A stretch of 64,000 bases of DNA from a virus: positions 35,322-99,321 of the IMG/VR virus record IMGVR_UViG_3300034980_000576, one strand, 5' to 3'. Below the pieces are notes generated by a model, which saw nothing but the letters and a program-made list of their open reading frames with translations, searched no databases and was not told the DNA's origin. The position numbers and the translations under genes are program-made. Below are positions 1-64,000 of this stretch, piece after piece (position 1 is the stretch's first letter; every line of letters starts with the position of its first letter).

Positions 1-1
1 T

Positions 2-256
2 CTCGAAAATATTCGAAATGATCGAAAAATTGCTAAAGAGTTCTTGAATGAGATAGCAAATCAGATAGCCACAGACGCTGATCAAAACAGAAGTTTAAGT
101 CCAGTCGCCGCAAAACACATTGAAACAATGCAACGCTCTAATGAACAGTTGGTAAAAATAATTAATATTAAACACAAAAATGCCACGATCTCCGAAGAAC
201 TCTCAGAGGATGACAAGACTAATTTATATGATATAATCCAAGGTACGACTTCGTAG
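2..256 (+). CDS. Hypothetical protein, 5'-truncated by window edge
   Basis: The frame is open from the first bases of the window and ends at TAG 254-256, so 84 C-terminal residues of a longer protein are visible. The only nearby initiator inside the frame is a TTG at 44 without a good ribosome-binding site, so I treat the gene as entering from the left. The visible part is charged, rich in Asn, Ile, Lys and Glu, and probably helical; it has no cysteines or membrane segment. Its stop overlaps the GTG start of the peptidase gene (TAGTG), so the two are probably translationally coupled and belong to the same tail operon. I do not recognise the family. Confidence 0.7.
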   Translation, partial: LENIRNDRKIAKEFLNEIANQIATDADQNRSLSPVAAKHIETMQRSNEQLVKIINIKHKNATISEELSEDDKTNLYDIIQGTTS

Positions 257-1530
257 TGTCTTTTGATTTCCTAAATCGATCAGATTATGTAAACAATGTC
301 GCTTCTTTAGATCTTTTACGTAAATCTATTAAGGAATCAATATCGTTCGACGCGTACGGAAAACGCGATATTTTTCCTGCCTTGGTTCTCATTCCACCGA
401 AAGCGATGACGGTTACCGAAGCTGCATCTCACGGCGCCCCAACCAAACGTGCAGCATCCCAGCAAGCTAAAGGCACTAATTATATCTTTAAAGTTAGAAT
501 TCTAGGAAAAAACTCGCCCCATCAATATCTCCCAGATCCTACAGATCCTTCATTTAATATCAATCCAGATGAAAGTACATGCTCTCCCCTCACGATTGTA
601 AATTTACATACAACCGTAGTCATGATCCATCAAGGCGGCTTTGGTACGCCAGCTTCACCACCCGCCATGGGAGACATAGTTGAGATTAGGCTGCAGCGTA
701 ACGGTGCCGGCGGAGCTTTAAATATGCAAATTGGAGAATACGTCAAAAAGGTGGCAGGTCAGGGCACCGGCGGCTCTAACTTTGATCAGAGCGGCACCTA
801 TAGTGTCGTGGGTAATTTTGATTATCTGGATGAATACATGCCAGTGAAGGCTCTGACTGCCACCTACACAGATCCTGGTGCTACTCCTATTAAAATAACC
901 AACGGAAGTTTATTGAAGGAAGGGATAATAGAGAGCGCCAAAAAGGGCTCTAAACAATACCGCCCCAAAATTCTAAAAAACCTCACTCAAGATTACGATA
1001 ACTTGGCTATGGCATTCGCAAACGCGAACGGCGGCAAGCAGCTGGGCGCTTATGGATATCGTCCCCTCGCGGTACAAATCTCCCTCTCTAAAAATCCAGA
1101 GAAGGCAGGACTTGCTGCCGAGCCTGGCACGTCTAATCACGGCTGGGGTACTGCGATAGATTTACACTATTATAGCTCGGCTACATCGTCGACACAGATC
1201 AAGCTCGAATTTAATAGCCCTGAATACAAGTGGCTATTAAAAAACGCGCACAAACATGGTTGGGAAAATCCAAGCTGGGCACTGCAAGGCCGCGGCCGTG
1301 AAGAGCCCTGGCACTGGGAATCAACTAAGATGAATAGATTTATAAATCTCGGTGGAAACACGCGCCCACCCCCGGGCGCGAGTTCGCGCCCACCGCCTGC
1401 ACCGGAGACGCCCCCGGTAGCAGAATACACATCTGCAGAAGAAGATCTGATGGCTGGCTACGACGCCGACGACGTGTACACATCTGCAGAAGAAGATCTG
1501 ATGGCTGGCTACGGTGAGTACGAAGATTAA
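256..1530 (+). CDS. Virion-associated peptidoglycan peptidase, M15/VanY-like
   Basis: The protein has 424 residues and a GTG start overlapping the previous stop. Residues about 230-360 carry the M15 (D-Ala-D-Ala carboxypeptidase/endopeptidase, VanY) metal-binding pattern: SNHGWGTAID with His295 and Asp302, then EPWHWE with His353 as the third zinc ligand. The preceding GAYGYRP resembles the family's substrate-side GYR motif. Residues about 100-165 are beta-rich and could be an OB-fold-like hub domain (inference). A proline-rich linker (about 370-390) leads to an exactly duplicated 12-residue tail. The position before gp25 and gp6 suggests a baseplate-hub enzyme that cuts host peptide crosslinks during infection, the role of gp5 lysozyme in T4, rather than the endolysin. 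The catalytic family is well supported; the virion location is inferred. Confidence 0.8.
   Translation: MSFDFLNRSDYVNNVASLDLLRKSIKESISFDAYGKRDIFPALVLIPPKAMTVTEAASHGAPTKRAASQQAKGTNYIFKVRILGKNSPHQYLPDPTDPSFNINPDESTCSPLTIVNLHTTVVMIHQGGFGTPASPPAMGDIVEIRLQRNGAGGALNMQIGEYVKKVAGQGTGGSNFDQSGTYSVVGNFDYLDEYMPVKALTATYTDPGATPIKITNGSLLKEGIIESAKKGSKQYRPKILKNLTQDYDNLAMAFANANGGKQLGAYGYRPLAVQISLSKNPEKAGLAAEPGTSNHGWGTAIDLHYYSSATSSTQIKLEFNSPEYKWLLKNAHKHGWENPSWALQGRGREEPWHWESTKMNRFINLGGNTRPPPGASSRPPPAPETPPVAEYTSAEEDLMAGYDADDVYTSAEEDLMAGYGEYED
1426..1512 (+). repeat. Exact 36-bp in-frame direct repeat in peptidase tail
   Basis: Bases 1426-1461 and 1477-1512 are identical and in frame. Each encodes YTSAEEDLMAGY, and 15 bases separate them. 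Perfect DNA identity points to a recent duplication or to ongoing slippage at the extreme C-terminus of the M15 peptidase. Confidence 0.95.
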
Positions 1531-1541
1531 TTTGCTACTTC

Positions 1542-1586
1542 TGACTCACAATCAGTCATTTAAACTATACAAAAAACGTTTTTTTT
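1542..1586 (+). terminator. Possible weak terminator or AT-rich palindrome
   Basis: The 86-bp gap after the peptidase gene holds a short inverted repeat (TGACT at 1542-1546, AGTCA at 1554-1558). It is followed by the palindrome AAAAAACGTTTTTT, which runs on into further T residues (1571-1586). The 5-bp stem and the A/T-only second arm make a true intrinsic terminator doubtful. An AT-rich stretch with TATAAT-like sequence and a good AAGGGAA ribosome-binding site follow, so a promoter for the next gene is equally possible. Confidence 0.25.
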
Positions 1587-1616
1587 GATACTTATATAAT
1601 ATAAAAGGGAATATTT

Positions 1617-2600
1617 ATGTCTTTTGATCCAAAGAAGCCTGGATTCGTCCCCTACGGGGCCCTGCTGGGATTTTACACACAATTTAAAGAGGCGCCCGAC
1701 GCCCTACGTCTGGTGCCGTCAGATTCCGGTATTTTCCATACATTAGTTCCGGGAAAACCATTACAATTTAAATGCGCCATCGGCGAATCTGTGATTAGCC
1801 ATGCCGGCTCATACATCACATTAGGCTCAGATCGCCCCGGTACAATTTTTAGTGGCTTCGGCGCCCGCGGCTATCAAAATGCCTCCACTATAGACTTGGT
1901 TGTGGGCCGCGGCGCTAGCGCCAAGGGCGGCGCCGGCCCAAAAGCCGAGTCGGTTGTATCCAATATGTTCTCCGCAGATGCAGCTAGAATCTATATTAGC
2001 CAATTGACAAAGATCGATCAAAACTTTGGAATTGCACAAGGGGTACCCGGCACAACGCGCCCTGGAGCCGCAGTTGGAATCAAAGCTGATGACGTCAGAA
2101 TTGTAGCGAGAAATAGCTTCAAGATTTGCACAGGCCGTGGATCAGGTTTCGAAGGGCATGGCACCCGCGGGGAAACAAATGCATTTGGCGGCAAGAGTAC
2201 GATTGCTCCCACTATCGAACTAATCGCAGGAAACTATTCAGAGTCAAAATGGGTTTACGGTGGTTTAAAGAACCCTATCGAGACGGTGCCTTATTTACAA
2301 GCCGCCGTCAAAGGCGAAAATCTCACCAAGGCGCTAACTGAAATGAATGAAATTATGGGAAATATATGGTCAGCTGTATATAATCTAGTCTTGATTCAAG
2401 CCGGCTATAACGTCACCAACTCAATCGATCCATGGCGTTCATGGAACGCTGCACAAGGCCCACCCGCGACAGGCGGCATAATGAGTTATGCTTTGATGAA
2501 TTTGTGGGCTACTCGTGTGAAAGGAACGATGTGGGAACAATATTATTTAGTAGAGTCGGGATATCGATATATCAATAGTCCCAATGTATTTTTAACATAA
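1617..2600 (+). CDS. Putative baseplate/tail structural protein
   Basis: The protein has 327 residues and starts at ATG after AAGGGAA. The N-terminal two thirds is rich in Gly, Ala and beta-branched residues and contains ADDVRIVARNSFKI (about residues 160-173). That pattern resembles the D-x-I-R-I-x-A-R-x-x-I-K-I strands found in hub and spike proteins of T4-like phages (memory-based comparison, not searched). The C-terminal part is aromatic and helical. No signal peptide or membrane segment is present. It lies between the peptidase and a 2377-residue giant, upstream of gp25 and gp6, so a hub or spike accessory role is the best inference. No enzyme motif is visible. Confidence 0.6.
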   Translation: MSFDPKKPGFVPYGALLGFYTQFKEAPDALRLVPSDSGIFHTLVPGKPLQFKCAIGESVISHAGSYITLGSDRPGTIFSGFGARGYQNASTIDLVVGRGASAKGGAGPKAESVVSNMFSADAARIYISQLTKIDQNFGIAQGVPGTTRPGAAVGIKADDVRIVARNSFKICTGRGSGFEGHGTRGETNAFGGKSTIAPTIELIAGNYSESKWVYGGLKNPIETVPYLQAAVKGENLTKALTEMNEIMGNIWSAVYNLVLIQAGYNVTNSIDPWRSWNAAQGPPATGGIMSYALMNLWATRVKGTMWEQYYLVESGYRYINSPNVFLT

Positions 2601-2619
2601 TAAATTAATAGGAAAACAA

Positions 2620-5600
2620 ATGGCAGATTCAAAATTTTTAAGATTCCAAGACGTCGATAACGATGGCTTGATCGATGTTTGTGATGATTTAATCACCACT
2701 CCGGAGACTCCGTGTAAAGGCCCGTGTACTCCAAATCCAGCGGCAATCAACCCACAATGGAAAAATCGGGATATTAATGAACCATTCCTTAATGAGAAAA
2801 AATGCTACTATCAAGTAACAAAAGTTACTCCTCACTCTACAATACAGACAGATGTTGATGTTAACTTTAAAGAGTTTAAAGAAGAGGCTGTTGATAGTTT
2901 ATTAAATTTCTACGATAAGGATGATGGTTTCACTTCTAAGGAGAAAGTCCGGAATGCGATGATTTTTGATCGGTATGACTTAGATCCGCATCCCAATACG
3001 CGCTTAAAATTATTATATTCGGTACCGTTTGACGTTATTTATGAACTCCCGGATGCTGTGCCGGAAGATGAGCCATTCGAGGACGATGAGCCCGGAACAG
3101 TTAAGGTAACATTTAATGCTGCACAGTTGACAACTCAAATCATTCGAGTAAGAACAGGCTTAGGCATGTACGGACGCCTATTGAAAGTTTACAGATCTAT
3201 TGGCGAGGGCAATGCTTACTATAAGGCGAATCGTACGATTTTCAATCTTGATGATTACGGCGACATGGGACTCTGGAGCGACAGTATTATGAAACAGCTG
3301 ATGAACGGCCTTGAGGGATTTTTAGACGCTAAAGATTATAGGCTCCCCGGTCAATTTTGGGGTGCATTTAGCAGCGATCGCTTAGTTACAAAACTCAAGT
3401 TTGTGTTCGACGACTACGAATTAAAATCTATGAGAGTCTGGACGGTTGCGTGCGGAAATAAACCCCGCTACTTTGGCAAAAAGAAGCTGCGCCCACTGCG
3501 TGCACAAGGGCCCTGGAAAAACAAAACAGCAGTAGCGTATTTTACTAAGCTACCAGAAATGGCTCGCGCCTTTAATGCGAGAGTACAAATTCCATGGCAA
3601 GACTTTGTTGAAAAGTACACCTACCCAAAAGTATTTTTTGACATAAAAGAAGGCAACACAGAGAAGACAATAGGCTCTTGTGTGGCTGATGCTCTAGCTG
3701 ACGAGTTTAAAGAACTCGGACAAGACGTCTTAGACAAGGTGTTCACCATTGGTGATGCTATAGCCTATTTGTGGAGAAAATCCATTTGCCGCGACTCCAT
3801 TAATGAATCCTTGGCAGACGACTTCTTAGCTGGCACTTACCCCGGCGCCGGAACCCCGGATATGACAAAGGCGTTTGGAATGGGGAAGGAGCAGGCATTT
3901 GGAAATTTATCTAAAGATGATAATGTATTCGTCATGATGTGCATGGCTGTGGCTGCGTCCTCCTCTAACTTGGGCTCAGTATCGTCGATGATGGGAAACA
4001 TGTATAAATTCGGGTTCCAGCGCATAAAAATATGCGGGTTGTTCGATCTACTCGGTTCTGTTATCCAGTGTCTCACTGGCGGCTTAACTCTGGATGAAGC
4101 GCTATCAACGATGTTAGAGGCAGCCCTCAAAAATATGGGAATTGAACAGTTTGGAGATCTTTTCAAGGGCTTACCAACACACAAACAGCGCGAGCTTGGA
4201 GCAATGGTAGAAAAACAACTCAGAGAGGGCAGTTTCTTTTCAAATGAGTCTGTCGCCATTGAAAAACCTTGGGAAAATCAAGCGGTTATTGACAAAGAGC
4301 GCGAAAATATGTCTGAAGATAACTTTGAGGGCATGACACCTACGCCCAACAGCCAAGTGGAAGAACCCAAATATGAAAGAACTTTGGTGGAGCAAAATGA
4401 CAAACCCCAGCGCGATACAGTGCCAGTCGATAAAATTATGCAGGCATATATATCAGCATTGCTAGAATATTATAGCGAGAATCTCTTTGAACTACTCGAC
4501 GAGTTGAATAAATTCCCGGGCGCCCAAATTATTGCAGCTATCATCGGCTCTTTAGATTGTCCTCATCCTCCCCTCCTCAACCCTTCGTTTCCTGATTTCA
4601 TAAAATCAATTATATTCCCATTCTGCACCAGTATGTCGGAGTTTTCACTCCCTCGTCTTGAAAATCCTCTACAATATTATCCCGATTTTGCCGACATTAC
4701 CGCCTTTATCTGGTACATGGCTAAAAAAATCGTTATAATGATCGTTTGGCAAATTTTGATGATTCTCATGGCTAAAATTTGTGAATTAATTGGAAATGCC
4801 ATCTGCAAAGCTCTTGAGGTGACAGGTGCTGTTATCGGGGCCCTCCCTGGCGCCATGGCAGGGACAGCCGATTTGGGGCAAGTCATTAAAGATACAATCT
4901 GTGGGCCAGAAGCTGATGACAAACAAGTAGAGGACACGATCTTAGATCTCATGAGCCAACTCGGACTCGGCTCTGCTGCGTTTGCTAACCGCGATAGAAC
5001 ACTTCAATTCGGCTTAGATCTTTCTTCATCACTCACAACAGCAGAATTGCAGAATGCGCTTCTTGGAAATCCATCCCCGATATTCTTAGAAATAGTGGAT
5101 CACTTAATTGAGTATGAGTACCCAGAATTCCGAGAGGGTATTCAAAATCGGAATGCTGTAGGGAGGTTCTTCAAGAATATTGGTAATCTTATTCCAATAG
5201 AAGCCCGTGCAAAACTCGAAGACGCTGCCAACGAAAATATCTGGGACTTAGGCCCCGATGGGGAGGAAGGGGCAAACATCGTGGCGGCAAACCCGTCCAT
5301 GTGTTCTACTCCCGAACAGATCGAACAATTTAAAGCCTTACGTTGTGAATTGTTAGAAGGCAGAGCAACGCCCGAACAATGTCATGAAATGTTCTGCGAT
5401 ATGCGTGAAGGAACTTTGGAAGATCTAGCCGACTTATCTGACATTCTTCAAGGTGGCTTGGGTAACCATATTGTGAAGAATATGCCACCACTAGTTAGCG
5501 AACCCGGATGCGATGACGGGATCTTCCCATGGGAATCCCCCCAGATGGCAGCCTTGGGTGTTCACGCTCTTAGTGGAGATCTTGAGATGCTTAAAATCGA

Positions 5601-8600
5601 TTACGCCAAAGATATGATGGGTAATGGTAATTTTTGGAATAGTGATTCTCAATGGGGATTTATGAATATGATGTTATCAGACACTCAAGCTTTCGCTCTT
5701 ACTAGTCACCACGCCAAAACATCAAATGAAAAAGCATATGTAAATTATGCCACAAATCTACCAAATGGCGGCGAAGCCACCTCGGGCTTCTTCTCCTTTT
5801 TCCAATCGTCTCAAGGGTTTAGTGGGCAGATCGGGCAATATCCCTATTATGTGGGAGAGTGGATGAAGAGACAATTTTTGAATGCTGGAATGCCGTCGTC
5901 CCAGCGGGATAACTTTGTTATCAAGCCTGGATTTTATTCTCTTACGAGCATGGGGAACGATTTGCGCGCTTCCATGCACGGCAGCGGCTATGGGTTTAGA
6001 AGCTCCAATGGCTCTACCGGTACCAAGAAATATTATGTTGATTTTGAAAAACTGCAGTACAACAACTTTTTTGGCTCCTTAACACAAGGCATCAACCTAT
6101 TCATGGTTCCGGACTTTGGTTATAACACCAGTCTTAGAGCCAACATGAACACGGAACAGGTGGAGGTTACTCGTGAAATTAGGAAAGGAACCGGCATTAA
6201 AGTTAACGGCGGCGACGGATCGCACTCAGGAAAGTCTCTATACTCTCCAGCAGAATTGGGGTGTGACATGGTATTGGATTTCCGAGATAACGCCGCCGGC
6301 ATGCGTCTCGGCGGTAAGGGCTGGATCCCAGCTGACGATAAATGGGACTACATCTCTACCAATGAAGGTGGCAAACCATCGGACTGGGCGCCCGGCGGTA
6401 AGTGGGGCACCGAATGGTCTTATGGATATGAGATTCAATGTTATTTCAATGACATTCACAAGGACGAAACCGGAAATACAAGAAACCGCTTTGATGATAA
6501 TATCCGGCTTGAGCTTGTTGAAAAAGTTAATTATGGATCCGACCACATGGGCCCATTGGGTAAAGCAATGGAAGACGAGATGACGAAAATGGCACCCTTC
6601 GATCTTCCGAACTGGATTGAAGGCATACCGATCGTCGGCTGGGCAATTGAGAGCGTGATTAATCTTATATTGATGCCCTTTACTCAGTTGATTGTGAGAG
6701 CCGTTAAGGTGGCAGCACTCCGAGCTAGCGAAGAAGTACACCGCATTAGAGAATTTGAATTCATTTCAGTAGACGATGGTTTGGATGTCTTCTTCGTCGA
6801 ACCCGATCCGGAGGATACTCAGCATCCCAAGCTCTCAGATTATCCGGAATTCGCAAGGATTAAAAATCAACTCACACCCGAATCTCCACCTGTCCTCCTT
6901 TTATCCGACATGACAGGATTGAGCAAATCGGAAGCCAAAGCAAGGTATGATTCTACAATGAACTCCATGTTTCAGAAATTGGCATATGAGATTGGTGACG
7001 CAGAGGACAAGAGCGGCGGTTGGCTTTATGGTGCAGATTATGATTATTTGACGCAAGATGATACTCTCTACGGCGTTAAAACTGACGCAGGCGAATTTGT
7101 TCCTTATTATCTGTCGGGCTACGAAGAAGAAGATATGGTGCTTGGGATAAGCTGGGATCAATATATGAACCCAAAAAATCCGAGAGTAATTTATTTGAAT
7201 CCTGCAATATATGGGGGGAGTTATAGCAAACCTCCCTTACATATTAAACCGCTGCAATATAAAGGTTGGATGGGATTTGTGCAGGTATTCTTTCCAGAGT
7301 CTACTGCTTGTAAACCCCACTCTGTAGATTTGGTGGATTTTGGAGAAATAGAGTCATTTATTCAGGAACATTTCCCGAAGATGGCAGATGATCCTCGTCT
7401 CACTAAAGATCCAGAGTGTGTTAGAGAGGTGCCATTTAAGAGAATTATGACACGCGCCGGGAAGACGGGCATGTACTCCTTGGTTATGGCAGCCATTAGG
7501 GTGTATGCTTCTACTCATCTATTTAAAGCCATGGGAACCTTTTCACAAATTATGCCGAAGTTCCCCGATAATTTTAGTAGTATTTATTCATCTTATATAG
7601 TGGAAAGGATAGAGGAAGATTTCAGAGATGCACCGGACGGCTTTTGGGGATGGGCACAATCATTTAAGGATGATGAATTCTGGTATGGATTCTTAGAACA
7701 GTCTGTTGAATGTTACAATTTCTTGGTAGAGGCCGGCGAGATAGAGATCCCCAAACAGGGCGGGTACCTCCAGAGTGCCTTTGACACCATCAATGATCTA
7801 CAAACAGAATACAAATTCCCAATGCGCCCAACCCAGACTCGTAATTATGTTAACTCAGAAGGCGAAGAGAAGAAGCAACGAGTGATGGGTTTGTGGGATG
7901 CAAAGATAGCCGGCGAGGCTGGATGGTTCCAATCGCTCAAGGGTTATCGTTCAGATGAAAACTTTGAAGCTATTCAATCTGTTGAAGAGCATGCTAAATT
8001 GATTTTACAACAGTTGGTAAATTTTGAACTTACCAAAATGGGCAAAAGGCTCGTGGAAAATATGAGGCAGTACGGATTTAACCCTCGGATATTTGACTTA
8101 GATTATTACGCATTTACGGAGATGAATGCATCTAATAGCGGCGGTGGTGGCGCCCCCGGATCTGTAAACGGTCCGTTACACTTTGCAGGCCCAGAGGCTG
8201 TTGATATAATTCAAGCGCTCCCCACACCGGACAATCCAGATCCACGTGGCGAGGGTGTTTCATGGCCCGGCCCGTACTATACAAAAGGCGCCGAGTTCCG
8301 CGTGGCAATAGACAATGATTCAACTAACGAATTTTCGTATGCTGATGAATATGTTGGATATTACCATGGGCATATCGATGAGGAGGGAGATGTTATATAT
8401 ATGGTAGGCGAACAACACACTGGAGACGCCCAAGACGTCCTCACCCCAGTTGATAACTTAGTAGCAGTGGGCACTGAAGCATATATTGAAGAAAGAGTAA
8501 ACATCGATGAGATGATGGGAGATTCGAGTCGCAGCGCCTATGAAGCAGCGAGTGACGCAGAAGCAGCGAGAGAAAGACAAAGTTCTCCGTATCCAAAAAT

Positions 8601-9753
8601 GAAAACAGAAAAAGTATATATTGGTACTGTTCCGGCACTCGGCGAAACTTCCGGTGGTTCCGAATCGCAACCTTATGCCATAGAACAGTATGTATCTGTT
8701 AATGGAACTAAAATGACGCCATCAACAGCCAAAGCTACAATAACGGCACAGGACACCAACCTGCGAATATCCGATGTTTACCCCGGCACTTTACAATTAG
8801 TACATAATGACGCCGGCATTGAAGTTGGTATTAAGGGCAATATAGGAGTTCGCTACGGACTTGCTTTTTATTATATGGATGGAATGAAGAAACTAATAAC
8901 TACCGTGGAAGTTGATTCTCTGGATGTCAAAATCGGACAGTGGAATGTTATGCAACCAAGCAGTAAGTTGTTAATGTGTTTGCTTAATAAACTAAAAGAA
9001 GACGAAAGATATAAGCTAATGACAGATTATATTTTCCCACTTAACAAAGTTACTGCGATTTGGGCAATTTATAATGATTTCGGCATTATGTCATCTTTGG
9101 GAGAAGTTACTTGCGGCTCCGGCGATGACACCATGTGGCTTCCAACGGGTGTAGGCGGCGCCCTGCTCGCCTTGGCGGGCATAGACGCCGGCGATATTGC
9201 AAAACCTAGCGATTGGCTTTCCGGAACCCCATTTACTCAAGTTAAGGTTAAGCCCGGCTCACGCGCATATATTCACCGAGACGTACTCGAAAAAGAATAC
9301 GCATGGAGTAGTATGTCAGAAGCAATGAAAGACGCACTAATGCCATTCAGGGTTCCATGGTTCGATGATTCCATCGAATATGAAATAATCTCCTTTGATC
9401 AAAGCAAAAGCGGAATAACAGGAAATGAAGGCTGGGCGGCATATACTGATCGCGGAGACGCACCATTAGCCGGCTGGTGGAGAACGACGTGGGACGAGTG
9501 GGATCGAAGACTGTTGAGGAATAGCGCTTACCGGATTAAGAAACTGTTTAAGTCTTATTATTATTCGCGCGATTATCGCCCGGGCGATGACCTCTTAGGC
9601 GATAGTGAGTCACCTTCATTCTTATTTTTGAAGAACCTCAAGGCAGCGATGTTCCCTGTTCCCGGCAAGAGTATGTTGCCATGGTGGCAGCGTGGAAGAC
9701 TTCGTAGTAGTCCCTTTAATGCTAAGGGTGAAATGTGCAACGGGAAAGACTAA
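2620..9753 (+). CDS. Giant virion-type protein, 2377 residues
   Basis: One uninterrupted frame of 7.1 kb with an AGGAAAA ribosome-binding site. Near the N-terminus (residues 11-23) is DVDNDGLIDVCDD, a calcium-loop pattern like thrombospondin type-3 or dockerin repeats, followed by CKGPC. Two strongly hydrophobic stretches at about 693-737 and 1339-1367 could be membrane-interacting helices. The rest is a mixture of helical and aromatic, Gly-rich sequence with many cysteines. It sits directly before gp25 and gp6. It could be a hub protein, a tape-measure-like or injected protein, or an adsorption protein; tape-measure function is not favoured because long coiled coils are missing. I do not recognise a family, so function is open. 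Confidence 0.65.
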   Translation: MADSKFLRFQDVDNDGLIDVCDDLITTPETPCKGPCTPNPAAINPQWKNRDINEPFLNEKKCYYQVTKVTPHSTIQTDVDVNFKEFKEEAVDSLLNFYDKDDGFTSKEKVRNAMIFDRYDLDPHPNTRLKLLYSVPFDVIYELPDAVPEDEPFEDDEPGTVKVTFNAAQLTTQIIRVRTGLGMYGRLLKVYRSIGEGNAYYKANRTIFNLDDYGDMGLWSDSIMKQLMNGLEGFLDAKDYRLPGQFWGAFSSDRLVTKLKFVFDDYELKSMRVWTVACGNKPRYFGKKKLRPLRAQGPWKNKTAVAYFTKLPEMARAFNARVQIPWQDFVEKYTYPKVFFDIKEGNTEKTIGSCVADALADEFKELGQDVLDKVFTIGDAIAYLWRKSICRDSINESLADDFLAGTYPGAGTPDMTKAFGMGKEQAFGNLSKDDNVFVMMCMAVAASSSNLGSVSSMMGNMYKFGFQRIKICGLFDLLGSVIQCLTGGLTLDEALSTMLEAALKNMGIEQFGDLFKGLPTHKQRELGAMVEKQLREGSFFSNESVAIEKPWENQAVIDKERENMSEDNFEGMTPTPNSQVEEPKYERTLVEQNDKPQRDTVPVDKIMQAYISALLEYYSENLFELLDELNKFPGAQIIAAIIGSLDCPHPPLLNPSFPDFIKSIIFPFCTSMSEFSLPRLENPLQYYPDFADITAFIWYMAKKIVIMIVWQILMILMAKICELIGNAICKALEVTGAVIGALPGAMAGTADLGQVIKDTICGPEADDKQVEDTILDLMSQLGLGSAAFANRDRTLQFGLDLSSSLTTAELQNALLGNPSPIFLEIVDHLIEYEYPEFREGIQNRNAVGRFFKNIGNLIPIEARAKLEDAANENIWDLGPDGEEGANIVAANPSMCSTPEQIEQFKALRCELLEGRATPEQCHEMFCDMREGTLEDLADLSDILQGGLGNHIVKNMPPLVSEPGCDDGIFPWESPQMAALGVHALSGDLEMLKIDYAKDMMGNGNFWNSDSQWGFMNMMLSDTQAFALTSHHAKTSNEKAYVNYATNLPNGGEATSGFFSFFQSSQGFSGQIGQYPYYVGEWMKRQFLNAGMPSSQRDNFVIKPGFYSLTSMGNDLRASMHGSGYGFRSSNGSTGTKKYYVDFEKLQYNNFFGSLTQGINLFMVPDFGYNTSLRANMNTEQVEVTREIRKGTGIKVNGGDGSHSGKSLYSPAELGCDMVLDFRDNAAGMRLGGKGWIPADDKWDYISTNEGGKPSDWAPGGKWGTEWSYGYEIQCYFNDIHKDETGNTRNRFDDNIRLELVEKVNYGSDHMGPLGKAMEDEMTKMAPFDLPNWIEGIPIVGWAIESVINLILMPFTQLIVRAVKVAALRASEEVHRIREFEFISVDDGLDVFFVEPDPEDTQHPKLSDYPEFARIKNQLTPESPPVLLLSDMTGLSKSEAKARYDSTMNSMFQKLAYEIGDAEDKSGGWLYGADYDYLTQDDTLYGVKTDAGEFVPYYLSGYEEEDMVLGISWDQYMNPKNPRVIYLNPAIYGGSYSKPPLHIKPLQYKGWMGFVQVFFPESTACKPHSVDLVDFGEIESFIQEHFPKMADDPRLTKDPECVREVPFKRIMTRAGKTGMYSLVMAAIRVYASTHLFKAMGTFSQIMPKFPDNFSSIYSSYIVERIEEDFRDAPDGFWGWAQSFKDDEFWYGFLEQSVECYNFLVEAGEIEIPKQGGYLQSAFDTINDLQTEYKFPMRPTQTRNYVNSEGEEKKQRVMGLWDAKIAGEAGWFQSLKGYRSDENFEAIQSVEEHAKLILQQLVNFELTKMGKRLVENMRQYGFNPRIFDLDYYAFTEMNASNSGGGGAPGSVNGPLHFAGPEAVDIIQALPTPDNPDPRGEGVSWPGPYYTKGAEFRVAIDNDSTNEFSYADEYVGYYHGHIDEEGDVIYMVGEQHTGDAQDVLTPVDNLVAVGTEAYIEERVNIDEMMGDSSRSAYEAASDAEAARERQSSPYPKMKTEKVYIGTVPALGETSGGSESQPYAIEQYVSVNGTKMTPSTAKATITAQDTNLRISDVYPGTLQLVHNDAGIEVGIKGNIGVRYGLAFYYMDGMKKLITTVEVDSLDVKIGQWNVMQPSSKLLMCLLNKLKEDERYKLMTDYIFPLNKVTAIWAIYNDFGIMSSLGEVTCGSGDDTMWLPTGVGGALLALAGIDAGDIAKPSDWLSGTPFTQVKVKPGSRAYIHRDVLEKEYAWSSMSEAMKDALMPFRVPWFDDSIEYEIISFDQSKSGITGNEGWAAYTDRGDAPLAGWWRTTWDEWDRRLLRNSAYRIKKLFKSYYYSRDYRPGDDLLGDSESPSFLFLKNLKAAMFPVPGKSMLPWWQRGRLRSSPFNAKGEMCNGKD

Positions 9754-9806
9754 TATTCTTTATAGCGTAAAAAAACAATGATTCTATTTATTAATAGGGG
9801 AAAAAG

Positions 9807-10175
9807 ATGTCTTCTTTAGCTGTGAAATTACCAATTACTCGCAATACAGCCGACGGCTTTACGATGATTAAGAATTTTAAGACTCTGATTAATCAGAATC
9901 TGAAGATGCTCGTCCTCACGGCACCCGGCGAAAGAATAATGGAACCTGCCTTCGGCGTAGGTGCCAGACAATATTTATTTCAAAATTTTGGCAATGATGT
10001 ATATCAAGAAATAGCGGCAAATATCCGGAAACAAGTGAGAGAGTTTATGCCAGCCGTAGGTATACAACAGATAAATTTCGATGATAGTAACCCAAACGTG
10101 CACGTCCTCGGAATAAGAATTGTTTACTCGATACCGGATATTGGAGTAACAGATTTATTAGAATTTACTATTTAA
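9807..10175 (+). CDS. 25: Baseplate wedge subunit, gp25 (GPW/gp25 family)
   Basis: The protein has 122 residues, close to T4 gp25 (132), and an AGGGGA ribosome-binding site. The family core is clear: NLKMLVLTAPGERIMEPAFG (31-50) continuing as VGARQYLF, the conserved GER-x-M-x-P-x-F-G-x-G loop of the gp25/phage-P2 W family. In T4, gp25 is the sheath-like wedge component that nucleates sheath assembly at the baseplate rim with gp6. Here it directly precedes the gp6 homologue, as in many T4-like phages. Confidence 0.93.
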   Translation: MSSLAVKLPITRNTADGFTMIKNFKTLINQNLKMLVLTAPGERIMEPAFGVGARQYLFQNFGNDVYQEIAANIRKQVREFMPAVGIQQINFDDSNPNVHVLGIRIVYSIPDIGVTDLLEFTI

Positions 10176-10187
10176 AAGAGACTTTTT

Positions 10188-11984
10188 ATGGCAGACGAAC
10201 AGAAAAAAATATTACCAATTGACTATACTAGTCGAGATTTCGAATCAATTAGAAGTGACTTATTGGAGATTGCCGAAAGGTTATACCCAGACTCTTTCCA
10301 AGATTTTAGTGAAGCTTCCTTTGGTTCTCTGATGGTTGATGCCGTTTCTTACATCGGCGATCAGCTATCCTTTTATTTGGACTACAACGTTAATGAGTCG
10401 TTTCTGGATACAGCATATCAATTTAACAATATACTCCGGCATGGCAGAGTGTTGGGTTATAAATATACCGGACGCCCCAGCACATATGGTAAGGCAGCGC
10501 TTTATGTTCTAATTCCCGCCTCGCAAACTGGCTTGGGCCCGGATTCTAAATATTTGCCGATTCTCCGTCGCGGCGCTCAATTCACAAGCGAGACAGGGCT
10601 TAATTTTTCATTGGTAGAAAATGTAGATTTTTCAAATCCAAAATTTCCCGTGGTTGTCGCCAGGGTAGACGACACTACGGGCGCCCCCACCTTCTATGCA
10701 GTAAAAGCATATGGCACTGTTGTGTCCGGTATAATGACAACAGAAAGAGTGCCTGCTGGGAGCTATGAAAAATTTAAAACGATTACCTTAACTACACCGA
10801 ATGTTTCGGAAATTATATCGGTTTTTGACACCGAAGGCAATGAATATTTTGAGGTAGATTATCTTGCGCAAGATATGGTATTTAAAGAAGTAGCAAACAA
10901 GAGCTTTAAGCAGGACAATGTTCCTTCAATTCTAAAGCCATTCCTTGTCTCTAGAAAGTTTATGGTGATAAAAAACTCATCCAGCACGATGCTTCAATTT
11001 GGCAGTGGAAAACACGGTGCTAGCGATGTTGTGGCGAATCCACAAACCGTAGCTATGGATAGTTGGGGAAAAACATACACGACAGCGCTTACGTTTGATC
11101 CCACGAGATTATCCAACAACCAAAGCTTGGGTATAGTACCTCAAAATACTACCCTAATAGTTACGCTGAGATCAACGAACCCCACGAACTCCAACATCGC
11201 CACGGGCGAACTGACAGGAGTGGCATCCTCAACGTTAGAGTTTGAAGATAGAACTCAATTATCTGCTGATGTGATTAACTCAATCCAAACCAGTCTAGAA
11301 GTTTCAAATGAAGAGCCAATCACCGGCGACGTTACAAATCCAAATTCAGCAGAAGTAAAGCAAAGAATTTTTGACACGTTTCCAACTCAGAATCGCGCCG
11401 TTACGCAGGCTGACTATGAAAATATTACATACAGAATGCCGGCAAAATTTGGTTCGGTTAAACGAGTGTCCGCTCAGAGAGATCCAGATTCACAAAAAAG
11501 AAATTTAAATTTATATGTCTTATCAGAAGATAGTTTTGGAAAATTAATAAAAACCAACTCAACTATTAAGAATAATTTAAAAAAATGGCTGAATGAATAT
11601 AGAATGATTAATGACACGATTGACATTTTAGATCCGTATATTATTAATCTGGGAATTAACTTTTCCATAAAAACTATTAACGGCGCCGACAAGTTCGCAA
11701 CCTTAAATCGATGTGTGACAAAATTAGCTAATTTTTATGAAAGTGGCTTTTTCATCGGAGAATCCATGACAATTAGTGATATATACCAACAACTCAAGAA
11801 TGTTGCGGGAGTGTTAGATGTGGTAAATGTTACAATTATAGGCAGAACCGGCGCCAACTATTCAGGATCAAACATAGAAATAAATAAAAGCCTCTCGCCG
11901 GATGGAGATCAACTCTTGTGCCCAAAAAATGCAATTTTTGAGATTAAGTACCCAACCGCAGACATAAAAGGTAAGGTTAAATAA
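10188..11984 (+). CDS. 6: Baseplate wedge subunit, gp6-like
   Basis: The protein has 598 residues (T4 gp6 has 660) and starts 12 bp after gp25. The N-terminus contains the diagnostic gp6/gpJ block YTSRDFESIRSDLL followed by EASFGSLMVDAVSYIGDQLS and FYLDYNVNESFL (about 14-75). This block is shared by wedge proteins that form the inner baseplate ring. The C-terminal half includes a VTQADYENITYRMP-type segment (about 404-417) typical of the J-like domain. The stop overlaps the next start (TAATG). In T4, two gp6 copies and one gp7 form the wedge core that transmits the contraction signal, so this gene with gp25 fixes the module as a T4-type baseplate. Confidence 0.93.
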   Translation: MADEQKKILPIDYTSRDFESIRSDLLEIAERLYPDSFQDFSEASFGSLMVDAVSYIGDQLSFYLDYNVNESFLDTAYQFNNILRHGRVLGYKYTGRPSTYGKAALYVLIPASQTGLGPDSKYLPILRRGAQFTSETGLNFSLVENVDFSNPKFPVVVARVDDTTGAPTFYAVKAYGTVVSGIMTTERVPAGSYEKFKTITLTTPNVSEIISVFDTEGNEYFEVDYLAQDMVFKEVANKSFKQDNVPSILKPFLVSRKFMVIKNSSSTMLQFGSGKHGASDVVANPQTVAMDSWGKTYTTALTFDPTRLSNNQSLGIVPQNTTLIVTLRSTNPTNSNIATGELTGVASSTLEFEDRTQLSADVINSIQTSLEVSNEEPITGDVTNPNSAEVKQRIFDTFPTQNRAVTQADYENITYRMPAKFGSVKRVSAQRDPDSQKRNLNLYVLSEDSFGKLIKTNSTIKNNLKKWLNEYRMINDTIDILDPYIINLGINFSIKTINGADKFATLNRCVTKLANFYESGFFIGESMTISDIYQQLKNVAGVLDVVNVTIIGRTGANYSGSNIEINKSLSPDGDQLLCPKNAIFEIKYPTADIKGKVK

Positions 11985-13528
11985 TGTCTATCAAAAGATA
12001 TAGAGCAGACATGGACAATACGATTGTTAATGCTTATCAATCGAACTTATCTACACGCGGCACTGGCTCAAATTCAGGACAAGCAGATGTGGTAGAAGTG
12101 TACTCTGTTTTCGGAAGACAGCAAGCTAGCAGTTCTGCTGCAACCGGCTCACAAGAACTATCCAGAATTCTAATGAGGTTTCCGATTAGTGACATTTCGG
12201 CAGATCGAACAGCGAACAGCATCCCAGCTAACGGCAAAGTCAGCTTCTATCTTCGACTGTTTGATGCAAAGACATCAAAGACGGTTCCTAAAAACTATAA
12301 GCTTGTAGTTCAAGCAGTTTCCAGATCTTGGGAAGAAGGCGACGGCTTAGATTTAGAAAACTATACTGATTTAACTAAAAATGGTTCTGGTTCAAATTGG
12401 ATCCGAGCTAGCAAAGCCTCGGCATGGTCGAGTGTTGGTGGAGATTATCACGCGTCTCCAACATATGTTCAGTATTTCACGGGCGGCTTGGGAAACTTAG
12501 ATGTTGATATCACGGCTCTTGTCGAGCAATGGATTGCCGGCTCGAAGAGTAATTATGGTGTTGGTGTACGCTTAACAGCCAGCAATGAAGCTTATTTTTC
12601 AAGTTCTGCCGGCGTAGATTCTGGAAGCGTTATTCAAAACCCCAATGGAGCCAAGACGTCTTACTACACAAAGCGCTTTTTCGCCAGAGGTTCGCAATAC
12701 TTCTTTAAACGCCCGGTGATTGAAGCAAGGTGGGATTCCACCACGCAGGACGATCGTGCAGCATTTTACTTTAGCAGTTCGCTAGCAACGAAGTCAGAAA
12801 ACTTAAACACACTTTATTTGTACAACTATGCCAGAGGAAAGCTCAGAAACATCCCGGCGGTAGGTACGGGGCATATCTACGTTAGTCTCTATTCGGGCTC
12901 TTCTGACAACACCGCACCAAGCGGTTCCAAGCTCGTTTTATATGATGCCGAAACCGCAATGACTGGAGGCCATCATGATACGGGAATTTACACGTGCTCT
13001 ATCGCTCTTACGAAATCAACTTCTGTTACTTTAGAAACCCTTTACGATGTGTGGCACGATAATTCGGGAACAGAGTTCTTCACCGGCTCAATTAAGCCTT
13101 ATACTCTCCGCGGCTCAACACACGCGAGAGAACCAACATACTACCTCTCGATAACAAATTTACAGAATTCATATATGAGAGATCAGAACGCTCGCTTTAA
13201 TTTATATGTTCGAGAGAAGAATTGGAGCCCCACCATCTACACCAAAGCGATCGCCAGCGCCCCAACGGAAACCATCTACAGTGCATCTTATAGAGTTATT
13301 AGGACAATAGATGGACTTGAGGCGGTTCCTTTCTACACGGGCTCAAGTAATAAACATGCTACAGGATTATCATATGATGTCTCGGGTAATTATTTTGATT
13401 TAGATATGAGCTTGTTAGAGCCGGGATATGAATATGCATTTAAATTTGCATTTTATGACGATGAGCTTGGTTCGTGGCAAGAGCAAAATGAACAATTTAA
13501 ATTCCGAGTAGACGATTATGAGCATTAA
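11984..13528 (+). CDS. DNRLRE-like baseplate/tail protein
   Basis: The protein has 514 residues and is coupled to gp6 by a TAATG overlap. The N-terminal half has features of DNRLRE/carbohydrate-binding-like beta domains: short beta strands, LMRFPISDI, VSFYLRLFDA and SWEEGDGLDLENYTD with a later W (about 55-160). A second beta-rich part at about 260-440 repeats the S/T/Y-rich pattern. No membrane segment or signal peptide is present. The place after gp6 is where T4 encodes gp7 and gp8, but I see no clear match to either. A peripheral baseplate or glycan-binding decoration protein is the best inference. Confidence 0.6.
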   Translation: MSIKRYRADMDNTIVNAYQSNLSTRGTGSNSGQADVVEVYSVFGRQQASSSAATGSQELSRILMRFPISDISADRTANSIPANGKVSFYLRLFDAKTSKTVPKNYKLVVQAVSRSWEEGDGLDLENYTDLTKNGSGSNWIRASKASAWSSVGGDYHASPTYVQYFTGGLGNLDVDITALVEQWIAGSKSNYGVGVRLTASNEAYFSSSAGVDSGSVIQNPNGAKTSYYTKRFFARGSQYFFKRPVIEARWDSTTQDDRAAFYFSSSLATKSENLNTLYLYNYARGKLRNIPAVGTGHIYVSLYSGSSDNTAPSGSKLVLYDAETAMTGGHHDTGIYTCSIALTKSTSVTLETLYDVWHDNSGTEFFTGSIKPYTLRGSTHAREPTYYLSITNLQNSYMRDQNARFNLYVREKNWSPTIYTKAIASAPTETIYSASYRVIRTIDGLEAVPFYTGSSNKHATGLSYDVSGNYFDLDMSLLEPGYEYAFKFAFYDDELGSWQEQNEQFKFRVDDYEH

Positions 13529-16500
13529 AAAACTATTTGAAGACGCAAATAAGACAGACACTTTCGTAGCAGACACCAGCCAGAAAGATGCATTCGAGCC
13601 TGTAGAATCGCAAAGGAATGTTGAACAGAAGTTACGCTCTCAAGCGCGCTATGTACCACAAGTAGACTACTCTGATCCTACAAATTTTGTTAAGTATGGA
13701 TCTGCGCGCTTATACTATGAGTCTGCATTCAATAGAATTCTAGATTATTATCCTTATGACGGCTCTCAGGCTGAAATAACAAAATTTCACAATAACAATC
13801 TAGACATCGAAGAATATATCTTAGACAAGAGATATCCCAAATCTACTGGATACATTACTCTCGCAAAAGATGGTTATTCAGTTAGCTCCATAGTTGATGG
13901 CTATGGCGTTCCAACTACTAATGAGTATATTGACTTAAAGGGCGGTCCAGGAACGGGCTCAGCGCCCTCCCTGCTACTGCAAAAGTTATTACCAAATCCC
14001 TACAACGACAGCTATAAATCATCTAATCTTTATAGTTCAAACATCTACACTGATGCCGGCCTTCCTTCAGATTATGGAAAAGGCTCTCGACAGTCAAACC
14101 TACGCGCCAACTTTGATGATGGTGTTACTGTAGAATTTTGGATGAAGACGGGTTCGATGGTTCCCGGCGCTATTACGGATCGTCAAGTAATTTTTGATTC
14201 GTGGAACAATAATGCCGTTTCATCAGCAGATTATGGAAGGCTCATGATAGAGCTTACAGGCACCGTAAACGACTTTGGTGGAGACAAAAATCCCTTTGTT
14301 ATAACTGTCCAATCCGGGGCAAACCCCCCACGATCGGTGGGATCAATGAAACTTCTTGGTGCTGACTCCCTACACGAGACGATGGGAGACTGGAATCACT
14401 ACGCCATTCGTTTATATAATACAGGCTCCTCGGGGAAAATACTCAAAACAGAACTGTATGTTAATGGTTTCCGATCGGATTCTTCATCTTGGGCGCCCTA
14501 TTCTTTAAAAACTAAGTTGGAAGTACAGCGAACCCTTGGATCAGCCCACTCATACCACATTGCCGACGGACAATATCGATATACATCCTCCGGAAGCCTT
14601 CAAGGCTGGTGGCGTTTTGATAAATCCACGATTACAACCACTTCTCCAGAGCCAGATGCCAGTGGAAACAACCATACTGGTTCGATATCTGCCACAGCAC
14701 ATGCGCCAGCCACCTCCACCTCCACCCCTAGTGCATATGTCCAAACTACAGGCTCCAACGTTTGGGGCGGAGATGCTACCGATGCAGTCAGAATAGGCAC
14801 CGCCGCCACATGGGATGCCATAATTGGAAACAACACTGGATCTGCAACTCCCAGGATGCCCCGCACAACCGAGATGATGACGTTCGCAGCATGGGTTTAT
14901 AAAACCGGCGATGGTGGTGGAAGCCCGGGCAAAGGCAGAATATTTGATTTTGGCAATCAGGATATAGCACTGTATTCGAATACCTCCGAAGCGTTGCTCT
15001 TTAATACAAAGTGGAATGGAAACAATATAGTCCAATGGACTTCAGCAACTGGTGTATTTTCTTTGAATACGTGGACTCATATAGCTATAACATATGACGC
15101 GAGAAGCGCAGAGAACAGACCGAAGCTATATATAAACGGCACCCTGACGGCGATGCCTTTAAGTACCGGAACTCAAACCGGCGCCTACTATGGTATCGCC
15201 GGCCAAGAGTGCGTTATAGGAAACAACGCCGCCGGCAATCGCAACTGGGCAGGAAATCTTGCAGATTTTGCAATCTGGAATTCTATATTAGACGCAGAGG
15301 AGATCCAGACTCTTTATTATGCCGGACAATACACGCAAGCGTTTGACGGCATAACAGAACTAAATTCTAAAAACATGATTGCTAGAATTGGCGCCCTTGT
15401 CACCTCTCCCGTTAGTTCTTCGGCGCCAGCAGGCGCCGGAAGATTAAGCGGCTCGTTGGATGAATTTAGATATTGGAAGGCAGCACGCACACCTAAACAA
15501 ATTGGAGAGTACTGGTTTGATCAGGTAAGGGGCGGCGCAAATTCTGACATAGCGAACGCAGATTTAGGAGTTTACTATAAATTTAATGAAGGAATCACAA
15601 CCAACACAGCAATCGACAGCATTGTGTTAGACTATGCCGGCAGAGCAGTTAACGGCGTATGGACAGGGTACAGTACAACCTCACGAAACACAGGCTCTGC
15701 GATCGTATCTGCTTCTGCCGCAGCCTTCGAGTTCGAAGATCCCATTATAAGAAGCACTCACCCATCGGTGGTAAGTCTTAAGAGCGAGTTAATAACATCG
15801 GGAACGTCATACGATTATAACAATAATGCATCGCTAATGTCCTTGATGCCCGGATGGATTCAGGACGAAGCAGCAGACTCCGACAATTCAGATCTATATT
15901 ATATCAACCACATTGCTGGCACCTATTTTGACAAAATACATCTACAGATTTCTCAACTGCCCGCTCTTCGACATATAAATTATGTAAGCTCTTCTCACAA
16001 GCCCTTACCTTTTTCTAAACACCTGCCGCAATCCTTGGGACTATATGCTCCAGAAATGTTTATCGAATCAGATGTGCTAGAAACATTTGCTGATCGAGAC
16101 TCTACTACCTTATTTGAGAATAAACTCGATGAGACAAAGAATTTAATTTATCAAAATCTTTATAATAACCTTGCTCATATCTTTAAGAGCAAGGGCACAG
16201 AACGAGCAATGCGAAGCGTTTTAAGATGCTTCAATGTTGACAACGGGTTGTATAACGTTAGTATTAATTCCAACAACGAAGAATATGTGCTAAGAAATAA
16301 CTTAAAGCACTCGCTGCTCAGAAAGAATTTTCTTAACTTTGCTAACCTGGAGAATACCACAGGTGTAGTATATCAACGTAAAACCGGCTCGAGCACCGCC
16401 GAGCAAGGATCAATTAGAGGACACAGTATTTATGTCCACCCAGATTGGATGCAGGCTAAGTACGGATTTACTTGTGAGTCTAATATCATATTTCCAGCTT

Positions 16501-19500
16501 ATGTTTCAGATTATACTACATTTGTACGAGATTCAAATTTCAACCGTGTGCACTTGTTTGGATTAGAACAAGTTGAAAACCGCAATGCAGCCAGCATAAC
16601 CGGCTCTGATACCACATATACACCAGGCAGAGAAGCCTCATTTAGAGTATATGCTGTACGGGAAAGTATAGGATCAAGGAATGTATATTTCCACTTGACA
16701 TCCTCTCGAACTGACGGATTGGGAATAAGTCTTACAAGCAGCGTCTTTTTAAATGTTTATGATAATGAGCCGTGGAATCTTTCTATAAGAGTTGAGCCTC
16801 AAAATTTACTCCAAGCAGGCGTTATCAACCGCGGCACATCGACACCTCTGTATAATGTTATATTTGCCGGCTTTAATCCAAAAACAGCTAATGAAATAGA
16901 CTCCTTCAAAGTAAGCGCCTCGGTGTCTGACACAGTAGGGCAGCAATTTATTACGGGATCTCGACGTCTTCTCGTAGGTGCCGATCGCACTAACATAACT
17001 GGGGATCTCAACTATCGAAGTGATGTACAGGTTGCCTCGCTAACATATTGGACAAAGGCACTTCACGACGATGATTTAAAAACGCACGCAGTTGATTTTG
17101 AAAATATAGGAATATCCGGATCTCTGCAGACGATATCCCCATTCGAGAGCGGTTCTGTCGATAGCATCAACAGGTATGCCCTAGCTCTTAATTGGAATTT
17201 TGAGAATGTCACCGGCTCCGGCGCCGGCGGCGATTTTATCGCACAAGACTATTCATCTGGATCTGCTGCCTTAATTAATGGTGACTTCGGTTGGAATGGT
17301 AAATTGGCAGGATATCGATATCCAGGATTTGCAATGCATTTCCCCACATCATCAACAGGTGTAACTACCAAGAAAGAGATTAATACATATAAATTTATCA
17401 ACCCAGAACAAGTCGTCGCGTCAGACTTGGTTCAGACGTTTTCGGATGAAGATATTCTCTACCCTAACTTAAGAAAAGAAGAAATTGTTCCCAATTATGT
17501 CTTTTCAATTGAAAAGAGCATCTACAATGCGGTCACAGAACAAATGTTGGACTTCTTTGCCGGCGCAATTGACTTCCATAGTTTAATCGGAGATCCTGTC
17601 CACACTTATAGAGGTCGCTACAAGGAACTGGAAAAACTGAGAGGAATATTTTTTGAGCGCGTCAAGAGCGTTTCTAATGTAGAAAAGTTCCTTTCGTATT
17701 ATAAATGGTTCGATGAATCTATCACCACGATACTGTCACAATTAGTCCCGGCATCTTCTGAGTTCGTTGACAACTTGTTGAATGTTGTTGAAAGTCATGT
17801 TTTGGAAAGAAACAAATATCAAAATCGAGTAAACATTATTGATTCTAATACTTTTTGGCTTGAAACTGATATGACGAGCGCCCCCACCACCGCAGGGATT
17901 ACAGTCGGTGGCGGCGCCGGCGCACTTGTTTCTCCGCCGGCATCTCCTCGCCCCACAAATAAAGGTGTACAGTACTGGCAAACCCGCGCCGAAAGAGATA
18001 TAGCCGAGATTTCATCCGGCGATGCAACCATCGATGCACAGAGAGACACTTTCCGTAATGTTATATGGTCGCGTCCACACGTATCCGGCGCGCTCCCTAG
18101 GTTGTTTACTGATGCCGGCACAGCATATCTTCCCGGATCCTTCGCGCGCAATAATAGTAGCATGCTGCCCAATATTAGAGCGCAGATTGACAATACTAAT
18201 AATCAAATATACAAATGGGAAAGGCCATCTATTACGCAAAATGAAATAAAAGGCGGCACAAACTTTAACAAGGGTAAGAGTTTAGAATATGCATATTCAG
18301 CCGTTTATCCCGGAGGCCCCGTAAACACAGATGATGGTGTTTTTGTTCCCCAAAATGTCCTGATAGGATTTGTAGGAGAGGCAATTGAGTTAACGAATTA
18401 CGAGAACATTTCTTGGCCAGAAGATTTGGTTCGAACCAGACAGAAGACATTCAAAGTTCAACACGGTCGCGAGTGGGAAGATGGAATAGGATATAAAAAT
18501 ACTAAATCAGAATTTGCATTTCCGTTTAACGTGCTAAGCAGCAGCGTTGAGGTACGCTCCGGTTATAATAAAGAAGTTGTTGATCAGGTGGGAAGAAACA
18601 TAGAGATAACAAACCTACACAACGACGCATATGGAGATCTGCTTGAGGTACCAATGCAGGGCCCATTTACAGAAGAATTAGTCGGCGGTCATCAGTCGCG
18701 ACATGTACCGCTTAATACTGGTACTGATACCCCCTACAATCGTCCTGAAGCATGGCGCCTACTGCTCGGTACGTGCAATATACTGCCATCGGGTGCGATC
18801 GGACTCGTCGGCCCTGACTATCCTCCCGTAGATTTTAATCCATCTCCCGGAACAAATCCCGATCTTGTTTACCCCTATCCCAACTACGAGAAAGCATATC
18901 TGTATCGCGACTTCGTGGCAAAAAGCCCCGTTAACATCAAAAATATTAAGGCAGTAAACTCAACTAATACAAATACCGTGATGGGCAATTATATACGAAA
19001 ATATGAAATTGTGTATTCCTTTGGTGCTTATAATAACCCTCGCGCATTTGTTGAAACTCAGCCAACGTTGCCATCGCAGCTATCACTAGTGAACTATACA
19101 ACAAATGTCCGGACAATTTTAGATATACATCGCGGAGAACAGGATCACTTTGAATTCGTCGGAGATTATAGCACTTCATATCTCACAGGGGCAACTAATA
19201 AGTCAATTATTACAACAAGATTCTCTGCCCCCGGCGGTATAGAAGCGGAAACAAGAGGTTACCAAGACTTTAAGGCAGCTGAATATTCTCCATACAATGT
19301 ACTCACGTACCGCAACCTGTCAGTCAAAAAGCCTTCACAGGGTCCATCTGGTACCCTTTCTGAGCCCCCCGGAGGCACCCCATCTACATCAAGAGTATAC
19401 GATATTCACGGGCTAGACTACGGGCTTAACTCCCACAGGGCACGTTATGCTGCTCGCTTTGGTAGGGATTCCTTACACGTAACATCTTCGGGTAATCTCC

Positions 19501-22500
19501 CCGGAGCATCGTATGATCAATTGCCGGCAATGTTCAAGACAAACCGCAACCCTAAAGAAAGCAACACTATAATATATTCCTTCACTCAGAGCAGCATACC
19601 CGACACGGGACTGATAAATGATAAAACAATAGATATCGATACCGGCGGAACTGGCATAATAGCTGTTATTCAAGACGCAACCAAGCGCACCGAAAGAGTT
19701 TTTGATGCCACATATGCACTGAGCAATGAAAATTCAGTAATGTTCACTTATGGCTGCTGGATAAAGCCCGACGCCGGCGGAATGAAACTTTTTGAGTTAG
19801 GATTCGCGGGCACCAGCGCGAAGCCAATTCACCAACTACAGAAGCAATCTGGCGGAGAATTAAGGTATACATTTGATACGACGGATGGTGCTGGAAACTT
19901 TACATCCGGATATTATCAGACAAGTGGCACACCTATAACTGGCTCACTGTGGAAGCAGGCTATGATAACAGTCAGCGGCGCCCACGGCGTGTTGCCCTCA
20001 ACTGGACCCACTGTTAAATTTTATGTAAACGGCGTAGAGTACGCCAGTACTTATTCCGGCGCCACCGGCCGGGCATATTTCCCAACTAGCTCACAAAATG
20101 TATCTAATTTTAGAGGATATGGAGCCGCGCTTACAAAGCCTGTAGCGTTTTTTGGTAGAATCGATTCCATAAGTGGATATGAGTACACCGGTCAAGCAGA
20201 TGAAATGTCGCTGCATAATACGGTGCTTTCAGCAGCAGACGTCGACGTTCTCTACAATAGCGGATATCCGCAAAATCTTACACAATCGGCAATAGCCGGC
20301 AGTTCTAGTCTCTTGTCTTGGTGGCGAATGGGCGACTCGCCCAGTGATGACATGTCTGGAGAAGGTTTAAACGCCATATCACCACTCAGTGCGTCAGGTG
20401 GAAATGTGATAATAGATGTAAAAAACAGTGCGAATATTCATTTTACTGCTCAGTCAGGAAATCTTTTGAAAGCAGAAACAGGCTCAGCGTCTTCGCTCCC
20501 GGGACAGCCGCCGTCTACCTATTCAGAAGAATACATCAGTGGTTATGGAAGCAAAAAAGAATATGACAACTACAATATTCAACATCAAATTCCGAGATCA
20601 GATAGACAATATATGTGGATATCTAATTCCGTTGTCGATGTATCAAACATCAGATATGCCGGCTATCAATATACGAATGCCGGCATCAACAATCCGGACA
20701 ATTTCCAACGGGAGCCATATAGAACTTCTTCGGCAGGCTTAACGCCATACTGGGATTTTGTCAGCAGTTCGAATGCGAGTACGGGAAGCTTCTATCAGCC
20801 CACAAATAGGTTGAATATCGTAATTAATGATCCTGTAGACTTTACTAACAATACGATAGGTACGACAACAATTGAAGATTATATGAATTATGATTTAATC
20901 GACAGTAGCTCCACCGCCGGCACACGATTGCCAAACTATCTCAACCAACTCCTTGCATCCCGCGGCAGCAATTATGGTTGGGGATGGAACAGAACGCGAC
21001 AAGCAGATAATAGAATCATCTTGAACCAGAAGGCAACCAACACGCTTAGGATGGTTACAGATAGGGCTCGTATGCTGTCGGCTAGTTATAGATTGCCCCC
21101 CCTTTCTATGAAAGGCAGAACAGCGTTGGTGAATTATGATCAGAAAAGTGCCCTTGGGAGAGATGTTAATATATCTTTGAGAATTTCCAATACTAACAAC
21201 AACATCTTTTTTCCAGAGCTTGATTTGAATAATTACGCAGCAATCAATTACAATGCAGTCTATAATCCCTTGCAAAAAGTGCTCTCTGTTGTTCGCAAAG
21301 GCTCTACAGGAACCCCGCTTAATTGGGTATTATATTCTCAAAATATCTTCCCATCTATTAGAAACGAATTTGTTAGCTCCTCATCTAAGAGGCTTAATTT
21401 TGATAATGGATACTGGCGCGCTAGCAATGCGGAAAGGATAACCCTCGGAAATACAGAAGAGAATTCTTTCGGCGTGAACCTCAGTCAAAGTAGTTGGGTG
21501 TTGGACGTGGCAGAAAACTTTTTGACGAGATCGGCGGTGGTGACTGCCTCAACTGGCGACAATCGCTTCTATAACCTCCGCCAAACTAAAGCAGGAGAAC
21601 TACAAAACACTTACTATAAATATTTCACAGTCCCCCCAAACTTCACCCGGATAAGTGCAGTCTACGCCAGAACGCACGAATTGGATACAATGGCTTCGGT
21701 TGTCTCCCCGCAAGGCCCAGTGGTGCCACAGACAGGTTCCGGAGGAAAGTCAGGCTCCGCCGGATCCGGACACTTTCAAAGAGGCTCAGCATCGTTTGAA
21801 ACAGCAGCGCTCTTAAATCAGCCATTTGGAGGCGAAGCGGTGTGGGAGGCAGGCTCCCAAGCCGGCACAGTCACGAAAACCGCAGCAGGGCTAACATTTA
21901 CGTCAGCACCTTCAGAACCTTGGTTCGGAACTTACGACTTATTCAATGAGAATATAAAGCTTAAAGCAAAGGGTTTTTCGGTTGTCCCGGAATATAGAAT
22001 GAGCGAACATGTTTCGAATTACTACAAGTATGGATACATGAATAAGACAGTTTCTGATATGTTTGAAATACCAGGAACCATTTTCGATAGTTCAACGGGA
22101 TCTTTCTATAAGGATTTCTCAAATACTGACTTCCTTGAGGGATTCTTAGGAGTAAAAGCACAAACGCTGCTAAGTGCATCAGAGATTAGAATCTCGTGCA
22201 CCGGCGCAATAAAATACAACCCGTACGAAGGATTTTACCCAGCGCAAAGAACACAGCAGCTTGTTGCTCAATTTAGTTCTTCTTTCATGAACTATTTCGG
22301 CGTTAAAGAATACGGCGCTGCGCCATGGTTTCCATCGAGTGTTGGATCCAGCTACTTTAACAGTAAAGTTGCGGGCATTATGAAAAATCTTACCGATTGC
22401 GTCTTTTCGCCCGGCATTCTATACAACTCTATTAAGTCTGGAATCGCTGTCGATTATCCAGTTATTCACGATGCATCTAAAAGAGCTACCGGCTCCTTTG

Positions 22501-24695
22501 GAGGGAGCGTCCTCACCACAAACAACTATGCTCTTGTGATTACTGGCTCTGTCGCCGCGGCTTCCGAACAAACAACGGGATACCATGGCGGAGAGATCTG
22601 GGATCGAAGAATACCCTTCGAAGCCATTGTTGATCCAAACAGACACCTCCCGGGACATCAATATTATTCGATGGAAAGTCACCCCTCCATGAGTCTAGGC
22701 GCCACTTTCAGCACGTACGAAAATGCGTACGCATTCCTGCAAGAAGGGGGAGACGATATATACTCACTCATGGCTTCAAACTTCTTTGGACAATCGACGG
22801 CTTTTTTCTTAAAGAATTCAGACTTAACAAAACTTAAATCAAAAACAGTTACGGATGATTTGAAATTTAGACCAAATGAAGTATATGTATCACGAATTAA
22901 GCTTCGGCGTTCCGTCAATGGAACGCGCACCTACGACTGGGAATATGACGCTTCCAGCCAACCAGCATCGGTTGGCGGCACTCCGGTATCCTCCATCGCC
23001 AACGCAAGCAGTGCGTGGGCAACATTCGGAGCAAAAGTCATCTCAAGCGGCTCGGGGTATTCCCTATACGATAGTGTTTTTCCAGTCCCGCAGGATCCAA
23101 AGAGGAATCCATATTTCCATGAAACCTTTACAATGTATTCTCGTCCAACTGCATTCGGCCCCTCCTGCGCTGGACGCCCATCGGGCTCCCGCGCCGTTAG
23201 TGGTGCCTTTGAGCACGCTTCCTTTGATAGCTTTGAGGGGTATAATTCCGCCTTTACTCCACCATATACCAATGGCGAAGCCTGGGTTGACTTAATTTTC
23301 CGCCCCTCTGCTAGTATTAGTTACGATCTTGAGAGGATCCTGGCAGAAACTAAGGCAGTTAGTTGGCGATTTGATGCAGGCTATAGAGTCCTTCCCCCCA
23401 CCGCTCTCACTGCTTCTGAACCAGCAATGCCGGCACTTATTCCGGTTGAAAAACAAGTCCACAATGGCGGCTCAACAATAACCCCAGGCAGCGATAAAAC
23501 AACCCCCTCGATCTATGATGGATATAGAATCAACGTCAACTCAATGCAAGCTACATCTAGTCTAGACATTTTTGGAGTTGAGCGTGTTTTGGAACAGAAG
23601 ACAGGGAAGTTCGATACCATCGGAGAGTCAACTAACAAATCTGTCGGCAAAAAATGGGTAATCTCTCCCAAGTGGGAGTCCCCCATGCTGAACTTTAACG
23701 ACAAGGGTGTTCATCCAATTAGCACCGCTGCCGGCACCTTAACGCTGCCAGTATACGCTTCAGCCTCTGTCTCTCGGGGCATGTGGCATCAATTCGGTGT
23801 AATACCAAACGATCAGAACACAGGTGTATTCATGGAGATCGACACTATTCCAGAAGAATGGATTAAGAATCATTATGATGTAACAATCAACCCAAGTGCT
23901 TACAACAACAATAATCCCGGTGATAATCATGATTCCAGAGGACTCTATAAACGCGTGAAGTCTTTAGCAACGTTGTGTGGATTTGATAAGACTAACTCTT
24001 CGAAGCGATTAGGTGAACTTAAAGAAAAGATGACGGTCAAAGAAGCTGTCGTTGCGGTACCATACGTGATCGATGCCTTGGATGAGTTCGAATTGGCACA
24101 GGTTCCCGCATCGTCTCCGCAAAAGAGACAGCGCAAAAGATTTGTAACAATTCCACAGGCACGCTTCGATGCCGCCCTGAAAGAATTAGAAGGTTCCGCA
24201 ACTGGCGATTCCATGGCAACTGCCGGCGCCTCAATTAGAAAATTAGCAAAAGCCGTAGAAACATATGTGTTTCCTCCACAATTCGATTTTCTTAATAATC
24301 CCGATATTTCACCAATGGCGATGTACGTGTTTGAATTCTCTTACGAGTTTGACAAGGATGCATTATCATATATTTGGCAAAACTTGGCGCCAATAGATTA
24401 CAAGAAGCTGGAATTCCAAGCAGCATCAATCGCTCACAATTTAGGAAATAATGAAATCTTAAATGAACAAATCTTGATGAATAAGAATTTACGATGGATG
24501 GTTTTCAAAGTCAAACAAAGAGCCACCCAAAATTATTACGAACTTCTCCCCGATCAAGCAGGTGCCTCGACTGATCAGATTGATTTTAAAACTGGCAAAC
24601 TTGGAGAATATAATTTTGGATTCAACTGGCCATATGATTACTTATCTTTTGTAGAGCTAATTAAGATGGACGTTGATATATTACTTAAAAAGTAA
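13518..24695 (+). CDS. Giant LamG-containing baseplate/tail protein, 3725 residues
   Basis: An 11.2-kb frame whose start overlaps the previous gene by 11 bp. Concanavalin/LamG-type modules can be picked out by their strand patterns: DGVTVEFWMKTG (about 197-320), LQGWWRFD through MMTFAAWVYKTGD to LYINGTL (about 360-605), and NSVMFTYGCWIKPD through VKFYVNG to SLLSWWRMGD (about 2070-2275). A stretch at about 885-905 (IFKSKGTERAMRSVLRCF) resembles the K-G-T-x-x-A-I/M-R motif of gpI/gp7-like wedge proteins (inference). The C-terminal 500 residues are more helical and charged. Following gp25 and gp6, it probably combines a gp7-like wedge core with surface-exposed sugar-binding modules. It is far longer than T4 gp7 (1032 residues). 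Confidence 0.75.
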   Translation: MSIKKLFEDANKTDTFVADTSQKDAFEPVESQRNVEQKLRSQARYVPQVDYSDPTNFVKYGSARLYYESAFNRILDYYPYDGSQAEITKFHNNNLDIEEYILDKRYPKSTGYITLAKDGYSVSSIVDGYGVPTTNEYIDLKGGPGTGSAPSLLLQKLLPNPYNDSYKSSNLYSSNIYTDAGLPSDYGKGSRQSNLRANFDDGVTVEFWMKTGSMVPGAITDRQVIFDSWNNNAVSSADYGRLMIELTGTVNDFGGDKNPFVITVQSGANPPRSVGSMKLLGADSLHETMGDWNHYAIRLYNTGSSGKILKTELYVNGFRSDSSSWAPYSLKTKLEVQRTLGSAHSYHIADGQYRYTSSGSLQGWWRFDKSTITTTSPEPDASGNNHTGSISATAHAPATSTSTPSAYVQTTGSNVWGGDATDAVRIGTAATWDAIIGNNTGSATPRMPRTTEMMTFAAWVYKTGDGGGSPGKGRIFDFGNQDIALYSNTSEALLFNTKWNGNNIVQWTSATGVFSLNTWTHIAITYDARSAENRPKLYINGTLTAMPLSTGTQTGAYYGIAGQECVIGNNAAGNRNWAGNLADFAIWNSILDAEEIQTLYYAGQYTQAFDGITELNSKNMIARIGALVTSPVSSSAPAGAGRLSGSLDEFRYWKAARTPKQIGEYWFDQVRGGANSDIANADLGVYYKFNEGITTNTAIDSIVLDYAGRAVNGVWTGYSTTSRNTGSAIVSASAAAFEFEDPIIRSTHPSVVSLKSELITSGTSYDYNNNASLMSLMPGWIQDEAADSDNSDLYYINHIAGTYFDKIHLQISQLPALRHINYVSSSHKPLPFSKHLPQSLGLYAPEMFIESDVLETFADRDSTTLFENKLDETKNLIYQNLYNNLAHIFKSKGTERAMRSVLRCFNVDNGLYNVSINSNNEEYVLRNNLKHSLLRKNFLNFANLENTTGVVYQRKTGSSTAEQGSIRGHSIYVHPDWMQAKYGFTCESNIIFPAYVSDYTTFVRDSNFNRVHLFGLEQVENRNAASITGSDTTYTPGREASFRVYAVRESIGSRNVYFHLTSSRTDGLGISLTSSVFLNVYDNEPWNLSIRVEPQNLLQAGVINRGTSTPLYNVIFAGFNPKTANEIDSFKVSASVSDTVGQQFITGSRRLLVGADRTNITGDLNYRSDVQVASLTYWTKALHDDDLKTHAVDFENIGISGSLQTISPFESGSVDSINRYALALNWNFENVTGSGAGGDFIAQDYSSGSAALINGDFGWNGKLAGYRYPGFAMHFPTSSTGVTTKKEINTYKFINPEQVVASDLVQTFSDEDILYPNLRKEEIVPNYVFSIEKSIYNAVTEQMLDFFAGAIDFHSLIGDPVHTYRGRYKELEKLRGIFFERVKSVSNVEKFLSYYKWFDESITTILSQLVPASSEFVDNLLNVVESHVLERNKYQNRVNIIDSNTFWLETDMTSAPTTAGITVGGGAGALVSPPASPRPTNKGVQYWQTRAERDIAEISSGDATIDAQRDTFRNVIWSRPHVSGALPRLFTDAGTAYLPGSFARNNSSMLPNIRAQIDNTNNQIYKWERPSITQNEIKGGTNFNKGKSLEYAYSAVYPGGPVNTDDGVFVPQNVLIGFVGEAIELTNYENISWPEDLVRTRQKTFKVQHGREWEDGIGYKNTKSEFAFPFNVLSSSVEVRSGYNKEVVDQVGRNIEITNLHNDAYGDLLEVPMQGPFTEELVGGHQSRHVPLNTGTDTPYNRPEAWRLLLGTCNILPSGAIGLVGPDYPPVDFNPSPGTNPDLVYPYPNYEKAYLYRDFVAKSPVNIKNIKAVNSTNTNTVMGNYIRKYEIVYSFGAYNNPRAFVETQPTLPSQLSLVNYTTNVRTILDIHRGEQDHFEFVGDYSTSYLTGATNKSIITTRFSAPGGIEAETRGYQDFKAAEYSPYNVLTYRNLSVKKPSQGPSGTLSEPPGGTPSTSRVYDIHGLDYGLNSHRARYAARFGRDSLHVTSSGNLPGASYDQLPAMFKTNRNPKESNTIIYSFTQSSIPDTGLINDKTIDIDTGGTGIIAVIQDATKRTERVFDATYALSNENSVMFTYGCWIKPDAGGMKLFELGFAGTSAKPIHQLQKQSGGELRYTFDTTDGAGNFTSGYYQTSGTPITGSLWKQAMITVSGAHGVLPSTGPTVKFYVNGVEYASTYSGATGRAYFPTSSQNVSNFRGYGAALTKPVAFFGRIDSISGYEYTGQADEMSLHNTVLSAADVDVLYNSGYPQNLTQSAIAGSSSLLSWWRMGDSPSDDMSGEGLNAISPLSASGGNVIIDVKNSANIHFTAQSGNLLKAETGSASSLPGQPPSTYSEEYISGYGSKKEYDNYNIQHQIPRSDRQYMWISNSVVDVSNIRYAGYQYTNAGINNPDNFQREPYRTSSAGLTPYWDFVSSSNASTGSFYQPTNRLNIVINDPVDFTNNTIGTTTIEDYMNYDLIDSSSTAGTRLPNYLNQLLASRGSNYGWGWNRTRQADNRIILNQKATNTLRMVTDRARMLSASYRLPPLSMKGRTALVNYDQKSALGRDVNISLRISNTNNNIFFPELDLNNYAAINYNAVYNPLQKVLSVVRKGSTGTPLNWVLYSQNIFPSIRNEFVSSSSKRLNFDNGYWRASNAERITLGNTEENSFGVNLSQSSWVLDVAENFLTRSAVVTASTGDNRFYNLRQTKAGELQNTYYKYFTVPPNFTRISAVYARTHELDTMASVVSPQGPVVPQTGSGGKSGSAGSGHFQRGSASFETAALLNQPFGGEAVWEAGSQAGTVTKTAAGLTFTSAPSEPWFGTYDLFNENIKLKAKGFSVVPEYRMSEHVSNYYKYGYMNKTVSDMFEIPGTIFDSSTGSFYKDFSNTDFLEGFLGVKAQTLLSASEIRISCTGAIKYNPYEGFYPAQRTQQLVAQFSSSFMNYFGVKEYGAAPWFPSSVGSSYFNSKVAGIMKNLTDCVFSPGILYNSIKSGIAVDYPVIHDASKRATGSFGGSVLTTNNYALVITGSVAAASEQTTGYHGGEIWDRRIPFEAIVDPNRHLPGHQYYSMESHPSMSLGATFSTYENAYAFLQEGGDDIYSLMASNFFGQSTAFFLKNSDLTKLKSKTVTDDLKFRPNEVYVSRIKLRRSVNGTRTYDWEYDASSQPASVGGTPVSSIANASSAWATFGAKVISSGSGYSLYDSVFPVPQDPKRNPYFHETFTMYSRPTAFGPSCAGRPSGSRAVSGAFEHASFDSFEGYNSAFTPPYTNGEAWVDLIFRPSASISYDLERILAETKAVSWRFDAGYRVLPPTALTASEPAMPALIPVEKQVHNGGSTITPGSDKTTPSIYDGYRINVNSMQATSSLDIFGVERVLEQKTGKFDTIGESTNKSVGKKWVISPKWESPMLNFNDKGVHPISTAAGTLTLPVYASASVSRGMWHQFGVIPNDQNTGVFMEIDTIPEEWIKNHYDVTINPSAYNNNNPGDNHDSRGLYKRVKSLATLCGFDKTNSSKRLGELKEKMTVKEAVVAVPYVIDALDEFELAQVPASSPQKRQRKRFVTIPQARFDAALKELEGSATGDSMATAGASIRKLAKAVETYVFPPQFDFLNNPDISPMAMYVFEFSYEFDKDALSYIWQNLAPIDYKKLEFQAASIAHNLGNNEILNEQILMNKNLRWMVFKVKQRATQNYYELLPDQAGASTDQIDFKTGKLGEYNFGFNWPYDYLSFVELIKMDVDILLKK

Positions 24696-24710
24696 CCAAT
24701 TTAGATAGAT

Positions 24711-25808
24711 ATGGCAAAATTTCTCGACAAAAAAGAACAGGTAATTGATTTTCAGTTGACACCATATGGGGTGCAGAGGCTGTCTGTTGGCAAGTTAAAG
24801 CCTGAGTATTATGCATTTTTTGATGATGGAGTGCTGTATGATTCGCAATACGCTGGTTTCTCTGAAGATCAGAACGCGATAAATCCTCGAATAAAAGAAG
24901 AAACCCAATATTTAGAGGGAATCCTTCGTTTCGAAGAGATAGAAACCTCCGCGCCACCCCCTCTCTATCTGGAGGCGACAGAAGGAGACTCCACAATTCT
25001 CAGATCTGATATTGATATATCCCCAGCAAAAACAAAATTAAATGCTAATAAATATTCTTTTGGAACCGCCATAGGATCTGCAAAATTTGAAGGAAAGAAC
25101 ACACAAGCTGCACCAGCATGGAAAGTAGTTACATGTCAAGGTGAAATTCAATCTTCAACTGCAATTGATGAAGCAAAATATAACTTGACGCCAGCTAGTT
25201 CTGACACAGAAGCTACTGAATTTAATATTCCACAAATTAATGTTACTCTAAAGTATACTAAATTAGTTGAACCGCCCTCTACTTATGCTGGCAGAGATAC
25301 TGTTGGCGATATGATTAGCGAAACGCCAGCTTTTGCTGATGGAAACGTTATAAAATTGATTAGAAATGATTTGGTTATATATGTTGAAGAACAAAACACC
25401 GCGTTGCTGGCTGAAAATTTTGATATAGAAGTATTTGAAGTGACGCGAACTACCGTCGAGGACTCATCAATCACCCAACTTGAGAAAAAATACTTTGAGA
25501 GAGAGGTGAACCAGATAGTAGACGGACTGATGGTTAGCCCCACACCCCACAATAAAAAAGAGACAAAGTTAACAACTGCCGCGGTAGAATATTATTTTGA
25601 TGTCTTAAAAGATAAACAAATAAATGATAAAATAGCATGTCAATGCGCAAGTTCTTTTAATAGAGGCTCTTATTATATTGATATAGATTATGATTGCGAC
25701 AGCAAAGAAATAGAGGAAGTTTACTATGATATCTATGGCAGCGTTACGGTACCCGAAATATGCGAACCATACCCCACGGATCCGACAGATTGCGAGGATG
25801 ATGAATAA
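24711..25808 (+). CDS. Virion-type protein with shared LT-G-FALGDDE-like N-terminal domain
   Basis: The protein has 365 residues. Its N-terminus (about 12-50) follows the pattern L-T-x-x-G-x-x-x-L-x-x-G-(K/N)-(L/F)-K then an aromatic-rich strand and DD. The same pattern, better conserved, begins the proteins at 35177 and 36332. The middle is beta-rich and Thr/Val-rich. The C-terminus is acidic and has several cysteines (CQCASS, DYDCDS, PTDCEDDE). Its stop overlaps the next start (TAATG). It sits between two giant structural genes, so a baseplate or tail-fibre attachment role is inferred; no specific family is recognised. Confidence 0.6.
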   Translation: MAKFLDKKEQVIDFQLTPYGVQRLSVGKLKPEYYAFFDDGVLYDSQYAGFSEDQNAINPRIKEETQYLEGILRFEEIETSAPPPLYLEATEGDSTILRSDIDISPAKTKLNANKYSFGTAIGSAKFEGKNTQAAPAWKVVTCQGEIQSSTAIDEAKYNLTPASSDTEATEFNIPQINVTLKYTKLVEPPSTYAGRDTVGDMISETPAFADGNVIKLIRNDLVIYVEEQNTALLAENFDIEVFEVTRTTVEDSSITQLEKKYFEREVNQIVDGLMVSPTPHNKKETKLTTAAVEYYFDVLKDKQINDKIACQCASSFNRGSYYIDIDYDCDSKEIEEVYYDIYGSVTVPEICEPYPTDPTDCEDDE

Positions 25809-28800
25809 TGGGCTCTGATCTATCACCGTTGTTTCCGTCTTTTGGTAAAGTGTTGGGGAAAAATCTCCCGACACCGGTGTTCCGTTCTATCGAGATAGGA
25901 ACCCAACCCGTCGGCGAAGAGTACGCCGTCCACGACTTAGCTATAAGTGCCAATTTAACCATAAGCCTAACGAAGCCCGACAACGACAAGATGAACATAA
26001 CAGAATTGTTGGAAAACTATTTTAACGATTTATATTTGTATGTTTATTTTAGCCCATTTGAAAATGTCAATACCACGTTGGAGGAGAAAAGATTAAATTT
26101 AAGAGATCTTTTCGACGCTTATAGCGATAAAGACGTAACGGCACATAATTTTGTCGGCCCTGGATATGGAAGTACCGGAGGGGCGTCGGATTTTCCAACC
26201 TCTATATATGAATATGTTATAGAATTTCAAAAAACTTCATTTTTAGAGAAAATGTTTCCGTCATATTTTGAACCGATGACAAAAACATCAGACGCCGAAG
26301 ATACAATTTTGGGATATACGATCGATCAGGCAAGGAATTTATTAGAAAATCCAACCCAGGACGCCATCTCCGGCATTGGCGTGAATCCCATATATCGATT
26401 GTTTTGGGGATACAAGGGGCCCGCTGGCAGATGGATCGCGGACACCGATATCGGCACCACCGCACTCACCGGCAATTTTGGCGGTGCCGGCGGCTGGCTA
26501 GAGAGTGAAGGTAGAGGTAACCCGCCATCAGACCGCAGTTGGATGCGCCACACTTTGGAGTGGACTCTCACCTTTTTGAGCCGCGGCGGATATGAGGGAG
26601 GAAACAGTTCATGGCGCCATAAGATACGCTTATCTGATTTTGCTTCTACTGACAATGACTATGGCGCTATAATAAATGAAAATCAAGAATACGACAAAGA
26701 AGGCAATGCAATATTTAAGATAAGCAATATTAACACCAAAACTTTTCTAAATACGGCGCACGCATCCACCGGCGACGAATTTGGCTCAGTGACGTCTCGC
26801 TTGAACGTACTAGAAAAAGTATTTTCTATTGCTTTCGTTGGGCTTGATATCGAAAAAATCGGTACTACTACCGGTCCGGACGACTCGCGAAGCGATTCGT
26901 ATGGGTGGGGAGTTCCCTATCTCGATGCCGACACCTATACTATGGAATTCGGCGGCACCCCCGGCGTTTATGATATGTTACCCCGCCGTTCCTTATTCAA
27001 CACTTATTTCGGAAATATAGTTTATGAACATGTCTTAGAAAAAGGAAAAGTAGTCGAAAAACCAACAGAGGCATTCTATAGAGTTTCAGATGAAACTCAG
27101 TACGACGATGTCCCAATACAAGCATTGAATTCAAGGTACTATGTGAACGAACCGGTTAGTAGAATCACTATAGAAAAAGAAATGAAAAAATTAATAGACT
27201 CTTTCGAACTGTGGCGCCCCAGCAATGAATCGTTAGACTCAAATATAAAAAATTTGGAACATATCTTAGAAACCACCAAAGAATCTCCAAACATTTTTAT
27301 GAAATTTAGAGATTACATGCGAACTTATAGCGACAAATCTCCCATCAATCATGCAGGCAAATTTTACAGCGAGTTTAGATCTTTGTCAACACAATTAGTC
27401 AAATCTGTTATGACACAGGATAGAGTCACTAAAAAGGTTTTCAAGAACACGGTAGTATATGATGCTCGGTCCACTTTTAGTACCGGCGGAGTTATCTCGA
27501 CGGAATATGTTGCACCATATATATATACTGAACAGGAGGGTTTCAAGGCAGGACGAGAAGACAATCCATTTGGAGATTATATTCCCACCGATTGGGCGCG
27601 ATATACCAGCAACGTAGTTTTCAAAAGGGGCGCCGGCGCTGGCTTCTGGGGTGCTGCCGCAGATAAGGAAGATTCAGAGTGGTTTAACATTTATTATCTT
27701 TTTATAGCGGGCTTGAAGGGCCCCATAGATCACACAGTCGGTGGCCCCGGGGATCCGACACCACCAGCAATCGAGGCGCTCCTAAGCGCGCATGATGTAT
27801 CCTTGTTAAAACCATGGCAAGACGCCTGGGCTGCCGAGCCGCCCACCGTCACCGAACCAGAAATTCTCGCCGAAGCTGTGCGCCTAACAGATAATTATTT
27901 TAGATATAACAGCGAGTATGAAATACTAGGGATACACGACTACGCCGGCGGCGGAGGAGGCTGGTCCGCATCCGCAGATCATCAGGGAAATAGGGTGGTT
28001 ATCAATGACGGATGGTTTTTCTTCGACTGGGAAAAGGCGCTACATACTTATTCTGCCTTGGCTCATTTTGCAAGTCCGTCTGCAATACAGAGATTCCTGG
28101 GATATAGAATACCATATGAGAACTTCCCTGTGCTGACGGCTGCAGTAACTCGCCGCGGCGTCAACAATAATACTGAAGAAGCCGGCCATTTTATTGAATG
28201 TCGCATGGGTTCTGAATACAACGATTATAGGGGGGGCACCGCCAGCAGCAAATATCCCTACAGTGCATATAGTATAGCCTCTCATACTGAGGATTCTGAT
28301 AAGTTTGCTATTGGTTCAATGCTCTATCATAGTCCAGGCGGCGCCGCCGCAAGAGACTCAGAACCCACAATTCAAACTGAATCCTATTTAAAATTCGTGA
28401 ATTTTGATGTTGTTAATCGCGATATTTATACTGGTTTGAAAACATTGCGAAATTTTGCTCCATGGACACCTGAATATCCATATGCTCCAATAGAACTAGG
28501 TTCCCGTGTTGGTGGTGATTATCGTTTAATGGCATATCAATTTAGAGATATAATGGATGATGACGTCGCCTATTATAATGCGATCGCCGGAAACATTCCG
28601 GACGACGAAGATACAACCGCCGAGTCTAACGCCAAGAGTGCCCTCGAATCGATCAACACTGAAGGCGTACCATTCGGACAGTATCTTTTTTATGTTGCCG
28701 TTGAAGATAAAAGTCTTATGGTTTTAAAAGAATTGTACAATAGCTTGGTATCTCCTGTCGGTGATAGATTCGGGGAATATAGAGAAAGAGCTGAAGAAAT

Positions 28801-29929
28801 GTGCAGTTATAACAATATAGAAAATAAATTTAATACTTTTTTTGCTAATGGTATGGAAGAACATTATGGCGTCGGAACTCCCCCAACGCTGACAACTCCT
28901 GCCGGCCCACCAGAACCCCAACCACCATGGTTTGAAACACCATATCTTATTGCAGCTTTCACAATGGTACTACAAAGGCAGTACAAGTCTAGCGATATTA
29001 AAAATTATGATCTAGAACAGCAGGTACTCGACCGCGCGATAATTATAGCTAAGCAATGTAACCCCCGTACGGGAAGCCTGCAGGGCATAGAGCAAGTACA
29101 GCTTACCCTTAAAAAAATTGAGGATATGCTCTTATTGCAGGATGAAAATACTTTTGCAAAGGTTCATGAGATCCTCGGTGACCCCCACGTGTACGATGCC
29201 CACACGGCTGCGACGACATATTACTACCTTTCGAGTAGAAACTATGCCCTGACTCCGCATATCAATGCGGCAGGATCCGCCGGTTTTGAATTTTTTCCAT
29301 GGAGCGGCGGAACGCTACCTGCCAAATGCGCATACTTCTTAGGCTCTATGATTCAAGATCAGCCTATTTTTGGAGATGTCATGCTCGATAATGAGGACTT
29401 GCGCTTGGACATAGAAGAAGTTATAACGACGACGGCCCGCCACCCCCCAGCCGGCGATCTACGATCTGGGTATATATATATTACTGCCGGCCAACGGGAA
29501 AATAACTATAATGACTCGGAAAGTCCGGACTTAAACCTATATATTAGCGCGTCACCCTACAGCGGTGGCGATTTGGTGCAGAGGGGTATACCAGCCGCGT
29601 TTGGCGGAGAAGACTTCGACTTGCTTGGGTTCGACAATATTACGGCACGTGTTGGAAACTTCATCGGCACCACCGGCTACGAAACCGGGGCTGATGCCGC
29701 CGATGAAGACGACCCGTACTGGGATAACCTGGATCTATCGCCAGAAGACTTCGCCGGTACCACCTCAGACAGATGGTATAACTTGAAGCCTACTGGCTAC
29801 GGTACCTGGATATGGGAAAAAAGAAGCTGGGCGGATTATGACGGCGACCCGGGGAGCCAAGTGGCAACAGGCGAATTCCATTGGCCATGGTTAACCCACA
29901 CCCCCGGCGGCAGTTGGACGCTCGAGTGA
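25808..29929 (+). CDS. Large structural protein of unknown function, 1373 residues
   Basis: The gene starts at the ATG of a TAATG overlap. The N-terminal region (1-110) is compact and well ordered (IEIGTQPVGEEYAVHDLAISANLTI), suggesting a docking domain. The bulk is rich in Gly, Tyr, Trp and Asp, with many aromatic loops and no long coiled coil, membrane helix or signal peptide. A mid-region of charged helices (about 440-520 and 940-1010) interrupts it. Such composition suits a surface-exposed virion protein. No catalytic motif or known receptor-binding fold is evident. It belongs to the same uninterrupted run as the LamG giant. Confidence 0.6.
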   Translation: MGSDLSPLFPSFGKVLGKNLPTPVFRSIEIGTQPVGEEYAVHDLAISANLTISLTKPDNDKMNITELLENYFNDLYLYVYFSPFENVNTTLEEKRLNLRDLFDAYSDKDVTAHNFVGPGYGSTGGASDFPTSIYEYVIEFQKTSFLEKMFPSYFEPMTKTSDAEDTILGYTIDQARNLLENPTQDAISGIGVNPIYRLFWGYKGPAGRWIADTDIGTTALTGNFGGAGGWLESEGRGNPPSDRSWMRHTLEWTLTFLSRGGYEGGNSSWRHKIRLSDFASTDNDYGAIINENQEYDKEGNAIFKISNINTKTFLNTAHASTGDEFGSVTSRLNVLEKVFSIAFVGLDIEKIGTTTGPDDSRSDSYGWGVPYLDADTYTMEFGGTPGVYDMLPRRSLFNTYFGNIVYEHVLEKGKVVEKPTEAFYRVSDETQYDDVPIQALNSRYYVNEPVSRITIEKEMKKLIDSFELWRPSNESLDSNIKNLEHILETTKESPNIFMKFRDYMRTYSDKSPINHAGKFYSEFRSLSTQLVKSVMTQDRVTKKVFKNTVVYDARSTFSTGGVISTEYVAPYIYTEQEGFKAGREDNPFGDYIPTDWARYTSNVVFKRGAGAGFWGAAADKEDSEWFNIYYLFIAGLKGPIDHTVGGPGDPTPPAIEALLSAHDVSLLKPWQDAWAAEPPTVTEPEILAEAVRLTDNYFRYNSEYEILGIHDYAGGGGGWSASADHQGNRVVINDGWFFFDWEKALHTYSALAHFASPSAIQRFLGYRIPYENFPVLTAAVTRRGVNNNTEEAGHFIECRMGSEYNDYRGGTASSKYPYSAYSIASHTEDSDKFAIGSMLYHSPGGAAARDSEPTIQTESYLKFVNFDVVNRDIYTGLKTLRNFAPWTPEYPYAPIELGSRVGGDYRLMAYQFRDIMDDDVAYYNAIAGNIPDDEDTTAESNAKSALESINTEGVPFGQYLFYVAVEDKSLMVLKELYNSLVSPVGDRFGEYRERAEEMCSYNNIENKFNTFFANGMEEHYGVGTPPTLTTPAGPPEPQPPWFETPYLIAAFTMVLQRQYKSSDIKNYDLEQQVLDRAIIIAKQCNPRTGSLQGIEQVQLTLKKIEDMLLLQDENTFAKVHEILGDPHVYDAHTAATTYYYLSSRNYALTPHINAAGSAGFEFFPWSGGTLPAKCAYFLGSMIQDQPIFGDVMLDNEDLRLDIEEVITTTARHPPAGDLRSGYIYITAGQRENNYNDSESPDLNLYISASPYSGGDLVQRGIPAAFGGEDFDLLGFDNITARVGNFIGTTGYETGADAADEDDPYWDNLDLSPEDFAGTTSDRWYNLKPTGYGTWIWEKRSWADYDGDPGSQVATGEFHWPWLTHTPGGSWTLE

Positions 29930-30040
29930 CACACCACCCTCTAGAAATATACATATTTAATTAACTTTAGTGATTATGATAACAAAAAGCGCTCATTCTC
30001 ATAATTATTTAAATACAAATACATTTTTTATAAAAACACA

Positions 30041-30619
30041 ATGAAAATAAATCCAACAAATCCAAGAATTAACGCATCTTCCGCCGCAGAACTCATTCTG
30101 AGTACAACGCAGGATATATTAATTAAGCAAGGTTATCAAATCAATTCAAACCCGTTGGGGATTACCGTCTCTCGAATGTCCGCAGCTATTTTGGATACGT
30201 TTAGTGTGGTGGTATCGCCCGAACTAAAGGAGTTCTCCTTAATACAAAAAGCAACATCAGAACTCTCAATTGATAATCCTTCTATAATCGATCCCTCGAT
30301 CGCCCTTATGACGCCCGGGCTCTCAGACGCATTCGAAATTGGCATGACGCTTGATACTGACGATCCTCTTTTCGAGCAAGATGCTCAGCTTACTTATGCT
30401 CAAAGCCAAGTATTCGTACGAGACACCGCAGCCACACGCGGCACCGTAAACTTATATCCCATAGCACAAAAAATGAGTGCAGCACAGATCTCAGTCGGCG
30501 GCTCAGACAATAAATATATGATAAACAAAGAGAACCATACGCGCCTGAATATTTCAGGTAAGGGTAAATCTGCCCAGAAATCTAGAACCCCGGGTCCTGG
30601 TGATGGTGGAGCATACTGA
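30041..30619 (+). CDS. Hypothetical protein in tail module
   Basis: The protein has 192 residues and begins after a 111-bp AT-rich gap, the largest between genes in this part of the window. The first 60 residues look like an alpha/beta docking domain; the middle has Ser-Ile-Asp-Pro repeats of a loose kind; the C-terminus is Lys/Ser/Gly/Pro-rich and probably flexible. No strong ribosome-binding site is seen, only an A-rich leader. The stop overlaps the next start (TGATG), so it is probably made in step with the 493-residue protein. It is not recognised. Confidence 0.55.
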   Translation: MKINPTNPRINASSAAELILSTTQDILIKQGYQINSNPLGITVSRMSAAILDTFSVVVSPELKEFSLIQKATSELSIDNPSIIDPSIALMTPGLSDAFEIGMTLDTDDPLFEQDAQLTYAQSQVFVRDTAATRGTVNLYPIAQKMSAAQISVGGSDNKYMINKENHTRLNISGKGKSAQKSRTPGPGDGGAY

Positions 30620-32100
30620 TGAAAAGTACAAGAGAAAATTATTTAGAATACTTTATGCTTCCTTCTCCTCTAAATCCATTCGTGGCTGAGTACGACGCCC
30701 CAAATGGATACACAACCACATGGTGGAGCTTCGAGGAAGCCCTCGAATCCGCCCTAGGCGGCGCCTTAGAGGATCTTGACACGGGCGCGATGACAATCGA
30801 TACCATGATGGCAGGCCTGCCTGGCGCCGAATCTGGCTACGCATCGGCTGACTCCGCACTCTACGGCTATGGCGTATCGTCAGATGGCAAGACACTCCAT
30901 ACCAAAACTACCGCCGAGGAAGGTGCCTCAGTATATCTGAGAGCGAGGCTCAGCGACTCCATCACAACGATTGACAATTTTTTCCCTGATGTTTCCAGCA
31001 CCACGTCATGGATAGATGGACAGAACCACATCTCAAAGATGACTAATACGGGGATATATTATGCCGTCCCACCGATAACAAGCAAGGGTTTTCTAAAACA
31101 CACTAAGCCTTTTGCTCTGGCCAGCAAAAACGCCTTTTCTAAGAAGAGCGACACAGGTTTCGAATCTATCAATCCGTGCCCGGGCTGTAAAACGATTGGA
31201 AGAGCAAACAACGGCTGGCATGAAATGAAGTCATTTTTCAGCGGCGCCGCTCACTTCGTCTACGAGGCCGAGCCCGGCCCCCGCGGACCTCTGGACATGT
31301 CATCGATTTTGGATATGTCACAAACATCCGCGGCGGCATATGGATCTGGGGCATTTACCTCTTTCTATATATACGAAGTTTGGTATGCCATCTTAACGAC
31401 ATATAGTGCCATGGCATCGAGCACGCTCGATGACATTTTTACTGTTTCTTATTATCACACACAAGCCTCCGCGCGCCGGTTGACTTACGACTCCAATATC
31501 ATCCGATCCGGAGGCTATCCTAATAATACGTCCCTCAGCAACACTGATGCACCCGACTCGGACCGCTTCCTCCACTACGGTGGTGGCGTCGTGACTCCCA
31601 ATCTCTCCTCTCGTACCGGCCAGTCCGAAGTTACATCCATCCCCTATGTTGTCCACTCCGATGATGCCAGGAGCCTCGCCGTTGCAGAGGCATTGGATGG
31701 TGCCAGCGCCGGCGGAGGAGACACAGCGCTAGAGTCAGCTACCGACGGTGGCAATACAACCGTGTGTTACCTTAATAATAGATCCTCCTTCCCTGGAGGC
31801 CAGTTCGTCATAGGCGATAAGATGAGGAGATTCCAGCGAAAAACAGATACCGCTGACGGCGATTACCAGCGCATGGGATCTTATACTTTAGCTAAGGGAT
31901 TTTTAGCCCACAAGGCATGGTTATTACAGAATTCGCTAACAATTTGGAATGGAAAATTAGAGAACATGGTACATCAACAGTTAACTAGAAATCTAGACAT
32001 CGATCTGATGCATCCTGTTGGAGATTCTCCGGACAGCACATCTTACACCCCCTCTCCCTCTGCGCCAATGACAACCACACCCGGCGACTCGTCTTACTAG
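30619..32100 (+). CDS. Hypothetical virion-type protein, 493 residues
   Basis: The start codon overlaps the preceding stop (TGATG). The sequence is rich in Ser, Thr, Gly, Ala and Tyr, with acidic N-terminal helices (ESALGGALEDLDTGAM at about 42-57). A single CPGC pair (about 190) is the only metal-like motif. The C-terminal 30 residues are Pro/Ser/Thr-rich. Composition and place between other structural genes suggest a fibre or baseplate decoration. No family is recognised and no enzyme motif is visible. Confidence 0.55.
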   Translation: MKSTRENYLEYFMLPSPLNPFVAEYDAPNGYTTTWWSFEEALESALGGALEDLDTGAMTIDTMMAGLPGAESGYASADSALYGYGVSSDGKTLHTKTTAEEGASVYLRARLSDSITTIDNFFPDVSSTTSWIDGQNHISKMTNTGIYYAVPPITSKGFLKHTKPFALASKNAFSKKSDTGFESINPCPGCKTIGRANNGWHEMKSFFSGAAHFVYEAEPGPRGPLDMSSILDMSQTSAAAYGSGAFTSFYIYEVWYAILTTYSAMASSTLDDIFTVSYYHTQASARRLTYDSNIIRSGGYPNNTSLSNTDAPDSDRFLHYGGGVVTPNLSSRTGQSEVTSIPYVVHSDDARSLAVAEALDGASAGGGDTALESATDGGNTTVCYLNNRSSFPGGQFVIGDKMRRFQRKTDTADGDYQRMGSYTLAKGFLAHKAWLLQNSLTIWNGKLENMVHQQLTRNLDIDLMHPVGDSPDSTSYTPSPSAPMTTTPGDSSY

Positions 32101-32108
32101 GAAATTAA

Positions 32109-35100
32109 ATGCCACTTATTCATTATAAAACAATAAACATTTTAAGTCGCGACTTGTTAGATACCGGTCCCGATAAGCTAAGGTTAGCCCTAGGCAATAG
32201 TTGGACAGTAGAGGAGGAGGGATATGAATATGTCCCCAGCGGTATGCAGTATTCACTTGAACAACCACATAAGTACGGCGGCATCGACTATACATCAGCC
32301 GATCCTGTCCGCAATCTTACGGCATATCGTCCCGAAACAGATCCTGATTATGAACCATTTGGAGTGCCTAGGCTTATTGAAAGCTTCGAAACAAATGTAT
32401 ATAATGTGACGATGATTAATCCGAATTCTTATGTGCCAAACTTTAAAATACCAATTCGCTTTTATGCCGACGCCGCTAACAGCAAAGGTGATTTATATTG
32501 GAATACATACTGGCTCGGCGGCAATTATGATGATAAAGATTATTTTCCCCTAATCGATGAGACGCGCACGTTTTATACAACAAATTCCACAATATTTTTA
32601 CCTTACTGGCGCGCCAGCATTGATAAAGGTGGGTTTGTACCTGCGTCCACATCTCAGTATGGATTCAGAACATTTAGTGTAAAAGCAAATTATCCAAACT
32701 ACGACGAACATGTACAGTCTAGAATTGACTATGAAAGTCAATTGAGCGAGAGATTGCTGCCTAACTATAACTTTATGTTAGATGTAACGCGCCGCTCGTT
32801 CGACTCTGATTTCGACGAAGGTGTGTATGAATCAGGCATGACAATTGGTGCAGAAGTACGACAGCCCCAAGAGACACAACTAAGAAGATGGTATGTTCAG
32901 GACTCTCTCCACCGGTCCCGGCATGCTTCTCAACACAGAAATATATATTTCGGAACACACTGGCCAATGGTGTGGGGAGCGGATGTCCCCGCCGCGGCAC
33001 GCGAGAATGCCGATCGGCATCAAGAAAATATAATGTTTGATCAATACTATTATGAAAAGTACACCGGCGCCGACACCTTCTCACCGTCAGCCAGTACCGC
33101 AAAGAATTTATTAGAATCATCAAAAATGTATGACATAACAGTGGAATTTACAACAAGTCGCGATAATCCCTTCGCCACCCTTCCGCTTGCCTTTGACATG
33201 ATCCAGGCCCGGGCCAGAGAGTCCCATGGCCCAAATTTAATTAGAGATATCATTGAAGAAAATAATTTTTCTTCTAAATTTTTGGAAACATTGAAAGACA
33301 TAGAAGAGGGAGCCTACCCTGACTTCCCACAGACTAATATAAATTACCCCACGCTAGAATCCTATGGCTCTCTCGCCGGCGATGAAATAGAAAAGAGCAC
33401 CTATATGGGCGGCTGGGTATGGGAGACGCATCTCTGGGCACCAACCGCAACACGCATGATCGAGCAACGATTTAAATCTTTCGATTGGCTAGATATGTTG
33501 GCATATGTGTACAATAATCCAACCGCCGGAATAAATGATAATTTCTATTTCATGGGCCCCCCAGAGATACGTCGGCATACAACTATTGCAGATAACACCA
33601 CATATCGCTATATTGACACAATAGGAAATCTATCGGTTTTGGATGCTACAATGGATCATCTCGGACAATGGTACCTGCCGATGTTTGAAGCTTTACGCCA
33701 AAATGAATATTATACACATGATGATCTAAAAATGTCAACCCCGAATACTCTTAGTTCCAAGATAAATTCAATTTTCATGAAAGCTGAAGATCCATCCAGC
33801 GCACAGATACTAGCATATAGAGTTGATAAATTTGAAGCAACCCCGGCAGGACTTCCGGCAGGGGAACCAATACAAAAGTTTTGGTTTTTCAATGCGAAAG
33901 ATATTCCATCAAAAATAAGCCTCGTTGATAGTCAGGTAAAATTTGGAAAACATTATGTGTATCGCTGTACAGCATATGTTGCAACTATCGCTCACAAATA
34001 TAAATATACGAATTTAAGATTGACAAAACAAATAGGTAAATATGATTTAACCGAAGACGGGGTTGAAGATACCTACTGTGTTCAGTTTTACAATCCTTAC
34101 ACACAATTGGGAGCAGATCAAACATTTTCTACCAAACTAGCATCCCCAGACATCGCCGGTGATGTCACTTACCAAACAACAGGATTGTCGAATTATAACC
34201 TAGTCGCAACCTTAGCACAGGATTTCATAAATTATCCGCAAGCGGCAGATCTCTTTCTCAATATCCAACCATGCATCAAAATTTTGGAAGTACCATTATT
34301 TGAAAAAACATGTGGAGTATACGATAATCCATCGAGCGGTTTATCTGTAGAACCGTTCCACTTCATGGATGATAGTAATCGAGTTGGGTTCTCAATCAAA
34401 GGGGATCCCTACAAGCCATATTTTTACCCTGCTTTGCTCAAACAAAGTGATAAGCAGATGAAGGGCGACTATCTTAATTCTAGAGAACTTTTCGAAGATC
34501 AGTACGTTGACAATTATTCTAGAACTGCACCACGATACCTAGAAATGTATCGAATATCTAAAAAGCCAACGTCTTTTTATGATTTTGGAAGAAATTTGGT
34601 AAGCAGAATAGATTTACGAATCCCCGGAGAGACATATAATTTAAAAGATTATGTGGCTGTTGACAAAATCATTCCCAATAAGACATATTATTATGTGTTT
34701 AGGTTTATTAATGAGAGCGGCATGCCTTCGTGGCCATCATCAATTATAGAAGCTCAGCTTGTTAACGACGGGGGCTATATTTACTCTCTATTCGAACACT
34801 TCGATACGGCAGAGTTTATAAAAGATCCCTTTGAAAGCCCAACAACCTCATTTAAGAAATTGGTTCACATAGAGCCTAACATCCAACAATTACAGCTTGA
34901 CACAACCGGCGCCGACTTCTCCTTGCCGGCGAATACGCAACTAAACGCTGTTAAATTGGGAGTAAGCGATGAGAAATTGTGGGATAAGGAATTTAAAATA
35001 CGCTTAACTTCAAAGAAGACAGGTAAGAAAATTGATTTAAATGTTACGTATAATGTCGAAGGTGTCGACATGAGTTCTACAAGTGATTATCATCTTGATC

Positions 35101-35153
35101 CAGAAGATACCGACGGCGCCCGCAGCTTCATAAAGAGTACCCCACCCAGCTAA
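32109..35153 (+). CDS. Large structural protein with fibronectin-like C-terminal part, 1014 residues
   Basis: The start lies 8 bp after the previous stop, after GGAAATTAA. The N-terminal half is aromatic and polar, like the neighbouring giants. From about residue 560 onward there are strand patterns such as SKISLVDSQVKFGKHYVYRC and DKIIPNKTYYYVFRFINE (about 855-872), which resemble fibronectin type III domains; the x-x-G/N-K-x-Y-Y-Y-x-F/R pattern is typical. The last 100 residues include KKTGKKIDLNVTYN. I infer an elongated virion fibre or baseplate arm protein. This rests on visible pattern only. Confidence 0.6.
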   Translation: MPLIHYKTINILSRDLLDTGPDKLRLALGNSWTVEEEGYEYVPSGMQYSLEQPHKYGGIDYTSADPVRNLTAYRPETDPDYEPFGVPRLIESFETNVYNVTMINPNSYVPNFKIPIRFYADAANSKGDLYWNTYWLGGNYDDKDYFPLIDETRTFYTTNSTIFLPYWRASIDKGGFVPASTSQYGFRTFSVKANYPNYDEHVQSRIDYESQLSERLLPNYNFMLDVTRRSFDSDFDEGVYESGMTIGAEVRQPQETQLRRWYVQDSLHRSRHASQHRNIYFGTHWPMVWGADVPAAARENADRHQENIMFDQYYYEKYTGADTFSPSASTAKNLLESSKMYDITVEFTTSRDNPFATLPLAFDMIQARARESHGPNLIRDIIEENNFSSKFLETLKDIEEGAYPDFPQTNINYPTLESYGSLAGDEIEKSTYMGGWVWETHLWAPTATRMIEQRFKSFDWLDMLAYVYNNPTAGINDNFYFMGPPEIRRHTTIADNTTYRYIDTIGNLSVLDATMDHLGQWYLPMFEALRQNEYYTHDDLKMSTPNTLSSKINSIFMKAEDPSSAQILAYRVDKFEATPAGLPAGEPIQKFWFFNAKDIPSKISLVDSQVKFGKHYVYRCTAYVATIAHKYKYTNLRLTKQIGKYDLTEDGVEDTYCVQFYNPYTQLGADQTFSTKLASPDIAGDVTYQTTGLSNYNLVATLAQDFINYPQAADLFLNIQPCIKILEVPLFEKTCGVYDNPSSGLSVEPFHFMDDSNRVGFSIKGDPYKPYFYPALLKQSDKQMKGDYLNSRELFEDQYVDNYSRTAPRYLEMYRISKKPTSFYDFGRNLVSRIDLRIPGETYNLKDYVAVDKIIPNKTYYYVFRFINESGMPSWPSSIIEAQLVNDGGYIYSLFEHFDTAEFIKDPFESPTTSFKKLVHIEPNIQQLQLDTTGADFSLPANTQLNAVKLGVSDEKLWDKEFKIRLTSKKTGKKIDLNVTYNVEGVDMSSTSDYHLDPEDTDGARSFIKSTPPS

Positions 35154-35176
35154 CAAATGGAAACTAATTAAAGTAT

Positions 35177-36256
35177 ATGGCATATTTAAAAACCAGTGAT
35201 TCGATCGTCATCCAGGCGACTTTGACAGATAAAGGTAAAAAGCTTTTATCTCGTGGAAACTTTAAGATAGCAAAATTTGCTTTGGGTGATGACGAGATAG
35301 ACTATTCTCTTTACCGCGCCGCGGACAGAGATGAGGAAGATTATGAGCCCGCCTTGTTAAACTCGGAAATGTTTGAAGCATACAAGCCAACTCACTCAAA
35401 CATTCAATATGGACTTGATTCGTTTGATGCTGCCATACTACATTTAACTTCGGAAGAAAAGAGCAAAATTCTCGAACTTGGTGACGCCCTGCATGCCAAC
35501 ATCCTATATTTACCAATATTAAAGACTAATTCCAAGTTATCCGTGAGCCCGACGCTCAGTAGCTCAGTCCATTATCTCTCAGTAAACGACGAGACTACCC
35601 AGAAGCTAGACTCAATCGACAATTTTAAATTTTTGACAACCAATCGATTGGAGAACATTAAATTTGTGGTAGAATCAGGTTTAGATATACCGGCAGACAT
35701 AGTTGTTCCACCAAGTCGAACCAATCGCAGAGAATACATTCTAGAGAAGTATTTGCTGGACGTAGATTATTTTTTATACGCAGACAACAGGTTCATAACT
35801 AAAGTCTGTGGAATTCAACAATCCTCAGAGTTTAAGAATTTTCCTAGTGGCGAAGTTCTAATTAACTTTTTAACTGCTCGCGAGTCTCCACCTATATCTT
35901 ATGCATCGGAGTTTGATAATTACGCGACATATATCACAAAAGGGATATCAAACCATACCTACGTCTTCCCAGATGTAAGTGCAACATGGGAATCTTCCCC
36001 TAATTCCTCATCTTTTGTCGGCCCTCGCGGCGGAGTAGTCGCCTTCAATCCCTTAATTAACGAAGAATTAAAAGGAACCTCAACCTCAACCAGAGATTTC
36101 AGATATTCCGATTTTGGCAAGACAGAGCAAATAGTTTTTAGTGAATTGCCAACAAGCAAGTTCGATTATATAGATACTACTATTTATATTATAGGCGCGA
36201 CAACCAACGCTCGCCTCCAGATACCAGTCAGGTTAATTCGTTACGTTGGAACATAA
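35177..36256 (+). CDS. Virion protein A1, FALGDDEIDY-type paralogue
   Basis: The protein has 359 residues. Residues about 12-45 read as L-T-D-K-G-K-K-L-L-S-R-G-N-F-K, then KFALGDDEIDYSLY. Nearly the same block starts the next gene (36332) and a looser version starts the protein at 24711. The C-termini of the two neighbours also match in plan: YIDTTIYIIGA with QIPVRLIRYV here, YIDTSVSILGS with QLPIRIIQKE there. The pair therefore arose by tandem duplication and then diverged. No enzyme motif, signal peptide or membrane helix is present. A tail or baseplate structural role is inferred from position and copy arrangement. Confidence 0.65.
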   Translation: MAYLKTSDSIVIQATLTDKGKKLLSRGNFKIAKFALGDDEIDYSLYRAADRDEEDYEPALLNSEMFEAYKPTHSNIQYGLDSFDAAILHLTSEEKSKILELGDALHANILYLPILKTNSKLSVSPTLSSSVHYLSVNDETTQKLDSIDNFKFLTTNRLENIKFVVESGLDIPADIVVPPSRTNRREYILEKYLLDVDYFLYADNRFITKVCGIQQSSEFKNFPSGEVLINFLTARESPPISYASEFDNYATYITKGISNHTYVFPDVSATWESSPNSSSFVGPRGGVVAFNPLINEELKGTSTSTRDFRYSDFGKTEQIVFSELPTSKFDYIDTTIYIIGATTNARLQIPVRLIRYVGT

Positions 36257-36331
36257 ATTTTAAAATAAATCAAGAATATAGTAAACTCTTTGTATGAAAT
36301 TTACTATTTATTTAGTTAAAGAGGAAAATAA

Positions 36332-37321
36332 ATGGCTTTTTTAGATAATTCAGGCAACATCATACTCGATACCGTCTTAACCGAGATAGGTAGAAAGCGA
36401 ATGGCAACAGGCAACTTTAAGATTAGTAAGTTTGCTTTGGGCGATGATGAGATAGACTACAACCTGTACGACAAAAACAATGCGTCCGGCTCCGCATATT
36501 ATGATTTGGAGATTTTGCAAACTCCTGTTTTTCAAGCAACCACGGGTGTTAACGCTAACATAAATTATGGATTACTTTCATATAGCAATACAAACTTATT
36601 GTATCTGCCAACAATGAAGAGAAATAATTTAGCTACGAATGCTGTAGCTCAAAGAAACAACATATTTTATCTCGCCGTAAATGATGGCGGCGTAACCTCC
36701 GCGGCACTTATCACTGCATTCGGCGGCGTCACGGGCGGCGGAACGCGCCAGCTTCTGCAGTCAGGACAATTAAACGGATCCTGTATCATGATGGAAACCG
36801 GACTCGACACCACGGAACTCCGTGCAACCGCAGCAAATAAACAAAACTATCTTGCCGGCCAAGGGCTCATTGATTCAAGTTTTCAAGTTTCTGTGGATAC
36901 TAGATTTATTAGTGCCGTTTTGGGCCCCGGAAATGCCGCCAAGTTCAATAACGCCGGCGTCGGCGGTGAGTCCAACATAGTTACCACTCTGCAGTCAATA
37001 CTGCCGACGACTAACAATCAATCAATGAATAATTTTTCGATAGCTCAAATAAGAGCAGTCAACAATCAAGTCACATATAGAGTGGCTGACACGACAGCCG
37101 ACACAACTATCTCTGTTATCTCTGGTCCGAGATCATCAGTGACTTTCTTGAATTTTGATACCGCAATTTTAGCGATTACTGATTTCTCTAGATACGGCAA
37201 AACAGGACAATCAATTTCAGGCGCCGCCGGAACCTATAGATATATCGATACATCGGTATCTATTTTGGGATCCGCCGGCACCATGGATCAGTTACCAATC
37301 AGAATTATACAAAAAGAATAA
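36332..37321 (+). CDS. Virion protein A2, FALGDDEIDY-type paralogue
   Basis: The protein has 329 residues, with an AGAGGAAAA ribosome-binding site after a 75-bp AT-rich gap that may contain a promoter. The N-terminal domain L-T-E-I-G-R-K-R-M-A-T-G-N-F-K then KFALGDDEIDYNLY is shared with the preceding gene. The middle differs: here it is Asn/Thr/Gly-rich with low charge, as in beta-structured surface proteins. The two proteins may form alternate or hetero-oligomeric parts of the same virion structure. Specific function is unknown. Confidence 0.65.
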   Translation: MAFLDNSGNIILDTVLTEIGRKRMATGNFKISKFALGDDEIDYNLYDKNNASGSAYYDLEILQTPVFQATTGVNANINYGLLSYSNTNLLYLPTMKRNNLATNAVAQRNNIFYLAVNDGGVTSAALITAFGGVTGGGTRQLLQSGQLNGSCIMMETGLDTTELRATAANKQNYLAGQGLIDSSFQVSVDTRFISAVLGPGNAAKFNNAGVGGESNIVTTLQSILPTTNNQSMNNFSIAQIRAVNNQVTYRVADTTADTTISVISGPRSSVTFLNFDTAILAITDFSRYGKTGQSISGAAGTYRYIDTSVSILGSAGTMDQLPIRIIQKE

Positions 37322-37333
37322 CGGAGTTTATAA

Positions 37334-38386
37334 ATGCCAGTAAAAAGTTTTGAAGCTATCAACCCATCAACGGATGTAACGTCGACACGTACGTTTCTTC
37401 ATGAAGTGATCCCAGTTACGGGATCTATTGTGAGTGGAACCTATGCCGATAACAACATCAAGAACTATACCCACGGGATGTTCCAGTCGGTATACGACTA
37501 CCCTTATCTGAGTTCTTCCGCAAATCACATCTTTGATTTAGCATGTGCATATGCAGGCACCTCAGTGTTGTCTTCGAGCACCGCAACGCAGAACTCAAAG
37601 AAAATTAACATGTACAACGAGTTTGCACAAGTACTTCTTGGATACACAGGTTCTAAAAATCAAGTTCGCTATTTTGAAAGCGACTTGGCATTAGATCAAA
37701 CCGGCTCGATGAAGGAAGTTTTCTTCGTCAACTTGTCGCGACTTCTTACCAAAGATGAAATCAAGAAAGGCTCCTTTAGGCTTTCGCTTTCTACATCAAG
37801 CTGGGCAACACCAAGCGCCGGCACTAGAACCTTGGGAGACTACCATGCTAAAGTAGATGGAACCGGTGTTACAAATTGTGTTGGTGGTGATTATGGTGTT
37901 CTTTACGACAATACCACCGCGTCAGTGGGAGATAATGGCTATGGTGTCGTATTCTATCAAGCTGGAATTGCAGTTATAACAGCATCGTTATTCCAAAAAA
38001 CCGGAACAGGTTTTAACCACGAGGGTACTTCTGGCGCCACGTATGACGTCGAACAATCTCTTGTTTCCGCATCTATCACAGGATCCCTGAACGCGCTTAG
38101 ACATAGAATCCAGAACATTACGTTCAACAATACAACAGAAATTAATTCAACAATTTACTTCTGCCGCGCACCAGCAAACAAGTTTAACTACAGTTCTAAC
38201 CCGACATATACAACGGGTAGTAAAATCCGAATTAAGAACGTTGCCTCCGACAATCCTGTTTCATACATTACAACAGTCGGATTGTATAACGCCGCAAACG
38301 AATTATTAGCAGTTGCGAAGCTTTCCGAGCCAATTAAGAAAAGTGTTGATAATGAGTTGACAATCCGCGTTAGACTGGACTACTAA
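37334..38386 (+). CDS. Virion protein B1, first of a paralogous pair
   Basis: The protein has 350 residues and a GGAG ribosome-binding site. It shares its C-terminal plan with the next gene: an N-Y-S-S/N-N-P-T segment, then V-G-L/I-Y-(N/D)-A-x-x-(E/K)-L-(L/I) and a closing strand ending in (R/K)-V/I-(R/K)-L-D. The N-terminal half is Ser/Thr/Tyr-rich and probably beta-structured. Placed last-but-one in the tail module and before the resolvase, it is probably a fibre or baseplate-periphery protein. No known family is recognised. Confidence 0.6.
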   Translation: MPVKSFEAINPSTDVTSTRTFLHEVIPVTGSIVSGTYADNNIKNYTHGMFQSVYDYPYLSSSANHIFDLACAYAGTSVLSSSTATQNSKKINMYNEFAQVLLGYTGSKNQVRYFESDLALDQTGSMKEVFFVNLSRLLTKDEIKKGSFRLSLSTSSWATPSAGTRTLGDYHAKVDGTGVTNCVGGDYGVLYDNTTASVGDNGYGVVFYQAGIAVITASLFQKTGTGFNHEGTSGATYDVEQSLVSASITGSLNALRHRIQNITFNNTTEINSTIYFCRAPANKFNYSSNPTYTTGSKIRIKNVASDNPVSYITTVGLYNAANELLAVAKLSEPIKKSVDNELTIRVRLDY

Positions 38387-38387
38387 A

Positions 38388-39671
38388 ATGTCTTACCGGA
38401 AGTTCGGTAAAAATGATGTTTTAATAAACACAATGAAGACTCACCCAAAAAGTGAGTTCTTTATTTATAGTGGAAACATCTTCTACAACAATCGCACGTT
38501 TCATCCGGGCGAGATTAGAACTTCACCCAACAACGTATATATGACGCCACCGGGCTATGCCAACCTGTATGAATACAACATTGATCGTACCGGATCCGGC
38601 GGCACCGGTAAAGACGGTTTAATATACCCTTACATAATTAAAGATGGTTCCCGCGCCACTTTTGAGATCGACGCGTCCATGACTAGGGAAGAAGTTGTCG
38701 ACGCGTACGACACTGCAGAGTTTGGGGACTGGTTCACCGGCAGCTACCCGCAATACGCCAGCATAAAGAGGGAATTCATAACCAGTCCTTCTGGCTCCTG
38801 CACCGGCGAGATAAAATCATCTTGTGGACATAACATGAACTATTGGTCCTTAAAGAATGTCTTAAATCACTATGGAACCCTGAGTCCCCATTATTTAGTA
38901 ACATCGAGTATCGACGGCGGATGGAACAAAGATACTCAGACATTAAACTTGATTCACATTCCCTCTATCTTCTATGGTTCTAAAATACGCCCGGGCACTG
39001 TATCTCTAAAGTGGTATTTGACAGGCTCTCTAATTGGAGAATTAAGAGACACTAAAGAGAATGGCGAACTAATACAGGTATCCGGCGCGTATAGCGCATC
39101 AGCCGAAACTGATATAGGAAAGGTTGCCGGCGTTGTGCTTTATGATGAGGGGTTCATATTACTCACCGGCTCCTGGCCAATGAGTACTCAAACTATCAAG
39201 ATGGACGAGAGATGGCCAACTCTAGCTCAATACCCACGATGGCGCTACTGGGGATTTGGTGCCCGAGACGGCGATTACGTACGCGAATCAAGGGACTTCG
39301 GCGCCGGTTCCAGCGCCTCCTTTGGCTTAAACTTTGAGGGCATCAACAAAACTGAAGTCTTGACGATGTATGCTCATGCACCTCGCGGAGAGATTAACTA
39401 TTCAAATAATCCAACATTTCTTAAATATAATCAAAGACTTATGGCATTCACATCCTCGCACATATATGAAGAAAACAAGGAGAGACTTATAAAAAATACA
39501 GTTTCATCAAGTTTTGAGGGTTATGACGAGAAATTTAAAAGACAAGTATACATCAACAAGGTTGGTATTTATGATGCCCACAAAAACCTTATAGGAATAG
39601 CAACATTGGCAGATCCTGTGTTAAAAGAAGAAGCTGATCAATTGACGTTTAAAATTAAGCTGGACATATAA
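38388..39671 (+). CDS. Virion protein B2, second of a paralogous pair
   Basis: The protein has 427 residues and starts 1 bp after the stop of its paralogue. The final 110 residues parallel protein B1 (NYSNNPTFLKYNQRLMAF, VGIYDAHKNLIGIATLADP, FKIKLDI). The N-terminal 90 residues are different and add a basic, aromatic region. Gly-rich turns and repeated GSW or GAYS patterns suggest beta structure. Duplication followed by N-terminal change fits a protein family adapting to different attachment partners. This is the last gene of the structural run. Confidence 0.6.
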   Translation: MSYRKFGKNDVLINTMKTHPKSEFFIYSGNIFYNNRTFHPGEIRTSPNNVYMTPPGYANLYEYNIDRTGSGGTGKDGLIYPYIIKDGSRATFEIDASMTREEVVDAYDTAEFGDWFTGSYPQYASIKREFITSPSGSCTGEIKSSCGHNMNYWSLKNVLNHYGTLSPHYLVTSSIDGGWNKDTQTLNLIHIPSIFYGSKIRPGTVSLKWYLTGSLIGELRDTKENGELIQVSGAYSASAETDIGKVAGVVLYDEGFILLTGSWPMSTQTIKMDERWPTLAQYPRWRYWGFGARDGDYVRESRDFGAGSSASFGLNFEGINKTEVLTMYAHAPRGEINYSNNPTFLKYNQRLMAFTSSHIYEENKERLIKNTVSSSFEGYDEKFKRQVYINKVGIYDAHKNLIGIATLADPVLKEEADQLTFKIKLDI

Positions 39672-39672
39672 T
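39642..39672 (+). promoter_or_regulatory. Possible promoter for the resolvase gene
   Basis: TTGACG (39642-39647) lies within the end of the preceding gene, and TATAAT (39667-39672) follows with a 19-bp spacer, longer than ideal. A second TATAAT begins at 39672. The resolvase ATG at 39684 has no Shine-Dalgarno sequence upstream, so a nearly leaderless mRNA would result. It is weaker than the three promoters that follow. Confidence 0.35.
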
Positions 39673-39683
39673 ATAATAGTAAT

Positions 39684-40238
39684 ATGATTTTAGGTGTCGA
39701 CGTATCAACTAGTATAACGGGATTTGCTGTTGTGGCAGACAATCAATTGGTTTATTATGACTCAATTGATATGAGGAAACACAAAAATGTTTTTGATAAA
39801 ACAATAGCAATCAAAGAAAAGATTTTAGATTTGTTTGAAATGTATCAATGTAATAATGACGATTCAATGCGCCTAGGCAATTCGGATTATCCTATCGAAC
39901 ATATCTATATCGAACAGCCATTCACGTTCTTTAACTCAGGTGGCTCTTCTGCAAAGACGATGGCAACGCTACAAAAGTTTAATGGTATTGTGTCGTGGTT
40001 ATTATTTGAAACTTTTGAAATCCGCCCAGAATATGTAGGGGCTACTACTGCAAGGAAGCATGCCGGCATTAAGGTACCCCGCGGCCAAAAGGCAAAGCAG
40101 GTAGTATTGCAGCATCTTTTAGATACTGAGCCGGCATTTAAAATAGAATATACAAAACATGGAAACCCAAAGCCGGAGTCATATGATCGCGCCGACGCAA
40201 TAGTCGTAGCGAAGGCTGGGTGGAAAATTGAAAATTAA
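39684..40238 (+). CDS. RuvC-like Holliday-junction resolvase
   Basis: The protein has 184 residues. The RNase-H-like fold of RuvC is marked by GVDVSTSITGFAV with Asp6, HIYIEQP with Glu77, and SYDRADAIVVA with Asp168 and Asp171, giving the four acidic metal ligands. Length is close to E. coli RuvC (173). It would cut four-way or branched DNA, as gp49 (endonuclease VII) does in T4, to clear recombination intermediates before packaging. No gp49-type gene is seen in this window. It stands at the border between the structural run and the nucleic-acid module and lacks a visible Shine-Dalgarno sequence. Confidence 0.88.
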   Translation: MILGVDVSTSITGFAVVADNQLVYYDSIDMRKHKNVFDKTIAIKEKILDLFEMYQCNNDDSMRLGNSDYPIEHIYIEQPFTFFNSGGSSAKTMATLQKFNGIVSWLLFETFEIRPEYVGATTARKHAGIKVPRGQKAKQVVLQHLLDTEPAFKIEYTKHGNPKPESYDRADAIVVAKAGWKIEN

Positions 40239-40241
40239 AGT

Positions 40242-40270
40242 TTGACACTCTTATAGAAAGGTGTTATTAT
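40242..40270 (+). promoter_or_regulatory. Sigma70-like promoter for the FKBP gene
   Basis: TTGACA at 40242-40247 and TATTAT at 40265-40270 with exactly 17 bp between. It lies in the short gap between the resolvase stop and the FKBP start, so transcription would begin near 40277. It is a consensus host-type promoter. Confidence 0.85.
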
Positions 40271-40273
40271 ATA

Positions 40274-40292
40274 ATTGCATTTTCATTGCAAT
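40274..40292 (+). promoter_or_regulatory. Inverted repeat at the transcription start (possible operator)
   Basis: ATTGCA (40274-40279) and TGCAAT (40287-40292) form a 6-bp inverted repeat with a 7-base centre, right where the FKBP transcript should begin. It could bind a repressor or form a small 5' hairpin just ahead of the AAGGAGA ribosome-binding site. Confidence 0.35.
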
Positions 40293-40304
40293 GAAGGAGA
40301 AAAA

Positions 40305-40751
40305 ATGCTAGCAAAAAACGGAAGCATGGTTAACGTGCACTACAAAGGTACCCTAAAGGATGGGACTGAGTTCGACAACTCTCACAAAAGAGGGGAGACA
40401 CTTAGTTTTCAGATTGGTTCGGGTAGAATGATCAGAGGATTTAACGATGCTGTGGTTGGTATGAAGATAGGACAGACAAAGAGCGTCACCCTGTCTCCAT
40501 TGGAGGCTTATGGTCCTCGCGTCGAAGAGGCACAACAGGTTGTCCCCAGGGCAGCTTTCAAGGATATCGATAACTTTGAAATTGGTGGAATGGTTCAAGG
40601 AAATGGTCCACAGGGTCCATTCTTGGCAAAGATTAAGGAATTGGCAGAAGAATCTGTTACTCTCGATCTAAATCACCCGCTCGCCGGCGAAGAGCTTAAT
40701 TTCGAAATTGAGCTTGTGGCTGTCGATGAAGAAAGCACAACAGCAGAATAG
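40305..40751 (+). CDS. SlyD-like FKBP peptidyl-prolyl isomerase
   Basis: The protein has 148 residues. The start ATG at 40305 is chosen because AAGGAGA sits at 40294-40300. The FKBP core is unmistakable: VNVHYKGTLKDGTEFDNS (9-26), LSFQIGSGRMIRGFNDAVVG (33-52) and EAYGPR (67-72). An inserted flap-type domain follows (about 73-122), then NHPLAGEELNFEIELV (123-138), the closing signature of the SlyD/FkpA-like short class. It lacks the His-rich metal tail of E. coli SlyD and ends in acidic residues. It would catalyse proline isomerisation or act as a folding chaperone, perhaps for the giant virion proteins (inference). It has its own promoter. Confidence 0.93.
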   Translation: MLAKNGSMVNVHYKGTLKDGTEFDNSHKRGETLSFQIGSGRMIRGFNDAVVGMKIGQTKSVTLSPLEAYGPRVEEAQQVVPRAAFKDIDNFEIGGMVQGNGPQGPFLAKIKELAEESVTLDLNHPLAGEELNFEIELVAVDEESTTAE

Positions 40752-40764
40752 TTTAATAAAATAG

Positions 40765-40793
40765 TTGACTCTAATTATTAAATGGGGTATAAT
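40765..40793 (+). promoter_or_regulatory. Sigma70-like promoter for the primase gene
   Basis: TTGACT at 40765-40770 and a perfect TATAAT at 40788-40793, 17 bp apart. Transcription would start about 9 bases before the primase ATG, so the GAGG ribosome-binding site (40801-40804) would sit at the very 5' end of the mRNA. Confidence 0.85.
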
Positions 40794-40808
40794 GTTTCTT
40801 GAGGGAAC

Positions 40809-41747
40809 ATGAACAAGAAGGAAGCGAAGAAGGTATTATATGAAACTCTTGGCACGTATTACGACAAAGGTGAAGAATTACTTTTTTCGTGTCCGGTATG
40901 CGATCACCACAAACGTAAGTTCTCTATTAATTTGGATAAGAATGCTTATAAGTGTTGGGTTTGTGATTATCGGGGTCGCAATATTAGGCGTGTTATTAGG
41001 CGTTTTGGTACCTATACACAACTTAGCAACTGGAACCAACTATCAGACGAAACATGTCTTCAGAGAATTGGTGAGATCTTTATGGATCTCGGCGTACGCG
41101 AGAGCAAGGTTGCGGTACAACTCCCAGCAGAATTCTTAAGCCTTACGACATCCCCGCTCCCCGCAACAGGTGTGAGAGCATTTAAATACTTGCAATCGCG
41201 AGGAGTTACAGAAGCCGATATTCTTAAATGGAAGATCGGTTTTTGTTTTAGTGGAGAATACCGCAATAGAATCATTATCCCCTCATTCGCCGAGAATGGC
41301 GATTGTAGCTACTTTATCGCGAGATCCTATACTGGAGACTCCTATAAGTACAAAAACCCGCCAGCATCCAAGGATGTGGTGTTTAATGAACTATTTATAG
41401 ACTGGAACAGAGACTTAACTATAGTCGAAGGAGTGTTTGATGCTTTGGTTGTCGGGAATGCCGTACCGATACTTGGTTCGACTTTACGTAAGGGATCAGA
41501 TCTCTTACGCCAAATTGTACAAAACGACACCCCAGTCTTCATCGCCCTCGATCCCGACGCCGCCAACAAAGAAAGGCGGATTATTAAAATGTTGCTGGAA
41601 TACGATATCGAACTTTATAAAATCGATGTTACCGGATACGAAGACGTAGGCTCGATGCCCAAAGAGATATTTAGAGAGCGTAAGAATAACGCAGCCTTTA
41701 TCGATAGAGACAACTATTTACTGTTGAATTTGTTATCAGCAGTATAG
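40809..41747 (+). CDS. DNA primase, gp61-like (zinc finger plus Toprim)
   Basis: The protein has 312 residues. An N-terminal CHC2-like zinc ribbon has CPVC (Cys28, Cys31) and CWVC (Cys49, Cys52). The Toprim catalytic core follows with TIVEGVFDAL (Glu207, Asp211) and ALDPDA (Asp248, Asp250). RIIIPSF at 154-160 is the usual strand before Toprim. Length fits T4 gp61 (342). It makes RNA primers for lagging-strand synthesis and normally works with a DnaB-like helicase (gp41), which is not in the window. It has its own promoter, and transcription can run on into the signature-bearing gene 8 bp downstream. Confidence 0.92.
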   Translation: MNKKEAKKVLYETLGTYYDKGEELLFSCPVCDHHKRKFSINLDKNAYKCWVCDYRGRNIRRVIRRFGTYTQLSNWNQLSDETCLQRIGEIFMDLGVRESKVAVQLPAEFLSLTTSPLPATGVRAFKYLQSRGVTEADILKWKIGFCFSGEYRNRIIIPSFAENGDCSYFIARSYTGDSYKYKNPPASKDVVFNELFIDWNRDLTIVEGVFDALVVGNAVPILGSTLRKGSDLLRQIVQNDTPVFIALDPDAANKERRIIKMLLEYDIELYKIDVTGYEDVGSMPKEIFRERKNNAAFIDRDNYLLLNLLSAV

Positions 41748-41755
41748 GAATATCA

Positions 41756-42376
41756 ATGAGACATCAACTTATAATGGAAAACTGGCGCAGCTTTTTAATA
41801 GAAGCACCAGAGAAAGCCGCAATATTACAATATATAAAAGATAGTAATATACAACTTACTGAACAACAAATCGACGAAGCTATGCCAAGGTGGTTAAGAA
41901 ATATGGTTGCAACTGGCATGTTAATAACTACCGCAGCAGGAGTGCTAGCTCCTAATCCTGCCATGGCAGATGAATGGGATGATATGTTTAACCAGTCGGC
42001 ATCAGAACAACAGGCAGAGGCTCCCAGTCCCGAAGCGTCTAGCGAGACTGGTGAAAAGATGGCTGCCAAAATTTTTGATGCTATCAAGGACAAGGTATCC
42101 GATGGTTCCACTATTAACTTAAGTAGTGAAACGTTGCCAAGTGCCGATTTAGACGGAAATGCTTTCGGTAATTCTGTAATGGATGGTCTGCAAGATCTAT
42201 TAGCTAATAAAAATATCGAAGTACTTGAGAAGAGTACTGCCGGCCATCCTAGTAATGATGCTAGCGGCGGAATACATATTTCTATAATGGATCACACACA
42301 AGCCGGCGAATACACGCTACAACTCGGCGGGACAGGCGCCCTCAAAAATATTAATGTGATGTCTCAAGTAAAATGA
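41756..42376 (+). CDS. Predicted capsid-targeted protein, type-2 signature, hydrophobic segment
   Basis: The protein has 206 residues, with AGGAA upstream. It begins with a type-2 leader (LIMENWRSFLIEA at 5-17), whose LIE tripeptide fits prohead-protease cleavage. After a helical stretch there is a hydrophobic segment, MVATGMLITTAAGVLAPNPAMA (about 50-71, given here in part), that also resembles a signal peptide ending in A-M-A. The remainder is acidic, Ser-rich and ends with beta strands. It could be loaded into the head and later act at the host membrane (inference). It lies between primase and other signature-bearing genes. The body matches no family I know. Confidence 0.6.
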   Translation: MRHQLIMENWRSFLIEAPEKAAILQYIKDSNIQLTEQQIDEAMPRWLRNMVATGMLITTAAGVLAPNPAMADEWDDMFNQSASEQQAEAPSPEASSETGEKMAAKIFDAIKDKVSDGSTINLSSETLPSADLDGNAFGNSVMDGLQDLLANKNIEVLEKSTAGHPSNDASGGIHISIMDHTQAGEYTLQLGGTGALKNINVMSQVK

Positions 42377-42399
42377 AATTCAGTAAGGAATAAACAATA

Positions 42400-43065
42400 A
42401 TGAAAATCACAAAACAACAACTTAGACAGATTATCCTAGAAGAAATGGAAAACATGGACGAAGGACTCTGGGATCAGATCAAGGGCACCTTTGCTGGTGT
42501 CGGCTCTGCTTTAACATCCCCGCTTGGATCAGTCGGACAAGGCTATCGCCGCGGCAAAGCAGCCTCGGTTTTGAGATCTGCTGCAGTTGATATCAACAAG
42601 GTAAGACAAGACTTTGTTGGCAACATCGAAGGGTTGTTTAAGTCTGTATTCTCAGACGTAGCTAAGGTTGACTCATCTATGAGACCGGTAGTGGAAAAGT
42701 GGAACGAGGCGATTGCCATGATGGACGAGGTATCCGACATACTGCAGGAGTTGAGTGTTGAGGTTAAAGCCAAGGCGTCAACAGGACCAAGAGATGACTT
42801 GAATGTGCGGGTTGCTGAAAGCGAGAAAAAAGATGAGTTAGATGATCTTATAATCAAAAACCCATCATATCTTGAAGAAGATGAGGATTTTCTGGGCGAT
42901 GTAAAGTCGACAGGCGAATGGACAGATTACACAATTACACAGCTTCAGAAGAAGAAAGACGCTTTAATGAAAAAGAAAAAGAGAACAGCCGCAGAAGTCA
43001 AAACAGTGCGCCAGTTAAACTTTGCTATCAACGCAAAGCAGGGCGACTATAAAGAAAAGAAATGA
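42400..43065 (+). CDS. Predicted capsid-targeted protein, type-1 signature
   Basis: The protein has 221 residues and an AAGGAATAAACAA leader also seen before the tubulin-like gene. It opens with MKITKQQLRQIILEEMEN, a type-1 signature with the (L/I)-x-E pattern ILE at about 12-14. The body is helical and basic/acidic mixed: VRQDFVGNIEGLFKS, then a charged C-terminus with KKKDALMKKKKR. Such basic helical bodies are common among T4 internal proteins that accompany DNA. The next gene begins at the ATGA that overlaps its stop, so the two are coupled. No enzyme motif is visible. Confidence 0.6.
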   Translation: MKITKQQLRQIILEEMENMDEGLWDQIKGTFAGVGSALTSPLGSVGQGYRRGKAASVLRSAAVDINKVRQDFVGNIEGLFKSVFSDVAKVDSSMRPVVEKWNEAIAMMDEVSDILQELSVEVKAKASTGPRDDLNVRVAESEKKDELDDLIIKNPSYLEEDEDFLGDVKSTGEWTDYTITQLQKKKDALMKKKKRTAAEVKTVRQLNFAINAKQGDYKEKK

Positions 43066-43994
43066 GAATCACCGAAGCCAAACTTCGGCAGATCATTCGT
43101 GAAGAAGCCGAGATCCGTCTTGTAAGGCAGGTGATTACGGAAGTCGTCGGCGATATGCAGTTGGATCTCACCGAAGAACAACGCTTGATTTTGGAAGCTT
43201 CGGTTTTGGACGCTTTGAAGAATGCAGTGGGTAATAATACGAAATTGCTTCTTTTTATGGCTACTGCTGCCTTTGGTTCTCAAATTGGAAATGATCTTCA
43301 GGTTTTGGATAAAGTTGGAATAGCTCCAGCCGCGGCGCAACAAATGCAAAACGCTGAGGATTCAAGAGAGTTTGTTAGGGCACTAAAAGATAAAGATTTG
43401 CAAGATCGAGTTCAGGCAGCTATGGATAGAGGAACCGCTGAGATGGGCAAGGATTTACCAGATGCCGGCAGGAAGGAAGTGGTAGATAATTTTATAAGTA
43501 ATCATTCTAGCGATTTCAAATTATTACAAATTGGTTCAGGGCCAATAACTGACAAAATGGGCAATTTGTATTATTATGTTCCATATGGGAAAATTGTTGA
43601 TAAAGATGCAACTTATACCGATTATACAACCGGAGAAGAAGGTATCGATGGAAAACGAAAGGGATACCAACAAAGTTCTACATCTACACTAAAAAATGTT
43701 ATCAAGGGGGGCAACATAAACTTATTCGCTCATTATGGACCCGGAAAATTCGTTACTGTCGATGGACCCAATGGCCCGGGCCAATTACTAACGGCTGATT
43801 TTTCAGCCTTCATACAGGGCTATCTTGATAAGATGCAAGCAAGAAGCCCGGAAGGCCGCGCCGCCGCAGCAGATGCTGATGCGGCTATGACAGTCACACC
43901 CGACGACACTACTGAACTTAATCCAGAATTGATTAAAAAAACACAACAGCGCGTAGCTAAAAACATCAAGAATCTTCAACAAAAACGTAAATAA
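43062..43994 (+). CDS. Predicted capsid-targeted protein, type-1 signature
   Basis: The protein has 310 residues and starts inside the stop of the preceding gene (ATGA). The leader MRITEAKLRQIIREEAEI is a diverged type-1 signature. A second helical segment with LRLI-type periodicity and LTEEQRLILEASVLDALKN (about 36-54) follows. The middle (about 150-255) looks like a globular alpha/beta domain with YYYVPYGKIVD and NLFAHYGPGKFVTV; the last 50 residues are Ala/Lys-rich and helical. I do not recognise the globular domain. A sigma70-like promoter for the nuclease operon begins immediately after the stop. Confidence 0.6.
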   Translation: MRITEAKLRQIIREEAEIRLVRQVITEVVGDMQLDLTEEQRLILEASVLDALKNAVGNNTKLLLFMATAAFGSQIGNDLQVLDKVGIAPAAAQQMQNAEDSREFVRALKDKDLQDRVQAAMDRGTAEMGKDLPDAGRKEVVDNFISNHSSDFKLLQIGSGPITDKMGNLYYYVPYGKIVDKDATYTDYTTGEEGIDGKRKGYQQSSTSTLKNVIKGGNINLFAHYGPGKFVTVDGPNGPGQLLTADFSAFIQGYLDKMQARSPEGRAAAADADAAMTVTPDDTTELNPELIKKTQQRVAKNIKNLQQKRK

Positions 43995-43999
43995 AGTAC

Positions 44000-44028
44000 T
44001 TGACAACGGTTCCGTAGAGTGATATGAT
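44000..44028 (+). promoter_or_regulatory. Sigma70-like promoter for the nuclease operon
   Basis: TTGACA at 44000-44005 and TATGAT at 44023-44028, spacer 17 bp. This is a consensus promoter whose start point (about 44035) lies just before an AAAGGGG ribosome-binding site and the small ORF at 44048. Confidence 0.87.
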
Positions 44029-44047
44029 ATAGTATAAAGGGGCACAT

Positions 44048-44143
44048 ATGCTAGATTTTGCTGCGGATACGTTTGTGAAAGCGTTCATTATTTACACAGG
44101 TTGGTATGGGTTCAATGCCCTCTTTTGGATGATGTTAAACTAG
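44048..44143 (+). CDS. Small hydrophobic leader protein, 31 residues
   Basis: ATG at 44048 follows AAAGGGG with suitable spacing and lies about 13 bases after the predicted transcription start. The 31-residue product is hydrophobic and aromatic in its C-terminal half (FIIYTGWYGFNALFWMMLN) and could be a single-span membrane peptide. It ends 8 bases before the GTG start of the nuclease, and the nuclease ribosome-binding site (AGGAG) overlaps its stop. It may therefore regulate nuclease translation as a leader cistron, or be a small membrane effector. It is the first cistron of the transcript. Confidence 0.55.
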   Translation: MLDFAADTFVKAFIIYTGWYGFNALFWMMLN

Positions 44144-44151
44144 GAGAGCAT

Positions 44152-47100
44152 GTGAGCATTAAGATTGCGCACGTATCGGATATCCATGTCCGAAAATTAA
44201 AGTACCATAAGGAATACCGCGTAGTATTCCAGCGACTATATGATAAGTTACGCGAACTAAAACCGGATATTATCGTCAATACTGGCGATACGTTCCACAC
44301 TAAATTAGACTTATCCCCGGAGGCTATTCGTATGATGAGCGAGCTATTTGCTGGCTTAGCAGACATTGCTCCGTATTATATGATTCTGGGGAACCATGAT
44401 ATGAATTTGAAGAATGGCGCCCGACTGGATGCCATCACACCGATTGTCGAGAATCTAAAGCACAAGAACGTTCACTTCATTAAGAATAGTGAAGTTATTG
44501 AAGTTGCTGACGGCATTGATCTTCATGTGCTTTCTATTGTCGATCCTGAAAACTGGCAAGAGACACCACCAGACGATCGCGTCAACATCGCATTATATCA
44601 TGGTGCAGTCGTTGGTTCAAAGACGGACACCGGCTGGGTGATGACTCACGGCGATATCGACATAGATACGCTAGCTAAGTATGATTACGGATTATTAGGC
44701 GATATTCATAAGACACACCAGAAGATCGACAATGATGGCAAGTGCGCTTATCCGGGCTCTCTTATTCAACAGAATCACGGGGAAACACCAGACAAGGGTT
44801 TTTTGCTATGGGAGATCGAAGACAAGGACACTTTTGCTTGTAAGCATTTTCAGCTTGAGAACCCAAAACCGTTTATCACCATTCAGCTAACCCCAAAGGG
44901 CAAAATGCCCCGCCGAGCAGATCCTCCAAAGGGCGCCCGTTTGCGCTTAGTGAGCAACAACAATTTACCACTGAATACAATGAAACGAGCAATAGATATT
45001 GCAAAACACCGGTTCAGTCCAGAAGTTGTAACATTCTTGAACAGGGCAGCCGGCGAACGCGGTAACGTAGCAGATATAACAGACTCTTTGAAGACAGAAA
45101 ACCTGAGAGACATCGAGGTTCAAGAAGAGTTGATAGATGAATATCTCAAGGACTATCAAGCTGACGAAGGCACTTTAGAAATGGTTTATCAGCTGAATCG
45201 CAAGTACAAGAAGCAAGTGGAGGATAGCGAAGAGGTGTCCCGCAATGTCAATTGGAAATTAGTAAACTTTGAATTTGATAATCTTTTTAATTACGGCGAA
45301 GGCAACAAGGTTTCGTTTGATAAGCTTAATGGAATTATCGGTGTTTTTGGAAAGAATTATTCTGGAAAGAGTAGCGTTGTCGACAGCGTTCTGTGGACGC
45401 TCTTTAACACAACTTCCAAAAATGAAAGAAAGAATGTCAATGTTATTAATCAAAATAAAGAATCTAGCAGAGGGAAACTAACGATTGAAGTGGGACATAA
45501 GACATACACAATTGAAAGAACAGCAGAGAAATATATCAAGAAACTGAAAGGAGAAGCAACAGAAGAGGCGAAGACGGATTTGAACTTTGAGGTATTTGAC
45601 AAAACCACCGGCGACACCCACTCTCTGAATGGGCTCAGTCGGCCCCAGACAGATGCAAACATTCGCAAGCACTTCGGTACCATCGATGACTTTTTGGTGT
45701 CCTCACTGGCATCCCAACACGGCGCCTTGGCGTTTATTGATGAAGGCTCAACAAGACGAAAAGAGATCATTGCCAAGTTCCTCGATCTGGAAGTGTTCGA
45801 ACAAAAGTTTAAACTAGCGAAAGAAGATAGCACCGATCTGAAAGGGGCACTAAAACGTTTAGAGTCCCGAGAATATGAAGAAGAAATAGAGGAAGCAAAA
45901 GAAGAATTGGACTCGTGCCGAAGTAACCTAGCAGAGCATGAGGCAGTGTGCGAAGAATTGAATAGCGAGATAGAACGACTAACTGACGAGTGCGTGAAAC
46001 TAAACAATATGATCGAATCAATACCGGCAGAGATCATTGACATTGCTGCGACAAGGAAAGAAATTCTTCAAAAGAATGCGAGAGTTAAATCATTAACAAA
46101 CGAGAACAAGAAGAGTGAGATAAACCTCGGAATCAAGAACAAACTCTATGGGAAAATTGAAACGTTTTTAGGCGAAATCGACATCGAGGAACTCACAAAA
46201 ACTCAGAATGAAATTAACACACTAACCGACAACAAACAAATAAAAGAGCAAGAGCTAGCTTCTCTGATTACACAGATAGTAGACATAGAAAAGAAGTCAC
46301 ATCTTCTTGATGATATTCCTTGTGGAACTCAGTTCTCAAGTTGTAAGTTTATTAACGATGCCAACATCGCTGTTGCCAACCTACCACATGTAGAGAATGA
46401 TAGAAGCGATGTTGCTAACAACATTGAAGGATTACAGGATAATATTGATGTCTTAAATCCCATCGATGTTTCAAGACAGATAGATCAACATATACAAATG
46501 GTTGACAAAAGAAACGATATTGCAAACCACATTGCAGCACTTAACCTATCAATAGAAAGAAACATATCCTCTATTGAACGACTTGGCTACGAACTCAAAG
46601 AACTCGAAAGCAAGAAGCAAGAATATGACGAAAACAAAGAAGCCATTGAAAATCTTGAAGAATTAAATGCAGAGTTAATTGCATGCGAAAGAAACCTTAT
46701 CTCCTCAAAACAACGCTGCGATGAGTGTGCTGAGCAGACATTAGAACTATATAAAAATGTAGGCTCGATCGAACAAAAAGTCGAGACAATCGAAAATCAA
46801 AAACAAGAATACCTAGACTTACAGGAGGAATATTCAGCTTATGATCTTTACATGCGTTGTATGCATACATCTGGGATTGCTTATGATATTATTAAGCGCA
46901 AACTCCCGGTTATCAATCAAGAAGTCGCGAAAGTCCTTGCTAACATTGTCGAGTTTGAAGTCTTCTTCGAAGATAGTGGAAAGAAATTTGACATATTTAT
47001 CAAGCACCCAAGACATGAACCCCGCCCAATTGAAATGGCATCAGGAGCAGAGAAATCTTTGGCTGCCATAGCCATTCGTTTGGCTTTGTTGGGAGTATCT

Positions 47101-47310
47101 TCGTTGCCTAAATCTGATCTTTTTGCCCTAGATGAGCCGGGTACCGCTCTAGACGAATCAAATATGGAGGGTTTTATTAGGATTTTGGAACTAATTAAGG
47201 TGTATTTTAAAAACGTTTTGTTGATCTCGCACCTTGATTCGCTCAAAGACTGTGTTGATATGCAAATCGAGATAGATAAGAAAGATGGATACGCGAGAGT
47301 AAATCAATAG
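44152..47310 (+). CDS. Fused Mre11-Rad50 type recombination nuclease (gp47-gp46)
   Basis: The protein has 1052 residues from GTG 44152, chosen because AGGAG lies at 44142-44146. The N-terminal half is a calcineurin-like Mre11/SbcD/gp47 nuclease: SDIH (Asp10, His12), NTGDTFH (Asp46, His49), GNHD (Asn81-Asp83), YHGAVVG, GDIH and YPGSLIQ. The C-terminal half is a Rad50/SbcC/gp46 SMC ATPase: Walker A GKNYSGKSS (400-408), two long coiled coils, a hook-like CGTQFSSC (Cys724, Cys731), signature SGAEKS (from 964), Walker B FALDEP (Asp994, Glu995) and an LLISH loop. In T4 these are two separate genes. The complex resects DNA ends for recombination-dependent replication. Confidence 0.93.
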   Translation: MSIKIAHVSDIHVRKLKYHKEYRVVFQRLYDKLRELKPDIIVNTGDTFHTKLDLSPEAIRMMSELFAGLADIAPYYMILGNHDMNLKNGARLDAITPIVENLKHKNVHFIKNSEVIEVADGIDLHVLSIVDPENWQETPPDDRVNIALYHGAVVGSKTDTGWVMTHGDIDIDTLAKYDYGLLGDIHKTHQKIDNDGKCAYPGSLIQQNHGETPDKGFLLWEIEDKDTFACKHFQLENPKPFITIQLTPKGKMPRRADPPKGARLRLVSNNNLPLNTMKRAIDIAKHRFSPEVVTFLNRAAGERGNVADITDSLKTENLRDIEVQEELIDEYLKDYQADEGTLEMVYQLNRKYKKQVEDSEEVSRNVNWKLVNFEFDNLFNYGEGNKVSFDKLNGIIGVFGKNYSGKSSVVDSVLWTLFNTTSKNERKNVNVINQNKESSRGKLTIEVGHKTYTIERTAEKYIKKLKGEATEEAKTDLNFEVFDKTTGDTHSLNGLSRPQTDANIRKHFGTIDDFLVSSLASQHGALAFIDEGSTRRKEIIAKFLDLEVFEQKFKLAKEDSTDLKGALKRLESREYEEEIEEAKEELDSCRSNLAEHEAVCEELNSEIERLTDECVKLNNMIESIPAEIIDIAATRKEILQKNARVKSLTNENKKSEINLGIKNKLYGKIETFLGEIDIEELTKTQNEINTLTDNKQIKEQELASLITQIVDIEKKSHLLDDIPCGTQFSSCKFINDANIAVANLPHVENDRSDVANNIEGLQDNIDVLNPIDVSRQIDQHIQMVDKRNDIANHIAALNLSIERNISSIERLGYELKELESKKQEYDENKEAIENLEELNAELIACERNLISSKQRCDECAEQTLELYKNVGSIEQKVETIENQKQEYLDLQEEYSAYDLYMRCMHTSGIAYDIIKRKLPVINQEVAKVLANIVEFEVFFEDSGKKFDIFIKHPRHEPRPIEMASGAEKSLAAIAIRLALLGVSSLPKSDLFALDEPGTALDESNMEGFIRILELIKVYFKNVLLISHLDSLKDCVDMQIEIDKKDGYARVNQ

Positions 47311-47321
47311 GAGATTGCAAA

Positions 47322-48590
47322 GTGAAAGTAACCAAGAGACAACTTAAGAAGTTAATCAGGGAAGAACTTGAAAACACCAAAGAACTGGATGAGGTATTCG
47401 GCTTGTTCGGTGATTCTAGGCTCGAAAAGCTTGTACAAAAAAATAAGGCTATGTATCAAAAACTAGCGCAAGATGGACCACTGAACAACATGTCAGTACC
47501 GGATTCTTTTCCGCTTTGGGGCTCAAGCAGAGGCGGCACGAAAGGCGCTTGGCGCAACGCCGATGTCAGGGGCGCCCCAGAGGAGCATATAGAAGCGGTG
47601 ATTGACTTCCTTGCCCGGGCAAACGTCGCCGATGCTCATGACGCCATTCCGAAGATGGGTGAAAGAAAAAGCCCCGTATCTGTGACGTCCCAGATGTATC
47701 GTGCCTATCAATATTTTTTTAATCCAGATAGAGAGTCCGGATCTTGGGAAAAAGACAAAGAAAAGCAAGCCAAAGACGCCGCGTGGAAACAAGGCGCCCC
47801 GGGCCGAGAAAAGGCAGCAGCACAAAGGCGCGCCGGCAAACAACAAGATCTTCTAAATGCATTGATGCCATGGAAGGAGCGTTTGGATTCGTATCAGAAT
47901 GGTATCATGTCACGCAAAGGAATCATTCGAGATCTCAATCGCGATGGTATTACTGATCTGGAGAAAGCCCATGGCTATTTAAAAGATGCCAATGCCGCCT
48001 TGAGAGCAGCCACACAACTTCTAAGAACACCAGAAGGCAAAAAAGCGCTCGGGGACTTTTCCTCACTGACGAGCAACCCTGAAGGTTTTGTGCAAGACCT
48101 TACGAAGATGGTACAACACTTGAAACAGCTGGGCCGCGATGAAGAATCTGTGCGTTCGAGAGACAAGCACGTTGATGATCGTGAAGTTGCCACCGACACC
48201 CATTACGGCGCCGGCGGCGCTCGCAAACGCAAGAGCGACTTTCAACGAACTTCGCGCTTTAACGAATCCCAACTTAAACAGATTATCAAAGAAGAGCTTG
48301 AGGCAGCTTTAAGCGAAAATAAAAGAAATAAAAGCAACAAATTTAAAGATACAGATTTATCAAAGATAAGCAACGACGATCTCACAAGAATGTTGGGTGA
48401 CAACAACGTAGCATTCGGAAATCTTACCGGCGCCAATATCGAGGACTTCGACCAGTGGACCGACGACGAGCATGACAGATTGAACGCTATAGACGGCACC
48501 GCCGAATTACATGCCATCAATCGCGATATTAGGGTTGCCCTAAGAGACAAGTCCGATCGTCGAGCCGGCACGAACGTATTCGGATTTTAA
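47322..48590 (+). CDS. Predicted capsid-targeted protein with two type-1 signatures
   Basis: The protein has 422 residues from a GTG start; AGGAGA at 47309-47314 supports it. The first residues MKVTKRQLKKLIREELEN are a type-1 signature. A second copy, SQLKQIIKEELEAAL, appears internally at 316-330. Its DNA (48270-48299) is identical over 30 bases to the leaders of two later genes, so it probably came from fusion of two cassettes. The first body (20-310) is basic and Arg/Lys/Asp-rich with globular segments; the second (330-422) is short, acidic and helical. If the internal site is cut by the prohead protease, two products would result. No known family. Confidence 0.62.
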   Translation: MKVTKRQLKKLIREELENTKELDEVFGLFGDSRLEKLVQKNKAMYQKLAQDGPLNNMSVPDSFPLWGSSRGGTKGAWRNADVRGAPEEHIEAVIDFLARANVADAHDAIPKMGERKSPVSVTSQMYRAYQYFFNPDRESGSWEKDKEKQAKDAAWKQGAPGREKAAAQRRAGKQQDLLNALMPWKERLDSYQNGIMSRKGIIRDLNRDGITDLEKAHGYLKDANAALRAATQLLRTPEGKKALGDFSSLTSNPEGFVQDLTKMVQHLKQLGRDEESVRSRDKHVDDREVATDTHYGAGGARKRKSDFQRTSRFNESQLKQIIKEELEAALSENKRNKSNKFKDTDLSKISNDDLTRMLGDNNVAFGNLTGANIEDFDQWTDDEHDRLNAIDGTAELHAINRDIRVALRDKSDRRAGTNVFGF

Positions 48591-48603
48591 CAAGGAATAA
48601 ACA

Positions 48604-49746
48604 ATGTCAGACGAAAAAGAAGATAAAAACGAATTTGATTTTCTGCCTCCCGCAGAACCACCTCCCGCGTTCGCGCAGGAAAAAGACAGCTACCACGAAT
48701 CAGTAGACGCTGAAGACTTCGGTATGGTAGAGGACTTCGGATTACAGATGGAATACTCTGATGAAGATTTACTCCCCGAGAACACCGCGCCTTCTTCGAT
48801 TAACGTTGGCTTTGTCGGGGTTGGCGGCGGAGGCAACAAAATGGCGAATGCGTTCATTGAACTTGGATTCAATAAGACGCTACTCGTAAATTCAACAGGT
48901 AAAGACATTCCAAAGAATGTAGAAGAGGATCACGTTGTCCTTATTCCCGACTCAGACGGGATTGGAAAAAACGTAGAATATGGAAAAGAGGTTTTAAGTC
49001 AAAATGGTGCGATTGTTGAAGATGCCCTGCGTATCAAACTCGGTAAAGTTGATTGGTTATTCGTCCTTGCTGGCGGCGGTGGCGGTACCGGTAGTAGTGT
49101 TACCGCTCTGCACCCTGTCTTTGAGCGTTACATGCGCTCTGTGCAGTCGAGTGGCAAGGTCGTTTATATAGTCTCATGGCCCACAGCACAAGAAAACCTT
49201 AACCCAACAATCGCTCGTAATGCGTTGACGCTGGCAAATGATGTTGCACAGCATCCGCATATCGTTCTTGATAACGAACGAGCCACTCGATTACTCCGCG
49301 GCCGAATCGGCATGCTCGGCATGTATCCAGTCGCCAACACAACTTTTGCTAAGTCACTTGCCCAAGTGTTAAAACTCTCCACCGAGGATTCACCGATCCA
49401 ATCTTTCGACAGCAAGGACTTGGAAACATGTCTGGGCAATGACGGTCGTGCCTTTTTAGGCTCAACTATGATAAAGGATCCAAATACTGCTAAGCTTGGA
49501 TCGGTGATTCTCCACAACTGCATGAATCGTTCTGCATGTCCTCCACCGAAAGGTAAGGCTGCTGCAGGATCGTTAGTGCTGGTTGTGTCAGAAGAGATGG
49601 TGGCTGACCCTAAAGTCAGTAAAAACATTGAGTCTGCGATTGCTTATGTCGGCGGTCGATGCGAGACACTTTTCTCTGGCGTTTACGTCCGAAAGAATGT
49701 GCCCGGATTGATTGCGATACTAAGCATGAATGGATTAGCAACATGA
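48604..49746 (+). CDS. Tubulin/FtsZ-like GTPase
   Basis: The protein has 380 residues and an AAGGAATAAACA leader. After an acidic, Pro-rich tail of about 65 residues comes NVGFVGVGGGGNKMANAF (nucleotide loop 71-79), then AGGGGGTGSS (156-165), the tubulin/FtsZ signature. FDSKDLETCLGNDGRAFLGS corresponds to the T7 loop NVDFADVRTVMSEMGYAMMG of E. coli FtsZ, with both catalytic Asp residues kept (Asp269, Asp272). GTP binding and polymerisation-triggered hydrolysis are therefore likely. Known phage tubulins (PhuZ) centre the replicating phage in the cell, and TubZ moves plasmids. The fold family is firm, the role is not. Its last codons (MNGLAT) recur as the junction repeat downstream, and the next gene overlaps its stop (ATGA). 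Confidence 0.9.
   Translation: MSDEKEDKNEFDFLPPAEPPPAFAQEKDSYHESVDAEDFGMVEDFGLQMEYSDEDLLPENTAPSSINVGFVGVGGGGNKMANAFIELGFNKTLLVNSTGKDIPKNVEEDHVVLIPDSDGIGKNVEYGKEVLSQNGAIVEDALRIKLGKVDWLFVLAGGGGGTGSSVTALHPVFERYMRSVQSSGKVVYIVSWPTAQENLNPTIARNALTLANDVAQHPHIVLDNERATRLLRGRIGMLGMYPVANTTFAKSLAQVLKLSTEDSPIQSFDSKDLETCLGNDGRAFLGSTMIKDPNTAKLGSVILHNCMNRSACPPPKGKAAAGSLVLVVSEEMVADPKVSKNIESAIAYVGGRCETLFSGVYVRKNVPGLIAILSMNGLAT
49726..49746 (+). repeat. MNGLAT junction repeat, copy A
   Basis: The sequence ATGAATGGATTAGCAACATG plus A forms the last codons and stop of the tubulin-like gene. Its final ATGA is also the start of the next gene. It is the apparent parent copy of the junctions that follow. Confidence 0.9.
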
Positions 49747-50036
49747 AACTAATATTTGAAAATTGGCGAAAGCATTTGGTAGAATACGGATTAGATCGGG
49801 ATGAGCAAGCTAAGGCCCGTGATCATTATTATAATATTAAAAGCGCCATCGCCGATGCTCTAACAGAGCAGGGCAATGATTGGGCTCTTGATGAGTCGAA
49901 ATGGGAAGAAATTATAATTCCATCTGGCGGAAGCGAACAGGACCATGTTAGGTTTGTTCAAGAACTCCAAGCATTTATGCAAACTATGCAACTTGGCGAT
50001 CTAAAAGATTTAGGTGTCTTAATTGAGCCATACTAG
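49743..50036 (+). CDS. Predicted capsid-targeted protein, type-2 signature
   Basis: The protein has 97 residues. The ATG at 49743 overlaps the tubulin-like gene's stop and places the type-2 leader MKLIFENWRKHLVEYG at the very N-terminus; upstream in-frame codons lie inside the tubulin gene and are not used. LVE at 12-14 fits the prohead-protease pattern. The remaining 80 residues are acidic, with Trp/Glu/Asp-rich helices (NDWALDESKWEEIIIP, then FVQELQAFMQTMQ). No known family. Coupled translation with the GTPase is likely. Confidence 0.62.
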   Translation: MKLIFENWRKHLVEYGLDRDEQAKARDHYYNIKSAIADALTEQGNDWALDESKWEEIIIPSGGSEQDHVRFVQELQAFMQTMQLGDLKDLGVLIEPY

Positions 50037-50054
50037 TATAACAGGATTAACTAC

Positions 50055-50345
50055 ATGAAGATTACAAAACAACAACTTAAACAAATTATCAAAGAAGAGC
50101 TTTCAAAGGTTATGAATGAAAGCATGCCCGGTATGGAGCCTTATGACTTGAGTGCTTTGGTGCCAAAAGGCGAAGACCCTAAAAAAAGGGCTGCAGCCAT
50201 CAAAGCTGGTCGCGACGATTTTCATAATCTCGGCAAACTCGACGATACATGGAAAAAGACCCGTTACTATAAGTATTATAAGGATGCCTTTTATAATGCG
50301 AAGGATGAACAAGATGCCGGCTTCGTAGATAGAATGGGCGAATAA
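50055..50345 (+). CDS. Predicted capsid-targeted protein, type-1 signature
   Basis: The protein has 96 residues, with AGGA upstream. MKITKQQLKQIIKEELSK is a near-consensus type-1 leader; IKE at 12-14 fits the cleavage pattern. The mature part is small and basic, with DDTWKKTRYYKYYKDAFYNA (about 67-86), a Tyr/Lys-rich helix that could bind DNA or peptidoglycan; this is only a compositional remark. It sits between two type-2 cassettes and is followed by a junction repeat. Confidence 0.6.
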   Translation: MKITKQQLKQIIKEELSKVMNESMPGMEPYDLSALVPKGEDPKKRAAAIKAGRDDFHNLGKLDDTWKKTRYYKYYKDAFYNAKDEQDAGFVDRMGE

Positions 50346-50347
50346 GT

Positions 50348-50368
50348 ATGAATGGATTAGCAACATGA
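50348..50368 (+). repeat. MNGLAT junction repeat, copy B
   Basis: Identical to copy A over the whole ATG-to-TGA unit. It starts 2 bp after the previous stop, and its last bases are the ATGA start of the following type-2 gene. Confidence 0.92.
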
Positions 50369-50601
50369 AACAACTGTTTGAAAATTGGCGAAAGTGTTTA
50401 AACGAAGTCTCAATGGACGATGTGCACAAATTGTTTGTAAAGTACGATCTTCCAGAAAAAGAAGAACAACTTGTTGTCAAAGCCGCCGAACAAGCTGTCT
50501 TAAATAAAGACAAGGTGATGTTTGATAACTTGCCGGCAAACTTAAAAGCTGCAGCAAAAGAATTAATTGATATAAACATGCAACTGCGCAAGGGTTTATA
50601 A
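50365..50601 (+). CDS. Predicted capsid-targeted protein, type-2 signature
   Basis: The protein has 78 residues. It starts MKQLFENWRKCLNEVS, where LNE at 12-14 is a textbook match to the T4 gp21 cleavage pattern L-x-E. The remaining 64 residues are an Asp/Lys/Ala-rich helical domain with no cysteine except in the leader. The start codon overlaps the stop of the mini-cistron in the junction repeat, giving translational coupling. Function of the mature peptide is unknown. Confidence 0.62.
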   Translation: MKQLFENWRKCLNEVSMDDVHKLFVKYDLPEKEEQLVVKAAEQAVLNKDKVMFDNLPANLKAAAKELIDINMQLRKGL

Positions 50602-50603
50602 GT

Positions 50604-50624
50604 ATGAATGGATTAGCAACATGA
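50604..50624 (+). repeat. MNGLAT junction repeat, copy C
   Basis: Identical to copies A and B, again 2 bp after the previous stop (TAAGT) and again merging into the ATGA start of the next gene. Confidence 0.92.
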
Positions 50625-51118
50625 AAATCACAAAATCACAACTTAAACAGATTATCAAAGAAGAGCTTACAAATACTTTGAGCGAGATCTCGGCCGCCGA
50701 CGCCGAATCAATACTGGCACCCGCAGAGCCGCAAGACAACCTGCCGCGTGATGTCAGGAAAAAGGCTTTCGGCTCCGAAGGAGCAGAAGTGCTCGACATG
50801 CTCGACCCCGAAGCAGTGCTCAGCGCCGCCCGAAACTCAGAAGAATATAAACACACAACAGCCCGCTACTCTCGGTCCGCGGCCAACCAACTAGGATATG
50901 TAAGTCATGACCCAGTTTTACACATGGTGATAAACGGTATGTGTAAAACCATGGGGAAGGGCGACAATTGCCAACCTATTTATCATCATGGTGATCGTGA
51001 ATATGGATATCGGATAAACTTTGGATTATTCGGCCCAGTAGGTAAAAGAACCAAATTTGGAAAAATGGTAGATGATCTTTATGATCAAATATCGAACGAG
51101 TTAAAGCCCAAAGCATGA
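50621..51118 (+). CDS. Predicted capsid-targeted protein, type-1 signature
   Basis: The protein has 165 residues. MKITKSQLKQIIKEELTN opens the gene and its DNA contains the 30-base tract shared with 48270 and 51165. After an Ala/Glu/Asp-rich helical part (20-75) comes a more globular half with CKTMGKGDNC and YHHGDREYGYRINFG (about 108-135). The two Cys residues and the His pair might bind metal, but the pattern is not one I can name. The gene ends in GCATGA, which begins the next junction repeat. Confidence 0.6.
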   Translation: MKITKSQLKQIIKEELTNTLSEISAADAESILAPAEPQDNLPRDVRKKAFGSEGAEVLDMLDPEAVLSAARNSEEYKHTTARYSRSAANQLGYVSHDPVLHMVINGMCKTMGKGDNCQPIYHHGDREYGYRINFGLFGPVGKRTKFGKMVDDLYDQISNELKPKA

Positions 51119-51135
51119 ATGGATTAGCAACATAA
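51115..51135 (+). repeat. MNGLAT junction repeat, copy D (TAA variant)
   Basis: Matches copy A except that the last codon is TAA. The ATG overlaps the previous gene's TGA. The next start lies 12 bp further on with its own AAGGAT ribosome-binding site, so direct overlap is lost here. Confidence 0.9.
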
Positions 51136-51146
51136 AGGATAATAAA

Positions 51147-51425
51147 ATGAAGATTACAAAACAACAACTTAAACAGATTATCAAAGAAGAGCTTGAGAAT
51201 TTAATAGAAGCAGACGAAGCATGGGTTTTAAGAAAGTCTGGCGCCAGTGACGCTAGCTCCTTCCTACATCCAACCCCTGCATCGGATCAGAAAAAGGGAA
51301 ATTATAAGTGGGGAGCCAAGGAAGGCGCCCGCACTTTTAAAGGCGAAAATGCGAAGCTTCGTGCCGAGGACGAGAAAAAAAGATTAGCAGAGAAAGGCAT
51401 TACTGTTAGTATAGAGAAGAAATAG
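51147..51425 (+). CDS. Predicted capsid-targeted protein, type-1 signature
   Basis: The protein has 92 residues and an AAGGAT site upstream. MKITKQQLKQIIKEELENLIEA has two (L/I)-x-E sites: IKE at 12-14 and LIE at 19-21. The rest is basic and polar; residues 57-92 (KEGARTFKGENAKLRAEDEK and on) resemble a small alpha/beta unit ending in a strand (GITVSIEKK). It is immediately followed, without a gap, by a type-2 gene. Confidence 0.6.
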   Translation: MKITKQQLKQIIKEELENLIEADEAWVLRKSGASDASSFLHPTPASDQKKGNYKWGAKEGARTFKGENAKLRAEDEKKRLAEKGITVSIEKK

Positions 51426-51899
51426 ATGAAACAACTATTTGAAAATTGGAACAGATACTTGAATGAAGGAGGCGCCGTCGGGCACCTTTTTGGAGTAGAT
51501 GATAATCCAGATTTATCCCAAGATCGAGATGGATTTAAAACCGCTAAAAAACCCATTCCATTAGAATTTAGATATGCCGAAGCCGATGAGACAATCGAAA
51601 CAAAGGAAGGCCCCGTTGGCGCTAATGCTGGAGATGCTATTATGACCGGCACAGAAGGCGAGCAATGGCCAATCCCCGCAGAGAAGTTCGCGCAAACATA
51701 TAACGATCTTGGAGATGGCACAGCATCGAAGAAAGACATTCCAGTTTTTGCCAAGCAAATGATGGTTCCCTTCAAGGTCAAAGTATCGTGGTCAAATGAT
51801 TTACTCCAAGGAGAGCCGGGAGACTATTTAGTACAATACGGCCCGGGCGATTATGGGGTGGTTGGTAGAGAAATCTTTGCCAAAACTTACAAAGCATGA
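51426..51899 (+). CDS. Predicted capsid-targeted protein, type-2 signature, duplicated small domain
   Basis: The protein has 157 residues. MKQLFENWNRYLNEGG opens it, with LNE at 12-14. Two related segments follow: GDAIMTGTEGEQWPIPAEKF then AQTY (about 76-99), and GDYLVQYGPGDYGVVGREIF then AKTY (about 132-155). Both read as G-D-x-(I/L)-x-x-x...P/V...F-A-x-T-Y, so a small beta domain has been duplicated. That pattern resembles a fold I associate with phage and bacterial accessory proteins but cannot name. The stop starts a junction repeat. Confidence 0.62.
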   Translation: MKQLFENWNRYLNEGGAVGHLFGVDDNPDLSQDRDGFKTAKKPIPLEFRYAEADETIETKEGPVGANAGDAIMTGTEGEQWPIPAEKFAQTYNDLGDGTASKKDIPVFAKQMMVPFKVKVSWSNDLLQGEPGDYLVQYGPGDYGVVGREIFAKTYKA

Positions 51900-51916
51900 A
51901 TGGATTAGCAATATAA
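51896..51916 (+). repeat. MNGLAT junction repeat, copy E (diverged)
   Basis: Differs from copy D by one substitution near the end, so the mini-peptide would read MNGLAI. The ATG overlaps the previous gene's TGA; the next gene starts 13 bp downstream after AAGGAATAA. Confidence 0.88.
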
Positions 51917-51929
51917 AAGGAATAATATA

Positions 51930-52508
51930 ATGGCTATAAGAAAAAACAAGAAATTTATTGATCCTCGTTACTTTATGGACGAGAAGACCGAGACCACTAA
52001 CGAAGCGTGGGATCCACATGGGAACTGGAAATCCCGATTCCCAGACGGACGCTCTAAAGGTAGTGACGCCGAGCCTGAAACGGATGAAGAGCGTGCACAC
52101 CGCCGGGCAAAAGAAGCCCGCGAAGATGAACGACGCAGAGAGGCTGGTCTCCCGCCAAGAAAAAGCAAGTACTTTGAAGAGAACGAAAACGAATCACCAT
52201 ACGAGCCAGATCCTCGTCTAACCCGCGGCCTGGAAAAATCTATGGCTGCCGGAGAAGCAGATAGGGCGCCCGAAGAGATCATGCGCGATGTCGCCGACGC
52301 CATAGCAGACAAGTTTAATGTCGAGGCATCCGTTGAGATCGCTAGCGATGGAAAGCCTGCTATTTTGGTAACACATCAAGATGGAGAAACTACAGCATAT
52401 GACGACACCGAAGAAATGTACAAAGATTTAGCAGATGAAATAGGTCGCGATATACATGGCGACTCCGATCGAGATGAAGATAATTGGCTGTACGGTGCGG
52501 AGTATTAA
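51930..52508 (+). CDS. Acidic/basic protein with a third N-terminal signature
   Basis: The protein has 192 residues, with AAGGAAT upstream. It lacks the two common leaders and starts MAIRKNKKFIDPRYFMDEKT, where the KKFIDPRYFMDE block may be a third kind of targeting peptide (inference from context). Residues 40-85 are extremely Arg/Glu-rich (RAHRRAKEAREDERRREAG) and probably helical or disordered. The C-terminal 90 residues look like a compact alpha/beta domain (VADAIADKFNVEASVEIA then AILVTHQDGETT). No catalytic motif is recognised. Confidence 0.6.
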   Translation: MAIRKNKKFIDPRYFMDEKTETTNEAWDPHGNWKSRFPDGRSKGSDAEPETDEERAHRRAKEAREDERRREAGLPPRKSKYFEENENESPYEPDPRLTRGLEKSMAAGEADRAPEEIMRDVADAIADKFNVEASVEIASDGKPAILVTHQDGETTAYDDTEEMYKDLADEIGRDIHGDSDRDEDNWLYGAEY

Positions 52509-52513
52509 GAAAA

Positions 52514-52801
52514 ATGAAAATCACTAAATCACAACTTAAACAGATTATTGTAGAAGAACTTAGAGACTACTACGGTGGAGAATCGCACCCTCAATCAGAG
52601 CGTGATGCTGCGCAGCCTCGCCGTCCCGAAGCCGACAGTTTTTCGGGTCATTTGTCCCTGTCCAATTCCATCCGCGATGCTATCATCGGTCATCTGGAGA
52701 ATGAGAAGTTTTTCGAGATGGGCGCGATTCCGCAATCCGTTATCAGAGTTATTGAAAATTCCTCCGTACGTATCTCCGACGCAGTGGAAGGAATGGATTA
52801 G
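52514..52801 (+). CDS. Predicted capsid-targeted protein, type-1 signature
   Basis: The protein has 95 residues. ATG 52514 is chosen because it begins the type-1 leader MKITKSQLKQIIVEELRD; the longer frame from 52484 overlaps the previous gene. The body is polar, with His/Ser/Arg-rich residues 24-40, then an Ile-rich helix and strand (SIRDAIIGHLENEKFFEMG). Its last codons are read through the GGAATGGATTAG part of junction repeat F, so its C-terminus (EGMD) appears to have been created by the repeat landing in a new frame. Confidence 0.6.
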   Translation: MKITKSQLKQIIVEELRDYYGGESHPQSERDAAQPRRPEADSFSGHLSLSNSIRDAIIGHLENEKFFEMGAIPQSVIRVIENSSVRISDAVEGMD

Positions 52802-52809
52802 CAACATGA
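52792..52809 (+). repeat. MNGLAT junction repeat, copy F (5'-truncated)
   Basis: Eighteen bases from AATGGATT to CATGA match the other copies but the initial ATG is gone. The TAG inside it is now the stop of the preceding gene, and the terminal ATGA is the start of the tiny gene that follows. Confidence 0.9.
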
Positions 52810-52898
52810 AGATCACCAAGTCCCAACTTAAACAAATTATCAAAGAAGACACCGAGGATTCCACAAAGAACTCAAAACGAGCAAAAGGATTAAGTTAA
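52806..52898 (+). CDS. Orphan type-1 leader, 30 residues (cassette remnant)
   Basis: The product is only 30 residues: MKITKSQLKQIIKEDTED followed by a short basic tail. It is in effect a targeting peptide with no cargo. It begins at the ATGA of junction copy F and its TAA overlaps the next start (TAATG). The most likely reading is a deletion between repeated cassettes that removed the body; alternatively it is a functional small internal peptide. Either way it marks the cassette boundary clearly. Confidence 0.6.
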   Translation: MKITKSQLKQIIKEDTEDSTKNSKRAKGLS

Positions 52899-53191
52899 TG
52901 AATTTATTAAAAGAATTTTGGAATTGGTTTACAACACCAAAAGAGGATGCATGTTGTACAGAACCGCAGGAGGCTACACCAGTCGAGGTCGAGGAAGACT
53001 GCTGTGGAAAATTATTTCTTGAAATGCTCCAGCGCGCCGGCATCTCAAAATATGTGATCAAGGTCAACGGTATAGAGCTTTTTGAAGGTTGGTATGACGG
53101 CCCGTGCACCGAAGAGGCAATTCTAGAAGCACTTCCGGGGTTTAAAGAAGTCTACCCTGTTGTGGGTGCAAAAATGTGTGGGCGCCTATAA
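52898..53191 (+). CDS. Small cysteine-rich acidic protein
   Basis: The protein has 97 residues and is coupled by TAATG overlap to the 30-residue gene. Two Cys-Cys pairs (CCTEP at 24-25 and DCCGKLF at 39-40) and two single cysteines suggest metal binding or disulfides, though the spacing is not a standard zinc finger. The N-terminus NLLKEFWNWF is amphipathic. The C-terminal 60 residues look like a small alpha/beta fold (ISKYVIKVNGIELFEGWYDG). It lacks a type-1 or type-2 leader although it sits among such genes. Function unknown. Confidence 0.55.
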   Translation: MNLLKEFWNWFTTPKEDACCTEPQEATPVEVEEDCCGKLFLEMLQRAGISKYVIKVNGIELFEGWYDGPCTEEAILEALPGFKEVYPVVGAKMCGRL

Positions 53192-53192
53192 A

Positions 53193-53630
53193 ATGAAAAT
53201 CACTAAGTCTCAACTCAAGCAGATCATTAAAGAAGAAATCTTTTCTATGAATGAGTACGGTTCAGTCTCTAATTTTGGAGGCATGGCCACAAGTTTGGCG
53301 TCCGTTAGGGAACCAGTGAACCACATGCAGGATGGGCCTGACTCTATTGTGCAGTCAAAAGCGACAGGATTTTTTATGGACTTAGGCTTGAACGCCGAGA
53401 TTACGGCCGTTATGGTTAATAATATTGCTATTCCGGATTTAATTTCTGTCATGGAGAAAATACCCAAAATCTGGACGGCAGATGAAGAGCCGTTGGAAGA
53501 AGTGTCCTCGGAAAAACAACGCCGCTGGGCATGCGCGCAAAAAGATAAGCCGGCCAGCGACCGCGCTGATAGCCTCTCAGCAAAAGAAGCAGAAGAGATG
53601 TGCACATCAAAAATAGAAGAAGACGATTGA
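53193..53630 (+). CDS. Predicted capsid-targeted protein, type-1 signature
   Basis: The protein has 145 residues. ATG 53193 opens MKITKSQLKQIIKEEIFS, 1 bp after the previous stop; upstream codons of the longer frame lie within the preceding gene. The middle is helical and hydrophobic enough to fold (ATGFFMDLGLNAEITAVMVN). The C-terminal 50 residues (EKQRRWACAQKDKPASDRAD and on) are Lys/Glu/Ser-rich. It is the last of the dense cassette run before the lysis genes. Confidence 0.6.
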   Translation: MKITKSQLKQIIKEEIFSMNEYGSVSNFGGMATSLASVREPVNHMQDGPDSIVQSKATGFFMDLGLNAEITAVMVNNIAIPDLISVMEKIPKIWTADEEPLEEVSSEKQRRWACAQKDKPASDRADSLSAKEAEEMCTSKIEEDD

Positions 53631-53643
53631 GCGGATAAAGAGA

Positions 53644-53657
53644 AGTCCGGTCGGACT
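53644..53657 (+). promoter_or_regulatory. Short GC-rich hairpin before the lysis genes
   Basis: AGTCCGGTCGGACT is a near-perfect inverted repeat (AGTCCG/CGGACT) in the 44-bp gap ahead of the holin-like gene. It could be an mRNA hairpin affecting holin translation or a weak pause site; there is no T-run, so it is not a standard terminator. Confidence 0.35.
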
Positions 53658-53674
53658 CGACATTGGAGTGATAA

Positions 53675-53875
53675 ATGATGGTAAAAGCACAGGCGTTTGT
53701 AGACACATGGTTAGCTAAACTCACATCCCGTAAGCTTATGGTGTGGGCTACTGCAACTGCCCTAACTTTTACTGGGCATGTAACGAGCGAAGACTGGGTT
53801 TTGATTTCGGCGATCTATATTGGAGGCCAGACTATTATTGATGGTGTTGCTAGGCTGCGAGGATATAATGATTAA
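53675..53875 (+). CDS. Holin-like small membrane protein
   Basis: The protein has 66 residues, with GGAG 6 bases before ATG 53675 (a second ATG follows at once). Two hydrophobic segments are separated by a polar turn: RKLMVWATATALTFTGHV (about 19-36) and DWVLISAIYIGGQTIIDGVA (about 40-59), with charged ends. This is the plan of short two-span class II holins, which permeabilise the inner membrane at lysis. The immediately overlapping genes look like spanins, which strengthens the call. No endolysin is adjacent. Confidence 0.65.
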   Translation: MMVKAQAFVDTWLAKLTSRKLMVWATATALTFTGHVTSEDWVLISAIYIGGQTIIDGVARLRGYND

Positions 53876-54251
53876 GAAACAAATATTGAGCTTCACGTTA
53901 AAGAACTGGAAGGCAATACTAATCGTGTTGCTTTCTCTCGTTGTGGCTATGAAAACTCGCTATGATTATAGCTTGATGCTCAAAGCACATGAGGTTCAAT
54001 CGGATTCCCACAAAGCACAAATTGCCGGGCTCAAAGAAATTCACAAGCAGGAGATTCGAGAAAAGCAATTGTTGATGGAAAGCTTCTTAGAGTCAATTGC
54101 AACAATTGAAGAAGAGTACGAGAAGGCTCAAGAGGAGCTTGAAACACTTCGAGAGAAAAAGAATAGCGAATACAAAAGAAAATTCAGACATGATAAGCAT
54201 GCACTAATTAAAGATATAGAGACAAAGTTTGGTATTGAATATGTTCCTTAA
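53868..54251 (+). CDS. i-spanin-like inner-membrane coiled-coil protein
   Basis: ATG 53868 overlaps the holin stop by 8 bases, giving 127 residues. One N-terminal membrane span (WKAILIVLLSLVVAM, about 13-27) is followed by a long Glu/Lys-rich coiled coil (about 40-115). This is the type II topology of i-spanins such as Rz, which span the periplasm and, with an outer-membrane partner, fuse the two membranes after peptidoglycan loss. Sequence of spanins is poorly conserved, so the call rests on topology and position. Confidence 0.6.
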   Translation: MIKKQILSFTLKNWKAILIVLLSLVVAMKTRYDYSLMLKAHEVQSDSHKAQIAGLKEIHKQEIREKQLLMESFLESIATIEEEYEKAQEELETLREKKNSEYKRKFRHDKHALIKDIETKFGIEYVP

Positions 54252-54660
54252 TCTTCTTTTGATGTTGAGTCTTTCGGCAAATGCAACGGAGCCTGCCAAA
54301 TTTTCCATACTGGAGTATAAGGCGCCCGCACCGTTCGCAGGTGTAATTTTTGATGAGAAAGCCATGGCAAAGATGTTATCAGATTATGATCTTGCTATGT
54401 ATGCTTGTGACATAAAAACTGAATACCAACTAAAGATTCAAAAAGAAGAGTACGACTTTAAGCTGAAAAATCTAAAAATAGAACATAAAGCCTTAACAGA
54501 TGAATACGATTTGTTTATAATGCAAAAGGATAAAGAGATTAATATATTGGCAGACTCACTAAAAAAAACTTCCCCGGGCTACAAATGGTTGTATTTTGCT
54601 GGTGGGATCCTTATTGGTACTGCAAGCTCTTACGGCGTATATAGGGCATTAAATGACTAA
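54241..54660 (+). CDS. Exported coiled-coil protein with C-terminal membrane span, spanin partner?
   Basis: ATG 54241 overlaps the end of the i-spanin-like gene; it is preferred to a TTG at 54229. The N-terminus FLNLLLMLSLSANATEPA looks like a signal peptide with cleavage near A-N-A, but there is no lipobox cysteine as in classical o-spanins. A central Lys/Glu coiled coil (about 60-105) leads to a C-terminal membrane span (WLYFAGGILIGTASSYGVY, about 117-135). The plan is unlike both two-component o-spanins (lipoprotein) and u-spanins (lipobox plus C-terminal span). It is probably part of the lysis set, but unusual. Confidence 0.5.
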   Translation: MFLNLLLMLSLSANATEPAKFSILEYKAPAPFAGVIFDEKAMAKMLSDYDLAMYACDIKTEYQLKIQKEEYDFKLKNLKIEHKALTDEYDLFIMQKDKEINILADSLKKTSPGYKWLYFAGGILIGTASSYGVYRALND

Positions 54661-55042
54661 AAAAGATTTAAATTATATTGCAGCCGTTGAGAAAGCAATC
54701 ACCGACAAATATGGAGAAGAAACCGTACAGAACCCAAGAACTGAGTGGGGCCCCGATCGAGAGAAAGAACACCTCTTGCAAATGAAAGAGTTATATGAAA
54801 AAACACTCAGGAATGAAGCAGCTACAGAGAAAGTAGACATAAATGGTATAAAGGTTTCAAAAAAACTACTTAATAGGGAGCCTTTGAAGAAATGTCCCAC
54901 TTGCGGTATATTGCCGCGAAAATCCCGGGATGATATTAGTCTTCTAAAATTTCAGTGTTGTTATACATGCTATATTCAATACGTGGAAGGAAGAGAGGAT
55001 AGGTGGGAAAAAGGATGGAGACCCAATGAAACTAAATTCTAG
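54653..55042 (+). CDS. Zinc-ribbon protein of unknown function
   Basis: The protein has 129 residues; ATG 54653 overlaps the previous stop. Residues 1-80 are helical and charged. The C-terminal 45 contain KKCPTCGILPRKS (Cys-x2-Cys) and FQCCYTCYIQYVEGRE (Cys-Cys-x2-Cys), a likely zinc ribbon, followed by a tryptophan-rich, basic end (REDRWEKGWRPN). The tight lysis/head context and strong zinc motif suggest a small nucleic-acid- or protein-binding factor. I cannot assign it to a named family. Confidence 0.6.
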   Translation: MTKKDLNYIAAVEKAITDKYGEETVQNPRTEWGPDREKEHLLQMKELYEKTLRNEAATEKVDINGIKVSKKLLNREPLKKCPTCGILPRKSRDDISLLKFQCCYTCYIQYVEGREDRWEKGWRPNETKF

Positions 55043-55373
55043 AACCCTTAAAGACATGATAAAAGAAGTTCTTTCTGAGGAAAACCAAGTCGATCCCACC
55101 AAATTAAAATCAACTGCGATGTCCACGTCGCAGAGGAAACAAACCAGTGTTGATAGAATCACCACAGATGATTCCGAGTTTACTTCACAAGAAAAGGGAA
55201 TCCTAGATCAAATAGAAGGCTTTCTGTCAGACCTGGCAGCCCAACCCGGAGTTGATATGACAAAGTATCGCAGCCAACTCGAACGAGTCATGAAACTTTT
55301 ACAACAATCTGTTTCTTCGACAAGCTCAGCTGCAGAGCAACCCCAACCACCAACAATAAGAGGACAACAATAA
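55026..55373 (+). CDS. Predicted capsid-targeted protein, diverged type-1 signature
   Basis: The protein has 115 residues and overlaps the previous gene by 17 bases. MKLNSRTLKDMIKEVLSEEN keeps the spacing of the type-1 leader (L-K-x-x-I-K-E-x-L) with different residues; IKE and LSE both fit (L/I)-x-E. The body is helical (EKGILDQIEGFLSDLAAQPG) and ends in Ser/Gln/Pro-rich sequence. Its stop overlaps the next start (TAATG). Confidence 0.58.
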   Translation: MKLNSRTLKDMIKEVLSEENQVDPTKLKSTAMSTSQRKQTSVDRITTDDSEFTSQEKGILDQIEGFLSDLAAQPGVDMTKYRSQLERVMKLLQQSVSSTSSAAEQPQPPTIRGQQ

Positions 55374-55921
55374 TGGCAACGGTTTATGAAATTGTACAGG
55401 GTTTATCCCAAGCAGCAGCAAATGCATATGACGGAGCATTGGACGAGAAGGGCGAGCCCCTCAAAGCCAGTCTCCAGAGAGAAGAAGGAGACCCAATTCT
55501 TGATAGAAGAGTTATCGACGGCTTCGGTGTTAAATTTTACGGAAACATGATGTGTATCACATATCACTCAGAAGTTCAGTTAAAAGAAGTACACGTACCC
55601 GGCTTTGAAGATGATATTGTTAGCAAGATTGGAGATATATCAAAATTTCTTAAAAAAGAATATAAAAAGATCACCGGCTCCCCCGTCACTTTAACTGCGT
55701 CTGGAGACGCCGAGGTTACTGTCGAGTCTACATCCCGGATCCGGTCTTGGGTCGTCGCGAAGATGCACTATAAGGTCGGCGGCCTTGACGAAGAAATGGG
55801 GATACTGCCAGACTCAAAAAAGAAACCAGAAGGCAGTTGGCAGGATTTTATGTCCCAGGGCGGCTGGAATGGAACCGGCGGCAAGCGCCCACAAAACGAT
55901 ACCAGAAAAAAGGAATCGTAA
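55373..55921 (+). CDS. Conserved-looking head-region protein, unknown function
   Basis: The protein has 182 residues, coupled to the previous gene by TAATG. It has a compact alpha/beta look: a helix (YEIVQGLSQAAANAYDGAL), beta strands (VKFYGNMMCITYHSEVQL), a basic helix (ISKFLKKEYKKITG), and strands (VTLTASGDAEVTVESTSRIR), then a flexible Gly/Lys/Pro-rich tail. It has no leader of either type. Position before the terminase suggests a head or packaging accessory role; not recognised further. Confidence 0.55.
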   Translation: MATVYEIVQGLSQAAANAYDGALDEKGEPLKASLQREEGDPILDRRVIDGFGVKFYGNMMCITYHSEVQLKEVHVPGFEDDIVSKIGDISKFLKKEYKKITGSPVTLTASGDAEVTVESTSRIRSWVVAKMHYKVGGLDEEMGILPDSKKKPEGSWQDFMSQGGWNGTGGKRPQNDTRKKES

Positions 55922-55922
55922 A

Positions 55923-56672
55923 ATGAAAATCGCCAAGTCCCAACTGCAACAAATTATTATAGAAGAATATCTCCGCGAAGAAGGAATTCAGTTAGAGGCT
56001 TTAGATCCAGATAAATTTGAAGAGTTTAAGGCGTGGGTTAATAAGACCGGCCCAAAACCCGACTGGCTCGATGACTATGGTAAAAGCAAAAAGCACGTAC
56101 CGAATGCTCCCTCCGTACCGGACAACGCTCTCAGTGCCCTCGAAACAATGCCCATGGATATCCCATCAGATGACGCCACAGAGCGCGATGTTGGTAGCTT
56201 CCAAGATCGATCCGGCCCATCTGACGGCCCTTTAGCGGATCCGAGAGACATGTCAGATGAAGATCTTGTTGATGCTATTTCGAATATGATCCAAGGTCGA
56301 GATCCTGAGCGCGTAGCTGAGCTTTTTCAGGTGGTGTTTTCTAATCTCCCTGACGTGGAAATGTCTTCTCCGGAAGATGAAATACCCGGCACGGAATATG
56401 TTCCCGGAGCAATGGGCCGACCAACAGCTGGCTTCAAGCTTGAAGAACTAAAGGGTTTGATCAGAGAAGTATTGGCAGAAGGCCACTACCACGACATGGG
56501 CGCCGAAGACGAAATGTACGACGCATTAGATCCTCACGGATTTAACAAAATGTCTGATGCGCAGATAGTTGATCAAGCTTGGAAAGATGGAATTGAAGAA
56601 ATGATTGCGCTTGATGGCGAAGGCACCATCGCCAATAGAGAAGAGGTTATAGCAGCACTACAAGATGTATGA
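55923..56672 (+). CDS. Predicted capsid-targeted acidic protein, type-1 leader plus internal copy
   Basis: The protein has 249 residues. ATG 55923 follows AAGGAA and starts the leader MKIAKSQLQQIIIEEYLREE. A second leader-like element, FKLEELKGLIREVLAEG, occurs internally near residue 173, like the doubled protein at 47322. The body between them is very acidic and Asp/Pro-rich; the part after is also acidic. Its stop overlaps the terminase start (ATGA). T4-type prohead cores contain acidic, cleaved scaffold proteins, so a core component is an alternative to injected cargo. Confidence 0.6.
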   Translation: MKIAKSQLQQIIIEEYLREEGIQLEALDPDKFEEFKAWVNKTGPKPDWLDDYGKSKKHVPNAPSVPDNALSALETMPMDIPSDDATERDVGSFQDRSGPSDGPLADPRDMSDEDLVDAISNMIQGRDPERVAELFQVVFSNLPDVEMSSPEDEIPGTEYVPGAMGRPTAGFKLEELKGLIREVLAEGHYHDMGAEDEMYDALDPHGFNKMSDAQIVDQAWKDGIEEMIALDGEGTIANREEVIAALQDV

Positions 56673-58252
56673 GTTTTCAACTAACGAAAAAAGAGCAAGT
56701 AAAAGAAATATTGAAATGTGGCAAGGATCCATCTTACTTTCTTAAAAATTTCGCCCGGATATCTCATCCGATGCACGGGCAGATCCTTTTTGATACATAT
56801 GATTTTCAAGATTTGCTCCTCACTGATTTTAACGATTATCGATTTAACGTTATTTTGAAAGCAAGACAACTTGGGATATCAACCATTACCGCGGGCTATA
56901 TCGCTTGGATGATGTTATTCCACAGGGATAAGTCTATTTTGGTTATGGCAACAAAGTTTGCAACTGCTGGTAACTTGGTTAAAAAAGTCAAGAGCATTAT
57001 GAAAAATCTACCGCATTGGATACGTATTTCTTCCATATCTGTCGACAACCGAACTTCATTTGAATTATCGAATGGCTCTTCAATTAAAGCGGCATCTACT
57101 TCTGGTGATGCGGGTCGTTCTGAAGCCCTGTCTCTCTTGGTCCTCGACGAAGCTGCCCACATTGAGGGTCTTGAAGGATTGTGGACCGGTCTATATCCCA
57201 CGCTCTCAACTGGTGGCCGCTGCATCGCGCTCTCAACCCCGAATGGCGTGGGGAACTGGTTTCATAGAGCTTGTATGGATGCGGAAGCCGGCACTAATAA
57301 TTTCAATTTAACTACGCTCGCTTGGGATGTTCACCCCGATCGCGACGAGATCTGGTATCAGAAAGAAACCAAGAATATGTCTAAGAGACAGATTGCACAA
57401 GAGCTAGAATGTAATTTTAACACTTCTGGAGAAACTGTAGTAGATCCAGAATGTATGGAGTGGCTGCTTTCTAATGTGACCGATCCTAAACATAAAACCG
57501 GCTTCGATCGCAACTTTTGGATTTGGGAAGAATTCGATCCCACCTGCAACTATTTGATGGTTGCAGATGTTGCCCGCGGCGATGGAGCGGACTTCTCAGC
57601 GTTTCATATAATAAAGCTTGAAACACTACAAGTGGTAGGGGAATACCAAGGAAAGCCCTCCCTGGATATGTACGCGGGGATGCTTAATCAAATAGGAAGA
57701 GAGTACGGCAATTGTATGCTTGTGGTCGAAAATAATAATGTCGGTTACTCTGTGCTAAATAAATTGATAGAACATGGATACCCAAATGTATATCATTCTA
57801 TAAAGTCTAGTCACGAATATATAGAGCAATATCAAGCCGAAGGCATATCTTCGGCGGTCCCCGGATTTACAACTTCTATGAAAACTAGACCACTTATAAT
57901 CGCGAAAATGGAAGAGTTTATAAGAAATAAACTAATTACCATATATTCTTCTCGCACAATCAGCGAGATGAAGACTTTTATTTGGAGGAATGGTAAACCC
58001 CAGGCGATGAAAGGATACCATGATGATCTTATCATGGCTCTCGCAATTGCATGCTGGGTTAGAGACACCGCACTTCAAAGTAATGCCCGAGACTTAAATT
58101 ATCAAAGAGCTTTTGCAAATGCGATTATAACTTCAAAAACCACAATGAATACGAAAATAAGTGGTCAACATGGCTACAAAAAAGATAATATTTTTGATAA
58201 AATGAGTGAAGCAGAGAAAATGTACCAACAATATAAATGGATTATAAAGTGA
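56669..58252 (+). CDS. 17: Terminase large subunit, gp17-like
   Basis: The protein has 527 residues (T4 gp17 has 610). The ATPase half has a deviant P-loop KARQLGISTITAGY (64-77) in which the usual G-K-T lysine is Ile, with Lys64/Arg66 upstream. It also has Walker B LLVLDEAAH (Asp160, Glu161) and coupling motif ALSTPNG (187-193). The nuclease half has MVADVARGDGADFSAF (Asp300), LVVENNN (Glu354) and YHDDLIMALA (Asp452/Asp453), the RNase-H-like acidic cluster. It pumps DNA into the prohead and cuts it at headful. The portal gene follows directly; sheath and tube genes, which lie between these in T4, are absent. Confidence 0.95.
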   Translation: MSFQLTKKEQVKEILKCGKDPSYFLKNFARISHPMHGQILFDTYDFQDLLLTDFNDYRFNVILKARQLGISTITAGYIAWMMLFHRDKSILVMATKFATAGNLVKKVKSIMKNLPHWIRISSISVDNRTSFELSNGSSIKAASTSGDAGRSEALSLLVLDEAAHIEGLEGLWTGLYPTLSTGGRCIALSTPNGVGNWFHRACMDAEAGTNNFNLTTLAWDVHPDRDEIWYQKETKNMSKRQIAQELECNFNTSGETVVDPECMEWLLSNVTDPKHKTGFDRNFWIWEEFDPTCNYLMVADVARGDGADFSAFHIIKLETLQVVGEYQGKPSLDMYAGMLNQIGREYGNCMLVVENNNVGYSVLNKLIEHGYPNVYHSIKSSHEYIEQYQAEGISSAVPGFTTSMKTRPLIIAKMEEFIRNKLITIYSSRTISEMKTFIWRNGKPQAMKGYHDDLIMALAIACWVRDTALQSNARDLNYQRAFANAIITSKTTMNTKISGQHGYKKDNIFDKMSEAEKMYQQYKWIIK

Positions 58253-58260
58253 GTAAATAA

Positions 58261-60255
58261 ATGGCCGGTTCGATAAGAGATAACCCGAAAAATGTACGAT
58301 CAGCATTATTCAAATCTTTAACTAGATTGTTTTCGGGCCCTATTATAAATTATAGATCCCAGTCTGGTCGCCGCATCCGGCGCCAACATTTGGATAAATT
58401 TTCATCAAGATTCGCTTCAGCCTCTGGTCAACAGTTCAAAAAGCAACATTATAGCCCTCTGGATACTTTGTCAACAAAAGCTATTCAAAATCAGCAAAGA
58501 ACCGAAAGGTACATTGATTTTGACCAGATGGAGTATATGCCAGAGATTGCCTCTACGATGGATATCTATGCAGACGAAATGACAACCTATTCGGCTCTGC
58601 GTCCAATGCTCAACATCAACTGCCCCAACGAAGAAATTAAAGCAGTTCTAGCAATACTTTATAGCAATATTTTGAATATCGAATATAATCTTTTCGGTTG
58701 GGCCCGCACCATGTGCAAGTATGGAGACTTTTTTCTATATCTGGATATTGATGACAAGTATGGAGTTCAGTCTGTTATCTCTCTTCCGGTCAATGAGGTG
58801 GAAAGATTAGAAGGTATGGACTCAACCAATCCGAATTACATCCAATACCAATGGAACTCCGCCGGAATGACATTTGAAAATTGGCAGGTATCCCATTTCC
58901 GTGTATTGGGTAATGATAAATATCAACCATATGGTACTTCAATTTTGGAACCTGCTCGGCGCATATGGCGACAACTTACTCTTATGGAAGATGCGATGAT
59001 GGCCTATCGGGTTATTCGTTCTTCTGAGCGCCGCGTCTTCAAAATTGATGTTGGTGGGATCCCCCCCAATGAAGTTGAGCAATTTATGCAAAAGACCGTA
59101 ACGAGCCTCAAGCGACACAGCGTTGTTGATCCGGAAACAGGTAAAGTAGATCTTAGATATAACCCGATGTCGATCGAAGAAGATTATTTTATTCCCGTGC
59201 GCCAGGGTTCTGTCACTGACATTCAAAATCTTGCCGGCGGGACCAATACCACAGAGATAGATGATATCAAGTATCTCCGCGACAAGCTCTTCTCTGCGTT
59301 AAAAATTCCCCAGTCTTATCTCGCGATGGGTGACGGCGCCAACGAAGATAAAACCACTTTAGCCCAAAAGGACATAAGGTTTGCGAGAACGATTCAGCGA
59401 CTCCAGAGAGTGGTGATATCAGAACTTGAAAAGATTGGAATTATCCATCTTTATACGCTGGGCTTCCGCGGCGATGATCTTCTTTCTTTCAAGCTCTCTC
59501 TAAATAATCCTTCAAAGATCGCAGAGTTGCAAGAAATAGAGCACTGGAAACAAAAGTTTGATATTGCTGGCTCAGCTACAGAGGGGTATTTCTCTCGGCG
59601 CTGGGTTGCTGATAACATATTTGGTATGTCCCATGAAGAATTCATGCGGAACCAGAGAGAAATGTATTATGATCGGAAGCACGACGCGTCACTTCAACAA
59701 GTCGCAGAAGCTGCAGCAGCCGGCGAAACGGCCGGCCTAGGCGGTGATATGGGCTTAGGCGATGCCGGCGGTGAACTTGACCTAGGCGGCGAAGAAGGGT
59801 TAGAGCTGGGCGATGCCCCGGATGAGATGCCAGCCGGCGAGGCCGGCGGTACCGAAGAGCCCGCTGGCGATGAATCGCCGTTGCTAGCAGTTCCGCCGGG
59901 ATCCCGTAACGCTCCTCGCTTGACGCCTGGAGCCAAAGGAAAAGTATATACACCGGTCAAGAGTGACAAACGCTCTGCTGGCGCCAGGACACGCTCGTAT
60001 TCCTCAAAATATTCCAAGGAAAAGGCTAGCCCAACTACAAGAAATATTGTACCCGGTTATGCTGATTTAAAAACTTTAACTAAAATGGATGGTCTATCTA
60101 CGGGGATTTATGAGACGGACGACTCTATATACTCCTTAGAAGAACAAGATCAAGAAAAACAAATATTTGAGGTCAATAAATCTGTCAGAAGTTTAATAGA
60201 TGTTTTAGAAAAAAAGGAAAGTGTACCCACGGAGCAAAATGATGAAGCACAATAA
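58261..60255 (+). CDS. 20: Portal vertex protein, gp20-like
   Basis: The protein has 664 residues (T4 gp20 has 524). The T4-type portal core is seen in YIDFDQMEYMPEIASTMDIY (about 80-99), WARTMCKYGDFFLYLDID, VSHFRVLGNDKYQPYGTSIL and LRDKLFSALKIPQSYLAMGD. The portal is the twelve-part ring for DNA entry, head assembly start and tail attachment. The extra length is C-terminal: an Ala/Gly/Glu-rich stretch (about 478-546) and a basic Ser/Arg/Lys part. The low-complexity acidic tail could reach into the head or interact with core proteins (inference). Its end overlaps the next start by 17 bases. Confidence 0.94.
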   Translation: MAGSIRDNPKNVRSALFKSLTRLFSGPIINYRSQSGRRIRRQHLDKFSSRFASASGQQFKKQHYSPLDTLSTKAIQNQQRTERYIDFDQMEYMPEIASTMDIYADEMTTYSALRPMLNINCPNEEIKAVLAILYSNILNIEYNLFGWARTMCKYGDFFLYLDIDDKYGVQSVISLPVNEVERLEGMDSTNPNYIQYQWNSAGMTFENWQVSHFRVLGNDKYQPYGTSILEPARRIWRQLTLMEDAMMAYRVIRSSERRVFKIDVGGIPPNEVEQFMQKTVTSLKRHSVVDPETGKVDLRYNPMSIEEDYFIPVRQGSVTDIQNLAGGTNTTEIDDIKYLRDKLFSALKIPQSYLAMGDGANEDKTTLAQKDIRFARTIQRLQRVVISELEKIGIIHLYTLGFRGDDLLSFKLSLNNPSKIAELQEIEHWKQKFDIAGSATEGYFSRRWVADNIFGMSHEEFMRNQREMYYDRKHDASLQQVAEAAAAGETAGLGGDMGLGDAGGELDLGGEEGLELGDAPDEMPAGEAGGTEEPAGDESPLLAVPPGSRNAPRLTPGAKGKVYTPVKSDKRSAGARTRSYSSKYSKEKASPTTRNIVPGYADLKTLTKMDGLSTGIYETDDSIYSLEEQDQEKQIFEVNKSVRSLIDVLEKKESVPTEQNDEAQ

Positions 60256-61066
60256 AAAAAGAAATACCGCGTTTGTTTACGAATGTTTAATAAAAGAAGC
60301 AACCGTGGCGGTTATTAAAAATGATGTACCCATGCAAAAAAGGGTGGTCAATGTTATAAAGAAACATTTTTCACCATCGTCGCCCTTGGGGCGGCACTTG
60401 GAATGTTATAAATCCCTGTATGAAAGGGAGAGGCTACCGCAGCATATGTGCGAGAGAATACTAAAAGAATCAAAGTTAGCTAGCCGATTAATAGATCCCG
60501 ATGGGCTATTTAAAGATCAAACGGAACTTATCAATGATATCAACACAAATCTGAATCCAGCAATTTTTAATAACTTTGTTCCCAATTATAAGACGCTAGC
60601 AACAATCGACCAAATATTTAGTTCGAAGACAAATCCAAAGAAAAGAGTTATGCTAGAAAATCAATTAGTTGGTTCCATGCTATATGACGCTCCGGAATCG
60701 GATGAGCTAACTGAAATAGATGATATAGCCGTGAGTACCTTTGTACACAAGTTCAACCAAAAATATTCCGATACGCTGTTGCAGGAACAAAAAACGCTGT
60801 TAAACTATTATATCGCATCCTTTACCGATAACGCACTCCAGCTTAAAATATTTTTAAATGAAGAAATTTCTCGTCTTAAGACAGAGATGGTCAATTCCAC
60901 AGAAACGGAGATGCTTAAAGAAGACCCCGACATGAAAGCTAGAACGCTCCAGGTTATAGAGAAGCTATCGAATTTTAAGGATTCAGATATAAATGATGTG
61001 GTGTTGCTTACCGTATTAAAGGCACAACTAATAGTCAAGGAGATCGGTGATGGCAGTAATCATTAA
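60239..61066 (+). CDS. Head-module protein following portal, unknown function
   Basis: ATG 60239, or the adjacent 60242, is chosen since GGAG lies at 60231-60234; a GTG upstream at 60221 is less likely. The product has about 275 residues, all helical and Lys/Glu-rich, with HNKKRNTAFVYECLIKEATV at the start and FNNFVPNYKTLATIDQIFSS (about 110-129). It takes the place of gp67/gp68 prohead-core genes of T4 between portal and protease, but is larger, and similarity is not evident. A core or packaging-associated role is plausible. Confidence 0.6.
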   Translation: MMKHNKKRNTAFVYECLIKEATVAVIKNDVPMQKRVVNVIKKHFSPSSPLGRHLECYKSLYERERLPQHMCERILKESKLASRLIDPDGLFKDQTELINDINTNLNPAIFNNFVPNYKTLATIDQIFSSKTNPKKRVMLENQLVGSMLYDAPESDELTEIDDIAVSTFVHKFNQKYSDTLLQEQKTLLNYYIASFTDNALQLKIFLNEEISRLKTEMVNSTETEMLKEDPDMKARTLQVIEKLSNFKDSDINDVVLLTVLKAQLIVKEIGDGSNH

Positions 61067-61580
61067 AGTGGGTAAAAAGGCGAATGCCAAAAAAGTCAGA
61101 TTAGAACTTAACCTACGTCGCTCTATTTCTGGAGATTTGATGATTTTCGATCACGGAGACATCGATATTGTTTTGTCACCAGATAAAAATAAAATCTTAG
61201 CTTTTCCTAAAGAGAATATGTCAGACTTGGTATACGGAGCCCAGAACAGATTGTTTAAACTTTTACACCACCAAGGGCTTGTCCTTCCGGAAAGCATTCA
61301 AGCCGGCTCATTTTTTGGCTCCATTGAAGCATCGATGGAGAAATCGATTGATCCAGATGCGTCTGCAGCCAAAATGGCTCTTATAAAGATTCACGAATTC
61401 ATTGAAGAGGAGCGCCCGTACTTCGAACAGGCCGAGGCGGTTGTTTCCGTGACTGATGATCATTTGCTCGATCCAGACAAAGAATACTCGACAGAGCTAG
61501 GAGAGGTACCCCAGAAGAATACTCAAGGTTCCATGTATATCCGAGATCCATATGCTTTAAATTATATGTACACAATGTAG
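61050..61580 (+). CDS. Head-module protein, unknown function
   Basis: The start is ATG 61050; AAGGAGA lies just upstream. The product has 176 residues. The N-terminal part is a basic beta-rich unit (VIIKVGKKANAKKVRLELNL), then SGDLMIFDHGDIDIVL, then helices with LVYGAQNRLFKLLHHQGLVL, and an acidic C-terminus ending in Tyr/Met. Overlap with the previous gene and position before the protease suggest a prohead or packaging factor. No known motif is seen. Confidence 0.58.
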   Translation: MAVIIKVGKKANAKKVRLELNLRRSISGDLMIFDHGDIDIVLSPDKNKILAFPKENMSDLVYGAQNRLFKLLHHQGLVLPESIQAGSFFGSIEASMEKSIDPDASAAKMALIKIHEFIEEERPYFEQAEAVVSVTDDHLLDPDKEYSTELGEVPQKNTQGSMYIRDPYALNYMYTM

Positions 61581-61590
61581 GATTGCTATA

Positions 61591-62130
61591 ATGACATCTA
61601 AAATGAAAATTATATTAGAAAGATGGGATAGCTATCTTATCTTTGAGGAGGATACACTGTCACAACTCAAAGACGATCCTGCTGCAGTGGAAGAGCTAGC
61701 AGACGATGTTGCGCGCATTAAGGATAGAAAGAGGCTGCAAGCCGTTTTAAATGCATTAGCAGCCGATCCTCAAGTAATGCAGGTGGTTAGCGCACTCAAG
61801 GAGCTTGCACAAGAGGTTGATGACACCCCTGCCGATGTAGAGGAGAACCTATCCGACGACTTCCTCGGACTCGCGACTCAAGGATATGTAAGTGCCCGGA
61901 ACTTGTTGGACACTGAAGCCGCTCGAAAAATAATGAAGGTGGCACCACCCCTGCTGGCTTTGGGTCTTATCGCCTTCAAGCTAACGAGTGGCGGTGGCAT
62001 GGACCCTGATGACGGTGGTATGCTGTCAACAATTTTAAAAACCACCGGCAAGACTGACTTCGAGTCAGTCCTCGGTTTCATGGGTGCCGGCGCTGAGGGC
62101 GCCATAACGGAGAGACGATGGAGCTACTAA
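61591..62130 (+). CDS. Predicted capsid-targeted protein, type-2 signature, hydrophobic segment
   Basis: The protein has 179 residues; ATG 61591 follows AGGAT, with an internal ATG at 61603. The type-2 leader is MKIILERWDSYLIFEE (from residue 5), with ILE matching the protease pattern. A long acidic helical region (22-105) leads to a hydrophobic stretch (IMKVAPPLLALGLIAFKLTS, about 114-133) and a Gly/Asp-rich end. The leader on a gene inside the head module, close to the prohead protease, supports the capsid-targeting idea. The hydrophobic segment could act on membranes (inference). Confidence 0.6.
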   Translation: MTSKMKIILERWDSYLIFEEDTLSQLKDDPAAVEELADDVARIKDRKRLQAVLNALAADPQVMQVVSALKELAQEVDDTPADVEENLSDDFLGLATQGYVSARNLLDTEAARKIMKVAPPLLALGLIAFKLTSGGGMDPDDGGMLSTILKTTGKTDFESVLGFMGAGAEGAITERRWSY

Positions 62131-62426
62131 CATTTATATTATGCGCGTATGGGTTAACACAAGTCATCGTCTATGGTAGAATATTCTATAAAGTTAGACC
62201 AGTAAAAGGAAAACTGGGAGAGTTATTTAAGTGCCCTATGTGTGTAGGCTTCCACGTAGGCTGGTTTTTAATGCTACTTTCGCCATTTACAGAACTATTT
62301 AACTTTGATGTCTCGGTGGCAAATTTCTTTTTATTAGGCTGGTTATCATCGGGTACTTCGTACATTTTTAATATGGTCTTTGGAGACGAGGGAATAAAAC
62401 ATGAACACAAATATCTGGACAAATAA
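62118..62426 (+). CDS. DUF1360-type membrane protein
   Basis: The protein has 102 residues; ATG 62118 overlaps the previous gene by 13 bases, with GGAGAG upstream. An N-terminal membrane helix (LLTFILCAYGLTQVIVYGRI) is followed by LGELFKCPMCVGFHVGWFLM, with the CPMC-x-G-F-x-x-G signature typical of DUF1360. A second membrane span (FFLLGWLSSGTSYIFNMVF) follows. DUF1360 proteins are found in phages and spore formers, function unknown. In a head operon it may help anchor prohead assembly to the membrane (speculative). Confidence 0.75.
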   Translation: MELLTFILCAYGLTQVIVYGRIFYKVRPVKGKLGELFKCPMCVGFHVGWFLMLLSPFTELFNFDVSVANFFLLGWLSSGTSYIFNMVFGDEGIKHEHKYLDK

Positions 62427-62471
62427 GTGGATGTTACAGCCAGTTAGGCACTGCTGTAAAGGATCTTAGCT

Positions 62472-63080
62472 ATGGGTCAAAAATTATTGAGAGAATATTA
62501 CGAACTTTGCGATGGCGGAGTTTGTCAGGATTTGCTTACAGAAGAAGAGAAGAGATTCGTTTCTGGAGGTGGTATGATTTTGAGCGGCATTATTCAGCGC
62601 TCTGATACCGTTAATGGTAACGGTCGAGTATATCCCCACGGAGTTCTCGTAAGAGAGATGAAAAACTACGAGAAGCTCGTCAAAGAACGGAGAGCCCTAG
62701 GTGAACTAGATCACCCGGAAGACTCTGTTATCAATCTTCGTAATGCCTCACACATGATGACTGAGGTATGGTGGGACGGTAAGAGTGTCATGGGTAAGGC
62801 CAAAGTACTCGACACGCCCTCCGGCAAGGTGCTTCAGGAGCTTGTGAGAGCCGGTGTAGCCATCGGCATATCCTCGAGGGGTATGGGCTCTGTCTCAGAG
62901 TCACAAGGCAACACAGTGGTGGAGGACGACTTTCAACTAATCTGTTTTGATTTCGTCTCTGAACCATCGACGCCCGGCGCTTTCATGATGAAAGAGGCCA
63001 AAGATTATGAGAACAAAGTATTCACCAAAGCTGATAAAATTAACAGGCTTTTAAACGAGATATTATTCGATGAAGAATGA
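62472..63080 (+). CDS. 21: Prohead maturation protease, gp21-like (family S78)
   Basis: The protein has 202 residues (T4 gp21 has 212), with AAGGA upstream. The herpesvirus-assemblin-like serine protease core shows MILSGIIQRSDTVNGNGRVY (35-54), ALGELDHPE with catalytic His81, and GVAIGISSRGMGS with the nucleophile at Ser134 or Ser135. In T4 the enzyme sits inside the prohead core, cuts after (L/I)-x-E in scaffold, internal and capsid proteins, and removes capsid-targeting leaders. Here it is the natural processing enzyme for the leader-bearing proteins in the window. Another leader-bearing gene overlaps its end. Confidence 0.94.
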   Translation: MGQKLLREYYELCDGGVCQDLLTEEEKRFVSGGGMILSGIIQRSDTVNGNGRVYPHGVLVREMKNYEKLVKERRALGELDHPEDSVINLRNASHMMTEVWWDGKSVMGKAKVLDTPSGKVLQELVRAGVAIGISSRGMGSVSESQGNTVVEDDFQLICFDFVSEPSTPGAFMMKEAKDYENKVFTKADKINRLLNEILFDEE

Positions 63081-63861
63081 AGAATTCAAAATCATAAACG
63101 AACGCTGGGATAGATATTTAAAAGAAGAACCTGAGCCGCTTGACGAGAGTGTATATGACATTCTTGATTTTATTAATAATCTGATTAGCTCAGGCAAGAT
63201 AGCAGAACTTAAAGCTATGTGGGATCTGGTGTCTATGATTGGTGGTTTCGTTTTGCCAAAGGTCGCGGCGGCCATGAGCATTCCTCTCGCCGGCGTAGTT
63301 CTGTTGACCCCCTTCTTTATTTCTATGCAGAAGAAGGGAAATGACAAGGCTATGATCAAAGATCTCGACGGAGAATTCGAAAAACTACGCCAGGCACACC
63401 CCGACAAAGAAGAAAATATCAACAAAGCTCATACAACTGTTAGGCACTCATATGCATATATTATGAAAAAATCCCTGTTTGCAGTTAATGGAAAGAAGCT
63501 TGAAAAAGAATTATCGCAAGAAGTAGATCCCACATCGGAAGGAATGGCGGAGAAAATTCAAGAACTTATATTAAAGAAACTAAACTTAGAGTTCTTCAGC
63601 GAGAACGCTGTCGGCGGCATCAACGCGTTTATTGCAGGCAATTTTGCAGATCCCAAATTGAGAAAAGCTTTGATTGAGTTTATTATAGGGTATGCCGGCA
63701 CCAACATAGGGAAACACTTACAAGATAAGACAAACTATGACCCTGCGACCGGTGCCTTGAGATTTAAGGCGCCACCCCCCACTAAGGGCCCAGAAGGAAG
63801 AGAAGAGACCCCCGGCGGCCTTACTCTCCCATCTGGGGATGATGTGAAGAAGTTTGGATAG
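63070..63861 (+). CDS. Predicted capsid-targeted protein, type-2 signature, membrane-like segment
   Basis: The protein has 263 residues; the start overlaps the protease stop by 11 bases. The leader KNEEFKIINERWDRYLKEEP is a type-2 variant with INE and LKE sites. Residues about 55-90 (MIGGFVLPKVAAAMSIPLAG then VVLLTPFFIS) are strongly hydrophobic; the centre is a charged helical domain; the C-terminus is Pro/Gly-rich. Alternatives are prohead-core scaffold (position of gp22 in T4) or injected protein. The body is not recognised. Confidence 0.6.
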   Translation: MKNEEFKIINERWDRYLKEEPEPLDESVYDILDFINNLISSGKIAELKAMWDLVSMIGGFVLPKVAAAMSIPLAGVVLLTPFFISMQKKGNDKAMIKDLDGEFEKLRQAHPDKEENINKAHTTVRHSYAYIMKKSLFAVNGKKLEKELSQEVDPTSEGMAEKIQELILKKLNLEFFSENAVGGINAFIAGNFADPKLRKALIEFIIGYAGTNIGKHLQDKTNYDPATGALRFKAPPPTKGPEGREETPGGLTLPSGDDVKKFG

Positions 63862-63864
63862 AAA

Positions 63865-64000
63865 ATGAATAAAAAAGAATTAAAGAAATTACTGAAGCCG
63901 CTCGTAAAAGAGTGTATACAGGAAGCCCTCATAGAAGAGGGCCTCCTTTCTAATGTTGTTTCTGAGGTCGTAAAGGGCCTTGGAACACAGACTATTGTAG
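63865..64000 (+). CDS. Hypothetical head-region protein, 3'-truncated by window edge
   Basis: ATG 63865 opens a frame still open at the window end; 45 residues are visible. The start MNKKELKKLLKPLVKECIQE and following ALIEEGLLSNVVSEV are amphipathic, with spacing reminiscent of the type-1 leader and LIE as a possible cleavage site. In this position after the protease, T4 has scaffold gp22 and then the capsid gene. It may be a scaffold or another leader-bearing protein. Confidence 0.55.
   Translation, partial: MNKKELKKLLKPLVKECIQEALIEEGLLSNVVSEVVKGLGTQTIV

Follow-up and report, generated by a model that had tools for sequence, protein, structure and literature searches.

The question raised by this locus was whether an Mre11-like nuclease and a Rad50-like ATPase are truly joined in one protein, and what kind of enzyme results, given the unusual tip of its coiled coil. 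The gene lies in the 64,000-nucleotide stretch analysed here (the window), which covers positions 35,322 to 99,321 of the 99,321-base virus record IMGVR_UViG_3300034980_000576. It occupies 44152-47310 on the plus strand (as do its parts and the two conserved upstream neighbours given below) and is open for 1052 residues, nuclease before ATPase, up to the stop codon at 47308-47310. The mechanically called ORF could also begin upstream at TTG44101; we preferred GTG44152, because the aligned homologues begin at MSIKIAHVSDIHVR and because a Shine-Dalgarno-like AGGAG (44142-44146) is located 5 nt upstream of the GTG. Pfam indicated Metallophos at residues 3-154 (E 3.5e-13) and SMC_N (E 1.1e-12), PHROG indicated the SbcC-like family phrog_77 at residues 304-1051 (E 8e-54), and the best relatives of solved structure by sequence alone were archaeal Rad50, SbcD and Mre11. 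In its own record, the whole protein was covered by one match. Together with 69 full-length fused homologues that share the open frame, the frame and the domains established as genuine the uninterrupted 1052-residue, gp47-gp46-like fusion described in the initial annotation.

An IMG/VR scan with the fusion protein as query yielded 47 loci, overlapping contigs included, 45 of which carried the same gene (in some cases ended by a contig edge), while the other two had separate T4-type genes. For the alignment we used the window protein and the 69 full-length homologues, none of which reaches 90% identity to another; a hook-pattern scan had supplied further loci for this set. These homologues, all on separate virus contigs, were 1027-1080 aa long and 29-86% identical to the window protein, and the fusion was uninterrupted in each of them; the other fused versions that the initial annotation had proposed to look for were thus found, in deposited phages as well. 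In the structural model, the nuclease half ends in a helix-loop-helix (residues 307-359, helices 321-335 and 339-359; 45070-45228), predicted to bind the base of the Rad50 coil by analogy with the T. maritima helix-loop-helix cited in PMC3175470. It is followed by a linker of about seven residues (360-366; 45229-45249) that connects the final Mre11-type helix to the first strand of Rad50. By prediction, this is the arrangement expected of a fusion of the type of Mimivirus R555. A conserved start with a Shine-Dalgarno site was not found at residues 335-384 (at most 3 of the 70 sequences at any column), so a separate, internally started Rad50 is not supported and was set aside. An assembly or sequencing artefact joining two adjacent genes could be suspected, since gp47/gp46 and D12/D13 are separate genes in other phages and overlap in one case; this has a negligible chance of being true, as the junction is open in 69 homologues from many samples and in deposited phage genomes, and carries no conserved start with a Shine-Dalgarno site. 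What had been named earlier as able to overturn the fusion, a stop and a start masked by a sequencing error, is excluded by the same open junction in dozens of independent contigs.

The fusion itself is of an already known kind, as indicated by its description in 2011 and by deposited phages with colinear long proteins; what differs here is the hook with six residues between its cysteines (Cx6C) and, in some relatives, a split of the nuclease. Yoshida, Claverie and Ogata reported Mre11/Rad50 fusions in Mimivirus (R555) and in marine metagenomic scaffolds judged to be viral, and further ones in Bacillus phage 0305phi8-36, some bacteria, plasmids and eukaryotes, and regarded this type of fusion as compatible with the known Mre11-Rad50 complex (PMC3175470). 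That paper contains none of the words hook, CXXC, zinc and cysteine, and splits are not mentioned either. The earlier statement that the two halves are separate in T4 and in SbcCD therefore holds, whereas the presentation of the fusion as unusual does not, as fusions have been described since 2011 and are present in cultured phages. The R555 type shares with the window protein the Mre11-then-Rad50 order in one chain, the GDxxH motif and an Asp for His206, and the marine R555-like fusions resemble the window gene in their setting, namely abundance in aquatic viral samples and neighbouring primases and endonucleases (PMC3175470). R555 differs in being 1351 aa long and belonging to a giant virus, and the likeness is taken from the published description.

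Among deposited phages, Microcystis phage Mel-JY01 encodes a full-length colinear fusion (WWT39521.1, 1066 aa, 31% identity), and there too a primase gene lies upstream; the fusion differs in its hook, YDPKCKHC (CxxC), the form found in Mel-JY01-like phages, and its annotation reads just 'AAA domain containing protein'. Long proteins annotated as metallo-phosphoesterase or DNA repair exonuclease in Tenacibaculum phages pT24, PTm1 and PTm5, Sphingomonas phage PAU (gp288) and Chryseobacterium phages MA9V-1/2 were colinear with the fusion of the 735-kb phage LR756501. These are much more distant, giving no direct match from the window protein at 1e-5; pT24 and PTm1 were also matched by fold. T4-type gp47/gp46, T5-type D12/D13 and bacterial SbcCD have the same enzyme halves with the nuclease gene first, but as two separate proteins, and the separate phage Rad50 proteins we examined had CxxC hooks. 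A genome collection contained ten loci, of which nine belong to metagenome-assembled genomes and may therefore lie on binned phage contigs; plasmids gave short nuclease matches only. We also noticed two pieces of a fused gene (L177 and L181, residues 4-629 and 547-1051) widely separated in a single WOR-3 metagenome-assembled chromosome (CP070664.1).

The nuclease half comprises a calcineurin-like core (residues 1-235; 44152-44856), supported by Pfam, by invariant residues and by Mre11 fold matches, and a capping-domain-like segment (residues 236-306; 44857-45069), whose approximate boundaries come from the secondary structure of the model and from the Mre11 analogy. D10, H12, D46, H49, N81, H82, H150, D184 and H186 were invariant in all 70 aligned fusions. 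They correspond to the Mre11 metal-binding motifs DxH, GD, GNHD, H and GHxH, except that D184 takes the place of the first His in GHxH. The claim that all key motifs are present thus stands for the catalytic residues but needs qualification at two metal-site positions, both invariant in the 70 sequences: GDxxH (H49) replaces GDxxD, and Asp184 replaces His206 (Pfu numbering). Mimivirus R555 carries both substitutions (PMC3175470), and the T5-type D12 of Vibrio phage PG07 has the same His-to-Asp change, reading GDLH. Given H49 and D184, the use of metal by the nuclease may differ from that of canonical Mre11. The two substitutions could also be taken to mean that the nuclease is dead and the protein mainly structural or a host-takeover ATPase; we regard this as very improbable, since nine residues at or near the metal site are invariant in 70 proteins and the Asp in place of that His recurs in PG07 D12 and in R555.

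The Rad50 half begins with the N-lobe (residues 367-545; 45250-45786; assigned from invariant residues, the model and Foldseek), which contains Walker A (GKNYSGKSS, 400-408) and Q522. The ascending coiled coil (546-720; 45787-46311), fast-evolving from about residue 571, and the descending one (735-905; 46354-46866) were delimited by alignment and model, and the C-lobe (906-1052; 46867-47307) by invariant residues and Foldseek; the C-lobe holds the signature SGAEK (964-968), the Walker B residues D994 and E995, D1001 and H1027. G405, K406, Q522, S964, E967, D994, E995 and D1001 were invariant in 70/70 fusions and H1027 was kept in 69. The bipartite ABC head is therefore complete (Walker A, Q-loop, signature, Walker B, D-loop and H-loop) and matched Rad50 heads in Foldseek. 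The single-chain AF2 model (mean pLDDT 84.7, pTM only 0.52) placed in order the nuclease fold, the helix-loop-helix, the linker, the ABC head and a long antiparallel coil tipped by the loop 721-734, which is predicted to be flanked by long helices, as the antiparallel coil of Rad50/SbcC requires. Foldseek retrieved Mre11 and Rad50 structures of C. thermophilum, E. coli SbcCD, M. jannaschii and T. maritima. The top ten matches among predicted viral structures were 969-1417 aa long, those with names coming from giant viruses and Tenacibaculum phages, in agreement with fusions in both groups. In the fusion and its homologues, the coil (residues 571-870) evolves much faster than the heads, even where the heads are 97% identical.

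The hook loop (residues 721-734; 46312-46353), defined from homologues and the model, reads IPCGTQFSSCKFI. In place of the canonical zinc-hook CxxC at the coil tip, C724 (46321-46323) and C731 (46342-46344) are separated by six residues. The initial annotation was right that the hook is not Cys-x2-Cys, and right about the spacing, but it under-rated the feature, because Cx6C prevails in a large phage lineage, where it alternates with CxxC. The majority of the lineage has Cx6C (CGxxFPxCKFI), and a group nested in the window's clade has CxxC (YDPxCxYC). In the aligned set, to which the hook-scan loci add a bias toward Cx6C, 62 of 70 sequences were Cx6C and 8 were CxxC; among 45 sequences picked by whole-protein similarity, near-copies included, 30 were Cx6C and 15 CxxC (YDPxCxYC or FC). 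Both hook cysteines were kept in all 45 of the latter, whose selection ignored the hook. A scan for the DNA pattern of the Cx6C hook, which itself demands both cysteines and to which cysteine loss is thus invisible, gave at least 120 stretches, each within a frame of the fusion family. Among the Cx6C matches listed, the uncut ones were full fusions or the split form, and none was a free-standing Rad50. A hook-only tblastn search of 50,697 records of deposited phages, with a weak query of 37 aa, showed no Cx6C hook, and we found no description of it in open-access papers. Oceanic SMC variants without CXXC were placed by their authors with SMC and not with Rad50/SbcC (PMC12153180); they are set apart from the Cx6C fusions by this published placement.

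The hook state has changed repeatedly. On the head-domain tree, well-supported branches forced at least four changes of state, and a single CxxC clade was rejected (p-AU 9e-68); a coil tree calculated without the hook columns required three changes (p-AU 1.6e-5). Both p values are descriptive, as the group had been picked out on these very data. The sister or near-sister pairs L014/L015, L002/L008 and L004/L034 differ in hook type, with heads 93-97% and coils 47-64% identical, while the coils of the same-hook pairs tried were 66-80% identical. In L004/L034 the identity minimum fell at 691-780, around the hook. Replacement of the whole coil as the sole cause of switching was rejected, since L014/L015 and L004/L034 kept their sister relationship when the hook columns were left out of the coil tree. 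Nearest neighbours shifted only slightly within 15 residues of the hook.

The CxxC loop at the same place in close relatives and the constant presence of two cysteines suggest, as the simplest reading of the sequences, that a pair of Cx6C loops would still supply four cysteines to one metal site, the loops having another geometry. The constant pair of cysteines is no more than suggestive of a metal-mediated hook dimer. We tentatively propose, as possible rather than probable, that Cx6C (CGxxFPxC) is a second kind of metal hook, interchangeable with CxxC, repeatedly switched and possibly controlling which chains pair. Alternatively, the Cx6C loop may be no metal hook and instead form an intra- or interchain disulphide, or a contact that needs no metal, with tips that pair unlike those of Rad50; the spacing indeed departs from a CxxC described as absolutely conserved in Rad50 (PMC13402864). 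That close relatives have CxxC as the alternative loop, and that both types hold exactly two cysteines, makes this rather unlikely. The cytoplasm is a reducing environment, in which disulphides are less likely. It is also conceivable, although we consider it improbable, that the hook types serve as exclusion labels against mixed dimers among related co-infecting phages, which would favour repeated switching. The number of state changes among close relatives and the far faster evolution of the coil and hook region than of the heads fit such labels; however, coiled coils diverge fast even without selection for diversity, and synonymous sites were near saturation among the homologues compared in our recombination and selection tests. 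The Cx6C lineage is natural and widespread, and sisters differing mainly in coil and hook are ready-made pairs for probing hook requirements.

In a side branch (L064, L077, L113, L136, L171, L204, L207-L210, L216 and others) the fusion is divided inside the active site of the nuclease. The first gene, of about 215-225 aa, stops shortly past GDIH with a conserved tail; the second begins near KIRTKKPWIAYPGS and carries the remaining nuclease and Rad50, and stop and start overlap in several loci. The idea that fusion fixes a 1:1 stoichiometry is correct for the single chain, but these relatives with a two-gene cut indicate that the lineage does not depend on it. The split genes gave no match to a known intron or other Rfam RNA at the gathering threshold. 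In the 484-kb phage LR756508 (L051:5665-6579), a 305-aa ORF lies between the split pieces. Its cysteine-rich part matched the phage HNH-endonuclease family phrog_1271 (E 3.5e-15) and its C-terminus a TnsA-like endonuclease domain (Pfam, E 5.8e-6), and on these matches it is plausibly a homing endonuclease. Cases in which such enzymes have divided a phage gene whose products still work are known, namely Aeh1 nrdA and phage 25 gene 43 (PMC2988022), and by analogy the nuclease split may have arisen in this way. We found no description of this nuclease split in open-access papers; the side branch provides a natural split enzyme.

Neighbouring genes were counted wherever a fetched locus had more than 4.5 kb of upstream DNA, which gave 60 loci, overlapping contigs being left unmerged. 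A RuvC-like resolvase (39684-40238; phrog_159) was conserved upstream in 45 of them and a DnaG-type primase (40809-41747; phrog_47, E 1e-46) in 57. The recurring order is RuvC, primase, fusion, with the primase directly upstream of the fusion in more distant clades, and it supports a role of the fusion in replication and recombination. Terminase, portal, head maturation protease and baseplate wedge genes nearby point to a tailed phage, probably with a contractile tail. The products tested of the 99-kb record, which may be incomplete, included no RecA-like recombinase.

Taken as a whole, the protein is very probably an R555-type single-chain Mre11-Rad50 of a tailed marine phage, pairing at heads and hook and acting in end processing and tethering. 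Two chains would probably pair at three places: nuclease to nuclease, ATPase to ATPase upon ATP binding, and hook to hook at the coil tip, where loops with two cysteines each may build a putative four-cysteine metal site. The helix-loop-helix that elsewhere ties Mre11 to Rad50 would here lead through the short linker directly into Rad50. Most likely, the enzyme would process and tether double-strand DNA ends, feeding recombination-dependent replication and repair with the resolvase and primase encoded upstream as candidate partners. The fixed ratio of nuclease to ATPase makes a single-chain enzyme convenient for structural work.

Downstream of the fusion, the window encodes a tubulin/FtsZ-family GTPase (48604-49746; Pfam PF00091, E 2e-8; no PHROG match). 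Such a gene follows the fusion in 30 loci of the window's clade, mostly 88-99% identical, and its conservation exceeds that of the primase. In the structural gene region, 2620-9753 and 13518-24695 hold very long ORFs, of 2377 and 3725 aa. Outside the window, the same genome carries a sugar-gene cluster (L218:229-12915) with two NeuB genes, glycosyltransferases, short-chain dehydrogenases and a polysaccharide pyruvyl transferase. Finally, otherwise different proteins share a start peptide resembling MKITKxQLKQIIKEEL (window 42400, 43062, 47322, 50055, 50621 and 51147), and a second repeated start resembles MKQLFENWRK (window 50365 and 51426); these recurring start peptides could be a targeting signal.
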